A stretch of DNA of 64,000 bases. Source: Mytilisepta virgata (lineage: Eukaryota; Mollusca; Bivalvia; Mytilida; Mytilidae). The DNA lies in assembly GCA_028015205.1 (NCBI GenBank), contig CM051514.1, forward strand, positions 35,480,150 to 35,544,149, read 5' to 3'. Below, in pieces: positions 1-64,000 of the stretch (within the stretch, counting starts at the first letter, position 1; each line of letters starts with the position of its first letter). Position numbers and translations under genes: made by a program. The notes under the pieces are model-generated. The model searched no databases. It was not told where the DNA came from and saw only the letters and a list, made by a program, of their open reading frames with translations.

Positions 1-240
1 GACAAAAGTATGCCATACCTTTGTATCTGTTTTCTTTACAAAATACAGTAAATGCTGACTGTGGATGTTTTACTGCTGTACTGTTGACAGTGTCATATAA
101 TCTTGGCTGATCTCCCTGATAATAAAGAACTTAAACTCTTTAATTAAACAATACTAGAAACTGGGACCAATAACCAATAACTTCTGAAGTCATCTAATTA
201 TGGTAGATTCAGAAGTTACTGACTCCATTAAAAATGTGTG

Positions 241-560
241 AATCTTCCAAGGAAGACCTCCGGACGTCAATTTTTACAAAAGATATTAAAATTTTCTAAA
301 AATGAAATATATATGGAGTAGTTGAGGATAGAAGTTTTCACCCCTCCCCCTTTTTTTACAAAAGAAATTCAAAATTTTCTAGAAATGAAATATACATGCA
401 CACCTGTGCATTAAGGTTAATTCACAGAGAAAGTTTCATCAAATTCCTTTGAGCGGTTTACGAGTAGTTGAGGATATAAGAAAAGTGTGATGACGCAAGA
501 CGACAGATAGTAATCCCTATGTGTTGACCATGCGTCCCGCAGGCGACACAATTATTGTGA
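241..560 (+). repeat. Short tandem-core repeat fragment
   Basis: Two related blocks (TTTTTACAAAAGATATTAAA at 270 and a close match at 353) are followed by GAAAGTTTCATCAAATTCC and a right end CCCGCAGGCGACACAA near 536-552. The end motif resembles those of the other tandem-core repeats in the window. Confidence 0.45.
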
Positions 561-1080
561 TTGACTGAAAACCAAAAATACATAAATATTAGTGGTTTCC
601 CTGGGCATTTTTAACATGGTGCTGCATAATAACTTTCTATTTTGGCACCATGCTGCTCCCTGGATACTTTTTGAATGCGCCCTGAAAATGTTTCCCTCTA
701 AAATTTTATAAATTGAACCCTTTTCTAAGAACTCATTTCTTTTTAAAATTCAGGCATTTTGTTTTGACAAGTTCACTGTATTTAATTGTCTCAGTTACAT
801 TTACAAGAAAATAAGTGTTACTTACTTGATAAAAGAGTGTACATGGTAATTAATAAATATAGCAAATATTTTATCTATAAACTTTTTACTTCATGATATG
901 TCCCCAAAACTTAAATGTATGCATGTTGCAAATTTGTTTAAATTTTTGAATGATGCTAAAATGTGAATATTAATTTAATTACTAATCTCAAAAAGGTGTA
1001 CAGCTAATTGAAATTTAATTGAAGATTTAATTAATCACTTTTAAATTGACCCCTGGTCTGCCGAAAAGGAACATTCAGGC

Positions 1081-3890
1081 ACAACAAGAGTGGACACACT
1101 AAATGTCTCGCCTGAGTATGCACATGGACACAGTATAATGATTATCTGATACCCGACATTGAAAGTCAAAGGAAAATGCTTTAAAAGAAATAGTACCGTC
1201 TTTTGGTATGTATAGTGCGCATTTGTGTATTGTGCGCACCCCCTTTCTGGTCCAAGAAACTTGAGAAAAAAAGTTTCTTGTTCGTATAATACTAATAGAC
1301 ATTTTCGGAAAAGTCACATCTCCAAAATCGGCAAACAGGAAGCCAGTAATCTGGAAGTTTTCTAAATGGACACCGATTTCGGAAAATTCCGTACGGAATA
1401 CGTAATTCATACGAAATTGCAAATATTCTGACAAATAAATAAGATTTTATATTAAAATGTATAAAGTAGTTTTCTAAAACCGAATTTAATGAATTGTTTG
1501 AATATCAAAGACAAGATTAATTATCCTAATTAATGTTCTGATTTAAACAGTACATTTAAGAAGTGTACTATCTCCAACGCTCTCGACGGGTCAGAAGATG
1601 ATATGGTCTGGGAGGACCAAGACACTACCATCTGTACTACAAGATATTTACAGGATCTTCAATGAAAACAGTGATGATGATGCATTTGAAGGGTTTTAAA
1701 TGACAATTTGATGTATATTTAGTGCTTTCTGACTTGAATATTGTGACTTTCAGTGCTTTGATATAAATGCAATATACATGTATTATTTAATTTTATGTTA
1801 TGAATTAGTGCTGAAATAAATTGTTAAAATCTCATTATTTTTATTTTTTGTTTGTTGATTCTAGCTTTTAATCCGGATTATCACACCTTAATCAATGGGT
1901 CTAATCGATGTCAAAACAAATCAATGACAGGTTCACCTTGTTCCTAATTAAATTCGTTCAGGTAACAGGTATGGGATTATCATGTTTTCAATCATAATTT
2001 CTTGAAAGGTTTTAATCAGTTGTTTAAAAAATACAAAGTAGAAAAGTATTTATAAAAAAAAAAAACTTCTCATAGACCAAATCATCACTTTACAATATTA
2101 AGTCACATGGCTTGCGATCGCCTGACACAATAGAAAAAATGGCGGTTCATCTTTTCAAAACGAGCGTCGTTTATTCAATTTTCATACACTCAACGTTTAC
2201 TCTCCATGATGAACACATACAAAAACAGTAAGTTATGACAACAAGAAACACTGAGGCCAATTTTACCGACATCAAAAGCTTTGTTGTTTCTTTATTAAGA
2301 CATGACAAACTTCCGGATTGCAAACAGATGGCCAAATTTACACGATAAACGTAACTACAGAGATATAAAATGTATTTTATTTTAATAAAACATGACAAAT
2401 CAAGAACAATAAGATACATATTACAAATATAACATGTAAAACATAAAAATAATCGACGTTTTAGCAAAAATATTCCGTACTCTTCACTTCTCATGGAAAT
2501 TTCTTTCTCGGAGTTTGGACCTGAAAAAAGACTTAAGAAAATGTCTGTAGGCATGTATAACGCGCACCCCTCTTACAAGAAACATGACCCAGGGTATAAA
2601 TGTGCGCACTATACATACCAAAAAACAGTAATTGTCAAGCAATAATTTGTACAAGGCGAGCTGACAGGTCTCAGACTGGTATGTTCCCACCAAGCACCTA
2701 TCTATGGTTGGTCTATGTATTGCAGTTGCTGAGAAAGGGATATTATCCCAAAACATGAAACAAGTCAGTCAAGCATGAAACAGAGGTCAAAGGAAAGTTG
2801 TCAAATGTTAAATTGGTATATACTAAGAAACTTCTATCAAACAAATACAGTGGGTCTAGTTACAAATGTAGTACAGCTGCTGAGAAATAGACTAAATCAT
2901 GAAAATGTATATTAAGTCACTCAAGCATGAAATTCAGGTCAAGTTCAGCTGACAGGTGTTAAACTGACATGTATCCACTAAGAACTATCTATTGACCAAA
3001 TATGGTGGATCTAGGTATTAAAGTTGCTGAGAAATGGACCTTATCTCGAAAATGTAACAAAGTCACTCAAGCATGAAATTGAGGTCAAAGTACAGAGACA
3101 GGTAACAGACTTGCAAGAACCTACTAAGAACCATCTATAGACCAAACACGGTGTGTCTAAGTGAGACAGTTGCTGAAAAATGGACTTAATCAAAAATTTG
3201 GTTGAAAGTCACTCAACCATGTAATTGAGGTCATGTCCAAAGACAAGTGTCAGACTGGCATGTACCCACCAAGAACTATCAATAGACCAAACAGTGGGTC
3301 TAGGTATTACAGTTGCTGAAAAATGGACTTAATCAAGAAACTTGGATGAAAGTCACTCAACCATGAAATTGAGGTCAAGGTCCAGAGACAAGTGTCAGAC
3401 TGGCATGTACCCACCAAGAACTATCAATATACCAAATACTGTGGATCTAGGTATAACAGTTTCTGAGAAATGGTCTTAACCACGAAAATGTGACAAAGTC
3501 ACTCAAGCATGAAACTGAGGTCAAGGCCCCAAGCCAGGTGTCAGACTGCCATGTACCAACTAAGAACTATCTATAGACTGAATATGGTTGGCCTAGGTAT
3601 TACAGTTGCTGAGAAATGGATTTAACAATGAAAGTTGGATGCAGATTTAACATTTATGTTTATGAAGTCAGTGAACCATGAAAATGAGGTCAGGGTCATA
3701 AGTCAAGTATACTGCGGCAAACCTTATACGATAAGCTATCTGTGGACCATAAATCTTAATTATAAGTATTATATGTGCAAAGTTATTAAAGTTTTAAAAA
3801 AGTTTACACCGCCGCCGCTGCTGCCAGAAAGTAATACCCATATCTCGCCTTCGCAACTTTTCCTTGCAGGCGAGACAAAAATGTCCTCAC
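1081..3890 (+). repeat. Tandem-core dispersed repeat interrupted by the 1196-2628 element
   Basis: The left piece (1081-1195) starts ACAAGAGTGGACACA and includes GTCTCGCCTG. After the insertion, 2631-3600 has about six imperfect copies of a roughly 140-bp unit (GTCACTCAAGCATGAAATTG, then CTATCTATAGACCAAATATG). The repeat ends near 3880 with CAGGCGAGAC, the inverse of the left motif. A related copy lies at 11421-12475. The architecture resembles bivalve pearl elements and Helentron-derived repeats; the class is inferred. Confidence 0.65.
1196..2628 (+). mobile_element. 1.4 kb pogo-like TIR element, internally eroded
   Basis: Inverted ends share TTTTGGTATGTATAGTGCGC (from about 1201, and reversed near 2602-2621), each flanked by TA (1194-1195 and 2629-2630). 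The end motif, including the second GTGCGCAC inside, resembles known pogo/Tigger-type TIRs. A plus-strand fragment near 1570-1697 reads ENSDDDAFEGF then stop, like the acidic tail of such transposases, but no catalytic core is present. Probably an internally deleted copy. Confidence 0.7.
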
Positions 3891-4851
3891 TTACCATGCT
3901 TCACAACTTTCAGGGGAAAACAATATTGATTTATTAGTGGGATTTACGTACAAGATGTAAGGCTAGCAAGACATTAATAATACATATTGCTTTTAATCAT
4001 AATAGAGTTAACCCTCTGAAATTTTTCTCACTAAAAAATGATGTTTACCTATGAAATATCTTTATTGTTTCATACTAATTTCTGAACATAGAGTAAAAGA
4101 ACTTTATACTTTTTTGTTAATAATCTTAGCTGCAGACCCTGAATGATGCCTGTCAGTAGAATTGTCAGTAGTTTTGCCCTGTTGTTCAATGATTGCAGCC
4201 AAGCGGCATGAACCTGCTATTTGCGCAAGAAAAATCACGTTCACATGTAGAGAAATACACAAATGTAGGACCCTCCTTTGATGCCCAAAAGAAGGAAGGT
4301 TTCCTTGTTACATTCTCTAAACCTTTGGCAAGATTTCTTTGGTGCTGTTGGTCCCAAAACATTATTATTGTCATTAGTTGGTGAGATCTAATCTGCCTTC
4401 TGGATAGAATGTACCAATTCATAAAATACTGGGCAGTGAAATGAATGTGAGACTCGCTGCCCATTGGTCAAAATTAAATTAAATAATAAATAATTTTAAA
4501 CGGCAGTGGTTCTTCCTTCGAAACATATGAGATAAAAAGGCGCTTTAAAGCATAGATATTCTGCTGCTTTCAAGCATTTAAGTGATCCAGAGGGAATTTT
4601 ACACATTTTGTAACAAAACGAAAATTTTCCAAACAAGGGAATTGACAACCGTAGATTTTGAAATGAAAATCGTAGTCTGTTTTTTTAACTAAAATCCATA
4701 GAAACTACGGCAAAATCATAGATGTAAACACCTCTGTAGCTGTGATAAAATTGTGCAGCTACATGCAAATACAAAATCTGGGATGGATTAAATGTAGGTA
4801 CAGGTGGAATAGTTAATTCTTTTTTACTAATAGTATGTGATGTTTGAATAC
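3891..4851. other. PMS1 intron (or 3' side) with no recognised feature
   Basis: AT-rich. Two overlapping frames at 4186-4464 (minus) and 4193-4384 (plus) cover the same 200 bp. Neither shows a family motif, and no splice sites were found that would join the minus frame in phase to exon 8. A missed PMS1 exon in this stretch cannot be excluded. Confidence 0.4.
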
Positions 4852-4938
4852 CTGTAGTATGATCTGTCTCTTTTTCTGCAGAGGTTCTTCTTCATCACTC
4901 AAAGTCAAGGATCTTTTTCTTGGTAATATAGTGACAGG
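4852..4938 (-). CDS. PMS1: PMS1 coding exon 8 (last one visible)
   Basis: 87 nt, 29 codons, phase 0, acceptor AG at 4940-4939, donor GT at 4851-4850. It encodes [18 protein letters not shown], a basic-acidic linker with a possible nuclear-localisation cluster. Low complexity makes it the weakest PMS1 exon, but the splice sites and phase fit. Confidence 0.72.
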
Positions 4939-7900
4939 CTGCAAATAAAACACTTGTGATATTAGGTTGTAAAACTAACATAATTTGGAAATTTTCACCA
5001 CCAACTATTTTACCTTGTTACAACCACGCTATCTATATGTACATGAATGTTTCATATAATTCATTCTAACTAATTCTTCTAATTTATTTTTTATGTGAAG
5101 AATTTTCAACCCAAGTAACTTTTATGTACAACCTGGCTTTTTTTGTTGAAAATAATTTATTTCAAGACAAATTTCAATTGTATTTTCCCCCTAAAACAAT
5201 ATTGTACAGTAGAATCTCGATTTCTTGAACTTGAAGGGGTCTGTAAAATTAGTTCGATTCTACTGTACCTATATGTATTTCAAAAATCCACTGAATGCAT
5301 TCTTATGTAATGAGTTATCTTATTACACTATAATTTTTCAGTATGAATATTTTTCCAGAACCTACCTGTATGCCAGGTAACATTTGACCTTTACTCCAAA
5401 GGTCACCGTCTGAAATATTATCTTTGTTTCCAGGAAGCAAACCACTATCCAAAGACTCATTACCATGTACTGTGACACCACTGTCAAAACTACCACTACA
5501 TGACTCACTGTTGTTAAAAGTAACACTATTGCTTACGGTACCTATCACATCTGTAGTTTTATTCGGCAATATATTGCTAGTCATTTCTGTGGATTTTTCA
5601 GGACCAACTTGTGAGTGTTTCCATGATGATATGATGTCACTGTAGACTTCTGATATTTTTGGATCTGATTTAAAACTAACATTACTTGGTAGTTTTTCTT
5701 CCAAAACATTTTCAGTACAAGCAACCTCTTTTTCATTCAAAGAAGTTCCACTCTCAGTTAGATTACCAACTTCTGGGCAATTTTCATGCCTATCTTCAAT
5801 TAAATCATTCAGAGAATCTTCTGTTATTATAAAAACTGGTTTTCCAAGTTGTGTCAGGGAAATGTTTTCATTATCATCTTTACATCCTGTATTACAACTA
5901 GAGGAAAACTGATCCGATGTTACTGCTTTCTCATAAGTTGCCTTACTGTGTGAAGTTGAACTGATCTTAATCACTGGAATGTTTGGCCGTTTCATAGTCA
6001 CTGGGAGGATTGTAAATGATTCATCAAAATCAGATGAGTTATCTCCCTTGTGACTGTCACTATGGGAATCATCACAGTCATTGTTAGTTTTTGTATCTGA
6101 AGATTTGATAACAATGCCATATAACTCTTCCAACACTGAAGTTACAGCAGTTATTACTTCATTCTGAAAAGAAAATATTCAGTGTGAAAAAACAATATGT
6201 AAAGTTCAATACATTGTTTTTTTCTATAATGATGGAAGTCTGTGATATCATACTATTTATTCCAGCGATGATTTATATTACAGGCGACATCAGACTGAGA
6301 TTTAGTCCATGGATGATTTATATTACAGTCAACATCAGACTGAGATTTAGTCCATGGATGATGTATATTACAGGCGACATCAGACTGAGATTTAGTCCAG
6401 AGATGATTTATGTTACAGTCGACATCAGACTGAGATTTAGTGCAGAGACGATATAAATCTATATTAAAGGCGACATCAGACTGAGATTTAGTCCAGAGAT
6501 GATTTATGTTACAGTCGACATCAGACTGAGATTTGGTCCAGAGACGATATAAATCTATATTACAGGCGACATCAGACTGAGATTTAGTCCAGAGATGATA
6601 TATATTACAGTCGACATCAGACTGAGTTTTAGTCCAGAGATGATATATATTACAGTCGACAACAGACTGAGATTTAGTCCATGGATGATTTATATTACAG
6701 TCGATTTCAGACTGAGATTTGGTCCAGAGATGATATACATGTATATTACAGTCAACATCAGACTTGAGTTTTAGTCCAGAGATATATATTACAGTCGACA
6801 TTAGACTGAGATTTAGTCCAGAGTTGATATATATTAGACCTTTTCTTAAACTGTTTACCATTTTCTTTTGAAATCTAATACAGACATACCATATTGGTAT
6901 GCTCGAAACACTGACCTTCTAATTCTTCAGAAATTACTTGAACATAAATGTTTGTTAGTCTCTTGGATTCCGAAGCCACCGTTTCCAGCTACAGTATTTC
7001 CATAATATATATTTATATACTTTCAAGAAGAAATCATTACCAACCTTTTGGTGAAGTAAAACTGTTGTTTTGTTAGGATCAACATTGACATCTAACTGAT
7101 CTGTTGCCGTGGTGACAGACAAGTAAAAAATAGGAAAACGATGGTGTTCCATCTTGAAGTGGGACAAAAAGTGCTGCTTCATAAGCTGAAAACCATGATT
7201 TAAAGTCTATATAATCATAAAATTCAAGTTAGCATGACTACTGCTAGTTTTATATTGTATTATAACTGTAGTACATATATTATAATAGTCAATTATGTTC
7301 ATTTAGAATACTTTTATTTAAACATACATCAACACTTGCTGCCCATCCCAAACTTTTATCATATCATATTGTCTGTCATAAATACATAAGATATATAAGA
7401 TGTTAACTGTAGTAAAATATCATGGATATATATTAAGTTTCTAACAAATGGACCTACACATCCTGACATAAATGGGAGAACTTATCAGATTCAATCATGC
7501 ATGAAATATATGTCAAAGTGTCATTAACATTATCGATTTTAGGATCATTTTGTGCTCAACTGGTCTATGAAAAATTTATCTAAAGGAAAAACTCAGCCAA
7601 AGTCACTCAAATACAATGTCTGTTTTGATATCTCCTTTCATTTTTGTTGTTGTGCCACTATCACAGATGCAAAGGTGGGCATCAAGTACTCGCAAAGCTA
7701 TTACAGCTCATGAGCCTTTGTCACTTGGAAAAATAAAGTAATCTTACACTGGTGCAAAATTATCCCAGATCTTATATTCTTATCAAATTTTGCAGGAAAA
7801 TTTTTTCTGGCTTTTACTTTGTTCCAATGGATGGATAAATTATTGTTTGAACTTCCAGTGGGAGTTATTAAATGCATATCAGGACAAGAACATGTTGATA

Positions 7901-10900
7901 TGATATGAATGTGAACCCTGTTTTGTACTACTGTAAATATGGAAATTATTGCAAAGTTTTTATTATTGCGAAAATTGCGATTGGTTGAGGATCGCAATAT
8001 TAAAAACTCGCATTTTTAATGCATATTTTCATGTCCGATTTATTCTAGATTTGTCTCCCTTTGTTTACATTTACACAGGTAAGTTTCTGGTCATTGATTG
8101 CCGACATCTGGGGACAGGTTAATTAGTAAATACTTATTTGTATAGTTATTGTTTGGACAGCTATTATATATCATTGTAAACTTGTCATAATTAATAAAAT
8201 AAAATAATCTTGAGAATTGTCAAATTGTTTTGTTATTTTGTGACCTTGAAGTGTAAGGTAATGCCTGGGGGTACTGCAAGGGTAATGAGCCTTTGAATAT
8301 CTGCATAAATTGATTTAAACTATCAAATATAATAAATTACAAGAAAAGATGAAAATCAGATGTCATTACATGTTTTATTTCACAGACGATAACAATTTTC
8401 ATGAAATAAAATCATTGTTATCATTAAAGCAATGTTTTAAGCACTAAATTTTACATGAAATATCACAATTAAAAAATATCAGCACTATAATGTCAATGAT
8501 TGTCAACTATCAATTCTTAATGACAGTCAGTAATACCGGATTTCTTCCAACCAAGTAGAATGTGCTCTTTCTTTGCTTGTAAGTCGTGGAAAGCTTTGTA
8601 CAACCATTTAGCGTGAATAGGCTTGAGGACGGATATACGTAGATCAACTTTACTTGTAGTCTCAGAATCTTTATCTTTGGCTACTTTATCGGCATACCAG
8701 TCAGTGAACTCATTTTTCAATGCAGCTTTCAACTCGCCGTTTACACTAAGGTCCATAGATTGAAGCTCACCGGTGCAACCTGCAGGTACAAATACATGTT
8801 CAATACGGGCACTCGATAAAGCAGTTAATACTTTCTGACATCAATGAGCCCTAAAAACGTCAAATATGGCTAATGCATGTTGTCTAATAGGCAGATCTAA
8901 CTCTTCTTTCACCTTGTCGGTATACGACAAAAGTACATTTTCTACATAGCAGACCATACTGTCTTCTGTACTCCAGTGGTTTTCAGTGTGGAAAACGTCC
9001 CACTCGTCTGGAAATTTATATCTAGCGTGACACTGGTCAGTTTTGCCCTGGTATAGAATCTGAGGTGGAAGAAGGAAACCATCTGCTGTGCTACCTAGTA
9101 GTGCTGTAATTTCACGCTTATCTTCTAATCCGATGATGTCAACCTGCTTAGAACCTTCTGATGTCATAGTCCAGTTTGAGACTGGGACAATCTTTAGACC
9201 TGTCTGGTCGAAGTTAAAAATCAGCTTCGGTGGTACATTGTATTTGGTAACAGTCTCTTTGATGATACGTAGGAATTCAGATTTCTGGTGATCAAAGTTA
9301 GGTGGTAATTTTCTGGCGGCCTTGGTACCTTTGCGCTTAACGTAACCTAGTCTCTTAAGAAAAGATACGGCCCACGTCTTGTCGATGTGTAATGACCCAC
9401 CAGCATCGCTAAGTAGAGTTGGGTTTTTACGTTTCACGAGACCACGTGCGGTTGCAATGACTATAGCTTGGTTAACGATGCCCCCGGCTTCTCGGATGCT
9501 ATGTATGTGGTCTGCAATATCTTTGTCTAATTCACCGAGTAGAAACGGTCTTCCACGTTTCTCTGGAGTCAATGCAGTCACAGGTTTATCTTTTGTCTCT
9601 TTAATTTGGACTAAATATTTTTTCTTCATATGGCGGACTGCACTCTCTTTAACATCAATTTGAAGTTCTTGACTTTACTTGCGAGTGGCAGCGACGTTGC
9701 CATGTTGCGTAGCATACTTGGCGATTTTAGCACGGACCTCAGGTGTGTAATGGTTGTTGGTGGCCTTTCATTTTACCCCACGTTTAGTGACTTTATTTGA
9801 TCCGTCAGTGTCAAGACTTTTGAGTATCTCAGTATTAGCGGCTTTCATTTTATCAGCAGCCTCTTTAGAGATAGCATTATCAGGATCTGGCAAACGCAAG
9901 ATAAGATCATCTGGAACGCGTTTTTTAGTGACAAACTTCCACATTGACATGTTGAAACTAGAATGATTTCTAAGTGGGACTCTCTTCTATTTATGCCAAA
10001 TCTTATTTTTTTGATTAATTATAATTTCTTTGAAGAATAATTAAGTTTTGTTTTTTTAAAATGAATTAACTTTAATCATTACCGCTAAGAGTTGTGTTTA
10101 TTCTACTTGGCTTGGGGAGAGAAAGGTTCGCGGTAAACCAAGTATTTTAAGTACCAATAATATTACTTAATTTGTCATCAACACCTTCATTATTCTTTCT
10201 TTGATATTTAATTTAACTTTTAACATGTTTAATACCCAAGCCGTTACCTCTTTCTTTCTAAAAATAGATTAGTACATGGTAACACGTGATCAGAAAAGTT
10301 ACGTTTCATGCGATATTTTTAAACACACAACAAAAGTGCATATACTTTAATGGAAATTACTTTAATAAGTCATAAGTCATAATAAACGAATCAAATAATA
10401 TACTACTATATAAGTATTTCAGTTAAATGACATTTTGAATTTTAATATTTTTAAAACCATCAACTGAAAACGATTACATTAATGGAACTTCCATTTTCAA
10501 TATTTACATGATCTCCAATCGCAATAAAAAAAAACTGACAACGGCGGCGATTGCAATAATTAAACCTCGCAATTTTGCCTGGGGTAGAAGAATCGCAATA
10601 ATAAGTGCACGCGAAAATTTCCGAATTTACAGTATACTGACACATTGAGCCAATTTTTAACATGCTAGCTCATGAGGTAACAGTCCACAGGAAGACATAA
10701 TATAGCCCCACCCATTATACTAATTCGGAGCAGACCAGTCTCTGTTCTTATTCCTAGACCCCAGGTGCCTGTCTTTGGTTTGACATGGCCCGAGATCAAA
10801 CTCGCGACCTTCCGCACTCAAGATGAGCATGCTACCACGAGACCACCGAGGCAGTCTGACTACTTTGTAAAGCCACCTTATTTATATATGCAGATCTTAC

Positions 10901-13900
10901 ATCACTAGTCCTATCTAAAATGCAAAACTGTTTTCATTATTTTTACCTTTTCAATGTACTTCAGGCAGACTGGTCTGTTGTTTATTGAACAAATACATCG
11001 TGAATTATCTGACTTACTAGTTACCAAGGAATCACTTGAAGGGCTTGGTAAAAACATATCAATCTTAACCTGAAAATGCACACAAAGAAAAGATAAATAT
11101 ATTTTAAATGATTAGGTTAGATTTTGGGATACAAAACTTAGAATATCAAATGTAAATAGAATGTAAAATCTAAAGAATTGTGTACTTAAAACTTTTTTAT
11201 TATGAAATGAAAGTAAAGAACTATATCTTATTAGTAAATTACAAGTAAAAAAAAAAACGTAATGCTGTACATCAAGGTCGACAGCAACTAAAACCATAAT
11301 TGCTTAATAGCCAATAATTTGCCATCATTTCTTGGCAATGACATTTCTGATACATCAAATAGCTTTGAGTACCATTTTATCTCTACTTTTTTTTAAAAAG
11401 TTGCATATTTGCAATTAAAAACAAGAGTGGACACAAAACGCAGGTGTCATACCGACATTTATCCACTAAGAACTATCTATTGACCAAATTTGGTAGGTCT
11501 AGCTATTAAAGTTGCTGAGAAATCAACCTTATCTCGAAAATGTGACAGTCACGTGCACTCAAGCATGGAATTGAGGTCAAAGTCCAGAGACAGGTGTCAG
11601 ATTTGCATGTAGCCACTAAGAACCATCTATAGACCAAACACAGATGGGTCTAAATATTACAGTTGCTGAATTTGGATGAAAGTCACTCAACCATGAAATT
11701 GAAGTCAAGTTACAGAGACAAGTGTCACACTGGCATGTACCCACCAAAAACTATCAATAGACCAAATACAGTAGGTCTAGATATTACAGTTGTTGAAAAA
11801 TGGACTTAATCAAGAAACTTGGAAAAATGTCACTCCACCATGAAATTGAGGTCAAGGTCCAGAGAAAAGTGTCAGACTGGCATGTACCCACCAAGAACTA
11901 TCTATTGAGACAGACCAAATATGGTGGGTCTAGGTATTCTAGTTACTGAGAAATGGACTTAACCATGAAAAGGTGACAGTCACTAAAAGATGAAATTGAG
12001 GTCAAGGTCCCAAGCCAGGTGTCAGACTGGCATGTACCCACAAAGAACTATCTATAGACCAAATATCGTTGGCCTAGGTATAACAGTTTCTGAGAAATGG
12101 ACTTAACCACTAAAAGGTAACAAAGTTACTCGAGCAGGAAATTGAGGTCTAGGTCCCAAGCCAGGTGTCAGACTGGCATGAACCCACTAAGAACTATCTA
12201 TAGACCAAATATGGTTGGCCTAGGCATTACAGTTGTTGAGAAATGGAATTAAACAGGAAACTTGGATGCATATTTTAAATTCATGTTTATGAAGTCAGTG
12301 AACCATGAATATGCGGTCAGGGTCACAAGACAAGTACATTGTATACTGAGGCAAACCTTACACGATAAACTACCTTGTGAACCATAAATCTTAATTGTAG
12401 GTATTACATGTGCAAAGTTATTAAAGTTTTAAAAAAGTTTACACCACAGCAACTTTTCGTTGCAGGTGAGACAAAAACTGAGATATAAAATCTCAAACAA
12501 AAATTCAGTATTTTTCATTAAAGACAGAAAAACACCCAACAGACCAAGAAAACAGTTCCAGTAAATAGAGAAATAGAATCACTAAAATTCTAAAGAATTT
12601 TTTGTTTGGATACCAAAGGCATTTAAGTTTTCAAGATTGAATGACTGAGGTTCTACAGTACTTTGCAGAAATATAAAATAAATCCATCCCATAATATCAA
12701 TCAAGGATTTTTAATTTTGGCCTTTTGTATATAATATAAACCTTTGAATCATTAATTTCCACAGTCTTCTGAACCAAACCATTCAAAACATTCCTTCCCA
12801 TGATTCCTAATATTGCAGCACGTGAATCATCAACAGCATTTTTCTGGAAGATTTTCTCTTTGTCCTGAGTTAATGTAAATCTAACTTTTGGCAGGATAAT
12901 GCTAAAAGCTACTAGTAAATCCTCAATTCTCTTTAATTCTTCTTTCTTTTTCTTGTTGTTATTATAAAACTGTCTTCTAACAGGTAAATTTTTAAATAAT
13001 CCCATAGCTGTCACTGTAGTTCCTGAAAATAAATTCCTCAGAATGAAAAAAATATGTTCAAAGTCATGAAACCACCCTATAAGACTATTGATAATGTAAT
13101 AACTATTATTTTGTTATTTGTCACACAAATCATGGCTTCTAATTGTTTTGTCCATTTGGGCCTTTTGGTTTTTATTAACTACTGCACATTGTAACTCAAA
13201 GTTTTTAAACATTTTGGGCTGACTTTACTAAATTTAGTAATTGCCACCTGACACTGATATTGATTATTTCTTAAAAATTTGTTTTTCCTTTGCCTTGTTC
13301 TGGCCTGTTTCATATGTCATAACTAAATTTTTATAGATTTCTTTTGGAAATTATTATGTCAGAAAATACGATTTTTTTTGCACTTAATGACCATACATTG
13401 TTGACCCATGTAATGATGCATAAAGCAGATGAAGATGATTTCAAAACCATTCATCGATAATTTCAACGAATATGCTTTTCAATCATAATTGCTATTATTT
13501 ATTGGGGTTTTAGCACGACTGGCAATATCGCTGCAGCCAATTTTAATTGAAGGAGGAAGCTAAAGTATCTGTAGAGAACCATCGATCTACATGATTAAAA
13601 CTGGCAATCACTTATCAAGTAGGATCAAAGTGGAACACACGTCACCACAAGGACATTGGAAGTTTTCCTGCAAAACCATTCACCTTAGAAAAACAAGACA
13701 CTTTGGGGGTTGTATCCATGGTGACAACCCCATATCCTTACATTTTTTTCAACATAAGACCAGACTTCCCATGTCGAAAGTCTGAGGAGTATAAGACACT
13801 TACCAATGTACATATCTTCTCTCATAATTTTTATAACAATCTTGGACAAGTGTCCAGCAACACTTTGAGGGCACAAAGAACATTTCAATATATCAAATAA

Positions 13901-16900
13901 ATAATCACAAACCTTGTGTTAAATGAGATGGATTTGATGACATTATCTGTCCTTGACTGTTAAATTTGTAGGTCAAACTGACATCATCATCAACCGTTTT
14001 GGTTGTTATGGAGAGTGTTGACACAGTACAAAGAGAACCTAAAATACAAGGAATGCCATAATCTTCTTCCTTTCCTCCTTTTTATATTTATTCGATTCTT
14101 TTTAAATTTACATTTTACTGTAAATCTTTTTAACTTCTTGTATTAATTTATAATTTTTTTTTCATAAATTTCCCAAATCCCAAATCTGTGATTGCATTTA
14201 GAAATCCTTTTAAATATACATTATATAAAGTTATCTCATTGATGCTACACTTCGGTAACTTGTTTTGTTGCATGTTGACTGGTGAGATGTTTCATCGAAA
14301 ATGTATTTTTATATGAGATTTTGTATCTGTTCATTGACAATTATCCAGTACGTTCACTTGTGAGATGTTTCATGGAAAATGTATATTTATATGAGATTTT
14401 GTATCTGTTCATTGACAATTATCCAGTACGTTCACTGGTGAGATGTCTCATCGAAAATGTATTTTTATATGAGATTTTGCATCTGTTCATTGACAATTAT
14501 CCAGTACAATTGCATAGATTGGTACATACAATTTTTGTTGTATCTTTTGTTTTCAAATCCTGAAAAAAATTTGGTTATCATATGAATTTTACAGTAAAAT
14601 TGGAATTGATGGAGCCAATTTGATTTTAACAAAGGGTTATTGGTGACTCATTTAGGCGAATTCAACTTTGGGACTCGACAGTATTTTTTGAAAATGGTTG
14701 TCTGGAACTCACCAAGTTTAAATCCTACCAAAAACCCTGTTAACGCACTGACTATTGAGTTAAATGCCATAAAATGTTATAGGGACACTAAGACAGGAAA
14801 CATGACAACATTATTTATACGTTTAAGAAAAAACAAAGCCTAATTCTATGTCAAAATCATGTTATATACCCAAAGCCTCTCCTCTGAAGCCATATGTTTT
14901 CAGGGTCTGGATATCAATGAATGACTTGATTTTAGACGTATGGTATCTCTTGGCAACAAATGGAACATTCTGTGATGGAATTCCACATCCATTATCCCTA
15001 ACTTCCACTTTATCCAAACCATAATTCTCCTGTAAAACAAAACAACTTCATATTATTACATTTACCACAATGAAGACTATTTGTTGTAATACAATAACTG
15101 ACTCCTTTCAAGATAATGCAACTGTCAAATGTTTTAAGATAAGGCCAAAAAAAAAACAATACATGTGTTTCTACTAACATGCTGAAAAAAATAGAGTAGG
15201 TAGGTAGGCAACATCATTTTATTTTACAGTTTTTAGCTGGTTACTACTAGGGAAACAGTCTGACTTTAACAGTACTCATTTAAAAATGGCATAAAAAGTG
15301 TTAGTGTAGGCACTACAAATTAAAGTACATGTAGGTAGGGTTAGCAGAAACACATGTATTTTTTTTTTGGCCTAAAAGGAATTTTGAGAAAACAGTACTT
15401 ACTAAAATACTAATAATGTCGGAAATGGCCCCGCCGACTTGTGTGATTGAACTCATGGGAATCAAAAACGCTTCAAAATCTATATATTCCCCAAACAGTG
15501 TTTTCCGATTTTCCTAAAAATCAAAAGGGACCTTTGTCTGATCTGTCCAACACTGTGTATAAACTTTATGAAAATCTGTGAAGGCAATCAGAAGTTATAT
15601 ACGACATAGTGTTAATTCTCAAAATATGCATTTTTTCATATAAAACTAAGTTTTACCCCAAACAGTGTTTTCTGATTTTCCTAAAAATCATAAGGGACCT
15701 TCCTCTGATCATGTCCAACACTGTGTACAAATTTATGAAAATCTGTGAAGGCAATCTGAAGTTATCATACATGTGTACGACATAGTGTTAATTCTCAAAA
15801 TATGCATTTTTTCATATAAAAATTAAGTTTTTCCCAAAAATTGCTGTCCGATTTTCCTCAGGACTGTCCTTTGGTCAAGTCCAATATTGTGTATAAAAAT
15901 CATAAAAATCTGTGAAGGCAATCTTAAGTTATCGTACGACAAAGGAAATGCTGACGAACAGACTGATGGACGGACAGACTGATTACTATAGGGTGGCCGC
16001 CATTTCATAGTGGGGCCCTAAATATATTTTGGATTTGTTAGATTTCATTGGTTACCAATTTTAATGCTTTTCGTGGGTGCAGTTTTACCATGAATTATAA
16101 TTTCTGACAAAATGCACTTTTATTGTGATTTTTCTGAATAACTCCAAAATGAATAGCATTCTTCCCTTCCCATAGTCAGTTAGCGTTGATTACCACAGAA
16201 CAAATAGTTCTTAAGTTATTATTTAGACAGAAAGACGGAAAGACCAATAAATGAACTGTTGGACGGACAAAGTGATAACTTCATGCTCACAAAAAATTGT
16301 TTTGGACGGAAAGACCAATAAACGTACTGTTGGACGGACAAGGTGATAACTTTATGCTCACAAAAGATTCATTTGGAGCATCAGACATTAAGGAAAATTT
16401 GTAACCAAAGAAAATTAAATTTACGAAATTCTGTGATAAATGGGTTAGAGATGACAACAATTAACTCCATTTTATCTTAAAATACTAAATTTTCCTATAG
16501 ATACATTCATTGGTGTATGGGTTTTTTCTTATTTGAGTTCTGTATTCTACTTTATACATAACAGATAACAGCTAGAAATTTGTTCTTCTTTGTAACCAAA
16601 TTTTGTGATTTGACTAACTACAATAAAAAAAACTAGTATGTATCAATGACAAAAATTACCTAGCATAAATTGATTATTTGCTAATTCATCTTATCAAACA
16701 TCACAAGTATAAATGTATCAGACAAGTAACTACTGGGACGGGGGTCAACCAAAAGTGAGCAGAAATCCTTGAAAAAGATTTTTCTTGGTAAATCCCGCAA
16801 GATTTTCATGAGTCCTAAATTATTTTGATGAATACAGTCAGAAGTTACAAATTGTGTTGGTGTATGTTGTGACGCAATATTTAGGGAAACATAAATAATG

Positions 16901-17959
16901 TTTAAAAATTCAATCAAAACACTGTCTAAACGTATGTACCTTTTGTTGCAACTAATTTCCCTTTCCAATGCTAAGATACCTCAAACTTTAAACAAGAGAT
17001 TTTCTGTTTTCTGTGTACAATTGGAGCTGAGTCAAATAATCCTACCATAGTGACAATGATTAAATATAATAATACAGAAAAGAGAATAGAAACGTGGAAT
17101 GTATAAAAGAGACAAAAACTCGAACAAAGAGCAGAAAACAGCGCAAGGCTACCAATGGGTCTTCAACGCAGCAAGAAAATTCCACAACCGGAGACAGGCT
17201 TCAGCTGGCCCCTAACAATAATGTACACTAGTTCAGAGAAATGGATGCGGGCACACCAAGCATTGTACTTTTCACCTGTAATTATACAATTACAACCATT
17301 ATCAATCAATAAACAATTAGGTATTCTCCTAAACTTCCTGCATAGAGAGACTAGTATTGATTCTAATTAATTGGAGGCCATTTCATTACACCTATTAGGA
17401 TCTGTTCTTTCCAATGACTATGTGGCTAAGGACAACTACGGCTAAGACTGCAGTAGTCAGTTACCTCTCTTTAACGTCTTTAAGCGGTATGGTAACTCAC
17501 AATACAAAAATTCAGATGAACAAGTAGATCAGCTCTATAATTACAGTCTCCATAACTACAGTTGTTTTGATTCATTCTGCAATTTCTGGTCTCTCACTAT
17601 ATCGAATTATCGTGCTACTTAACGACATCAAAAATTATGGCATCAAATTTACATTGAAAAAGCACGTAAATAGCAGGATACAGTGGAAACTGAATATACA
17701 GCTTGATAGAAAATAACAGAGACATATAAAACATCTCTGGCAATTATTATTAATAATAATATTAAATTTGTTCGTTTGTATCAATAAATGTATGACAGTT
17801 ATGTTTCAGTTTTTTTACCAATCGAATATCTACAGTTGTTGCGCCAGCATCCAATGCATTTTCTGTTAGTTCTTTAACAACGCTGAATACAGAGGTTATT
17901 ACTTGTGTGCTGCCTATCAAACGAACCGTTGATTCGTTCAGGGCAGTGAGAGAACACAT
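4852..17959 (-). CDS. PMS1: PMS1 mismatch-repair protein, 5' eight coding exons (partial)
   Basis: MutL-family ATPase; in animals PMS1 pairs with MLH1 (MutL beta) in the nucleus. Joined exons, complement of 17819-17959, 14870-15029, 13913-14038, 12742-13022, 10947-11069, 7045-7185, 5366-6163 and 4852-4938, give 1857 nt (619 codons) with consistent phases and GT-AG ends. Seen: GHKL motif I ([11 protein letters not shown], about residues 30-40), motif II (DNGCGI, 59-64), GFRGEALG (about 94-101), QGTT (about 142-145), the transducer motif LFKNLPVR and the PMS-type segment [24 protein letters not shown] and [11 protein letters not shown] fit PMS1 better than PMS2 or MLH1. Start: Met at 17959 aligns with the family start; an in-frame Met at 17989 would add ten residues. 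The 266-codon exon 7 is an acidic, Ser-rich linker. The C-terminal domain and the HMG box known in vertebrate PMS1 were not found and probably lie beyond the left edge. Confidence 0.93.
5366..6163 (-). CDS. PMS1: PMS1 coding exon 7 (long acidic linker exon)
   Basis: 798 nt, 266 codons, phase 0. It begins [16 protein letters not shown], continuing the N-terminal domain after the HQK of exon 6, then becomes a Ser, Asp, Glu and Asn-rich low-conservation linker, as in other MutL proteins between the ATPase and dimerisation domains. The acceptor AG is at 6165-6164. The donor GTAGGT follows 5366; reading through it would give only a short tail before a stop. Confidence 0.87.
6263..6835. repeat. 45-bp minisatellite in PMS1 intron 6
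   Basis: About a dozen imperfect copies of a unit of about 45 bp (GATGATTTATATTACAGTC, then GACATCAGACTGAGATTTAG), some expanded to 51 bp. Units are multiples of three, so both strands stay open for long stretches (202 codons on minus, 90 on plus). These frames are explained by the repeat and have no protein-family similarity I can see. Confidence 0.9.
7045..7185 (-). CDS. PMS1: PMS1 coding exon 6
   Basis: 141 nt, 47 codons, phase 0 (acceptor AG at 7187-7186, donor GT at 7044-7043). It encodes [17 protein letters not shown] and [15 protein letters not shown], the conserved end of the MutL N-terminal domain with the DPNK loop. The intron between exons 5 and 6 (about 3.8 kb) contains the pogo-like transposon and a SINE. 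Confidence 0.9.
7931..10632 (-). mobile_element. Degenerate pogo-like (Tc1/mariner superfamily) transposon in a PMS1 intron
   Basis: Ends are inverted: CTGTAAATATGGAAATT at 7931 and its counterpart ATTTCCGAATTTACAG ending at 10632, with further matched ATTATTGCGA-type motifs inside. A TA dinucleotide flanks each end (7929-7930 and 10633-10634), the target duplication of this superfamily. The 2.7 kb element carries a broken transposase gene on the minus strand, the same strand as PMS1, within intron 5. Confidence 0.85.
8517..9950 (-). pseudogene. Pogo-like DDE transposase with three in-frame stops
   Basis: A single reading frame from Met at 9950 to TAA at 8517-8519 is interrupted by TGA at 9768-9770, TAA at 9675-9677 and TGA at 8841-8843; no frameshift is needed. 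Order: N-terminal region with a psq/CENP-B-type HTH signature (around 9610-9760), a second DNA-binding segment with [12 protein letters not shown], then the DDE catalytic core: first Asp in NFDQTG, second in [11 protein letters not shown], third in LQSMDLSVN, which lies after the last stop. Two stops are TGA, as expected from CpG decay of Arg codons. It is a dead copy; related active copies could exist elsewhere in the genome. Confidence 0.85.
10690..10857 (-). repeat. tRNA-derived SINE in PMS1 intron 5
   Basis: On the minus strand the head (about 10855-10785) has an A-box-like TGGTCTCGTGGTAGCATGC and a B-box-like GGTCGCGAGTTTGATCTC, spaced as in a tRNA. It is followed by an unrelated body to about 10690. 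The anticodon region is not tRNA-like, so it is a SINE and not a functional tRNA gene. A truncated head of the same family is at 35398. Confidence 0.75.
10947..11069 (-). CDS. PMS1: PMS1 coding exon 5
   Basis: 123 nt, 41 codons, phase 0 at both ends (acceptor AG 11071-11070, donor GT 10946-10945). It encodes the conserved strand around INNRPVCLK, which matches FINSRPV in vertebrate PMS1. It is too short and too far from a Met to show as an open frame of its own. Confidence 0.88.
11421..12475 (+). repeat. Second copy of the 140-bp tandem-core repeat, in PMS1 intron 4
   Basis: It begins ACAAGAGTGGACACA and has about six copies of the same unit as 2631-3600. It ends with TTGCAGGTGAGACAAAAA near 12475, almost identical to the end at 3868-3885. 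It lies antisense to PMS1 between exons 4 and 5. The left GTCTCGCCTG motif is missing, so the 5' end looks shortened. Confidence 0.75.
12742..13022 (-). CDS. PMS1: PMS1 coding exon 4 (transducer domain)
   Basis: 281 nt, acceptor AG at 13024-13023. It encodes [12 protein letters not shown] and a Lys-rich helix followed by the GHMP-fold transducer region. The open frame runs on to 12697, but the donor GT at 12741-12740 after NDSK joins in phase to exon 5 and restores similarity to vertebrate PMS1. Confidence 0.9.
13485..13590 (+). repeat. SINE-like fragment in PMS1 intron 3-4
   Basis: TATTGGGGTTTTAGCACGAC, then GGCAATATCGCTGCAGCCAA and GGAGGAAGCTAAAGTATCTG, resembles a repeat common in mollusc genomes (a GATTGATTGG tract followed by an element with GGAGGAAGC). 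Inverted pieces occur at 25325-25390 and a related head at 44636-44680. The identification is from memory. Confidence 0.5.
13913..14038 (-). CDS. PMS1: PMS1 coding exon 3
   Basis: 126 nt with AG acceptor at 14040-14039 and donor GT at 13912-13911. It completes the split Gly codon, encodes [14 protein letters not shown] and ends at the QG of the QGTT motif. Both ends are split codons that join in frame to exons 2 and 4. Confidence 0.9.
14282..14515 (+). repeat. 78-bp tandem repeat, three copies, PMS1 intron 2
   Basis: Three copies of a 78-bp unit (GAGATGTTTCATCGAAAATG to GACAATTATCCAGTACGTTC). Because 78 is divisible by three, a 93-codon plus-strand frame opens across it. The frame is antisense to PMS1, has no recognisable similarity and is not called a gene. 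Confidence 0.85.
14870..15029 (-). CDS. PMS1: PMS1 coding exon 2
   Basis: 160 nt, acceptor AG at 15031-15030, donor GT at 14869-14868, ending in phase 1. It encodes [17 protein letters not shown] (ATP-lid Asp and Gly residues) and then [10 protein letters not shown]. Confidence 0.93.
15420..16020 (-). repeat. 167-bp tandem-core repeat in PMS1 intron 1
   Basis: Two and a half copies of a unit of about 167 bp (GTTTTCCGATTTTCCTAAAA, then TGTCCAACACTGTGTA). One end reads ATGGCCCCGCCGAC, and the other GGTGGCCGCCATTTCATAG followed by GGGGCCC, with a GACGGACAGACTGA tract before it. It has the same plan as the other tandem-core repeats, reversed. Confidence 0.6.
16195..16370. repeat. Two-copy tandem repeat, PMS1 intron 1
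   Basis: GACGGAAAGACCAATAAA, then ACTGTTGGACGGACAA and GTGATAACTT.ATGCTCACA, occurs twice about 75-90 bp apart with few differences. No coding potential. Confidence 0.65.
17100..17260 (+). repeat. Dispersed repeat fragment in PMS1 intron 1
   Basis: The stretch with CAATGGGTCTTCAACGCAGC and CAGGCTTCAGCTGGCCCC followed by ACTAGTTCAGAGAAATGGA resembles an element I recall as abundant in mussel genomes. It opens a 71-codon plus-strand frame at 17155 that I regard as part of the repeat. Class unknown. Confidence 0.4.
17819..17959 (-). CDS. PMS1: PMS1 coding exon 1
   Basis: 47 codons from the preferred Met (17957-17959) to donor GT at 17818-17817, phase 0. It holds ATPase motif I with the Glu of VVKEL and the Asn of TEN. 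A Met at 17989 is an alternative in-frame start. The mobile element at 18058 begins only about 100 bp upstream. Confidence 0.92.
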
Positions 17960-18057
17960 TTCCCGCGTTATTTTTACCAGGAAGTACATTCGTTACGTCT
18001 TTGGACTTTCTTCAGAGAGAAACGGAAAATCTGGAAAATATTTTATCGCATTTATCG

Positions 18058-18150
18058 GTTACTGGATAAATCGGACCATAACAGACTCGGACTATTACAA
18101 ATTCGGACTATAACAAATTCGGACCATACCGGAATCGGACCACCATTTTT
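18058..18150 (+). repeat. Left terminal repeat array of the 2.7 kb element
   Basis: Four to five imperfect copies of a roughly 20-bp unit built on TCGGACYATAACAAAT. The same unit appears inverted at 20629-20738. The outermost copies pair around AATCGGNCCATAACANACT. Confidence 0.7.
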
Positions 18151-20285
18151 TATGAATAGAAATAAAGTTGACAAATTCGGCCCACCCATCTTTTAACTGG
18201 ATTTCTGTATTCATTCATGTTGCTACATTTGTTTTTTTTTTGTGCATGTATATAAATGAATTAACAAAACTTCAACTTTTCGATAAAATTCTCATTTTAG
18301 GAAAGTTTTAATTTGAAATAATATTTAAATTTATGAATATATTTTAAAGACTTTTAAATAGAGGTAAAAAGTATGTATATAGCAATTAACTAAACATTTA
18401 GTTGGAGTAATTTATTTTTATCTGAATTAACAAAACATTTACTTGGATTGATTTATTTTTTTCTCGATTTTAATACTTTTGAGATTTTTTATATATAAAA
18501 TATATAAGGATAAGAATAAGTAGAAAATTTGTTCCATATTGAAAAAGTTTAATTTTAAAGTTGTAGTACTTATTAATCCCTTAGTAAATTGTCCTCTTAA
18601 AACATGTCAAATGCACATTTTCTTTCTTTTTTGAAACAACTTTTTTTTAATAGTTTGCACAAATATAAGGAAATATGGAACTATATAAGAAACCATGAAA
18701 TTAAATGATCGGAACATGATATAATAATTACATATATTACACGACTAATTATACGAGAGTACAGCTGCTGTGTAAGTATTTGACACCTTTTTACTACAGA
18801 AGATAACAAATTAAGCACTGAGAAATTTTACTGCCTTGGCGGTGGTACTGAAGTAGTAGCGGCTTTTTTTCCAATAAGTTTTACAACTTAAATTTCTTAA
18901 ACGGGGGTATAGTGATTCAGGTGCAAATTTTAACCGATAAAGACTGTGAAGTGGCTTAGGTAAGGGTATATACTTCTAAAAATAGATACCGAGTACGACT
19001 TTGATGTAAAATTAAAAGTATATAAAAGAGCATGAAAATATTCTAAAAATCATTATGACAATGACTACCGATCAGTGTGTCCAATGTCAAAAGAAGGTTA
19101 CATCCAGACAGCAGGCATTACATAAATATATTTAAATATATTTAAAAACATAACTTATTCAAGCAATAGATATAACGAAATATAGTTTGATTTAAAAGCG
19201 ATTTGTTTGTTAACTGTTATATTTATGAAATAAAATATATAATGAATAAATACATGTATATATAATTGGCATTTAGTTAATTTTTGAATTTGAAGGTTTT
19301 AAGTTAAAAGATACAAGCAGAAAACCACACTTATGAGTTCAAAGCAGTGGATAAATACTTGTACACATACTTCTCCTCATCACCACACACTTTGTTTTTT
19401 CTGTGCGATCTTTTCTTAGTTTTTTTTGGTTGTGGTGGTTAATTATCTTTACTGGTATTGAATTCGTGACGTAAGTCGAAAACGTAAATATTCAACAGCT
19501 GTTGAAATAAAATGATAATGAAGTATACATTTGATAATGACAAGAAAGTAAAAAGAACCCTTCGACTGTCCATTAGAACTTTTTACCGTGTTTGTCTTAA
19601 CATAATTAGCACTTTCTTCTTCCCATAGTAAAATACTTGTTACAGGTGAGTACAGGCCTTTGGTGGTAATTGATATTGCTCTCTACCACACAGAAAATCT
19701 CGTGAAAAAAATAAGCCTTTTACTTGTTCAACAGGTATTTTTGGAGAGTAGTTAAAATTCTGTGTTATTTTCCGTTTCACGTTTTTTTTTCATTTAAATT
19801 CTTCCAAAATATGACTTGTTAAGACAGCGTTGCTTCAATAATATCATTGAAATCCAGCCAAATATAAATAATTATCCACCATTTGAAAATCTAAAACTCA
19901 TTTCATCTCGTTATTTGTGAAAAGTAGAACTGATTGGGTCGTGTTGAATTTTGACAAGACTGCAGCCTGATTGAATATAGTGTGTAAAGCATATATATAT
20001 AAAACAAATATTATTCTAGAAATTAAATGCTTTATTCTAGAAATTAAATGCTTATGGCCTTGAAACTGGAACCGTAAAACATACTATTTTTAAGGTTAGA
20101 TTTTGGAATTCTTAAAGTGTTCATAACTATAGCCTATGGTATGGCATCATCAAATCACATGGGCACGACTTCTGGATATTTATTTTACTTTTTATATTTT
20201 TATTTTTTGTTGTCTTCTTTCATGAGTACTTTAAATAAATATTTATCATAGCAACGAAGAGCGTTTATTATTAATGTGTTATACA

Positions 20286-20339
20286 ATCCACGTCCTTATA
20301 CTAAAAAATCCTAGGATTTTTTAGTATAAGGACGTGGAT
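20286..20339. repeat. Perfect 54-bp palindrome
   Basis: Two 27-bp arms with no spacer, centred on CCTAGG; left arm begins ATCCACGTCCTTATACT and the right arm is its exact complement. It sits inside the 2.7 kb element, just before an (AAT)n stretch. The lack of a loop or mismatch implies recent origin or a site that is copied or held as a cruciform. Confidence 0.9.
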
Positions 20340-20340
20340 A

Positions 20341-20480
20341 GTATATAATAATAATAATATTAATCTTTATTTGAAATTACACCTAGAACGGTCAATCCAA
20401 ATTACAATCACACAAATTACAACACAACATTATAACAAAAATGACATTGCATGGCATTAACTGTATTTATAAACATATAA
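20341..20480 (-). repeat. LINE-like 3' tail inside the 2.7 kb element
   Basis: An (AAT)n stretch from about 20345 is followed by ATCTTTATTTGAAATTACAC, the reverse of a TTCAAATAAAGAT end with a trinucleotide tail, similar in plan to 22285 and 23018. No coding sequence remains. Confidence 0.35.
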
Positions 20481-20628
20481 ATTTAAGTCTGAGAGCATAA
20501 CTTTGAACGACGTGAACATTGATTATAAACGCAGAATATTCGTTGTTATGGTAAATATCTATTAAAAGTACTAATGAAATAAGACAACAACAAAAATCAA
20601 TTACCATTCATGTATTAGCTGATAGTTA

Positions 20629-20738
20629 ACTGGTGGTCCGAATTTGTTATGGTCCGATTTTGTTATGATCCGATTTTGTGTAGTCCGATTTGGTTATGGT
20701 CCGATTGTGTTATGGTACGAGTTTGTTATGGGCCGATT
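20629..20738 (-). repeat. Right terminal repeat array of the 2.7 kb element
   Basis: Six imperfect copies of the roughly 20-bp unit (GTCCGATTTTGTTATG on the plus strand), inverted relative to the left array. One extra copy and several substitutions show divergence since insertion. Confidence 0.7.
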
Positions 20739-20750
20739 CCTCATGGAATC

Positions 20751-20891
20751 CATTTATCGCATGCGTTTGGTTGATGTATTTCCGGCGAAAATATAATATT
20801 GTCATTACATTGTGCGCAAGCAGGAGGCATAAAATACATGATATTCTCAGCTTAAAGGATTATACATATGTATTGTGTCTGAAATGGTCAA
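20751..20891 (+). promoter_or_regulatory. Candidate ORMDL first exon / half of a PMS1-ORMDL bidirectional promoter
   Basis: Just right of the mobile element the DNA becomes less AT-rich. It has a CGCATGCG palindrome (20758-20765, like the core of an NRF-1 site), TTCCGGCG at 20780-20787 (ETS-like core in reverse) and TGCGCAAGC near 20813. A GTGAGT donor-like site at 20892 could close an untranslated first ORMDL exon. This is inferred from the head-to-head gene order and the need for an upstream leader exon; no transcript evidence is available. Confidence 0.35.
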
Positions 20892-22284
20892 GTGAGTATG
20901 TCTGTGTTAAACTGGGTCATTGACAACGACAAGTCGACATATAAACGAAGACGTTAAGGAAAAGCAGGGTTGAATATGTTATTATTTTATGTCCAATGCC
21001 AATGGCAATGATTGAATGAATTTTTAAACCATTATATAACACTTGTGGCCAGTCAGATAGTTTTCAATTTGAAAATTAAGGGTATGTCTATTTATCAATT
21101 TAGCTTTTACTAGTTTTAGTGCTCTGACCACATGTTACAAATAGACCATTTGAACAGACTTGCCCTATTTTCACTTCACTCTTCAGCCTAATTGGCTAAT
21201 ACATGTAACTGTGTTGGTAATTACATGTATATATACTGTGTTTTATAGAGTGTGTCAGGATAAATAAGGGGGAGGGTTGGGTACCCATAAAACCGGTTTA
21301 ACCCCACCACTGTTCAAGTCAACTGTTCTGTTATGTTTTGTGTTTTGTGCCGTCTTATGTTATTTTTTTGTCTAAGGCTTGAATCCTGAAGTTGGGTTGC
21401 TGTTATTGATTGGTATGACACGTTCCCTGTTACTGTTTTGTTGTATATTAATAAAACTAATTAAAAGTATGCCCTCTGCCCTAAAATATTTAATGGTTGT
21501 CAATGTTATGTTCATACTGCAATACATGTATCTACACAGAGGTTTCAAAAGTATAAACATCTAAGCTAAAAAATGTTAACATGTAAGATGCATTATTGAC
21601 ATGACAATCAATCAGTGTGGTCTCAGGTAGGTCCCAAAAAATATGGTGCATTAAGGGTAAATAGAACCATACATATATATTTTTATAAAAACATAAATAG
21701 GGAATATGAATCCATAGTTTGTATGAAGATCCTGTCGATTACTAACCAACTGGATAATTGCAATAAGAATAGATAAAAAAAATTTACAAAATATTTATAA
21801 AACATCTGACAAAATGTAAACCAGGAAAAAGAGACCAGAAACCTAAACAAAGAAGCCAGGAAGCTTAAGCTAATAAGCTCTTGATATTTTAATAGATCAA
21901 TGTTTTATGGTTGATAAAATCTATGAGTGAGATAATTTTTAGTCTTTTCCACTATTATAGTTTTTAGCTACGAAAGTCTTAGTCTGAACTTTGGGACATC
22001 ACAAATGTAGTTGTATTTTAGAAAATTTCAATTGTGTACATTTGTACATTGTAGTTGGTACATTTCATGGGGAATAGTTCGTGAAATTGAGGCTGTCTTA
22101 GATGGATAGATTCTTGTTCAGCTGTTGTCATTGTCACAATGGAAGTCAGATTGTCAATGATTTCACCCAGTCAATATGAAAAATAATAGTTTACAGAAGA
22201 AAAAGTTTTTTTTACATTATTCCACTGTTACAATGTATATTCATATAGTACTTAGGATTTTTAACCAAAACTTATACGTACAAA

Positions 22285-23015
22285 CAACAACATTTTTTTT
22301 TTATTTTTAATTTATTATATTTTTATTTCCAACACACATACATATCTATATACATTATAACATTACAAAAACAGTACATTCACATGATATTATCATAATT
22401 TAATACATAAAAGAAATTTTACAACTCGTGTTAGACTTTTTTTATATATAAAAATGATGGAAAAGGGGCTTAAAAAAAAACAAACAAAAAAACAAAAACC
22501 CCCCCAAAAAAAAGAAAGAAAGAAAGAAAAAGAAAAAAAAACACTGCGGGCCTGTCTGGAGGTTATTTCTATCCACATTCTAACCATATTCAAGATTGCT
22601 CTAATCGAAAATAGCATCATAACTATTCCATATATCCATAAAATTAGTAAATTTTTTATTTTTCACAGCTATCATTTTTTCTAGCTTACACTTGTATTTA
22701 GTGTTTCTATTATTGATTCAAGACATAATTTGTTTTTGAAAAATCTAGTGTTATAAATATACTGTTTTGCCCACAAAAAAATTAAATTCTTGGGATCACC
22801 TTTATATAATCTTGTTATATTACCAAACAAAAAATAATTTTTAGTGAATGGTATGCTGATACCATTACCAAGAAACCAATTTTCAAGTTGTTCTATAAAT
22901 ATTTGTACACATCCGATTTTCCTAAAAATATTTGTACACAAGCCACAAATGAACAATTGTCTCCTTTTCTGAAAGACAAAAAGTACAATTTGGATTATCT
23001 ATAATTTTAATTTTA
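22285..23015 (-). mobile_element. 5'-truncated LINE (non-LTR retrotransposon) 3' end
   Basis: On the minus strand, about 22990-22945 reads PNCTFCLSEKETIVHLW, the CxxC...H zinc-binding motif after the RT of non-LTR elements. The frame at 22956-22681 then has LYKGDPKNLIFLWAKQYIYN, a typical C-terminal segment. The element ends near 22285 in an A/T-rich tail and (GTT)n on its own strand. The cysteine/histidine motif and the rest are in different frames and stops interrupt, so it is dead. No RT core is left. Confidence 0.65.
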
Positions 23016-23017
23016 AA

Positions 23018-23110
23018 ACAACAACAACATCTTTATTTCCAATCAAAAGTCCCTCAAGTAATATATTGGTATCTTAAATTGAAATCATGTGGAAGTTCAC
23101 TTTGAAAACT
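23018..23110 (-). repeat. Second LINE-like 3' tail
   Basis: AACAACAACAACATCTTTAT, then TTCCAATC on the plus strand is, in reverse, a GGAAATAAAGATG end with a (GTT)n tail, like the tail at 22285. It abuts the previous fragment, so one LINE may have inserted into or next to another. Only the tail is recognisable. Confidence 0.4.
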
Positions 23111-25319
23111 ATTTTAAAATGATGTGGTGATTTGGAGATCATGAAAACAAACTTTGATTAATTTCCTTGAAATACACAATTTTTCAATAATTTTTTTATA
23201 AAAATTTTTGATACAGAATTCTTAAGTCTCTTTGAACCAAGTAGTATTTCACAGTGTGGTTGTTTGTTAATGATTACAAGTAAAATAAAATAATAAGGAA
23301 ACTAAGAATCAGATGAGGAGATATAGGCTCTAGGAGGTATTCTTGGTAATTAATGTTAAATGTATACATGTATGTACCTGTTTTATTTGGATTCTTGTTT
23401 ATAAGTAATTATAGGATTCATCATTCTCCCTAGAAATTTTTAATTTATTTATTACAATAAATCACAATTATACCCATAAGGGTTGATAGCATTGTGGTAG
23501 AAAAAGGTAACAGATAACTGCATCAAAATACAAAATTTGGTACATTGGGCAAAATAAATAGCACAATGGTGAAAAATTATAGCACAGTAGCACCACTGTG
23601 TCCTATACCCAGGGGTATATAAGCCTGGCGAGAACACAGCAATTACAAGAAAAAAGTTCCTACAGACTTTTTAATATTCATACAAACAACTGCATCATCG
23701 TGATTATAACATGCAGATTGTAATGAAGAAAATGTTACAATTTTAATTTCCTTCTGCTCTTGGTAGTGGAATTTTAATCAATACCAGTCTATGGGGTTCT
23801 TTCATATTTAATTTTTTGTGATTAGGTTAATACGATATTATCATATTATCGCCATATATGACATTTTTTCTTAACCTCAGATAAATACAATGGATTTACA
23901 TGTTTTCTAATTTAAAGATACATATGTACATGTATGCATAAAGACTAAAGTTAAACTGTGTTGTCTTATCCACCCAAAAGACCCCCCTGATAAACATCTG
24001 TTACCTAACTTATAATAATGTTGCATAACCATTACTTTGGAAAATTTGAACAACCCATAAAATAGAAACTTTAATATACATGTACCTTCATAAAACTCTG
24101 TATATTTAATGGGTTTTATAATTTATTTTTTCTTGAAGATAGGGGAACTGTGAAGTGAGTATTAAGGTCTGTATTGTTTGTGAGGATCAAAATCAAACTG
24201 TAAACATGGTAAAGAAAACAATTAAAATGAAACAGTGGTTTTATTAAATGTTACATCACTTAACAAAACTTCAAACTAAGGAAGTTTTAAATGTTTAAGT
24301 GCACTTAGGTGGAGAATTGTTACGTACATGTATATGTAACAACAGGTCCTTAGACATGTTAAACTACTGTTAAAATTGTGGGTTATCAGTGATAGAGCAG
24401 AATCTGTTCTTAGAGCTGAATTGCCTATCGCATATTATTTGTAAGAATCATGCCCACTATACTTCACATTGGTAGAAGTATGTGTGTTTAAGGATGATCG
24501 CTGGTTTAATAGGAAATAAATAGGATTTGAAATAGGTGTTTTATTTTGAGAGAACATATGAATAGTAATCAAATAAGCAAGAAAAAAATATAGGTTCATG
24601 TGCTCATTTTAGAACTATAAGGCCTTGAAAATTTGCAGTAAATGGGTTTTCTCTGGATATTTCATTGTCTTTGCATTGACAACTTCAGTCTCTCAAAGAT
24701 GTATGAAAAATAAAAAGGATTTCATAAAATTTTGTCAAATACCATTTTAAGATATATATGATTGAATTATAAAAGAAAAGGTGGGGTTCATAGGCAAAAA
24801 ATTTCATGTTTAAGAAATGGATAAAACCCGAGGATTACGAAAATCTGACAAAAAGACCAAAAATGACCAGCGAGCATCCTTAATATATTTACCCGCTAGC
24901 CTGAAGCTGAAGTTTAGTAAAATTTTCTTTACTAGAACAGATGATATACATGTGCATATATCAATAGACTAATTATAAGCTACTTAACTTTCATCTTTTC
25001 AATCTAGTTATTTTTATTTTGGTCAGGTAAAATAGATATTTATTGTACCCCAACTAGCCCAAAGTCGCAAATATCTTGTGCATGAAAATTGCTATTAGCA
25101 CAGACTGTTGGTGTACAATTGTATGTATACATGTACAATGTACATTGTACAAATGTATGTAGTTACATTACAAATTTTAATGAAAGCAGTCATACTAAAA
25201 CATCAAGTCATTAACTGAGTTACATGCTTTAGTTGTGCTGTCACAGTTTTAGTTTCTGATAAATAATTTAATATTTGATGTAAGGTGTCAATTGATTAAT
25301 ATTTTTCGTCTACATGTAT

Positions 25320-25395
25320 CTTGCCGTGATATTGGCTGCAATATCGCCAGCTCGGCGTTAAAAAATATTTGATCAATCAATCAATCTACATGTAC
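25320..25395 (-). repeat. Inverted fragment of the GATTGATT SINE-like repeat
   Basis: TTGCCGTGATATTGGCTGCA, then GCGATATTGCAGCC in reverse, and a tail of ATCAATCAATCAATC. It carries the same GGCAATATCG/CTGCAGCC core as 13515-13535, on the other strand. Confidence 0.5.
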
Positions 25396-25536
25396 ATGTA
25401 TCATCGACTAATTTTTTTTCTACTATGACGTCATAAAGGGAATCCCTACATTTTAAACGTTAAAACAATCTTTGGAATTAAATAATAAGGATTAACTGTA
25501 ATTTTGATTTAAGTCTATTCGAAATAACTTCAGTAC

Positions 25537-25660
25537 ATGTGATGCCAGTATGCATGACGTTACTTAGTGCTCACCATGTGATGCCAGTATGCATGACATT
25601 ACTTAGTGCTCACCATGTGATGCCAGTATGCATGACGTTACTTAGTGCTCACCATGTGAT
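25537..25660. repeat. 39-bp tandem repeat, three copies
   Basis: The unit ATGTGATGCCAGTATGCATG, then ACGTTACTTAGTGCTCACC is repeated three times nearly perfectly (one G/A change in the middle copy), with the start of a fourth at 25654. It lies in ORMDL intron 1. Confidence 0.9.
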
Positions 25661-28248
25661 GGAAGATATTTCTTCATAGACTGAAAAAAAATTACAGCCA
25701 GCCCTTTAATATTTTACTTTGGGCTTTTTAAAACTAGAAGTAAAATTTAGTCCCTACATATGGACATAAATGTTTTAACTCAGGTTTTGCAGTGGCAGTG
25801 TGTTTTTGTTCATGCCAGTTGTAAACAGTTTCTTCCACTCAAGTAAAATTGGAATTAAGCATACATGTATATTTCCAATGTGTTGATTTGTCTACAGTTT
25901 CTTTTACTCAGAGAAATTGGAACTAAGCATACGATTCTCCTGGGAGTATTGTTACACCTTATTCATACTAATATGGTTAACAGTATTGAATGTTCAAGGC
26001 TGTTCCCAAGTCGGTCATTATTGAAAAAATCTATTATCAGAAAACTTTCTGTCGGGATCATTCACTAGTAAAGCCAGTGTAAATCATCAGATTTAATAAG
26101 GCCAGATTATTGATTCATACTCTTGGTAGTAACATTTACATGAATAAAAAACAATTCTTGAAAATCTTTATTTCTCAGAGGCTACTTCATACTTTGTTTA
26201 TGTTACCTTAACATTGAGCTGAACTATTTAGAATTTTTGCATTTGAAAAATATAGTTTAGTTTGATGGAAAATTAACTGGAAATATTGACAAAAAAAAAA
26301 AAAAAATAGGATAATACATTTTACTACAAAACAATTACGTTTTGTCAATTTTATTTATTTTAGAAATTATTGATAGACAGACAGTTTAACAATTCAGCTG
26401 GTTTTCTGATGGAACACAATCATAGAAAATTAAGTGAAGTCTCATTAAATGGCTGATTACATTTCCTTGTCTGATAATTAATTTGTGAATGCAACATTAA
26501 ATTCAGTCACAACTGTTTCTGTTACTTTGTAAATGATGAGGTAAGGAATTTGGGTACTTCAAAAACAGGATAGGAGGTCTAAGGACCAGAGGAAAATTTG
26601 GAGTAAATTGAATCTTGCAGTTATATTGGTCAAAATAAATATTTATTTGATTCTTTAGAAATTAAAGTCTTATAAGTAATGAAATGTACTATTGCTGTCT
26701 CTGAAAGTATGTCTCATACTGAATTTACCAAAACATAACTAGGGTGTAACAGTTTCTTACACCAGTGAAATATAGCCCCATCTTTCATATTGGGTTAATG
26801 TACATTTATATAACCTATTCCTTCAATGAACTATGATTTTTCCTGTGTAGGAAAATATCACCATGCGTTAAGGGACATTGGATTAAAAAAATGTTTGATT
26901 GGATAATTGTCCACATGACCATATATCTAAGGAATGTCTTACATGTATGGAAAATATTAAATTACAATAAAAGATGAAAAAATGAAGATTCATGTCATCC
27001 GTAATTCTTTCTTAAGACATTGTTGCTTAGAGTTCTTGTAATAATGTCCTAGAGCAATAATAATTTATCAGTACAGGTATCTTGGATCAGTGTTCTTTTT
27101 AGGTCAGTATGGTACAAAAAATTAAAGATTTTTAGCACCTTTCTGTCAAAGGGCAAGATTTGTTTGTGTCTTTATTCTATGTTGGAATTTTGTACCTAAA
27201 TTTTTATAGTATGGCTTTTTATACATAAAATTGTAAAACTTAGGTCAATGTAAAGTTTTTAAAAATTGAATTTTGTTAATTTTTGTGCCGTCAAAATTTT
27301 CTGGGGAGAGCACTGTGGATGGTAACAAAGGACAAAAGTTAAAGGTCATCTGATCTTGATTCTTGTTTTACATGTACATAGCAGTGCTATGTACAATTAT
27401 TTGTAAGCATGTTTATGTATGTTTAATTATGCTGGATTAAAAAAGAACTAAAACACCAAAGTCTGTAGGCTGTCTGTATAAATATTCTTATACATCCACT
27501 TCTTATTATGATCCATTTTTAACTGGATTTTAATATATAAAATATCTTGTCATTATTACTTAGGCAATGTACATGAGCTGGCGAACATTCAGAACATTGA
27601 TACAGGAAAATCCAATTCAATTTGACACTTCTTTTCTTGTTCATTAGATACAGTATTGATGTATTCTGGCAGATACTAATCAAGCTTATTGAAAAGTATC
27701 AGATGTTTTCAATAGTTTATTTTAAGATTAATTTGGTTTCTGCTTCAGTCATATGTAAAGTACCTGTAATTGTATGTTTTATAATTAGTACAGGTTATGT
27801 TGATAGGAAAAAACATTGATTAACATTTTGTTTATTTTTTTAATGTTCATGATGTTCCACATTTTCAGTAGGACATGATACAATTGTAATATATTTTAAT
27901 TAAATTTCTCAAAATTGTATTCATAAAGTGTAGAAACATACATGTACATTTATATATTCAGTTTAAGGTTTTCTGTCAGATCAATATTGAATCATAATGT
28001 GTAATATTATACTGTACTGTTTTATCTCAGTAAAATGGTCAGCTTAAATGACCAGATATTGAATTATTTTTAAATTTTATATCAGTCTGAAGACTACAGA
28101 AAAAAACTTATGGTATTGTTCAGTCAAACAGGTGAATTTAGTGTATTCTTTTTATTCCACTTTTAAAATGATTTAATTATATTCTTTGAATTCTGAGTCA
28201 GATAATTTGATTTATACCTGTATAACTTATTTGCATGTCTAATTTCAG

Positions 28249-28432
28249 TTAAACAGTCATGAATATTGGAACAGCAACAAGCGAAGAAAATCCAACACAT
28301 GTCTACTTTGGTACACGAGGCTTCTGGATTACATATACCATAATTCTTCTGTTTTGTCATCTTTTGTTATTGAGTATGCCATTTTTTTCCGTGGCTGTGG
28401 CATGGACAGTGACATGTGTAATCCACAGTGTG
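28249..28432 (+). CDS. ORMDL: ORMDL exon with the start codon
   Basis: Acceptor AG at 28247-28248, 10 nt of leader, ATG at 28259, 58 codons to donor GTAAGT at 28433, phase 0. It encodes the N-terminus and the first two hydrophobic segments, ending [10 protein letters not shown]. The open frame continues into the intron to 28510, but the donor and family alignment end it here. Confidence 0.93.
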
Positions 28433-31400
28433 GTAAGTGTAATTTTATCAGGCTTAGCATGGATGGTACGTGTAGGTAACATAAAATCGTTGTGGTATAA
28501 AAGGTTCTAATAAGAGATTACAATAGAAAGATCAGGAAAGTCTTTAGACAAATTTTTAGAAATTCATGTTTTTTTCTGTAAGTGGACAACAACCAATTAC
28601 AGTAGAAGACCAAGAATTTTAGAAATTACGTGTACTTCCAATAAATATGGATCTTTTTTTTCCATAAACAAAGTTTTTAGGCATTTTTATGTTCTATTCT
28701 CCAAATAGATTGTATAAAAGAGAAAATAATGCAATATTTGATTAGTCAATAAGCACTATAGCACATGCACAGTTAGTACAAACTAATCATCCCCGAGGCC
28801 CTCGTTTAAAAAGCACAAAAAACACTACAAAATTATACACAATATTGTCAATATAATTGCAATGTACAATATATTTAGGAAAATACACAAAATTGAGACT
28901 TATATGTATTGTTTATTTAACAAATAAACCTTTAGATTTTGTTTAAAAGTACCAAAACTTTTAATCTTTTGCACTGAGCATGGTTATATTGAGCAGAATG
29001 CCCATACCAGAGCAGATTTTTATATTTCAAGATTTTTAAGCTGACAATGTTATGATTCCAATGAGTCAGATAGTTTTTCTCAGTTCATTTGATCAAAACA
29101 AGAAGAAGAAAATACTTGACATTGAAGATTTAGTAAATTTGTTTTGTCTTTTGTGATAAATAGAATGCAGTGTCATAAACTTTTACTTCATCATGTTCAT
29201 ATATGAAGAGGGTGGTACAGTGTTAATTTCGTGCAAGGTTTTTGGCAGTTTTCATTTCTCATGTAACCGAGCTGATAGGTCGTTATTCAGCGTATTTCAT
29301 GCAAATTGAGAAAAATGCAGCCTGCAGGTCAAATTTTCGTTTATCATTCATCGTGAATTACATTTTTATTTCTCATTCACACATGTTCATATCCCCCATG
29401 TACACAAAATGTACGACCCTCTGTTAAATAATGTGGGAGATCAAAAAACTTAGCAGGAAAATAACATGTTATTGTTTTAGACACTTGTTGAGAAAAAGGT
29501 GTCCATAGGAAGGGAAATTTGTTAAAATTTTTAATTCATGTACTAAAGAACAGGAAAAACAGTCATGGGGAAATGTTTTAGGAATATTTCTTGGAAAATA
29601 AATTTGTTTAAGGAAGTCATAAAAACTACTTCATAAAGCTTTTAACATACATGTACATTTGTACTGATGTCACTATGACATATTTTGCATGTAATTTTTA
29701 GTTACTTCCCATGCTTCAAAAATAACACAGTAATTTTAGCTATCAAATGTAGGCAGTCATAATTTGTACTGTACATGTATGTAGTGAAATACCTTATACT
29801 GTACATGTATATAGTGAAATACCTTATACTGTACATGTATATAGTGAAATACCTTATACTGTACATGTATATAGTGAAATACCTTATACTGTACATGTAT
29901 ATAGTGAAATGCCTTATACTGTACATGTATATAGTGAAATACCTTATACTGTACATGTATATAGTGAAATACCTTATACTGTGCATGTATATAGTGAAAT
30001 ACCTTATACTGTACATGTATATAGTGAAATACCTTATACTGTGCATGTATATAGTGAAATGCCTTATACTGTACATGTATATAGTGAAATACCTTATACT
30101 GTTCATGTACATATACAAACAGCCAATGTTCAGTCAACATTATTTTTTTGGATCAGTGCTCCTGAGACAAATGACATATCTGTGTCCACACTTTCTGGAA
30201 ATGTTTTATTTCCATTTTAACTAGAAATTAGCTAGTTCATGTACTGCAAATGGGCGGGCAGATTCCTGGGCGATTGGGCCAGCACTGGCAGATGCTTTTA
30301 ATGAGACAGCCTCTGGTTTTTTTAACAGGAAAAATATTTTACATTAGATTTTAACATTTAACAATGCAATATTCAGAAAAAACTTTCTGAAAACTTTATA
30401 CATGACATATTTTAAATACTGTTATTATAATAATTAAATCTCTAGTACAAAGTTTAATACATGGACTCTGTTACATGTATGTAATCCCTCATTGTTAGAT
30501 AATCATTATTAAGTGTCTTTGTATATCTCTGTCATATAGAAAATAATAACCCTGGTTTTACAAGATCTTTTATCATTTTATTATGTAATGATAAAGGTAT
30601 TTTGACATTTATGGAGGATATTATTTATAATTAATATGCTTGATCATGAATTACAGTCCTAGTTCAACTGGTGTTCTTATCCAGCATAGAAAATTATGAA
30701 CTTTTATGTGTTGGGTTAAATATTATTACAGATGATGAAGGGTCTATTATTATATCCCCCCACAAACAGTTTTGGGGGTAATATAGGAATCACACTGTCT
30801 GTCCTCCTGTCTGTCCATATGTCTTGTAAGTGCAACTCCTCTAAACCGTTCAATGGATTTTGTTGAAACTGCCGACTGCTTGCAAAGGGAGATAATTCAA
30901 CATAAGAGGGTTTTACATGTTTAAAGCTTGTTAGCGCAACTTCTCCTAAACCCTTACACTCCTAAAATGTCCAGTGGATTTTGATGAATAGTTGGGCATC
31001 ATATGTAGATGTGCATGAAGCAAGATAATTATCCATAATGCTTGTAAAGGGAGATAATCCAATTTAAGGTTTAAAGCTTGTAAGCGCAACTCCTCCTAAA
31101 ACGTTCAATGGATTTTGATGAATATTTATATGAAGGTTGGGCATCTTATGTAGATGTGCATGAAGCAAGATAATTATCCCTAATGCTTGCAAAGGGAGAT
31201 AATCCAATTTAAGGTTTTTACATGTTTAAAGCTTGTAAGCGCAACTCCTCCTAATCCGTTCAATGGATTTTGATGAAACTTTATATGAAGGTTTGGCATC
31301 TTATGTAGATGTGGATGAAGCAAGATAATTATCGCCGGATGTTTGCAAAGGGTTCAATCCATCTTAATGGTTGTAAGCGCAACTCATAAAATGTTCAATG

Positions 31401-34400
31401 GATTCTGATGAATATTTATATGAAGGTTGGGAATCATATGTAGATGTGCATGAAGCAAGATTATTATCCCTAATGCTTGCAAAGGGAAATAATCCAATTT
31501 AAGATTTTTACATGTTTAAAGCTTGGAAGCGCAACTCCTAAACCCTTCAATGGATTTTGAAACTAAGCACATTCATTAAAACCCATAAGGGAGGGTATTA
31601 TTTTTTATCCACATGCTTTTGGTACAAAATATATAGAAAGAACCTTGCCTTCCATTGTTATGCAAGTTCATATGGTAGGCACCCCATCAACCAGTAACTG
31701 GTACAGACCCCATGAAGTACAGATATCCCATTCTGTTTACCAGCTGATTCATTATTGGTTTGTCTCTTGTGAAATCTTTTTAAAATGCAACCAGCATATA
31801 TAAAATTTGCATTGTGATTATTAAGTATGGATTTGTATTATTGAAGTTCAGTCCATTTCTTGTGTTTAAACTGAAAGAGAAACTCATACCCAGTCCAAAA
31901 AATGTAAGGAATATTAAATTAATGTTTTTTTTTGCCTCTAGCACATACACTTGAAGTTAGTTGCTGCAGTGATTGAGTGGTCTACAGATAGTAATTAATG
32001 ATCACAAACTTATTAGTTATGAGGTTATGAGTTTGAACCCAATTTTTGGTGAATTATCTGTACTTCCTAGCTTAATTGACAAGGATTGTAAAATCTCTTT
32101 GTCCTAGGTTTGTGGTTGTCCAATACTAACTACAGGTCTCCATGATTAATTGACAAGAAATTTGTCAGTCTGGCTTACATAAAACAATACTAACTGGTGT
32201 CCACAATGTGGTCCGAGCCTTAATTGACAAGGATTAATACTCTTTCTATTGTATGTTGGTGGTTCTCCTGCTTACTCCATCAATTCAAACAGGCCTCAAC
32301 AATACATGTACATTCCCAGCCTTAACTGACAAGGATTGTCATCAGTCTTTCTGCCATAGGTTGGTTGTTCTCCTGCTTACTCCACCAATTCGCACTGGCC
32401 TCAGTGATACATTCCAAGCCTTTATTGACAAGGATTGTCAGTGTGGTTCTCTGGCTTTCTCCACCAGTGCTACCTAGTCTCCACAATGTGGTCCATGCCT
32501 TAATTGATAAGGATTGTCAGTCTTTCTGTTTAATGTTGGTGGTTCTTCCTGGTCTCTCAAGCATCCTACAAAAATAAAACATTGTGTCATATAAACATGG
32601 TACAGAAGGTGTAAAATCCCAATGAACCACCTATCCTCTAATAGTTCTGCCATCTATATGCTGTTGTGTAAAATTTTACTCCTTTGTTTTTATGCCCCGC
32701 CACGAATGTGGCTGGGGCATATAGATTTACCCATGTCTCATGTGTCTGTCCGTATGTCCATATGTCTCGATTCGGTTAAGTTTTGTGTTAAGCTCCATTT
32801 CTCGGAAACCTATAGTAATATATCAATGATATTTCACCACTACACTCCTCTTGTATAGTACAACACAGTTCAGCAAAACTTGGTTCGCTATGGCCTACAT
32901 TTCATGCTTCAGTGACTTTGGTTAAGTTTTGCGTTTAGGTTCATTTCTCAGAAACCTATAGTAATATATCAATGATATTTCACCACTACAGTCATCTTAT
33001 ATAGTACAACGCAGTTCAGCAACACCTATATTGTTTTTAGGGCGGGGATCCGTTTCTTATAGACACATTTTCTAGTTTATATCATGTACCAGTATATTAT
33101 TATATCATTATCAATATAATTATGTTATAATTTATTAATGTTGACAGATTAATTTGAAGAATGATCATCTGTGACATAAGTTTGAATAGTGCACTTAAAT
33201 ACATTTATTACAGTATTATATGGTGAACTTAATTCCTGTTTGTTTATATCCTTACTGTGAATACGGTCTCTCTATGGCCCTTAACTGGCAATATAAAATA
33301 TTCTCATCCTGAACATGTTCAATTACTGGTGTAAAATTTTGTACATTAATCTCTCATCACTATCTTTTATGATTAATGTTGTTTAAAAAAATATTTAAGT
33401 TGATTGACTGAATAAAAAGATACATTTTTATTGCATGATTTAATCATATATTTTGTGTTAATCTCAGATTATTTTAAACCTGTCTCACGACCTTATGTCT
33501 AATGTTTCCTTAAATTTTAATGCAAAAACATGTATATACAAGACATGAATAGGCAACATAAAAGTTCTTCTGTACATATGCTCTTTCAATATCACAATAA
33601 TAAGAGTAGCTGGTATTATTTTACAGTACTTTTAACTTTTTATGAGCTGTAGAAAGTCAAACTTTTTCAAATGTATAGTTTAAAACCTAACTTTAAAATC
33701 AATATAAGATATTGTCATGGCCATAATATAGATTTGTTGAATTAAAGATGTTTTTAATAGGATCTCATATTATACAGATGTTTGTTATTAACATCAAAGA
33801 TAATCAGAGGTTTTTTATATATATCATGTTTTTCAAGCACAGTAGAACTGATTGGACTGTAATGATTTTTTGTTTTCTATATCAGTCAAAACAAATTAAT
33901 ATCACATCTGAAGAGAAAAGTATTATACATTGTATCAGAAATTGTAATATTGTTGAATGTATGGAAAATTAATTTAATTTAGCCTGTAAGATCTTGTGTG
34001 GGAAGTTTGGAACCTGCTAAATTGATTAAGCCAAGCTTCTAACACATTATAAACATTCTGTGATTGATGCACAGTATGAACCCATTTCAGAAACCTATTT
34101 CTCATTAGTGGTGCTAAAGACCAAATTGGTAGAAACAACAAGCCAAAAGCTATAGAGCAGTTTCAAAATTTTCATAAAAGTTCAAAGTATTTTTGGCAAA
34201 GTTGTGAATTAACTTGTAGAATTGAATAGGAAATTGAAAGCATAAAAAATCAACATTATACATGTTTAGACACAATTTTAATAATCAAGCACATAAAGTT
34301 CAAGTAGTGCCATAATTTGAAATGAAATATAAAACCTTATTAGTGCATTTAATATAAATTAAAATTGGCATTTAGTAATGAAACCAACAGACGGAAATGT

Positions 34401-37400
34401 ATTATGTTGTAAAAATCTTGACACATTTAATGCTACTCTAAAGTTTTGTTGTGGAACAAATTTTTCACAATCTTACTTAAGTGAGGGTTTTCACAGGTCC
34501 TTGAAAGTACTTAAATTCTGCAAAAGTTCCTTGAATTTGAAAAATAAAATTTTATTTAAAAGGAATATTTGTTTGAATGGGTTTTTCGTTCACATGTAAC
34601 TCTTCTCATGATTTTCGTACTTACATGCTATTTTAAAATACAGGAATTTCTAGTTACCTGTGACCAGACCTTATCCCTAACGATTTTAAGCACTCGCGAT
34701 CTGATTGAAATTTACACATGCAGAATATGTCTTTAAAGCGAGATTCCATTTTCATTTGAAGTTTTAAGTACAAATATAGACAGGCAAAGGAATGTAAAGT
34801 TAATAAATCAACTACCCAAAATTTTGACCATATTAAATCAAATATGATGTATATTTAATCACACACCTGCATGGTTGACCTGGTCGTGAAAGTTGAGGTC
34901 CTTGGAAAATGTAAATTTCGCTTTGAAAGTACATGTAAAAAGGATGAAAAAAGTGTACGAACCCTGATCTTAGTACCTTAATCAATTTTAATCATCTTAT
35001 TACTCGTCTTTCAGATGCGTTTAGCTAAGTCATTACTAAAACATTATGAATTTACCTGATTCTTCCTGGGAAACAAAAACACTTCTAAAGAATTTTGAGT
35101 ATAAAAGAGAGGTAACTCTTCTTAAGAGACTTTATCACATTTTATTCCTTTATTGTATCAAATATGCACAAAATGCATGAAAATATTTTAAACAGTTAAC
35201 AAATTTTAGGATAAATTTGAATTAACTTATTTCAAATTTTTTATATTTTTAACTTTTGTCTATTGAAAATTCCCAAATTTGGTAAAATGTTCATGTTTTA
35301 TTGGATGACTTTTATCATTACATGTATAACATTTAGACTTTCAAAAGCAAAAAAAAAATCCATTCCATGAATTCAGGGTTCCAGATTGTAAAATACCGCC
35401 TCAGTGGTCTCGTGGTAGCATGCTTGCCTTGAGCACCTAATGGCTGCCCCCGGACATTAAACAATAATTCCATACATGCCAATGCTCCAGATTTCTCCCG
35501 GAACCTCCGTAAATTTGACCCCATTATGGGGCTACCGGGTGGACTGTAATATTCACCGGGATTTCTGAATTTCCCAGGGATTTTTTCAGTGCTTATACCT
35601 ATAATAATGTAAGATAGACAAAATCCCTTCTCTCTATGAAGACACCAATTCATAAGACACCACAAGGTCTTCATGACAGTAGATATCCATATGTATTTAC
35701 ATCTTGTGTTTTCATTACTGCTGTTCCAGTCAAAATATCAAGAATTAAGATAATAATTTACATCAAAATAAAATAATATTCATAAACATTTATTCACATT
35801 TTTGCACTCTGGAAACAGCTTCCAAATACCTTAAAATCGTTTTCGGTTGGTGGGCTTTGCTCTGGATCCACTAGTACTGGGGACCTTGAGGGGTCCCTAG
35901 ACCCCTTGCCGATTTTATCAGGGATTCTAGCAAAAGTATGTTGGCAAGTATGTAATTCATCCATCCATCTAGACTGTAAATGAAACTTGAGGTCAGAATT
36001 ATGGCAAGTCAAAACAAAAACATTAAGTGCCCATGCATGCACACAAAAAGCATAGTTATATGATTATAAAGGAGATGCATGTACTTATTTGTTTTTTGTA
36101 AGTTAATTGTGAAAGATGTTTTTCTATTATGTTAAGTATTTCACATTATGTAATACCAATAAAATATTATGTAATTTGCAGATGTCTGCAGTTTGTTCTA
36201 TTTATCCTTTGGTTTTTAAATAGATGAGAGTTGGAAGTAAATATATTTTGAAAGAAAAAAATAAATAGAGCTTTACTTAGATTGTAATCCATAGAACAAA
36301 TAGGCATTTATTTATATTGTTTTTAGCTCACCTGACTCAAAGGGTCAAGTGAGCTTTTCTCATCACTCATCCGTCGTCTGTTAACTTTTACAAAAATCTT
36401 CTCCTCTGAAACTACTGGGCCAAACTTCATTTGGGGTATCTAGTTTAAAAAAATGGGTCCGACCACCCCGCCTGCCAACCAACATGGCAGACATGGCTAA
36501 AAATAGAACATAAGGGTAAACTGCAGTTTTTGTCTTATATCTCAAAAACTAAAGCAATTAGAGCAAAACTGACGGGGTAAAAATGTTCATCAGGTCAAGA
36601 TCTACCTGCCATGAAATTTTCAGACGAATCGGTCAACCCTTATTGTTGGGTTATTGCCCCTGAATTGTTAATTGTAAGGAAATTTTGCAGTTTTCGGTTA
36701 TTATCTTGAATATTATTATAGATAAAGACAAATTGTAAACAGCAAAAATGTTCAACAAAGTAAGATCTACAAATAGGTCAACATGACCAAAATCATTGAT
36801 TGACCCCTTATAGCAGTTTTTGCCCTTTTTATCCAGTGTAAACTTTCCTTTAAAGATCTTTTCCTCTCAAACTACTTGGCCAATTGAGACCAAACTTTGG
36901 TGAAATGGTCCTTGGGTGGCCCCCTTCCAAAATTATGTCTGGCATCCACGACTTCCAACTGACATGGGTGCTGTTACTAAAAATAGAAAAAAAGGGGGTG
37001 AATTTCAAAAATCTTCTTATATGAAACTACAAGGCCAGTTGGAACCAAAGTTGGCAGTAATGGTTCTTAGGAGATTCTCTTTCAGAAATATGTCCAATGA
37101 CCCATACTGTTAACAAAGATGGCCGCCACAGCCGAACTTAGTTTAACATAGGGCCCTATGGCAAAATTCATTGAAAAATCTTCTTGTCTTAAACCACTTG
37201 ACCAATTGGAACCAGACTTGGCAGCAATGGTCCTTAGATGGTCCTCTTACAGAGGTATGTCCGATGACCTGGACTGTCAACCAAGATGGCCGCCACAACT
37301 GAACTTAGTTTAACATAGGGCCCTATAGGAAAATTCATTGAAAAATCTTTTTGTCTGAAACCAGTTGACATATTGGAGCAGGACCTGGCAGCATTGGTCC

Positions 37401-40400
37401 TTAGGAAGTCCTTTTTTCAGAGATGTGTCCGATTTCGTTGATTGTGAACCAAGATGGCCACCACAGCAGAACTTAGTTTAACATAGGACCCTATGGGAAA
37501 TTCACTCAAAAATCTTCTTGTCTGAAACCACTAAGCCAATTAGAATTAGACTTGGTAGCAATGGTCCTTAGATGGTCCTCTTTCAGAATTTTGTGCGATG
37601 ACCCAGACTGTCAACAAAGATGGCCGCCACACCCGAACTTAGTTTAACATAGGACCGTATGGAAAAATTCATTGAAAAATCTTCTTGTCTGAAACCACTT
37701 GACATATTGGAGCCAGACTTGGCAGCATTGGTCCTTAGGAGGTCCTCTTTCAGAAATGTGTCCAATCACCCGGATTGTCAACCAAGATGGCTGCCACACC
37801 GAACTTTGTTAAATATTGGACCCTATAGGAAAATTCATTTAAAAATCTTCTTGTGTGAAACCGCTTAGCCACTTGGAACAAGACTTAGCAGAAATGGTCC
37901 TTAGATGGTTCTCTTTTAGAAATGTATCCGTTGACCTGGACTGTCAACCAAGATGACTGCCACAGTTGAAATTAGTTTAACATAGAATCCTATAGAAAAA
38001 CCAGCCAAATTGACTGCAACACTTAAATTTTTAGGTCTGCTCAAGGTGAAAAGTTAAATCCAGGTGAGTGATACAGGCTCTTGAGAGCCTCTAGTTTATA
38101 TCAAGGCTCTTGAAGTAAACTGGATATTTTGTGCAAGATAATCTACTCACACAATGGTAAAAATTATATTTTGTATTTTTTTTTTCATTTTCAGTTTACA
38201 TACATAATGTTGCACAACACAAAAGGGACCCCATTTGGAACCCCAGAACAGGGAAAAGCAAGAACACAAACCACATGGGAACAGATTGATTGTGGACAAC
38301 AGTTTACACCAACGAGAAAATTTTTGACTATTGTGCCTATAGTGTTGTAAGTTTGAAGGAGTACTGAAAATGAAGCACAATCTTGTTAACTCAACTGGCT
38401 TTAAGATATTAAAAGGCCATGTGAGTTTGTCGTCACTCAATCTCTGTCATCCTCCCATTGTCAAGTCATATTTATGCAAAATTATTCTTCTTTGAAACCA
38501 CTGGACTAATTAGCATCAATGTGAGTGGTCTAATGGTCTGTATATCTTTTGATGATTTTCACTTTTGTTGTTCCAGAGTTATGGAACTTACTTTGTCCAA
38601 ATATGAGCAATTTTTCACGTGTCGTGCACTAACTGCAGTATGCCTTGACTGATTTTTTTATACGCCCGTCAAAATTTAGACGGGACGTATAATGGTATAC
38701 AAATGTCCTCTGTCCGTCTGTCTGTCTGTCGTGCCATCTGTCCGTCGTAAACATGTCGCACCGTAACTTGAGAACGACTCATCCAAATTTCACGAAACTT
38801 AACATGGTTGTTTCGTATGATGGTCAAACGATCTGTGTACTTTTTGGTGAAAATAAGATTAAAACTTTTTGAGTTACGGGACTTTGTAACTAAAACAGAA
38901 GTGTGTTTTTTTTTCACATGTCGCGCCGTATCTCAAAAACGATTTATGATTATTGCTTAAAACTTTATACACTTCTTAGTTATATTAATCTAAAGATCTG
39001 TATACTTTTTGGTGGTGATTCAAAATTTTATTTTAGAATTTTTTAGTTTTTTGTAAAAAAAAAAGGGGACGGGGGGGGTTTCACATGTTGCGCCGTGTCT
39101 CAAAAACGATTTATGATTATTGCTTAAAACTTTATACACTTCTTAGTTATATTAATCTAAAGATCTGTATACTTTTTGGTGATGATTCAAAATTTTATTT
39201 TAGAGTTATTGAGTTTTTGGAAAAAAAAAGGGGCGTTTTCACATGTCTTGCCGTATCTCAAAAACGATTTATGATTATTGCATAAAACTTTACACACTTC
39301 TTAGTTATATTAATCTGAAGATTTGTATACTTTTTCGTGATGATTCTTTATTTTATTTTTGAGTTATTGAAATTTAATTGAGCTTTTTGGTAAAAAAAGG
39401 TAGTCTTTTTTGGTCACATTTTGCGCCGTGTCTCTATTGCTTAAAAGTTTACACACTTATGTTTTGCCGGGTTTCCATGTACATCCCACCAGCAGCTCCA
39501 CTAAATAAAGGAGGATTCCAAAAACATTTATTATGTTTTTTTCACAAGACGACCGGCGTATCATGCGCTCGTGGCGCAGCTGTTTATTTCTAACTTCTAC
39601 ACATTCTTACAAATGGTGGTCTGAAAGTGTGTATACTTTTCGATGATTTTTGCTTTTGTCTTTACAGAATTACGGGACTTAGATTGTCCAAATATAAGCA
39701 AGTACGCCTTGACTGATTTTTGTGAAACTTTTACACATTCTTACAAATGGGGGTCTGAGGGTCTGTATACTTTTTGACAATTTCCAAATATAAGCAATTT
39801 TTTTATAAATATAAAATTTTCTGCTTACACAAAGATGACATTTGGTTTGTTGTTACACTGTTATACAAATGTAATATAGATATGTTAACCCTTTGAAAAA
39901 GTAACATGACACTTAATTTACTAAAACAAAATCAATATTTTCCTATCGGGCGTGTATCATGCGCATGCCCATGAGGCACAGCTGTTTATTTTTTCAAGAA
40001 GTTCAAACCATATTGAATTTTAGGACAAACCTGGTTTTTATATGACCGCAAAATTTTTGCGGTCGTATATTGGTATGACGTTGGCGTCGTCGTCGTCGTC
40101 GTCCTCGTCTGCGTCGTCGTCAGCGTCATCGTCCGAAGACATTTGGTTTTCGCACTATAACTTTAGTATAAGTTAATAGAAATCTATGAAATTTAAACAC
40201 AAGGTTTATGACCACAAAAGGAAGGTTGGGATTGATTTTGGGAGTTTTGGTCCCAACAGTTTAAGAATCAGGGGCCAAAAAAGGGCCCAATAAGCATTTT
40301 TCTTGGTTTTCGCACAATAACTCTAGTATAAGTAAATAGAAATCTATGAAATTTTAACACAAGGTTTATGACCACAAAAGGAAGGTTGGGATTGTTTTTG

Positions 40401-43025
40401 GGAGTTTTGGTCCCAACAGTTTAGGAATTAGGGGCTAAAAAAGGGTCCAAATAAGCATTTTTCTTGGTTTTTGCACAATAACTTTAGTATAAGTAAATAG
40501 AAATCTATGAAATTTAAACACAAGGTTTATGACCACAAAAGGAAGGTTGGGATTGATTTTTGGAGTTTTGGTCCCAACAGTTTAGGAATTAGGGGCCAAA
40601 AGGGTCCAAAATTAAACTTTGTTTGATTTCATCGAAAATTGAACTATTGGGGTTCTTTGATATGCCGAATCTAACCGTGCTTTTAGATTCTTAATTTTTG
40701 GTCCCGTTTTCAAATTGGTCTACATTAAGGTCCAAAGGGTCCAAAATTAAACTTAGTTTGATTTTAACAAAAATTGAATTCTTTGGGTTCTTTGATATGC
40801 TGAATCTAAACATGTACTTAGTTGTTTTATTATGGGCCCAGTTTTCAAGTTGGTCCAAATCGGGGTCCAAAATTAAACTTTGTTTGATTTCATCGAAAAT
40901 TGAACTATTGGGGTTCTTTGATATGCCGAATCTAACTGTGCATTTAGATTCTTAATTTTTGGTCCCGTTTTCAAATTGGTCTACATTAAGGTCCAAAGGG
41001 TCCAAAATTAAACTTAGTTTGATTTTAACAAAAATTGAATTCTTGAGGTTCTTTGATATGCTGAATCTAAACATGTACTTAGTTTTTTTATTATGGGCCC
41101 AGTTTTCAAGTTGGTCCAAATCGGGGTCCAAAATTAAACTTTGTTTGATTTCATCGAAAATTGAACTATTGGGGTTCTTTGATATGCCGAATCTAACCGT
41201 GCATTTAGATTCTTAATTTTTGGTCCCGTTTTCGAATTGGTCTACAATAAGGTCCAAAGGGTCCAAAATTAAACTTAGTTTGATTTTAACAAAAATTGAA
41301 TTCTTGGGGTTCTTTGATATGCTGAATCTAAACATGTACTTAGTTTTTTTTATTATGGGCCCAGTTTTCAAGTTGGTCCAAATCGGGGTCCAAAATTAAA
41401 GCTAAAAAAGGGGTAAATTTTTTTTTTTTTTTGGGGGGGGGGGGGGGGGGGGCAATTCTCCACAGCATATTGTATTGCACAAGAAGCAAAAAATTGAATA
41501 TAAATTCAAATCATATGACCAATTCTAAGTTCTTTATTTCAGTTATTCTGTGTCAGAAACCTATTATGTGTCAAATATTTGAAGAAATTTTCAATTGCAC
41601 AGTATTGTGCAATAGCAAGAAATTGATATGTGTGCCCTGTTATCAAAACCTTATTATTAACAAATTCCATGACTATGATGTCATTTTCTATTTTAATATG
41701 TTATGGTGTATTTAAATGGGCTGTTATGGTTGCAAAGTATAAAGAAATGGGGGGGGGGTTGAAAACAAAATTTAGAGGGGGGGTAAATGAGAAATTGGGG
41801 AGGGGGTAATTTTTTTCTCATTTCATATTTCATAAATTAAAAAGAAAATTTCAAATTTTTTTAGCAAAAAAAGGGGGGGGGTTACAATAAATTTTATTGT
41901 TTTTTTTGGGGGGGGGGAGGAGGGGGGGGGGTCAATGCATAGTGTATTGCACAAAAGCTAAAAAAAGGGGTAAATTATTATTTTTTTTTGGGGGGGGGGG
42001 CAATTCTCCACAGCATATTGTATTGCACAAGAAGCAAAAAATTGAATATAAATTCAAATCATATGACCAATTCTAAGTTCTTTGATTTCAGTTATTCTGT
42101 GTCAGAAACCTATTATGTGTCAAATATTTGAAGAAATTTTCAATTGCACAGTATTGCACAATAGCAAGAAATCTTCAATTGCACAGTATTGCACAATAGC
42201 AAGAAATTGATATGTGTGCCCAATTTTAAATTTTAAATTGGTTATTTCTGATTTATATATAAAAACAAATAATACTGATATGGTTTGAATAGGTAAATTA
42301 AAAAATTTTAAGTTCTTAGACAACATTCATTCTGTGTCAGAAACCTGTGCTGTGTCAAATATTTATTCACAATCCAAATTCAGTATTGTATCAAGCTTGA
42401 ATGTTGTGTTCATAATTGCCCCAACTATTCAGGGTTCGACATCTGCGGTCGTATCTAGCTGCGCGGAGCATTTTATTTTTATTTTAAATGTAAAAAGATT
42501 TTAGTGAACTCAAGAAATCAGTTTCTTAAGAATGTGGAATACAAAGCAAGGCTGAATTTATTACTGTAAGTCAAAAATATGCTGAATATAAATTTGACCA
42601 AGTCCATCATTATACATTGTCGATATTATTTTGTTCATTGTAATGTTGAAACTTATCAAATTCTGGTGTAAACAGATGATATTAATGAGAAATAAGTCAT
42701 AAGACTTCAAATATACAAAAACAAGCAAAAGAAAAAAACACAAACCTTTTACTGGATTTAACAATATAAAGAAGATTTATTTACATATTGAACCTTATTT
42801 TTGTACAGACTGTTAACATTGAGAAGAAAACAGATGATTTGTATTAATTATTCTTTTGATTCTTGATATGATCTTAATTCTCTTTTCAGATTTTTCCTTG
42901 CAAGTTTCTATACGAAATATGACACAGTACATTTTTTTGTCAACTTGGGAGCTCTTGGTTTGGGTGTTATACCAAAATTACCAATGTTACATGGAGTCAG
43001 AATATTTGGAATAAACAAATGGTGA
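28249..43025 (+). CDS. ORMDL: ORMDL sphingolipid-biosynthesis regulator (coding exons 2-4)
   Basis: Small ER membrane protein with four hydrophobic segments. The family binds serine palmitoyltransferase and inhibits it when ceramide is high. Coding exons 28259-28432, 38195-38346 and 42890-43025 join in phase to 153 codons plus TGA, the same length as human ORMDL1-3. Seen: start [12 protein letters not shown]; hydrophobic segments near residues 22-42 and 44-56; the family signatures [40 protein letters not shown], and the C-terminal [15 protein letters not shown]. The exon carrying the ATG starts at 28249 after an AG acceptor, so at least one untranslated exon lies upstream. Introns are about 9.8 and 4.5 kb and full of repeats. 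Residue 13 is Thr where human proteins have Asn (see findings). Which vertebrate paralogue it matches cannot be stated; invertebrates usually have one copy. Confidence 0.95.
29767..30105. repeat. 30-bp minisatellite, about 11 copies
   Basis: Copies of a 30-bp unit (GTACATGTATATAGTGAAAT, then ACCTTATACT) run head to tail without spacers, and differ at only a few sites (GTGCATG, GCCTT variants). As 30 is a multiple of three, frames stay open on both strands (up to 149 codons). These frames are artefacts of the repeat. Confidence 0.95.
30750..31600 (+). repeat. Tandem-core dispersed repeat (GTAAGCGCAACTCC family)
   Basis: It begins at a hairpin-like CCCCCCACAAACAGTTTTGG followed by GGG and a CTGTCTGTCC tract. 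Then four to five copies of a unit of about 130-180 bp run with GTAAGCGCAACTCCTCCTAA and TTCAATGGATTTTGATGAA. Later copies are truncated. No coding sequence. Confidence 0.7.
32150..32560 (+). repeat. Imperfect tandem array of about 100 bp
   Basis: About four copies sharing CCTTAATTGACAAGGATTGT, GTTGGTGGTTCTCCTGC and CACAATGTGGTCC. Copies drift in length. The 70-74-codon frames at 32253 and 32365 cross it and are not supported as genes. Confidence 0.65.
32688..33065 (+). repeat. Dispersed repeat with terminal hairpin (ATGCCCC family)
   Basis: It starts with the stem ATGCCCCGCCACGAATGTGG, closing with CTGGGGCAT. Then come GTCTGTCCGTATGTCC and two copies of a block with AGAAACCTATAGTAATATATC. 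The right end has GGGCGGGG, the inverse of the left CCCCGCC. Same plan as 38660 and 40037. Confidence 0.7.
35398..35445 (+). repeat. Truncated tRNA-derived SINE head
   Basis: GCCTCAGTGGTCTCGTGGTA from 35398 matches the A-box portion of the SINE at 10785-10855. The B box is absent; the similarity stops near 35435. It lies in the long ORMDL intron between 28433 and 38194. Confidence 0.6.
36325..38095 (+). repeat. Dispersed repeat with tandem core (AGCTCACCTG family)
   Basis: It starts with a stem-loop, AGCTCACCTGACTCAAAGGG then TCAAGTGAGCT. It has about seven copies of a unit of about 170 bp (GAAACCACTTGACCAATTGG, then GGTCCTTAGATGGTCCTCTT and AACCAAGATGGCCGCCACA). The right end has AGGTGAGTGATA, the inverse of the left stem, and the hairpin AGGCTCTTGAGAGCCT. 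It ends about 100 bp before ORMDL's middle exon. Confidence 0.8.
38195..38346 (+). CDS. ORMDL: ORMDL middle coding exon
   Basis: 152 nt after a pyrimidine-rich acceptor (AG 38193-38194), ending two bases into a Leu codon before donor GTAAGT at 38347. It encodes the most conserved cytosolic loop of the family ([14 protein letters not shown] to [11 protein letters not shown]). It lies about 100 bp after the end of a long dispersed repeat. Confidence 0.94.
38660..39990 (+). repeat. Dispersed repeat with tandem core (ACGCCCGTC family)
   Basis: It starts ATACGCCCGTCAAAATTTAG with a stem closed by ACGGGACGTAT, and a CTGTCCGTCTGTCTGTC tract. Three to four copies of a unit of about 150 bp follow (CTCAAAAACGATTTATGATT, then TACACTTCTTAGTTATATTA). 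Two right ends are visible: 39548-39590 with TGCGCTCGTGGCGCA, and 39944-39990 with CGGGCGTGTATCATGCGC. So it may be a compound of two copies. Confidence 0.75.
40037..42473 (+). repeat. 2.4 kb dispersed repeat, copy 1 (ORMDL intron 3)
   Basis: The left end is a stem, GACCGCAAAATTTTTGCGGT, and a run of GTCGTC triplets. Then come three units of about 162 bp (AAACACAAGGTTTATGACCA), three units of about 261 bp (GGGGTTCTTTGATATGCCGA) and a duplicated 3' block with G-runs. The right end TGCGGTCGTATCTAGCTGCG inverts the left stem. The 85-codon frames at 40698 and 40959 are two copies of the 261-bp unit, not genes. Copy 2 is at 46527-48941. Confidence 0.9.
42890..43025 (+). CDS. ORMDL: ORMDL terminal coding exon
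   Basis: 136 nt from acceptor AG at 42888-42889; the first base completes the split Leu codon. It encodes [11 protein letters not shown] to GINKW, then TGA at 43023-43025. It has too few Met codons to appear as a standalone frame; it was found by reading for the expected family C-terminus. The 3' UTR continues downstream; its end was not identified. Confidence 0.94.
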
Positions 43026-46000
43026 AAGTCCAATCAGGATCAGCATTTTGTTTTTTGATACTTGAATTTTATGATTTTGTAAAAACAATTCTGATTGGCT
43101 ATTTGAGGAATATGTGACTCAAGGATCAGTATCTTAAATCCATCGTATTATGTTCATTTTAAGAATGTGTGATGTATGATCGATATTATTTTATGGGAAG
43201 AAGTGGAAAAGGCCAGGGTTTTAGGAGCCTAAGGAGAGTTATAAGTGAAAAAATGCAATATAATTCACAAAAAAGCTAAATATTTATTTTTTGGTGTTTT
43301 ATTGGCCTTTTGATAAATATTGAAATTTTATAATACAAATAAGTCAAACCTGTTTATGCAGGTCACCAACGGGAAGAAAAATGAATACCCTTTATGAGTG
43401 AGGTGTCCTTTATACAGAGGTCTATTTTAATGCTATGTGCACGACAGTGGTATTTTCACAATGGCCTTTATTGTTATTAAATTATAAAATTATATTCATT
43501 GGTTTCAGGGAGTATTATATTCAATTTTTTTTAAAGGAATTCCAAATTTTGTAGTTTGGTTTTGTCCATTATGATTTCGTTATTACAACATGGCTTCTGT
43601 TACAACATTTATGTTTTTTTTCCTGGTTGGCTGAATAATCCCTGTGATTACTACATAGCTGTGCCCTTTAATCAGGTTTTTCGTATTTGAGTTATAAAAG
43701 TTCTTTCATTTTTAACCAATGTAAATGAATTTATTGATCAGTAATAATTATGTTTTAACCAGATTTTGACAACCAACAAAATACAATTATTTGTTTGATG
43801 ATGTGCAGCAGTCAAGTGGGCGGCTCCAAAAAGTTTTGAAGGAAAGTCTGGTCTTCTGTCACAGCTTCTTGTCTTCATGTAGTTTCTGTTGATTTAAACC
43901 TATTGTGAAAAATGCATACAATTGATTTGTTTTGGTAAGGGAATACAAATAATTTTGAAGAAATTTTAAAGTTTCCTGTATTGAAGACAATAGAATGAGA
44001 AAATTTTAAAAATTTTCAGCGTCTGATATATATTTTACACAATTTAAAGTGAAAAAGAATTTTAAAAAAATAAATTGTTTCGTTAATGTTTAATCGATTA
44101 TATTGTGTTCTTATTTTCTATGATTGTCTGGAATTTCGAAATGTGATACATATGCTGTTGTGGCATACAGTTTGTTTTATCGTGTTCTATATGTTGACAG
44201 TCGTATGTGCTTTTGAAGCACACTGCTCCTTTTTGTTGAGCCTGCAACTTTTGTTGCCGAAGCGAGACATAGCGATTCCGTCATTGTCGGCAGTGTCAAC
44301 ATTTACATTCACTCTGTGGTTAAAGTTTTGTAATTATTTTTGTAACATAGGTCTGATGAATTTTCACCTTGTATGGAATTTTTCTCATTATAGACTATGT
44401 TCAAGAAGAGATGTATTAACTAAGCCCTTGAAAAAATATTAATTTTTTATCATCAGAACTTTCAAAAGTTTTTGGTCAAATTCTGAGTTGCTTTGTTTGT
44501 TGAAAATAAATATTTTCTGTGTTTCAGAAAAAAGTATGAAATTAAAAAATGAGGATGTGGGATTAATTAAGAGTAGACACTGTTTCATCAATACTTATTG
44601 GTGCTAGTTTAAAATGACAGGCTTTATTTATTAGATTGATTGATTGATTGGAGTTTAACACTTCAGACACATAATGTTAATGCTAGTCTTAAAGACAAAT
44701 CCTACTTTTGTTTCTGCGCATATTGTTTTTGAACATTATTGTTTCGCAATTTGTCTATGACGTTGTACGATATTCCACGAAATTCTCATTACCGGTAGCC
44801 ATCATGCAAGGGTTGCCCCTATCCGCCACTAGTGATAGTGAACATCTTGTTAAATATGGCCAGACTCCCGACCGTTGAACTTTTTAGAGTATTTTCATAA
44901 AAGATAAGTGGGATGGAAATCAATACAATGCGAGAAAAAAGAAACTCATATTTTTATTAGCTTAATTGACAGATGATACCAGTAAGAATATATGTACCAG
45001 ATATCAACAATTTATTATTGGTAAATCTGAATAGTAGGATATGTCTTTAAAAAAATTCCTCTCAAACATAATATTTAACAGTGAAATTTTAATTGATTTC
45101 TGGAACTGTTCAGAAACAATCCAGTCTTCATAATGAAATATTTAGGTAGAATTCGATAAAGATTTCTATACGGCCATTTTTGAAGTTTAAAAAAGAAAGT
45201 TAAAGCCATCTGATGTGCATTTATGAGTGAAAAATAATAATTAATAAAGTCCTGGCGATGCCAATTCTTATCGGGTTTTACCAATAAATGTCAGAAATTT
45301 GAATGCCGTTAGTGACCACACAAGTTATCTCCTCTTTATTTTTAAATTCAAATCTTTTGACGGATAAATTTATTAGGCATTGATGAAAAGGAAATTTTAA
45401 TAAATGCTTAATCACTGCCTCATTGTATGTGAATATGATTGGTCAGTTTATATTTGTGAACTTTTAATATTACACATTATCATTATTTTATTATGGTTAA
45501 TTTACTATTAAGGTGGGTATTAAAGCAAAAAGATTTGTTTTTACCCTGATCCCAGTTTCATGATTTCATGGGCTGAAAAATAAACATATATGTGCGTATC
45601 TTAAATTAATGGATTTCAAAATCATATTTTAAAAAATGATGTGGAAAGTGTTTCATTTTAGAAAAAAAGACATTTTTTCTTTTTCCATATAATTAAAAGT
45701 CCTAATTTTTTTCATATTTCTAATGTGAGGTGATGAATTTTTTTTCATAATTGTTTTGATTATTAAATTTGTGATTCATGAGCACATGAAATCTGTGAAA
45801 ACACCATGAATAATAATTCCTTCAAAGTGCTGTAGTTGTATATATAGTTTAAAGGATATATTGATTAATTTATGTTAAGAACTTCGTTTAACATATTCCT
45901 TGCTATGACGAAAATCACTCTATGTACAACATGTAATATGGTAATTGATTTATGATCAATTATTTATTAAGTGGTGGTCCGATTGCTGCAGAAATTTTTC

Positions 46001-46526
46001 AGCAAATATTTGTTTAATTTTTTTTATGTTTATTTGGGTTTTTATATGAATTTGGAATGTATATGTGAATGATATTAGGGACCAGAATTATTACTATATC
46101 TATGATTAAGATATGAAAGTACATTTATCTCTCGTTATCTCAAAAATGTTTATGTGGTCCCAAATGTACAGAGCAAATATATGTGTTTTGACTCCTGTTT
46201 AGTCAAATTTTCTTCTATCTCGAACTAAATTGGGAGGCCAAGATTTTATAAACAGCAAAAATTGTATTCCTTATGTTGTAGTAATTATCATTGTCACAGG
46301 TAATTTTCATTTCCAGTAATTGACAATCAGTGTCTTGTTTTTTTGTGCTTTTAATTTATTGTGAATTCACCTTGATTTGTTGATAACAATTCATGTTGAG
46401 TTATTAATTAGTATTAATTTATCTACAAACCTTTGTAATCAACAAGTTAATCAACTTAATGATTTAATTTTTGCCGTGCATTTGGTGCGTATACGTTACG
46501 GATTACATCATGGACCGTCAAATCTT
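43026..46526 (+). other. ORMDL 3' UTR and downstream region
   Basis: AT-rich sequence without a recognised gene. AATAAA occurs near 44067 and 44513, either of which could signal polyadenylation; neither can be confirmed. At 44636-44680 a GATTGATTGATTGG tract marks a SINE-like fragment. The 118-codon frame at 44086-44442 is hydrophobic and Cys-rich but shows no family similarity I can name. Confidence 0.5.
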
Positions 46527-48941
46527 TTTATACGACCGCAAAATTTTTGCGGTCGTATATTGGTATGACGTTGGCGTCGTCGTCGTCGTCGTCCGTCGTC
46601 CGTCGGAGTCTGTAGACATTTGGTTTTCGCACTATAACTTTAGTATAAGTTAATAGAAATCTATGAAATTTAAACACAAGGTTTATGACCACAAAAGGAA
46701 GGTTGGGATTGATTTTGGGAGTTTTGGTCCCAACAGTTTAAGAATCAGGGGCCAAAAAAGGGCCCAATAAGCATTTTTCTTGGTTTTCGCACAATAACTC
46801 TAGTATAAGTAAATAGAAATCTATGAAATTTTAACACAAGGTTTATGACCACAAAAGGAAGGTTGGGATTGTTTTTGGGAGTTTTGGTCCCAACAGTTTA
46901 GGAATTAGGGGCTAAAAAAGGCCCAAATAAGCATTTGTCTTGGTTTTTGCACAATAACTTTAGTATAAGTAAATAGAAATCTATGAAATTTAAACACAAG
47001 GTTTATGACCACAAAAGGAAGGTTGGGATTGATTTTTGGAGTTTTGGTCCCAACAGTTTAGGAATTAGGGGCCAAAAGGGTCCAAAATTAAACTTTGTTT
47101 GATTTCATCGAAAATTGAACTATTGGGGTTCTTTGATATGCCGAATCTAACCGTGCATTTAGATTCTTAATTTTTGGTCCCGTTTTCAAATTGGTCTACA
47201 TTAAGGTCCAAAGGGTCCAAAATTAAACTTAGTTTGATTTTAACAAAAATTGAATTCTTGGGGTTCTTTGATATGCTGAATCTAAACATGTACTTAGTTT
47301 TTTTTATTATGGGCCCAGTTTTCAAGTTGGTCCAAATCGGGGTCCAAAATTAAACTTTGTTTGATTTCATCGAAAATTGAACTATTGGGGTTCTTTGATA
47401 TGCCGAATCTAACCGTGCATTTAGATTCTTAATTTTTGGTCCCGTTTTCAAATTGGTCTACATTAAGGTCCAAAGGGTCCAAAATTAAACTTAGTTTGAT
47501 TTTAACAAAAATTGAATTCTTGGGGTTCTTTGATATGCTGAATCTAAACATGTACTTAGTTTTTTTATTATGGGCCCAGTTTTCAAGTTGGTCCAAATCG
47601 GGGTCCAAAATTAAAGCTAAAAAAGGGGTAAATTATTTTTTTTGGGGGGTGGGGGCAATTCTCCACAGCATATTGTATCGCACAAGAATTCAAAAATTGA
47701 ATATAAATTCAAATCATATGACCAATTCTAAGTTCTTTATTTCAGTTATTCTGTTTTAGAAACCTATTATGTGTCAAATATTTCAAGAAATTTTCAATTA
47801 CACAGTATTGTGCAATAGCAAGAATCAGTATAATTTAAACCAATTTACATTATTTACATTACAATTAAAGGATAACTTCAGTAACACCCAACAATGACTT
47901 CAATCCAAACATATATATTGAATAAACTTACAAATCAGAAATTTTAAAATTATATGATACTAACATACATACTACTGCTAACAATTAAATATGACTTAGA
48001 GCAAATATGACAACATGATTATAAAAATATGTACAAAGAGGGATAACTCTTTTTTTTATCTCAAATTTTGAATATGTGCTGATGAAGCTTTTTTGTTTAT
48101 CTCATCTAAACTGCTTTTAAATTATGCATATTTAAAATTTGCCATCCATGACTATGATGTCATTTTCTATTTTAATACGTTATGGTGTATTTAAATGGGC
48201 TGTTATGGTTGCAAAGTATCAAGAGAAATGGGGGGGGGGGGGGGGGGGGTGAAAACAAAATTTAGGGGGGGGGGGGGGAATGAGAAATTGGGGAGGGGGC
48301 AATTTTTTTCTCATTTCATAATTCATAAATTAAAAAGGAAATTTCAAATTTTTTTTAGCAAAAAAGGGGGGGTTACAATAAATTTTATTGTTTTTTGTTG
48401 TTTTTTTTTTGGGAGGGGGAGTCAATGTGCAACTTCATAGTGTATTGCACAAAAGCTAAAAAAGGGGTAAATTTTTTTTTTTTTTTTTTTGGGGGGGGGG
48501 GGGCAATTCTCCACAGCATATTGTATTGCACAAGAAGCAAAAAATTGAATATAAATTGAAATCATATGACCAATTCTAAGTTCTTTGGTTTCAGTTATTC
48601 TGTGTCAGAAACCTATTATGTGTCAAATATTTGAAGAAATTTTCAATTGCACAGTATTGCGCAATAGCAAGAAATTGATATGTGTGCCCAATTTTAAATT
48701 GGTTATTTCTGATTTATATATAAAAACAAAAAATACTGATATGGTTTGAATAGGTAAATTAAAAATTTTTAAGTTCTTAGACAACATTCATTCTGTGTCA
48801 GAAACCTATGCTGTGTCAAATATTTATTCACAATCCAAATTCAGTATTGTATCAAGCTTGAATGTTGTGTTCATAATTGCCCCAACTATTCAGGGTTCGA
48901 CATCTGCGGTCGTATCTAGCTGCGCCCAGCGGAGCATTTTA
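46527..48941 (+). repeat. 2.4 kb dispersed repeat, copy 2 (downstream of ORMDL)
   Basis: Nearly the same sequence and order as copy 1: same left stem at 46532-46551, GTCGTC run, three 162-bp units, two 261-bp units (one fewer than copy 1) and two G-rich 3' blocks. An extra AT-rich segment is present at about 47830-48150. The right end, GCTGCGCCCAGCGGAGC, is a fuller hairpin than in copy 1. It is a direct repeat of copy 1, so the last ORMDL exon lies between them. Confidence 0.9.
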
Positions 48942-51900
48942 TTATCTATTGTAGTCGATTTTTCTTCAACTCTTTATTATTCAAAATAAAATATAAAATG
49001 TTATACATACATCATATAAGAATCTGTACATGGATAAATAAACTGAGATCTCAATATTTTTGCTTTGGCACCAACAGAAATTTTACTGGAAGTAGTAAAT
49101 TACCTCCCTTTAATAACTATGAAAATTTGTCAGCTCTCTTTTAGTCAAATTTTTCTTGCAGTCCAAAGGACTTTGAGATAACGAGAGCCGACTGTATGTT
49201 AAATATTGATTTAAGTGTTTGAACCATCTGTAATGCAAATTACAGCTGATTTCTATGATTTGTCACCCTTTAAGACTTTTATAATATGTCTCTGTAAAAA
49301 TTATCTACCAGGAGGATTGTTTAATAAAAAATCATAGTTGTCTCCCTGAACCAAATTTACAAAGGGTTATGAGATACTATCATAAAATTTACCAGGCATA
49401 GCCATATTTTGAAAATACAATTGATCTCAGAGTGAACGTCATATGCACTTGTTCTGATCAGTCAATACTATGTTCATTAGAAAACATATATCTAATGCAA
49501 CTAGAATGATTAAATAGTTCAGATTTAGATGATTTCAAATTTAACTTTATTTTTCTTAGTATATTTAGGTTTTCATATAAAACTAAGTTGAAAAAATTAT
49601 CAAGGCAACAAAAAAATATTTGACTATAAGTTATTCATGGAATTTACAAATAACTTGTTACGGGGCAAAATTTGATTTTTGTTAAACAGAGTTATAAATA
49701 GATTATTTCCAAATGTGTAACCGATATTGGTTTATTTTACATGTATATTGAAAATACTTCATTGTATCGTGTGAGGAAATATTAAATACTATATTTGTAA
49801 ATGATTTTTAAGGTGTAAAATTTAACATTTAAGATTTACAGTATACCAATTACTTTGGCAAATGTACAGAAATTGCCTAAAGATTAGATTAGGAAAACAT
49901 TTTTGTTTCGATAAGGACTATATATATAGATGCAAAAATTAACAAACTCATGAACATAGGGTTAATCATCGAAGTATCGAAGCATTTAATTTGTTTAATC
50001 AAACACCAGCTACAACACATGTCACAAACCTAAATGTTACCAACTACTCAGAAAATCATTCCGTACCAAAAGACCTATGTAATTTCCTTTGTTGATCTTT
50101 TTTCCTATCAAGATACATGTCCATACATATCAACAATAAAAAGACTGTTAGAGCCAGGGCGGCTCCAGGTGAGGGCATAATGGGCGTTCCCCCCTCCCCC
50201 CCCCCCCCCTTTTCAAAAAAAAAAAAAAAAAAATTGAGAGAATTCAGCATAAAAAATATCAAACCCTGACACTTTAACTATAAAATATACATGCTCCAAG
50301 TCAGAAACCATTACATTAGTGCATTTCACAATTATTTTATGTTTTTTAGCAAAAAAATGGTCCAAAAAAGTTTTATTATATGCCCCCCCCCCCCTCCCCC
50401 CTCTTTTCAAATATCCTGGAAATGCCCCTAAGAGCTATGGTTTCCGCAGCTATGTTTAAAGATGCCAGTAAAAAAAATGTTTAAGTTTTTAAAATTGTAT
50501 TGGGAAGTGGCTCAGGTTTATGCATATTTGAATTAGGTTTGTGGATAATTTATTCATTTTACTGTATATAAATACAAAGTATCTGTAGATAATTTTTCAT
50601 ATATATACATTTGTATGCAGCATCTTTTAAATTATGGACCTTGCAGAATATCCTTAAATCTAGTCTTGCAGAATTGAGTGTGTTCACAGTTTATAGTTTT
50701 CAATAAATTGTTATTGATCTATATTTTTAAAAACTGTATGAAGAAAAGGTTCAAGTTTTCAATATTTTGTAAATTAAGACATTAAACATGTATCACAAGC
50801 ATTCTATCTGGGAAAATTTTGAGATAACTTTAGGGGAAGTTTTGACCAGGAACAGTAATAAGTTACAACATATATATGTACATTAGTCTCTATATTTGCA
50901 TAAATACACGTTTTTACAGAATCCAGTTTATTTAATGATGTTCAGTGATACCAAATTAATCACAGAAGAGATGAAAATAATGCCAAGTGCACAGAAACAC
51001 TTTTGATTCATTCAATTTTCTTGATATAGAATTTGACATATTGCCAACCCTTCTTGATTGTTCATAATTTATCCAGATTTTGCATTCCGAATTTTATACT
51101 GTTCTTTCTGGATTTAGTTCAAAGATACAAAAAGTTCAGTTTAACATAATAAATTAAAAAGGAGTCAAAGTTTAATGTAAACACAAGTTTGGGCATCTGT
51201 AGTGTTTATTAAAGGACAAGGGGCATTAAGGCCCGTATTTGGCCTAAAATATGCCCCAAAAAAAAACAAACCCAAGCAAGCAAATAGATATATTTGTAAA
51301 AACAACATTCAAGTACCTTCTTTGCAAAAAATAAAGAAAAGTAGCATATTTCATACATTAATATGTGAATAAACCATCACCAAAATGACGTAATTTCATA
51401 AAAATCTCAAATTTTTTATGATTTTGGCCCATTTTCACATAAACTTTTAACAGGAAATTGCCTGCGCATGCAAGAAACAACTTTATATTTTACATGAATA
51501 TGTATTCATCTCCTATAGAAATATGTTTTTGTTTCTCGAATGCGCACAATGTTTTCGTAAGCAAAATGTGCATGAAAAACTGCTAAAAATCAGCTATTTT
51601 CAAGATATTGGGTCAATGAAGCAATGTTATTACATCATTTTGACATCACAATGCTGAAATTCAGCTGAATTGACTTACTTTTCAAGCATCTTACATATTT
51701 TACCAACTCTAGGCTAATTTTGAATCCATTACTCAAATTATATTTGTAGGTCAAAATCACTGATTTCATGTGGATTCTCAAATTACATGGCATTTTCTTA
51801 GGGCCTGTTCTAGATTTTTATGGGGAATTTGTAACTATGTTCTCACTGTTATGCATTTAGCCATTAACAATCCATGGTTAAGAAATATGCATTTTTTGGT

Positions 51901-52162
51901 ATATTTATATTCAGTCATGTTTCAAACTAAAATAACTGATATCCAACAAAATCAATTGAATTAACATTATATCATATTCTGTAATGGATGTCATGGATGG
52001 CAAACTATTTAGAAATAAGATAAACACACAAAAAGTGCTGGAATTTCCTTAAAATTTCAAAAAAAAGAGATTTATCTTTAGATCCTTGAAAAGAATTATG
52101 GTTGATGAATTTTGTTTTCAGTATGCTGTTTTTGTGTACAGTTTATATATATTGTTATGTAT
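48942..52162. other. Intergenic region without recognised gene
   Basis: AT-rich. It contains two C-tracts beside TTTTCAAA (50189-50218 and 50381-50410), apparently two copies of one simple-repeat-bearing segment in the same orientation. Nothing coding is recognisable; frames at 50056, 50213 and 51770 are short or driven by homopolymers. Confidence 0.6.
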
Positions 52163-52238
52163 AATGTAATATCATCCAAGCATCCGAAGGATGTGATGGA
52201 TGATAGCCATTCTCTGAGTAAGCCCGGAGGCTTGAGGG

Positions 52239-52347
52239 TTGAAACTGAATTATTGTTACCTGTATTGGCCAGTGTTCCTAATTTAAATAACAAAAGACTT
52301 CTTCTACCTGACAGTATATAAACCGATCGATATCATACCAGGTGTCT
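52239..52347 (-). repeat. DIRS inverted terminal repeat, 3' copy
   Basis: About 109 bp from GTTGAAACTGAATTATTG to ATCATACCAGGTGTCTT, matching 57024-57133 in reverse complement with essentially no differences by eye. High identity suggests recent insertion. Confidence 0.9.
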
Positions 52348-52417
52348 TTTTACAGTTATATGATAAAGTTTGTTGTCAATAAATTTGGGATGGGACGTAG
52401 ATTCTGGGTGGGTAATT

Positions 52418-52540
52418 CAACCCTCAAGCCTCCGGGCTTACTCAGAGAATGGCTATCATCCATCACATCCTTCGGATGCTTGGATGATATTACATTCTCT
52501 ATCGTAATCCCTACGGCATTCGGGTTGAAACTGAATTATT
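52418..52540 (-). repeat. DIRS internal complementary region
   Basis: 52418-52496 is the reverse complement of the extreme 3' end (52163-52241), and 52494-52540 repeats on the plus strand the complement of the 5' end (57122-57164 in reverse). Their meeting point, ACATTCTCTATCG, would be the junction of a circle formed from the two ends, so this region preserves the circle-junction sequence used to template end completion. Confidence 0.9.
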
Positions 52541-52861
52541 TAAAGTTTTGACAACAAACTACACCATCTTTACATTCTGTAAGGCAAGTTGGCTTACAGA
52601 TTAAAACTATTTCCATAACAAATTTATTATCCACAAAAATCCCACATACTTGTACATGTATATATAAAGTTCTATATTGAGATACAACATATTCCCACAA
52701 ATTGGCATAAATAAATCAATAAGAAATTAATGTTCTCAAATGTCACTAAATGGGATACATCCACCAGTCCTCTGGTTCTCCACAAACAGTCCTCATCCTT
52801 AGAATGGTGCACAGCTATACTACAATGATAGGATAAAAATGATCATTGGACAGTAGCAGAC

Positions 52862-53971
52862 TCATGTATGACTATCAAAAGTAGACAAAACTGCCTGAGA
52901 AAAAGTGTTCTCTGTATTATTAGTATTGCGAAGATAAAACTTGTAGAATGTTTGAGCATTTGTCCAATTTGCTGTTTTTAAGATACTTTCTAATGATGCT
53001 CCAGCAAAAAAGGCTGCTGATGTAGATGCTCCTCTAAAGGAATGAGCATGAAAAATATCAGTGTTTATGCCTGAATTAGTTAATACTAACTTCAGCCAAC
53101 GAGCTAAAGTACTTGTAGAGATGTTCTTCATTGTTTTGAAAGAGACTAAAAGTTTGCTACTTTTCCTTATCTCTTTAGTTTGATTAAGATATTGTCTTAT
53201 GGTCTTGACAACACATAGTTTTTCATTTTGAAATTGACGAAGTTCTACTGAAAATGTCTTAGATCCAGGTTTGGATGTTTTCATTAATGAAGAGACAGTA
53301 AAAACTATTTTCTCACCAGAATCAATCATGTGATTTATGTCTAAATTTACTAATGTTTGTGTTCTTTGAGCAGAACAAAGAGCTAATAAGGCAGCTACTT
53401 TTAATGTTAATTTCTGCAAAGTCAGCCTATAATTTGGGTGTAATGTCATCAAATAATTTAATACTGTACTGACATCCCAAGTAAAAGAATACCTAGGCTT
53501 TGGCGGGTTCAAATTAAAAATACCCTTCATAAATCTTGATATTAATGGTGTATCAATGTTTGCATTTTGATTACAAACCAACAAAGTTTGGATGATAGCA
53601 GATTTATGTGAATTAATTACTGAGTAAGAGTAATTCTCTTTATGTAGATCAGCAAGATAATCTAAAATCTGTATTTCAGATATGCCCAGTGGATTGGTTT
53701 TCCGTTGACCACACCAAAATACCCATTTTCTCCATGCAAGGTCATATTGTTTCCTTGTACTCTGTCGCCATGATTTGGATATAATGTCGCTATTTTGGAC
53801 TGAAATTCCTCTATTTTGGAGGGCAGTCCTGATACAATACAAGCGACTAAAAACTGTTTCCTCAAGTTGAGGGCATGTAACTGGTTGTTGTGTGCTAGAC
53901 GCAACAAGTCCTTTTGAGGACGAATTAACATTGGCCTTCTTATTAAAATTTTTAATAAGGCCGGAAACCAA
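52862..53971 (-). CDS. DIRS tyrosine recombinase
   Basis: 369 residues. An N-terminal core-binding-like region (SWRQSTRKQYDLAWRKWVFW, about 67-86) is followed by the catalytic domain: Arg in CSAQRTQTL (about R203), HxxR in HSFRG (H310/R313), Trp in ANWTNA (W336) and nucleophile Tyr in FYKFYLR (Y343 or Y346). Substitutes for an integrase by inserting the circular DNA through site-specific strand exchange. Overlaps the RT ORF in another frame; intact, so the protein could be functional if expressed. Confidence 0.93.
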   Translation of the reverse strand: MVSGLIKNFNKKANVNSSSKGLVASSTQQPVTCPQLEETVFSRLYCIRTALQNRGISVQNSDIISKSWRQSTRKQYDLAWRKWVFWCGQRKTNPLGISEIQILDYLADLHKENYSYSVINSHKSAIIQTLLVCNQNANIDTPLISRFMKGIFNLNPPKPRYSFTWDVSTVLNYLMTLHPNYRLTLQKLTLKVAALLALCSAQRTQTLVNLDINHMIDSGEKIVFTVSSLMKTSKPGSKTFSVELRQFQNEKLCVVKTIRQYLNQTKEIRKSSKLLVSFKTMKNISTSTLARWLKLVLTNSGINTDIFHAHSFRGASTSAAFFAGASLESILKTANWTNAQTFYKFYLRNTNNTENTFSQAVLSTFDSHT

Positions 53972-55701
53972 GCTTGTGTAGTCCAGTAGGGTACTACTAA
54001 AATAGCTTTGCTTACCTGATCGTCTTGAATTTTTCTGATGACTCTTGGTAATAAGCTGAAAGGAGGAAAGAGATATGGATTAAATTGTGACCATGACACA
54101 GAAAAGGCATTAGTTGTGTATGACTCAGGATCTGGCATCCATGATATAAATAAAGACAACTGTTTGTTGAGTCTTGAGGCAAAAAGATCAATATCAGGAG
54201 TAAAACTCTGAGCACAAATGAGAGAAAAAACTCTTTCGCAAAGTTTCCATTCTGTGGAATCACTGAAATTTCTTGAAAGATTGTCTGCTGTGACATTTTC
54301 TTTACCTTTTATGTGTACACTTGATATATATATGTTTCTATCAGTACACCACAACCATATCTCTTTTGTTTCAAGAAATAAAGGAATGACAGACCCTCCT
54401 TTGTTATTGATATAAGCTACTGCTGTGGCACTGTCAGACCTGATGCATATATGAACATCATGTAGATTTTGACATAAACTATGCAAGGAGTATTTAATTG
54501 CTCTAATTTCTAATAAATTAATGTGTAGAGAAGATTCAGTTAAAGACCAACGACCTCCTGTTTGATTGTTTGTTGTACTACCTCCCCATCCACTAAGAGA
54601 GGCATCAGTTTCAATATAAACTGAAATTTCTGGAGGTCTAATATCTTTCCCATTGACTGAATTTAAATTACTTAACCACCAAATAATTTCGTGTATTGAA
54701 TCTTTGGAAATAATCATATCTGCATCATAATCATTTTTGTGTCCGAGGGCTTTTACTTTGTCCCTATTTAAAAACCTTGAAAATAAAGGTGCTAGTTCTA
54801 TTGCCTGATAAGAAGAACTAAATAAGCCCAATAATTGAGCTGCCATGCGAATTTTAACCACCTTTTTGCTGATAACTATTTTGCAAACTTGTACAATTTT
54901 TTGCACTTTGTCTTGTGGTAAAAATACTTTAAATTGTTCACTATCAATTATATTGCCTAAAAAAGTTATCACTCTAGATGGAGTGGGACTTGACTTTTTA
55001 AGGTTCGCCATAAAGCCCAAAGACTCAAAAGTTTTCACCATAGTGTCAAAATGTGACAAACAAGATTCAATTCTCATGTCCATTGCCAAAGAGTCATCAA
55101 TGTAATAAAATGAGCATATTCCCATCTTCCTTAAGTGGGAAAATATTGGTTTAAGAACCTTAGTGAAAATTCTGGGTGCAGGACTTACTCCAAAGCATAA
55201 ACAGTTAAATTCATATAATACACCTGCCCAATAAAACTTTAAGTACTTTCGATGATCTTTGTGTATCGGAATGGAAAAGTACGCATCTTTCAGATCTACC
55301 GAGACAAAATACATGTTACGCTCTACAGAATTTAATATCAGAGCGAAATTCTCTTGCTTAAAATGATGGTATTCTATAAATTCATTTAATTTTGTCAAAT
55401 TGACTACAGGTCTAAATTTACCATTTTTCTTTTTGACAATAAATATATTTGAAACAAACTGACCATCCTCATTTTCTGATATTGAGATGGCTCCTTTACT
55501 TAAGAGTTCATGAACTTCATTGTCAATTATTGTCTTTTTCTCTTGTGAAAAATCTATGACTTTAGGAACAGAATGTTGATAAGGTTTTGAAATAAATTCA
55601 AACTTGTACCCTGTTATGGTATTCAAGACCCACTGATCTGAAGTGAGTAATTTCCATTCCGATACATGAGATTTCAGATTGCCAGCCACAAATTTTCTCA
55701 C
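53662..55701 (-). CDS. DIRS reverse transcriptase / RNase H / methyltransferase-like polyprotein
   Basis: 679 residues counted from a GTG at 55701; the frame has no ATG there and overlaps the gag-like end, so translation may start by another route. RT: motif A VDLKDAYFSIP (135-145), the FGVSPAPRIF region (170-179), YIDD active site (200-203). RNase H: catalytic acids in ETDAS (about D366), NLLEIRA (E398), RSDSATA (D423) and ADNLSR (D473). The segment from PDIDLFASRLN (502) onward matches the methyltransferase-like domain of DIRS elements. It copies element RNA to circular DNA with the neighbouring recombinase. No internal stop seen; the frame overlaps the recombinase ORF by about 310 bp. Confidence 0.93.
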   Translation of the reverse strand: MRKFVAGNLKSHVSEWKLLTSDQWVLNTITGYKFEFISKPYQHSVPKVIDFSQEKKTIIDNEVHELLSKGAISISENEDGQFVSNIFIVKKKNGKFRPVVNLTKLNEFIEYHHFKQENFALILNSVERNMYFVSVDLKDAYFSIPIHKDHRKYLKFYWAGVLYEFNCLCFGVSPAPRIFTKVLKPIFSHLRKMGICSFYYIDDSLAMDMRIESCLSHFDTMVKTFESLGFMANLKKSSPTPSRVITFLGNIIDSEQFKVFLPQDKVQKIVQVCKIVISKKVVKIRMAAQLLGLFSSSYQAIELAPLFSRFLNRDKVKALGHKNDYDADMIISKDSIHEIIWWLSNLNSVNGKDIRPPEISVYIETDASLSGWGGSTTNNQTGGRWSLTESSLHINLLEIRAIKYSLHSLCQNLHDVHICIRSDSATAVAYINNKGGSVIPLFLETKEIWLWCTDRNIYISSVHIKGKENVTADNLSRNFSDSTEWKLCERVFSLICAQSFTPDIDLFASRLNKQLSLFISWMPDPESYTTNAFSVSWSQFNPYLFPPFSLLPRVIRKIQDDQVSKAILVVPYWTTQAWFPALLKILIRRPMLIRPQKDLLRLAHNNQLHALNLRKQFLVACIVSGLPSKIEEFQSKIATLYPNHGDRVQGNNMTLHGENGYFGVVNGKPIHWAYLKYRF

Positions 55702-55703
55702 CT

Positions 55704-56848
55704 CTAATATTTTGAGTAATTTCCTCTGCCCCTCCTTGGAGGTTTGCCTCCTCGGCCCCTGTCTCCCCGATCTTGGTATCCTCCTCTCTTTGGGCCCGAT
55801 CGGGGTGGGCCCCTTTTCGAGTTTTTTGGATGACCTCTATTTGACCCTTTAGTGTCCATTATCTTGCTGCTCTCCCCAATCTCTTTTAACTTTTGGGTTA
55901 ATTCAGATCCGAATAGGGTTTCACCTACTGGGTTTGTTGGCGAGCAAAGCTGATGAAACCTTCTCCTCAAGAATCTTTTAATTAGATAGCGCCGTCTGAT
56001 TGAAAGCTCAAAATGAGCATTGCAGATTAATGTCAGACTGTTAATGATCATTGATTTTGCGGTCTTCACATCAAATCTATTTGAAGATATTAACTGCAAT
56101 AAAGATACTAAGGGAGTTACCCCTAGACCCATTATCTTTTGAACCTCTTGTAGGGCTGCATCACCAGCACGAGTTGCTGGAGGCAAGTCATTATAAATTT
56201 CTGGTCCAAGACGGGCTGGAAGCAAAGATTTACAGTTGGACGGGACTTTGAAGTCCTTATCCTTAACAAATGAAGGAATGTCTGCCTGTTTAGTACAGCA
56301 TTTGACAATATATGCTGCTTGAGACTCCTTAATTGGTTCTGAGAACTCAATTTCATCTGCAAAAATTTTTGGAAAGTCATCTTCCAGCTCAGTCTCATTT
56401 TGCTGATTATCATTTACTGCAAATGTCTCATTCGCATTTTCTGTTTCAAATAATGCTTGGCTTTCCCTATTTAAGTCAAAAGGAGCAGCAGTTGATGTTG
56501 ACGTTTGTTCAACACAGCCGGGTCATAATTTGAATACTTAGGTTTGGACGAACCAGGCTTCTCTGAGTCACAACTCTTGCGTTTGACAGCTTTTGCTTTA
56601 CCTTTCTTGTTTAAGCCGGGTCCCTTCCCTGGACCTTTACTAGCTTTGGCAGCGGCACTACTTGTGCTGGGACCTGCATCGTCACCAACTTGACCGTCAT
56701 TAATTACGACCTTGTCAGGATTTTTTGACATATTATTATTCTCATCAACCTGGGAAAAACCAGAGAACGATTTCTCGTTTTCAGAATCGTCAAAAAGATC
56801 TAGAATATCTGGATTTTCCTCTGCACTAGACTCGCTGTAGTCCGACAT
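55704..56848 (-). pseudogene. DIRS gag-like ORF with one frameshift
   Basis: It starts at Met (56846-56848; MSDYSESSAEENPDILDLF). The N-terminal part is acidic then Lys/Gly-rich (KGPGKGPGLNKKGKAKAVKR). Near 56500 the frame changes once: the first frame stops at 56471, and the second, which carries AAPFDLNRESQALFETEN and continues to 55704, is open beyond. The C-terminus is Arg/Gly-rich (RGRGGKPPRRGRG), suited to nucleic-acid binding. The function of DIRS gag-like proteins is packaging of the RNA. Without the single indel the ORF would be continuous; whether the shift is decay or sequencing error cannot be told. Confidence 0.8.
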
Positions 56849-57023
56849 TTTGTTCCAAAATATGAACTGCCGGAAATCAATGTCGTAAATTACGACAGTC
56901 AGCTGTTTTAACTTGTAAATTACAAGTAAAGAAAATATTTTATTTTGCAAGTTGCAAATATTAACAGCAACAAATTGTCAGCTGTTTGAGTTCGTATTAA
57001 CCGAACACTGGCCTTTTAACAAT

Positions 57024-57133
57024 AAGACACCTGGTATGATATCGATCGGTTTATATACTGTCAGGTAGAAGAAGTCTTTTGTTATTTAAATTAGGAACAC
57101 TGGCCAATACAGGTAACAATAATTCAGTTTCAA
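57024..57133 (-). repeat. DIRS inverted terminal repeat, 5' copy
   Basis: Reverse complement of 52239-52347. Outside it, the 5' end adds about 30 bp (57134-57164) that is not in the 3' end but is found in the internal complementary region at 52497-52530. Confidence 0.9.
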
Positions 57134-57164
57134 CCCGAATGCCGTAGGGATTACGATAGAGAAT

Positions 57165-58829
57165 ATTGGCATTTTTTCCATATTTATTTTACAAACAGAA
57201 GTGTCATGTTTTTAGTAATATAAAATGTGTTAGTAATGATTAGAGAACTGTACCTGCACCATGGTATCCTGAAAAAGGATTATGGGATAGATGTGATCAC
57301 ACAGTTGTCATAGAGATTATCATATCTGTAAAATTGTTGAAAGTAAACAATAATGATCTGCTTCCTTGTTATTTGTATTTAGTGCCTTGCATGCTTTCGT
57401 GTTTATGGATGTGAAAATAGTTCCTGCAAAATGTCAGCTGAGTGGCGTATTAAATTTATTTAGTTGTTATGACCATAAAAGGCTTGTTTACTATCCATGT
57501 TTTCGTCGAGATTTGGTTACTCACCAGTTATATAATATAATTTATTATGAGAAGGTATTACGTTGTACAGCAACGGAAAATAGTGAATTGCACATGCTGA
57601 TACAAAACTTTTATGGTAAATCCTGAATAATTGTACTTTGGCACGTTGATTGACATTTTGCTGGTATTTCTGTCGTGATAATATACAATTCGTTGGGTTA
57701 TTGCTATAGAATTAATGCATTCTACATTTATGACATTTTTTCACTTTTTGTGCGAAAGAAGGAAAGATATGAACACAAAAGTCAAGGCAAAGGGTAAGAG
57801 CTTCTATTGCCGTTCCTCATCTTAAGGCCAGAGTGATGCCTTCAATAGAAAAATCTCATATACCTTCTCAAAAGTTCAAGGTAGCCCCTAGCTCTGATTT
57901 GAGCATTATTATTATACCCCTGCTCCAAAGGTTATACTGTTTTACCCGTCTGTGAATCCGTCCATCTGTCCATAATAATTTTTCATCACTCTTTTTCTGC
58001 AACTACTCATCACAGCCACTTGATATTTTATCACAAGACTTGAAAAGGTATGCCATATCGTGGGATAGGATTTGAACCTAGTGACATCAACTTTCTGTTA
58101 GATGACTTTATTTTTCGACCTTATCGAAAAGCGGAGGTATCACTAGTGAGCAATTGCTCACAGTACAGTGTTGCTTATTAAATTGATGGGACTATTAAGG
58201 ATCTCTGTCCCAATCCAGTATATAAATTTTGAATGTGTGGAAGGATGTTGATTAAATTTAGTAGATATTATTATTGTTGTCAACTGCAGAGGCGATGTCA
58301 GGATTTGGGAGTGTATATCATGTCGGCAAAGTAAAATTTACACATTCATGGACTTTTGCATACATTGCACACAGGTCTATTGGTCAAGAGATCAAGTAAC
58401 TCTGACTTAATCCTGGCTTAAGCTGTTGTTGGTTTGCTAACTTTTCACTTAAGGTTTTTTTTTGTGCATGAATACAATTAAGAGGACAAATATACCTAAG
58501 TAGCAAACCAAAAAGTGCAATCCATTAGACGACAAACCCGGGAAGACAAATGAACATTCACAAGCACAACAAATAAAAACTGAAAACTAAAAAAGAACAA
58601 ACACTTTAAACTCCTATAAAAACCATGAGTGAAATCAGGTGCTCCGGAAGGGTAAGCAGTTCCTGCTCTGTATAAGGCAAGATAAGCTATATCAAATGCA
58701 GAATTGAAGTAATTGATGTTTTTTGAAAAACCAATAATAATCAGTTCATGAAATATGTTTGGTTCCCATCTACAATTAAAATTACATAATAGGCTCATTT
58801 TTTATGCAAAAGAGTTCAATACGTACATA
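57165..58829. other. Intergenic region right of the DIRS element
   Basis: No gene recognised. At 57909-58175 a tandem-core-type fragment has CCCGTCTGTGAATCCGTCCA and the perfect palindrome GTGAGCAATTGCTCAC (58146-58161) near its right end. At 58480-58690 a stretch with TCAGGTGCTCCGGAAGGGTA and AGCAGTTCCTGCTC resembles a dispersed repeat I recall from mussels. The 86-codon frame at 57366 has no visible family. Confidence 0.5.
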
Positions 58830-58985
58830 TTATCAGGTTTTCTGCAAACGTATATCGTAAAATATCAGCCACGAGACACTATGTGAAGCTTTTTCGGCGA
58901 GTGAGCGTAGCGAACGAGCTAAAAAGCTTCATATTGTGTCGAGCGGCTTATATTTTACAATATTTGTTTGAAGAAAACCTGATAA
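58830..58985. mobile_element. Palindromic MITE, 156 bp
   Basis: Almost the whole element is one inverted repeat: TTATCAGGTTTTCTGCAAAC at the left pairs with GTTTGAAGAAAACCTGATAA at the right, then TAAAATAT, CACGAGACACTATGTGAAGC and AGCTTCATATTGTGTCG pair inward. The centre holds GAGTGAGCGTAGCGAACGAG. TA flanks both ends (58828-58829, 58986-58987). No coding capacity. Confidence 0.85.
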
Positions 58986-59204
58986 TAAATTTATCGTATT
59001 GTTAACTAGCAATCTTAATGGAATTTCTTACTTTTCAATGGCCATCTGCCTATAACCGGATGTTTTCATGATATATCCGGGTCAACGTTGGGTCAAACAT
59101 TATGACGTCGCTGATATATTCGGGTCAGCTCATATTAGGGTCGGGTCAACTCTTTACGACGTCACAGTGCCGAAATACGGGAAATTGTGAAGGCCTCAGC
59201 AGGT

Positions 59205-62200
59205 CGATATATATGGAAGGGAATTACCGCCATAATGATAACGATATATTCTTGTTGTATTATTACTATTCTTATTCCTATTATTGTAATTGTTAACTGT
59301 ATTATGCTAAGTGTTATTTTCTAATTTCATAAACATCTAATCTCTATTTTATATATTATTAAATTTCTAAATTGTTACAGGTCCGATTTAATTTTTTATG
59401 GTAACTTTTATAATTTCATGCATAAATTTTTAATTTTTATTTTCTAAAATTATACTTTTAAATTTTACATCATCAAGTCCTGAAATGAATAACTTCCATA
59501 AACAAATATATGAATAAGAATTTAGAACTTAGACGAATAGCAATCGGCATTTTGGAATTTAGAACTTAGACGAATAGCAATCGGCATTTTGAAAGTTAGA
59601 ACTTAGACGAATGCGAGTTAGCATAATTTAATGTCACATTATGACGATCAGTGGCGCTGTCGTCTGATGAATCTCCCCCATCACGTGACCTTGTTTACGT
59701 AGAACGATATATGAGGGTCCTAAAGAGGGGGTATGAGAAAGGACAACGTGAAATAAAACATCTTCGATGAAACCTAATCACGAATAATAAGCAACGTTCT
59801 GAGGAAAAGAAAGGGGACATATACATTGTTTTAGATAATATTCACTTCTTAATTACACTGAATAATGATGGTACTAAATATTGATATAATTTACATATGT
59901 ATTTCTAAGATTAACGTATATCAAAATTTTCCGTATCTTCAATACCGTAACACGTAAAATAAGGAATCACGGCCAATAAAAAGAACTGGAAACGCACAAA
60001 GACCGAAAACACGAGAAATAAAATGGGGGAAAACGCAGCACGATAAATAAAAAAGTTCAAACACGCTGTACGTTACCTCCCTCATAACTGGTGCGCTGCG
60101 GTTGACTGTTTACACAAAGTAAGTTTTAAAAGAAATATTGGATGGACACTGGTGGATTTAGAGAAGAGGAAAGGCCCGCCCCTTTTAAGCCGAGACCATA
60201 TATAAAATTATGTATAAAAGTCACATTAAATTATCCCGGGTCTCCTGTTGTGGGTCTGGAAGGGGTCTAAGCGTGACGCGTGATTGGCCGATTTTCGGAA
60301 GCGTGACACGTGAAATAATGAAAAATATTACGTGAAAACGTGATTTGAAGTGTGGCGTGATCCGTGAATTTTGCTTTTTAATAACGTGATTTCGTGAAAA
60401 GTCTTTAAATTTTTAAGCGTGAAGCGTGAAGTCTTCGATCACTTCATCGTTTGCTGTCCGTTTTGCATTATTAACCGAACCGATAAGTCTTTCCCTTTTT
60501 ACTTTCTCAACATTGATTTGTACGCTATGTTTGCACACATATGTCACATTTTGTACCAGTCACATGTAAAAGGTGCCTAAAGTTTCAATTATGTGTAGGA
60601 ATGTAGCGCCAATAATACGAACAGCAGTAACCTGTAGCAAAACTAAACCTTGTGTCCTGCAAATTACTGCATCTCCGTTCAATATAAAATGCATGATATT
60701 TGACTTGCAGTGGTCATATCAAGCTGCAGCCTGGTGTGATCTTTTGTGTTTATACCGTTATTGTTTTGTTTGCCGGTCGTGCCTGTCCGAATATTCCTAC
60801 TTAACTGAGTATCCTACTTTTATAACTTAAGCGTGAAACGTGAAACGCCAAATTTTCTAAGCGTGAAGCGTGATTTCACTACTTTTTAAGCGTGATCACG
60901 TGAAAGGTACCCCCCCTTCAGGACCCCCCTGTTGTCTTCGGGGTCTGTATACGATATTAACTGTGGGCAGGCCTACTCACAATAACTATCGTATTTTACA
61001 GGCCCTACGCTTTTTCACTAAAAATTGTCAGATGCCGTGTCCCAACGTTTCGAAAACCTAGATCTGACACTGATCACAGGGGCTCGTACCAATATAGTCT
61101 TTCGATCGCCAATCATTACTGGTTGATACTGGGGAAAGGGGAGGGGGCTCTCCATAAAACTTTTCATATTGAATCCTTGAAGTCCTCAGTTGGTCCAGGG
61201 CGAAGACGTTTTCGATATCCATGATGTGAAGCCCCCGGAATTTCCTGGATTTTCTGAGATAAATTTTGACAAAAAAAAATGGGTGTGGGGGGGGGGGATA
61301 TGCCGCTTTGTTCGTCCGTCTGTCTGTCTGTCTCATTTCCAGATGATTATTCAAGTTTCCTTTGACCAATCCTTCTGATATTTGAACACAATGTTACTTA
61401 TAAAAAAACACAGGTCAATTTCTGTTATAAAAATGCTATGAGAAAACAGGGGTGAGGTTTAAATTTTGGGATCCTTGCTCCTCCCATAATAGAACTTGAC
61501 CTGTATTTTAATATAAGCCCGTAACGTTGTGTTCAAATATCAGAATGATTGGTTAAAGGAAACTTGAGTAATCATCTGGAAACGATTTGCTTTGGGTCAG
61601 ACAGACAGACGGACGAACAAAGCGGCATATACACCCACCCCACCCCCAATTTTTTGTCAGGGGGCATAAAACTTTTATTTTTATGCTAAAATTTATCTCA
61701 GAAAATCCAGGAAATTCCGGGGGCTTCACATCACCCACTGAGGACTTCAAGGATTCAATATGAAAAGTTTTATGAAAAGCCTCCCCCTTCCCTCGTATCA
61801 ACCAGTAATGATTGGTGATCGAAAGACTATATTGATACGAGCCCTGTGATCAGTGTCGGATCCGGGTCACGGCATCTGACAATTCTTTAGTGAAAAAGCA
61901 TAGGGCCTGTAAAATACGATAGTTATTGTGAGTAGGCCTACCCACAATAAATATCGTATACAGGCCCCGAAGACAACAGGAGACCCGGGATAATTTTATG
62001 GGACTTTTATACATAATATATGGTCTCGGCTAAAAAGGGGCGGGCCCTTCCATTTCTCTAAATCCACCAGTGTCCATCCAATATTTCTTTTAAAACTTAC
62101 TGGGTAAACAGTGAACCACAGCCGTAAATCTGACGGCCCCAGAGTTATGAGGGAGGTAACGTACAGCGTGTTTATCGTGCTGCGTTTTCCCCATTTCATT

Positions 62201-63008
62201 TCTCGTGTTTTCGATCTTTGGGCGTTTCCAGTTCTTTTTATTGCCCGCGATTCGTTATTTTACGTGTTACGGTATTGAAGATACGGGAAATTCTGATATA
62301 GGCTAATCAGTTCCATCAATATTCAATTTAATAAAGAAGTGAATATTAAAAAAAAAAAATTGTATATGTCCGTTTTCTTTTCCTTAGAACGTTGCTTATT
62401 ATTCGTGATTCGATTTCAGCGAAAATGTTTTTATTTCACGTTGTTCGTTCTCATACCCCCTCTTTAAGACCCTCAGCTATCGTTCTAGTTGTCGTAAACA
62501 AGGTCACATGATGAGGGAGATTCATTGTACAGACGACAGCGCCACTGATCGTCATAATGTGACATTAAATTATGCCAACTCAATTATGCTAACTCGCATT
62601 CGTCTAAATTCCAATTCGTAAGTTCTAAATTCCAATATGCTGATTGCTATTCGTCTAAGTTCTAAGTTCTAAATTCTAATTCGTGTATTTTTTATGGAAA
62701 CGGGATATTTGATCTTTTTCATTTCAGGATTTGACAAGCTTGAGGTTGTAAAGTTTAAAAGTATAATTTTGGAAAATAAAATTTAAAAATTTATGCATGA
62801 AAGTAGAAAAGTTACAATAAAAAATTAATAATCGGCCTGTAACAATTTAGAAATTTAATAATATAAAATAGAAATTAGATGTTTATGAAATTAGAAAATA
62901 AGATTTATCATAATACAGCTGACAATTACAATAATTGGAATAAGAATAGTAATAATACAACAAGAATATATCGTTATCATTATGGCGGTAATTCCCTTCC
63001 ATAGATAT
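59205..63008. repeat. 3.8 kb imperfect inverted repeat (arms about 1.5 kb)
   Basis: The outer ends are ATATGGAAGGGAATTACCGC (59212) and its complement (62981-63001). Matching blocks recur in order toward a centre near 61430-61495: GATGAAT/ACGACAGCGCCACTGAT blocks (59645-59680 vs 62530-62560), CCCGGGTCTCCTGTTG (60236-60250 vs 61975-61990), GAATTTCCTGGATTTTCTGA (61238 vs 61693-61712), and GATATTTGAACACAA (61377 vs 61529-61543). The spacer is about 60 bp. Arms differ by scattered substitutions and small indels and by a 0.7 kb insertion in the left arm. Could be a Foldback-like element or a local inverted duplication; no transposase was found. Confidence 0.9.
60252..60927. mobile_element. hAT-like non-autonomous insertion in the left arm
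   Basis: About 0.68 kb absent from the right arm of the inverted repeat, so its limits are clear. CCTGTTGT is found on both sides (60244-60251, 60928-60935), an 8-bp target duplication. The ends are inverted: GGGTCTGGAAGGGG on the left, GGGGTCCTGAAGGGG in reverse on the right. Subterminal regions are full of GCGTGAAGCGTGAA-like repeats (60270-60430 and 60828-60905). These are hAT features; no transposase. An 85-codon frame at 60573 lies inside and is not recognisable. Confidence 0.8.
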
Positions 63009-63541
63009 AGGCATAGGGAAATACGATAATAGGAATTATGCGTGAAAAGCAGCAATAGACTGTACTCATATACATTTTCAGTCCCTAAGAAGGAATCAAA
63101 CAAAATTTTCGCAATATTTACCCATGAATTGATGCCAACAAATGTGGTAACAAGGTGGCCGGGAAGTAGGCATGACATTGGAATTTTTTAAAACAGCAAC
63201 ATTTGTTCTCATCTTTGAATATGAATATATTCCTTGTATATAGCCGGAATCCATTTTCAAATTATTCTGATGGTGAATTCATCGTAAGGTTCTGTTCAAA
63301 TGAAGATTGTGTACGAACTGTAACTAAAACAGCGAAACTGATGGTGAATTCATCGTAAGGTTCTGTTCAAATGAAGATTGTGTACGAACTGTAACTAAAA
63401 CAAGGAAACTGCAAAGCATTCCTCCACTTAATCAACAACTCGTTGCATTGATTATTTTTGGAACATAATTTTTCTTTAGAGTTTCTGGTGATTTGTTTTC
63501 AGGGACAACTTTCAACCAACTCTCCCAACTTTCGAGACATC

Positions 63542-63573
<32 letters not shown>

Positions 63574-64000
63574 CTTTTAAAAATTTATATCAAACTCGCC
63601 CCCATCGGAGATGGTCAACCCACCCCCATTAGAAATTAGTCAAATCTGTATTGAAAACTACCTAGGCTTATTACTTGACGTTTTTCATTAAGCCGAGGGT
63701 AAACTTCGTTAAATGAAAACACAAAATAGGAGTTGAAGCTATATGTTTAGCATTGATTAGCAGTTGACCATTGAAAGATACTTATCTTAACAAACTATTT
63801 TTCAAATTTTAACAAGATATATTGAGCCCATCTAAGTCCACACGTTTTTTAATTTACCCGAAAACTGCTAATTTTGTGATTTTCCGTGCGTATGAGATTT
63901 TTTATGGACAAGGCAACTTAACTCCAGAACAACATCTGACTTTCATCAGGTAACAGTAGATAAGCCTAAGGAAATGTTACTAGATAAGTCTAGTGAGTCT
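63009..64000. other. Right end of the window
   Basis: No gene recognised. Apart from the 71-bp duplication it has a C-tract of about 30 (63543-63574) preceded by CATCCTGCC and followed by TTTTAAAAATTTATAT. The 95-codon minus frame at 62891 runs through the outer end of the inverted repeat and is hydrophobic and low-complexity. Confidence 0.5.
63267..63408. repeat. 71-bp tandem duplication
   Basis: Two copies of a 71-bp unit (CTGATGGTGAATTCATCGTA to CTAAAACAGCGAAA), almost identical; the second ends AAAACAAGGAAACTG. No coding content. Confidence 0.9.

What the first reader, a model, noticed from the sequence alone, without database searches (positions are those of the whole stretch)
17819..28432. 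PMS1 and ORMDL head to head: conserved microsynteny with vertebrates
The first PMS1 coding exon (minus) and the first ORMDL coding exon (plus) face away from each other with no gene between. In human, PMS1 and ORMDL1 are divergent neighbours at 2q32 with adjoining 5' ends (established knowledge). Finding the pair in a mollusc-like genome suggests the arrangement predates the protostome-deuterostome split and that a shared promoter has kept it together, linking a DNA-repair gene to a sphingolipid regulator.
Basis: partly seen in the sequence, partly recalled or inferred. Interest (0 to 1): 0.75.

Follow-up and report, generated by a model that had tools for sequence, protein, structure and literature searches.

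The report
Ancient PMS1-ORMDL pair, transposon between them
In a mussel, a DNA-repair gene and a lipid-regulator gene sit back to back as they do in people, and a jumping DNA element has landed between their starting points, so the locus can be used to test whether the two really need a shared switch.

Summary
PMS1 coding exon 1 (minus, 17819-17959) and ORMDL coding exon 1 (plus, 28249-28432) diverge, 10,299 bp between the ATGs, in a mytilid mussel. No coding gene was found between them. Its flanks have high CpG and E2F-, ETS- and NRF1-like sites, and may be one former promoter; ORMDL probably starts just right of the element and splices over about 7.4 kb. Such CpG peaks are not rare in the window, and no transcript data were available. 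Conservation: of 8 molluscs with both proteins in the capped hit lists, 7 have both on one contig; linkage is close in M. coruscus and the scallop, near in a unionid; Pinctada has different contigs, and Solemya's locus tags are 1,420 apart. Ancient linkage is well supported; "a shared promoter keeps them together" is not shown, and here the presumed promoter is interrupted. New member of a known kind, with a useful natural experiment.

The parts
17819..17959 (-). PMS1 coding exon 1 (ATG 17959-17957)
   Evidence: 79% identical to Mytilus californianus PMS1 residues 1-47; donor GTAAAA
14870..15029 (-). PMS1 coding exon 2 (ATPase, DNGCGI and GFRGEAL motifs)
13913..14038 (-). PMS1 coding exon 3
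12742..13022 (-). PMS1 coding exon 4 (donor approximate)
10947..11072 (-). PMS1 coding exon (approximate edges)
7042..7188 (-). PMS1 coding exon (DNA_mis_repair domain, approximate edges)
5378..6160 (-). PMS1 linker exon (approximate edges)
11..130 (-). PMS1 exon with the first part of the HMG box (approximate edges); the gene continues left of the window to about -17497
17960..18056 (.). left part of the inferred former promoter: 97 bp, 6 CpG, E2F-like TTTCCCGCG at 17959-17967, ETS-like CCAGGAAGT at 17977-17985
   Evidence: motif names recalled; inferred
18049..18056 (+). target-site duplication, left copy
18057..20750 (+). 2,694-bp non-autonomous DNA transposon with 16-bp subterminal repeat arrays
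   Evidence: 265 matching pieces in the genome, a lower bound; ends and 8-bp duplications in other copies
20751..20758 (+). target-site duplication, right copy
20759..20891 (.). right part of the inferred former promoter and ORMDL non-coding exon 1, ending at donor CAA|GTGAGT; NRF1-like core CGCATGCG at 20758-20765, ETS-like TTTCCGGC at 20779-20786
   Evidence: inferred, no transcripts
28249..28432 (+). ORMDL coding exon 1 (ATG 28259), acceptor TCTAATTTCAG just upstream
38195..38346 (+). ORMDL coding exon 2
42890..43025 (+). ORMDL coding exon 3 with stop

Best explanation
This is an old divergent gene pair, PMS1 and ORMDL, that once started from one short CpG-rich promoter lying within about 200 bp upstream of the PMS1 ATG. 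ORMDL is most likely still transcribed from its right half near 20.8 kb, with a non-coding first exon ending near 20891 that is spliced over about 7.4 kb to the ATG exon at 28249. A 2.7-kb DNA transposon inserted 97 bp upstream of the PMS1 ATG, so PMS1 now probably starts from the remaining 97 bp (E2F- and ETS-like sites) or from the element. Shown: the two genes, their orientation, the insertion with its duplication, the base composition and motifs. Inferred: the transcription starts, the ORMDL 5' exon and past sharing. The pair has stayed linked in several molluscs, either because the promoter was shared for most of that time or because breaks there are rare.
For: Gene models and homology. 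The element has 265 matching pieces in the genome (a lower bound), clean ends and a perfect 8-bp duplication here. Of 20 copies put through a script, 18 had both ends, and 14 of these (13 of 17 without the window's own) have 8-bp flanking duplications with at most 1 mismatch, against 1.8% expected per copy by chance; two of the four misses show a duplication by eye. CpG observed/expected is 1.29 over the 470 bp of joined flanks, which include coding exon 1, against 0.27 over 20991-28248. CGCATGCG and TTTCCCGCG each occur once in the window, 0.04 expected. An acceptor sits 10 nt before the ORMDL ATG, and the best-scoring donor in 20759-21500 is at 20891.
Against: No transcript or start-site data. 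CpG-rich 300-bp stretches are not rare here: those near 39.9, 46.4, 60.2 and 62.2 kb have more CpG (20-21) than the one at 17851-18150 (17), and the transposon itself has an observed/expected ratio of 0.95. Donors as good as the one at 20891 occur 0.28 times per kb on the plus strand. Donor scoring used recalled frequencies; a minus-strand donor at 20809 scores 2.72, better than three of the four known PMS1 donors tested, so PMS1 splicing across the element is not excluded. The motifs are short, their names recalled. DNA of related species around the pair was not available, so the former promoter cannot be shown to be conserved.
Confidence: 0.55

Rival explanations
1. The adjacency is a neutral relic: each gene has always had its own promoter, and the pair stays together only because few rearrangements have hit this spot.
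For: The insertion was tolerated here, and Pinctada imbricata has the two genes on different contigs; Solemya has locus tags 1,420 apart on one contig. The OSGEPL1-like gene, next to ORMDL1 in human, lies 5.7 Mb away on the same contig here, so local order does decay while chromosome linkage stays.
Against: The two flanks of the element are both CpG-rich, and there is no CpG-rich stretch near the ORMDL ATG; outside the element, the one other 200-bp step between the genes with a ratio above 1 is at 25300 and looks like a repeat by eye.
Confidence: 0.25
2. The promoter is still shared: PMS1 transcripts start right of the element and splice over it to an acceptor upstream of the ATG, as human PMS1 has an intron in its 5' UTR.
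For: A human PMS1 SNP named c.-21+639 implies a 5' UTR intron ending 20 nt before the ATG (PMC7432688 passages). A possible acceptor, TTTCTCTCTGAAG, lies about 50 nt upstream of the mussel ATG (by eye), and a minus-strand donor at 20809 scores better than three of four known PMS1 donors.
Against: That donor is weak in absolute terms (2.72 against 9.3 for the plus-strand one at 20891); the E2F- and ETS-like sites left of the element would suit a start there.
Confidence: 0.17
3. The pair in mussel and in vertebrates is a coincidence, assembled twice.
For: Divergent pairs are said to have arisen independently in insects and vertebrates (PMC2670823 abstract).
Against: Close linkage also in M. coruscus and Mizuhopecten, and near-adjacent locus tags in Sinanodonta; two given genes meeting by chance in molluscs and again in vertebrates is very unlikely.
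Confidence: 0.02
4. An unrecognised gene (for instance a lncRNA) starts between the two.
For: Only ORF, Pfam and Rfam evidence was used; no transcripts.
Against: No ORF of the ten scanned reached a Pfam cut-off, no Rfam or tRNA match in the window, low CpG through 21-28 kb apart from one spot.
Confidence: 0.05

Closest known systems
Human ORMDL1-PMS1 divergent neighbours at 2q32
   Same: Same two genes next to each other; PMS1 5' end towards ORMDL1 (SNP positions in PMC4146590; ORMDL1 strand recalled).
   Different: In human OSGEPL1 and ANKAR follow on the ORMDL1 side; here an OSGEPL1-like gene is 5.7 Mb away. Human has three ORMDL paralogues (recalled), the mussel one locus. In the mussel a transposon lies between the starts.
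Bidirectional promoters / divergently paired genes
   Same: Divergent orientation; flanks of the insert have high CpG and NRF1-, ETS- and E2F-like sites; a DNA-repair gene as one partner (a passage of PMC2871058, says such promoters are often associated with DNA-repair genes).
   Different: Defined by starts less than 1 kb apart (PMC2670823 abstract). Here the coding starts are 10.3 kb apart and the inferred start regions about 2.8 kb apart.
hAT-like non-autonomous DNA transposons (by 8-bp duplication; superfamily recalled)
   Same: 8-bp target-site duplication, terminal inverted similarity, subterminal repeats, no coding capacity seen.
   Different: No transposase was found or sought to assign the superfamily; the ends GGTTACTGG/GATTCCATG do not match a family known to me.

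Membership tests
PMS1 (MutL homologue with HMG box) | MutL-type ATPase and mismatch-repair domains | tested here: met
PMS1 (MutL homologue with HMG box) | HMG box between N- and C-terminal parts | tested here: met
   PF00505 E 5.4e-15 on two joined exons; their place in the gene
PMS1 (MutL homologue with HMG box) | closest to PMS1 rather than PMS2 or MLH1 | tested here: met
   among the 120 shown of 7,761 hits none is named PMS2, MLH1 or MLH3; no tree was built
ORMDL | full PF04061 domain in a protein of about 153 aa | tested here: met
   E 1.2e-49 over positions 2-135 of 135
Divergent gene pair with bidirectional promoter | opposite strands, 5' ends adjoining, no gene between | tested here: met
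   (coding genes only)
Divergent gene pair with bidirectional promoter | transcription starts within 1 kb | tested here: inconclusive
   starts not mapped; the inferred start regions lie about 2.8 kb apart because of the insertion and would be within about 0.3 kb without it
Divergent gene pair with bidirectional promoter | co-regulated expression or promoter activity both ways | not testable with these tools
   no expression data
Microsynteny older than the protostome-deuterostome split | pair linked in several molluscs and in vertebrates | tested here: met
   same contig in 7 of 8 molluscs with both proteins in the capped lists, and in 1 of 1 vertebrate with ORMDL1 and PMS1 both listed with contigs; human order
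Microsynteny older than the protostome-deuterostome split | adjacent and divergent in most bilaterians | not testable with these tools
   gene order and strand of other animals cannot be read; Pinctada (different contigs) and Solemya (distant locus tags) count against
hAT superfamily transposon | 8-bp target-site duplication | tested here: met
   14 of 18, the window's own included
hAT superfamily transposon | hAT transposase of the mobilising partner | not tested
   the largest ORF wholly inside the element is 77 aa; no autonomous partner was sought

The most novel reading that the evidence does not exclude
A bilaterian-old shared promoter has been physically split by a recent transposon in this mussel while both genes look usable, so the pairing is not held by a need for one common core promoter. 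Comparing this lineage with mussels lacking the insert would separate promoter sharing from mere linkage as the cause of deep microsynteny.
Probability: 0.35. Interest if true: 0.55.

Novelty: new member of a known kind. Interest (0 to 1): 0.42.

Why it matters
Why some unrelated neighbours stay together for more than half a billion years is an open question, and shared promoters are the usual guess. Here the guess can be tested, because an insertion lies between the two sides of the presumed promoter in one lineage. If both genes are expressed normally, shared control is not essential; if PMS1 or ORMDL expression shifted, it matters.

Tried and rejected
Considered and rejected: that the minus-strand gene is PMS2 or MLH1 (HMG box and best hits); that the 10 kb hides a coding gene; that the inverted repeats at 18.07 and 20.7 kb are promoter elements (they are the subterminal arrays of a multicopy transposon). 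Tried and of little use: a 33-aa search to tell OSGEPL1 from OSGEP (one hit at E 0.97), then NCBIfam models, which score the bacterial/mitochondrial TsaD models above archaeal Kae1; a third protein search meant to leave out vertebrates by length, where my filler was too short and vertebrates filled much of the list; Pfam scans of 9 long ORFs, 8 in the 100-kb flanks and 1 in the window (44074-44439), which gave no match above a cut-off (weak ones: PH_SMPa E 0.0014, Myb E 0.0074). These 9 were picked by me from 40 ORFs of 115 aa or more outside 1-44000, retroelement-like ones left out. Literature: the listings (several capped: 20 of 58, 20 of 690, 15 of 163, 20 of 26) showed no paper, by title or abstract start, on this pair outside vertebrates or on a PMS1-ORMDL1 bidirectional promoter. 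Supplementary tables, where such a pair may well be listed (for instance Table S5 of PMC2871058), could not be opened.

Set aside before the linkage count, which I made by reading the lists: species with only one of the two proteins listed; vertebrates whose listed ORMDL is paralogue 2 or 3 (Ranitomeya imitator, Calonectris borealis, Centrocercus urophasianus, Tupaia chinensis); rows without contig lengths or clear paralogue (for instance Manis javanica, Myodes glareolus, Cyprinus carpio). In one search the 20 copies were chosen by me (L030 and L031 not used); 2 lacked an end. Of the 4 failures, L026 and L027 have duplications visible by eye, where the script had misplaced the right end; L037 and L042 have none and share crossed flanks.

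Full report
What is there. The window lies at bases 35480150-35544149 of a 56.1-Mb contig (C7) in a 1.03-Gb, 109-contig genome. The closest listed ORMDL protein is from Mytilus coruscus at 94% identity, and the two best PMS1 hits are from Mytilus californianus and M. coruscus at 52% over the query. So the animal is a mytilid mussel, probably not of the genus Mytilus (inference).

ORMDL. Coding stretches on the plus strand, 28259-28432, 38195-38346 and 42890-43025, join through GT..AG introns into a 153-aa protein. It matches PF04061 end to end and ORMDL3 over all 153 residues. The three matches found in the genome are these three exons. An acceptor ends at 28248, 10 nt before the ATG, so the transcript begins further upstream unless that site is unused.

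PMS1. The minus-strand gene was followed with the Mytilus californianus protein through 14 aligned pieces from 17959 to about -17497, that is, 17.5 kb beyond the window; residues 610-643 and 723-747 of 1009 were not covered. It has the MutL ATPase part, the mismatch-repair domain (PF01119 at 7 kb) and the HMG box typical of PMS1. The first coding exon is 17819-17959. How many other MutL genes the genome holds could not be measured, because the search machine did not answer.

Between them. The two ATGs are 10,299 bp apart. None of ten ORFs scanned reached a Pfam cut-off (two that overlap the coding exons were not scanned), and neither ARAGORN nor Rfam reported anything in the window. But 18057-20750 is a transposon: a search with 18000-21000 gave 265 matching pieces, a lower bound since 40 of 1,918 candidates were scored. 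Its ends are the same as in other copies, and it is flanked by CATTTATC on both sides. In a script over 20 copies chosen from that list, the window's own included, 18 had both ends and 14 of these had 8-bp flanking duplications with at most one mismatch, where 1.8% would be expected per copy by chance. The element carries a nested 406-bp inverted repeat; the largest ORF wholly inside it has 77 aa. The four best matches elsewhere are 93-98% identical, so the insertion looks recent on the scale of bivalve evolution (inference).

The former promoter. With the flanks put together as before the insertion, CpG observed/expected is 1.29 over 470 bp, part of it coding exon 1, against 0.27 for 20991-28248 and 0.95 for the element. 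Against reading too much into this, stretches near 39.9, 46.4, 60.2 and 62.2 kb are richer in CpG. Outside the element, the only other 200-bp step between the genes with a ratio above 1 is at 25300, which looks like a repeat by eye. The NRF1-like core CGCATGCG (20758-20765) and the E2F-like TTTCCCGCG (17959-17967, at the PMS1 ATG) each occur once in 64 kb, with 0.04 expected; factor names are recalled. ETS-like sites lie at 17977-17985 and 20779-20786 (sequence). Without the insert the NRF1-like core would lie about 100 bp upstream of the PMS1 ATG. The best-scoring plus-strand donor in 20759-21500 is at 20891, but equally good ones occur 0.28 times per kb, so it is suggestive only. On the minus strand a donor at 20809 scores 2.72, low, yet better than three of the four known PMS1 donors, so PMS1 splicing over the element stays open (scoring frequencies recalled).

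Other species. No animal genomes can be read with these tools, but the protein search lists the longest contig for each hit, which gives linkage. Reading the capped lists, eight molluscs have both proteins. Seven have both on a contig of the same length: M. coruscus (2,291,341), Mizuhopecten (410,267), Sinanodonta (89,977,916; locus tags 023142 and 023145), Haliotis (46,781,487; the ORMDL row is a cluster of H. cracherodii and H. rufescens), Liolophura (32,819,725), Mactra (37,457,582) and Solemya (143,507,038; locus tags 015285 and 016705, so probably not adjacent). Pinctada imbricata has them on different contigs (114,981,146 and 91,661,170). Only the first three show close or near linkage; for the other chromosome-sized contigs sharing one is weak evidence. 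Among vertebrates, the one species I found with ORMDL1 and PMS1 both listed with contigs, Caloenas nicobarica, has both on a 42,827,701-base contig. Human order is readable from SNP positions in PMC4146590: ANKAR 190.31, OSGEPL1 190.32, ORMDL1 190.34-190.35, end of the PMS1 5' UTR 190.36, PMS1 SNPs to 190.39 Mb; the strand of ORMDL1 is recalled. In the mussel an OSGEPL1-like gene lies 5.7 Mb away on the same contig, so the wider neighbourhood has been shuffled while the pair stayed.

Judgement. It was too quick about a shared promoter: that step rests on CpG content and motifs only, one mollusc has the genes on separate contigs and another has them far apart, and in this mussel the presumed promoter is interrupted by a transposon. 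That interruption is the most useful thing in the locus, because it lets shared control be tested. Papers seen: passages of PMC11015039, PMC7432688, PMC2871058 and PMC4146590 (and its section 9), the abstract and outline of PMC2670823, and search listings for the rest. No paper on this pair outside vertebrates was seen in the eight search listings, several of them capped; supplementary tables are not excluded.

Noticed in passing
window 20196-20601: A 406-bp inverted-repeat element (63-nt arms, 84% complementary, inner 47-nt palindrome arms) nested inside the transposon; folds as single-stranded DNA with z -14.3.
   Followed up: partly
window 52862-56977, minus: DIRS-like retroelement downstream of ORMDL: tyrosine-recombinase ORF (PF00589) and a 724-aa ORF that looks like reverse transcriptase/RNase H by eye.
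   Followed up: no
window 8517-9986, minus: Pogo/Tigger-like transposase remains in a PMS1 intron (HTH_Tnp_Tc5 match below cut-off).
   Followed up: no
window 25536-25661, 29767-30113, 37007-38000, 40602-41400: Tandem arrays: 39 bp x 3.2, 30 bp x 11.6, 167 bp x 6, 261 bp x 3.1; the last three lie in ORMDL introns.
   Followed up: no
G000:C7:41202674-41211016 (L034, L035): OSGEPL1-like exons 5.7 Mb from the pair on the same contig; in human OSGEPL1 is next to ORMDL1.
   Followed up: partly
L037 and L042: Two copies of the transposon on C5, about 0.37 Mb apart and in opposite orientation, lack target-site duplications but share crossed flanks, suggesting an inversion between them.
   Followed up: no
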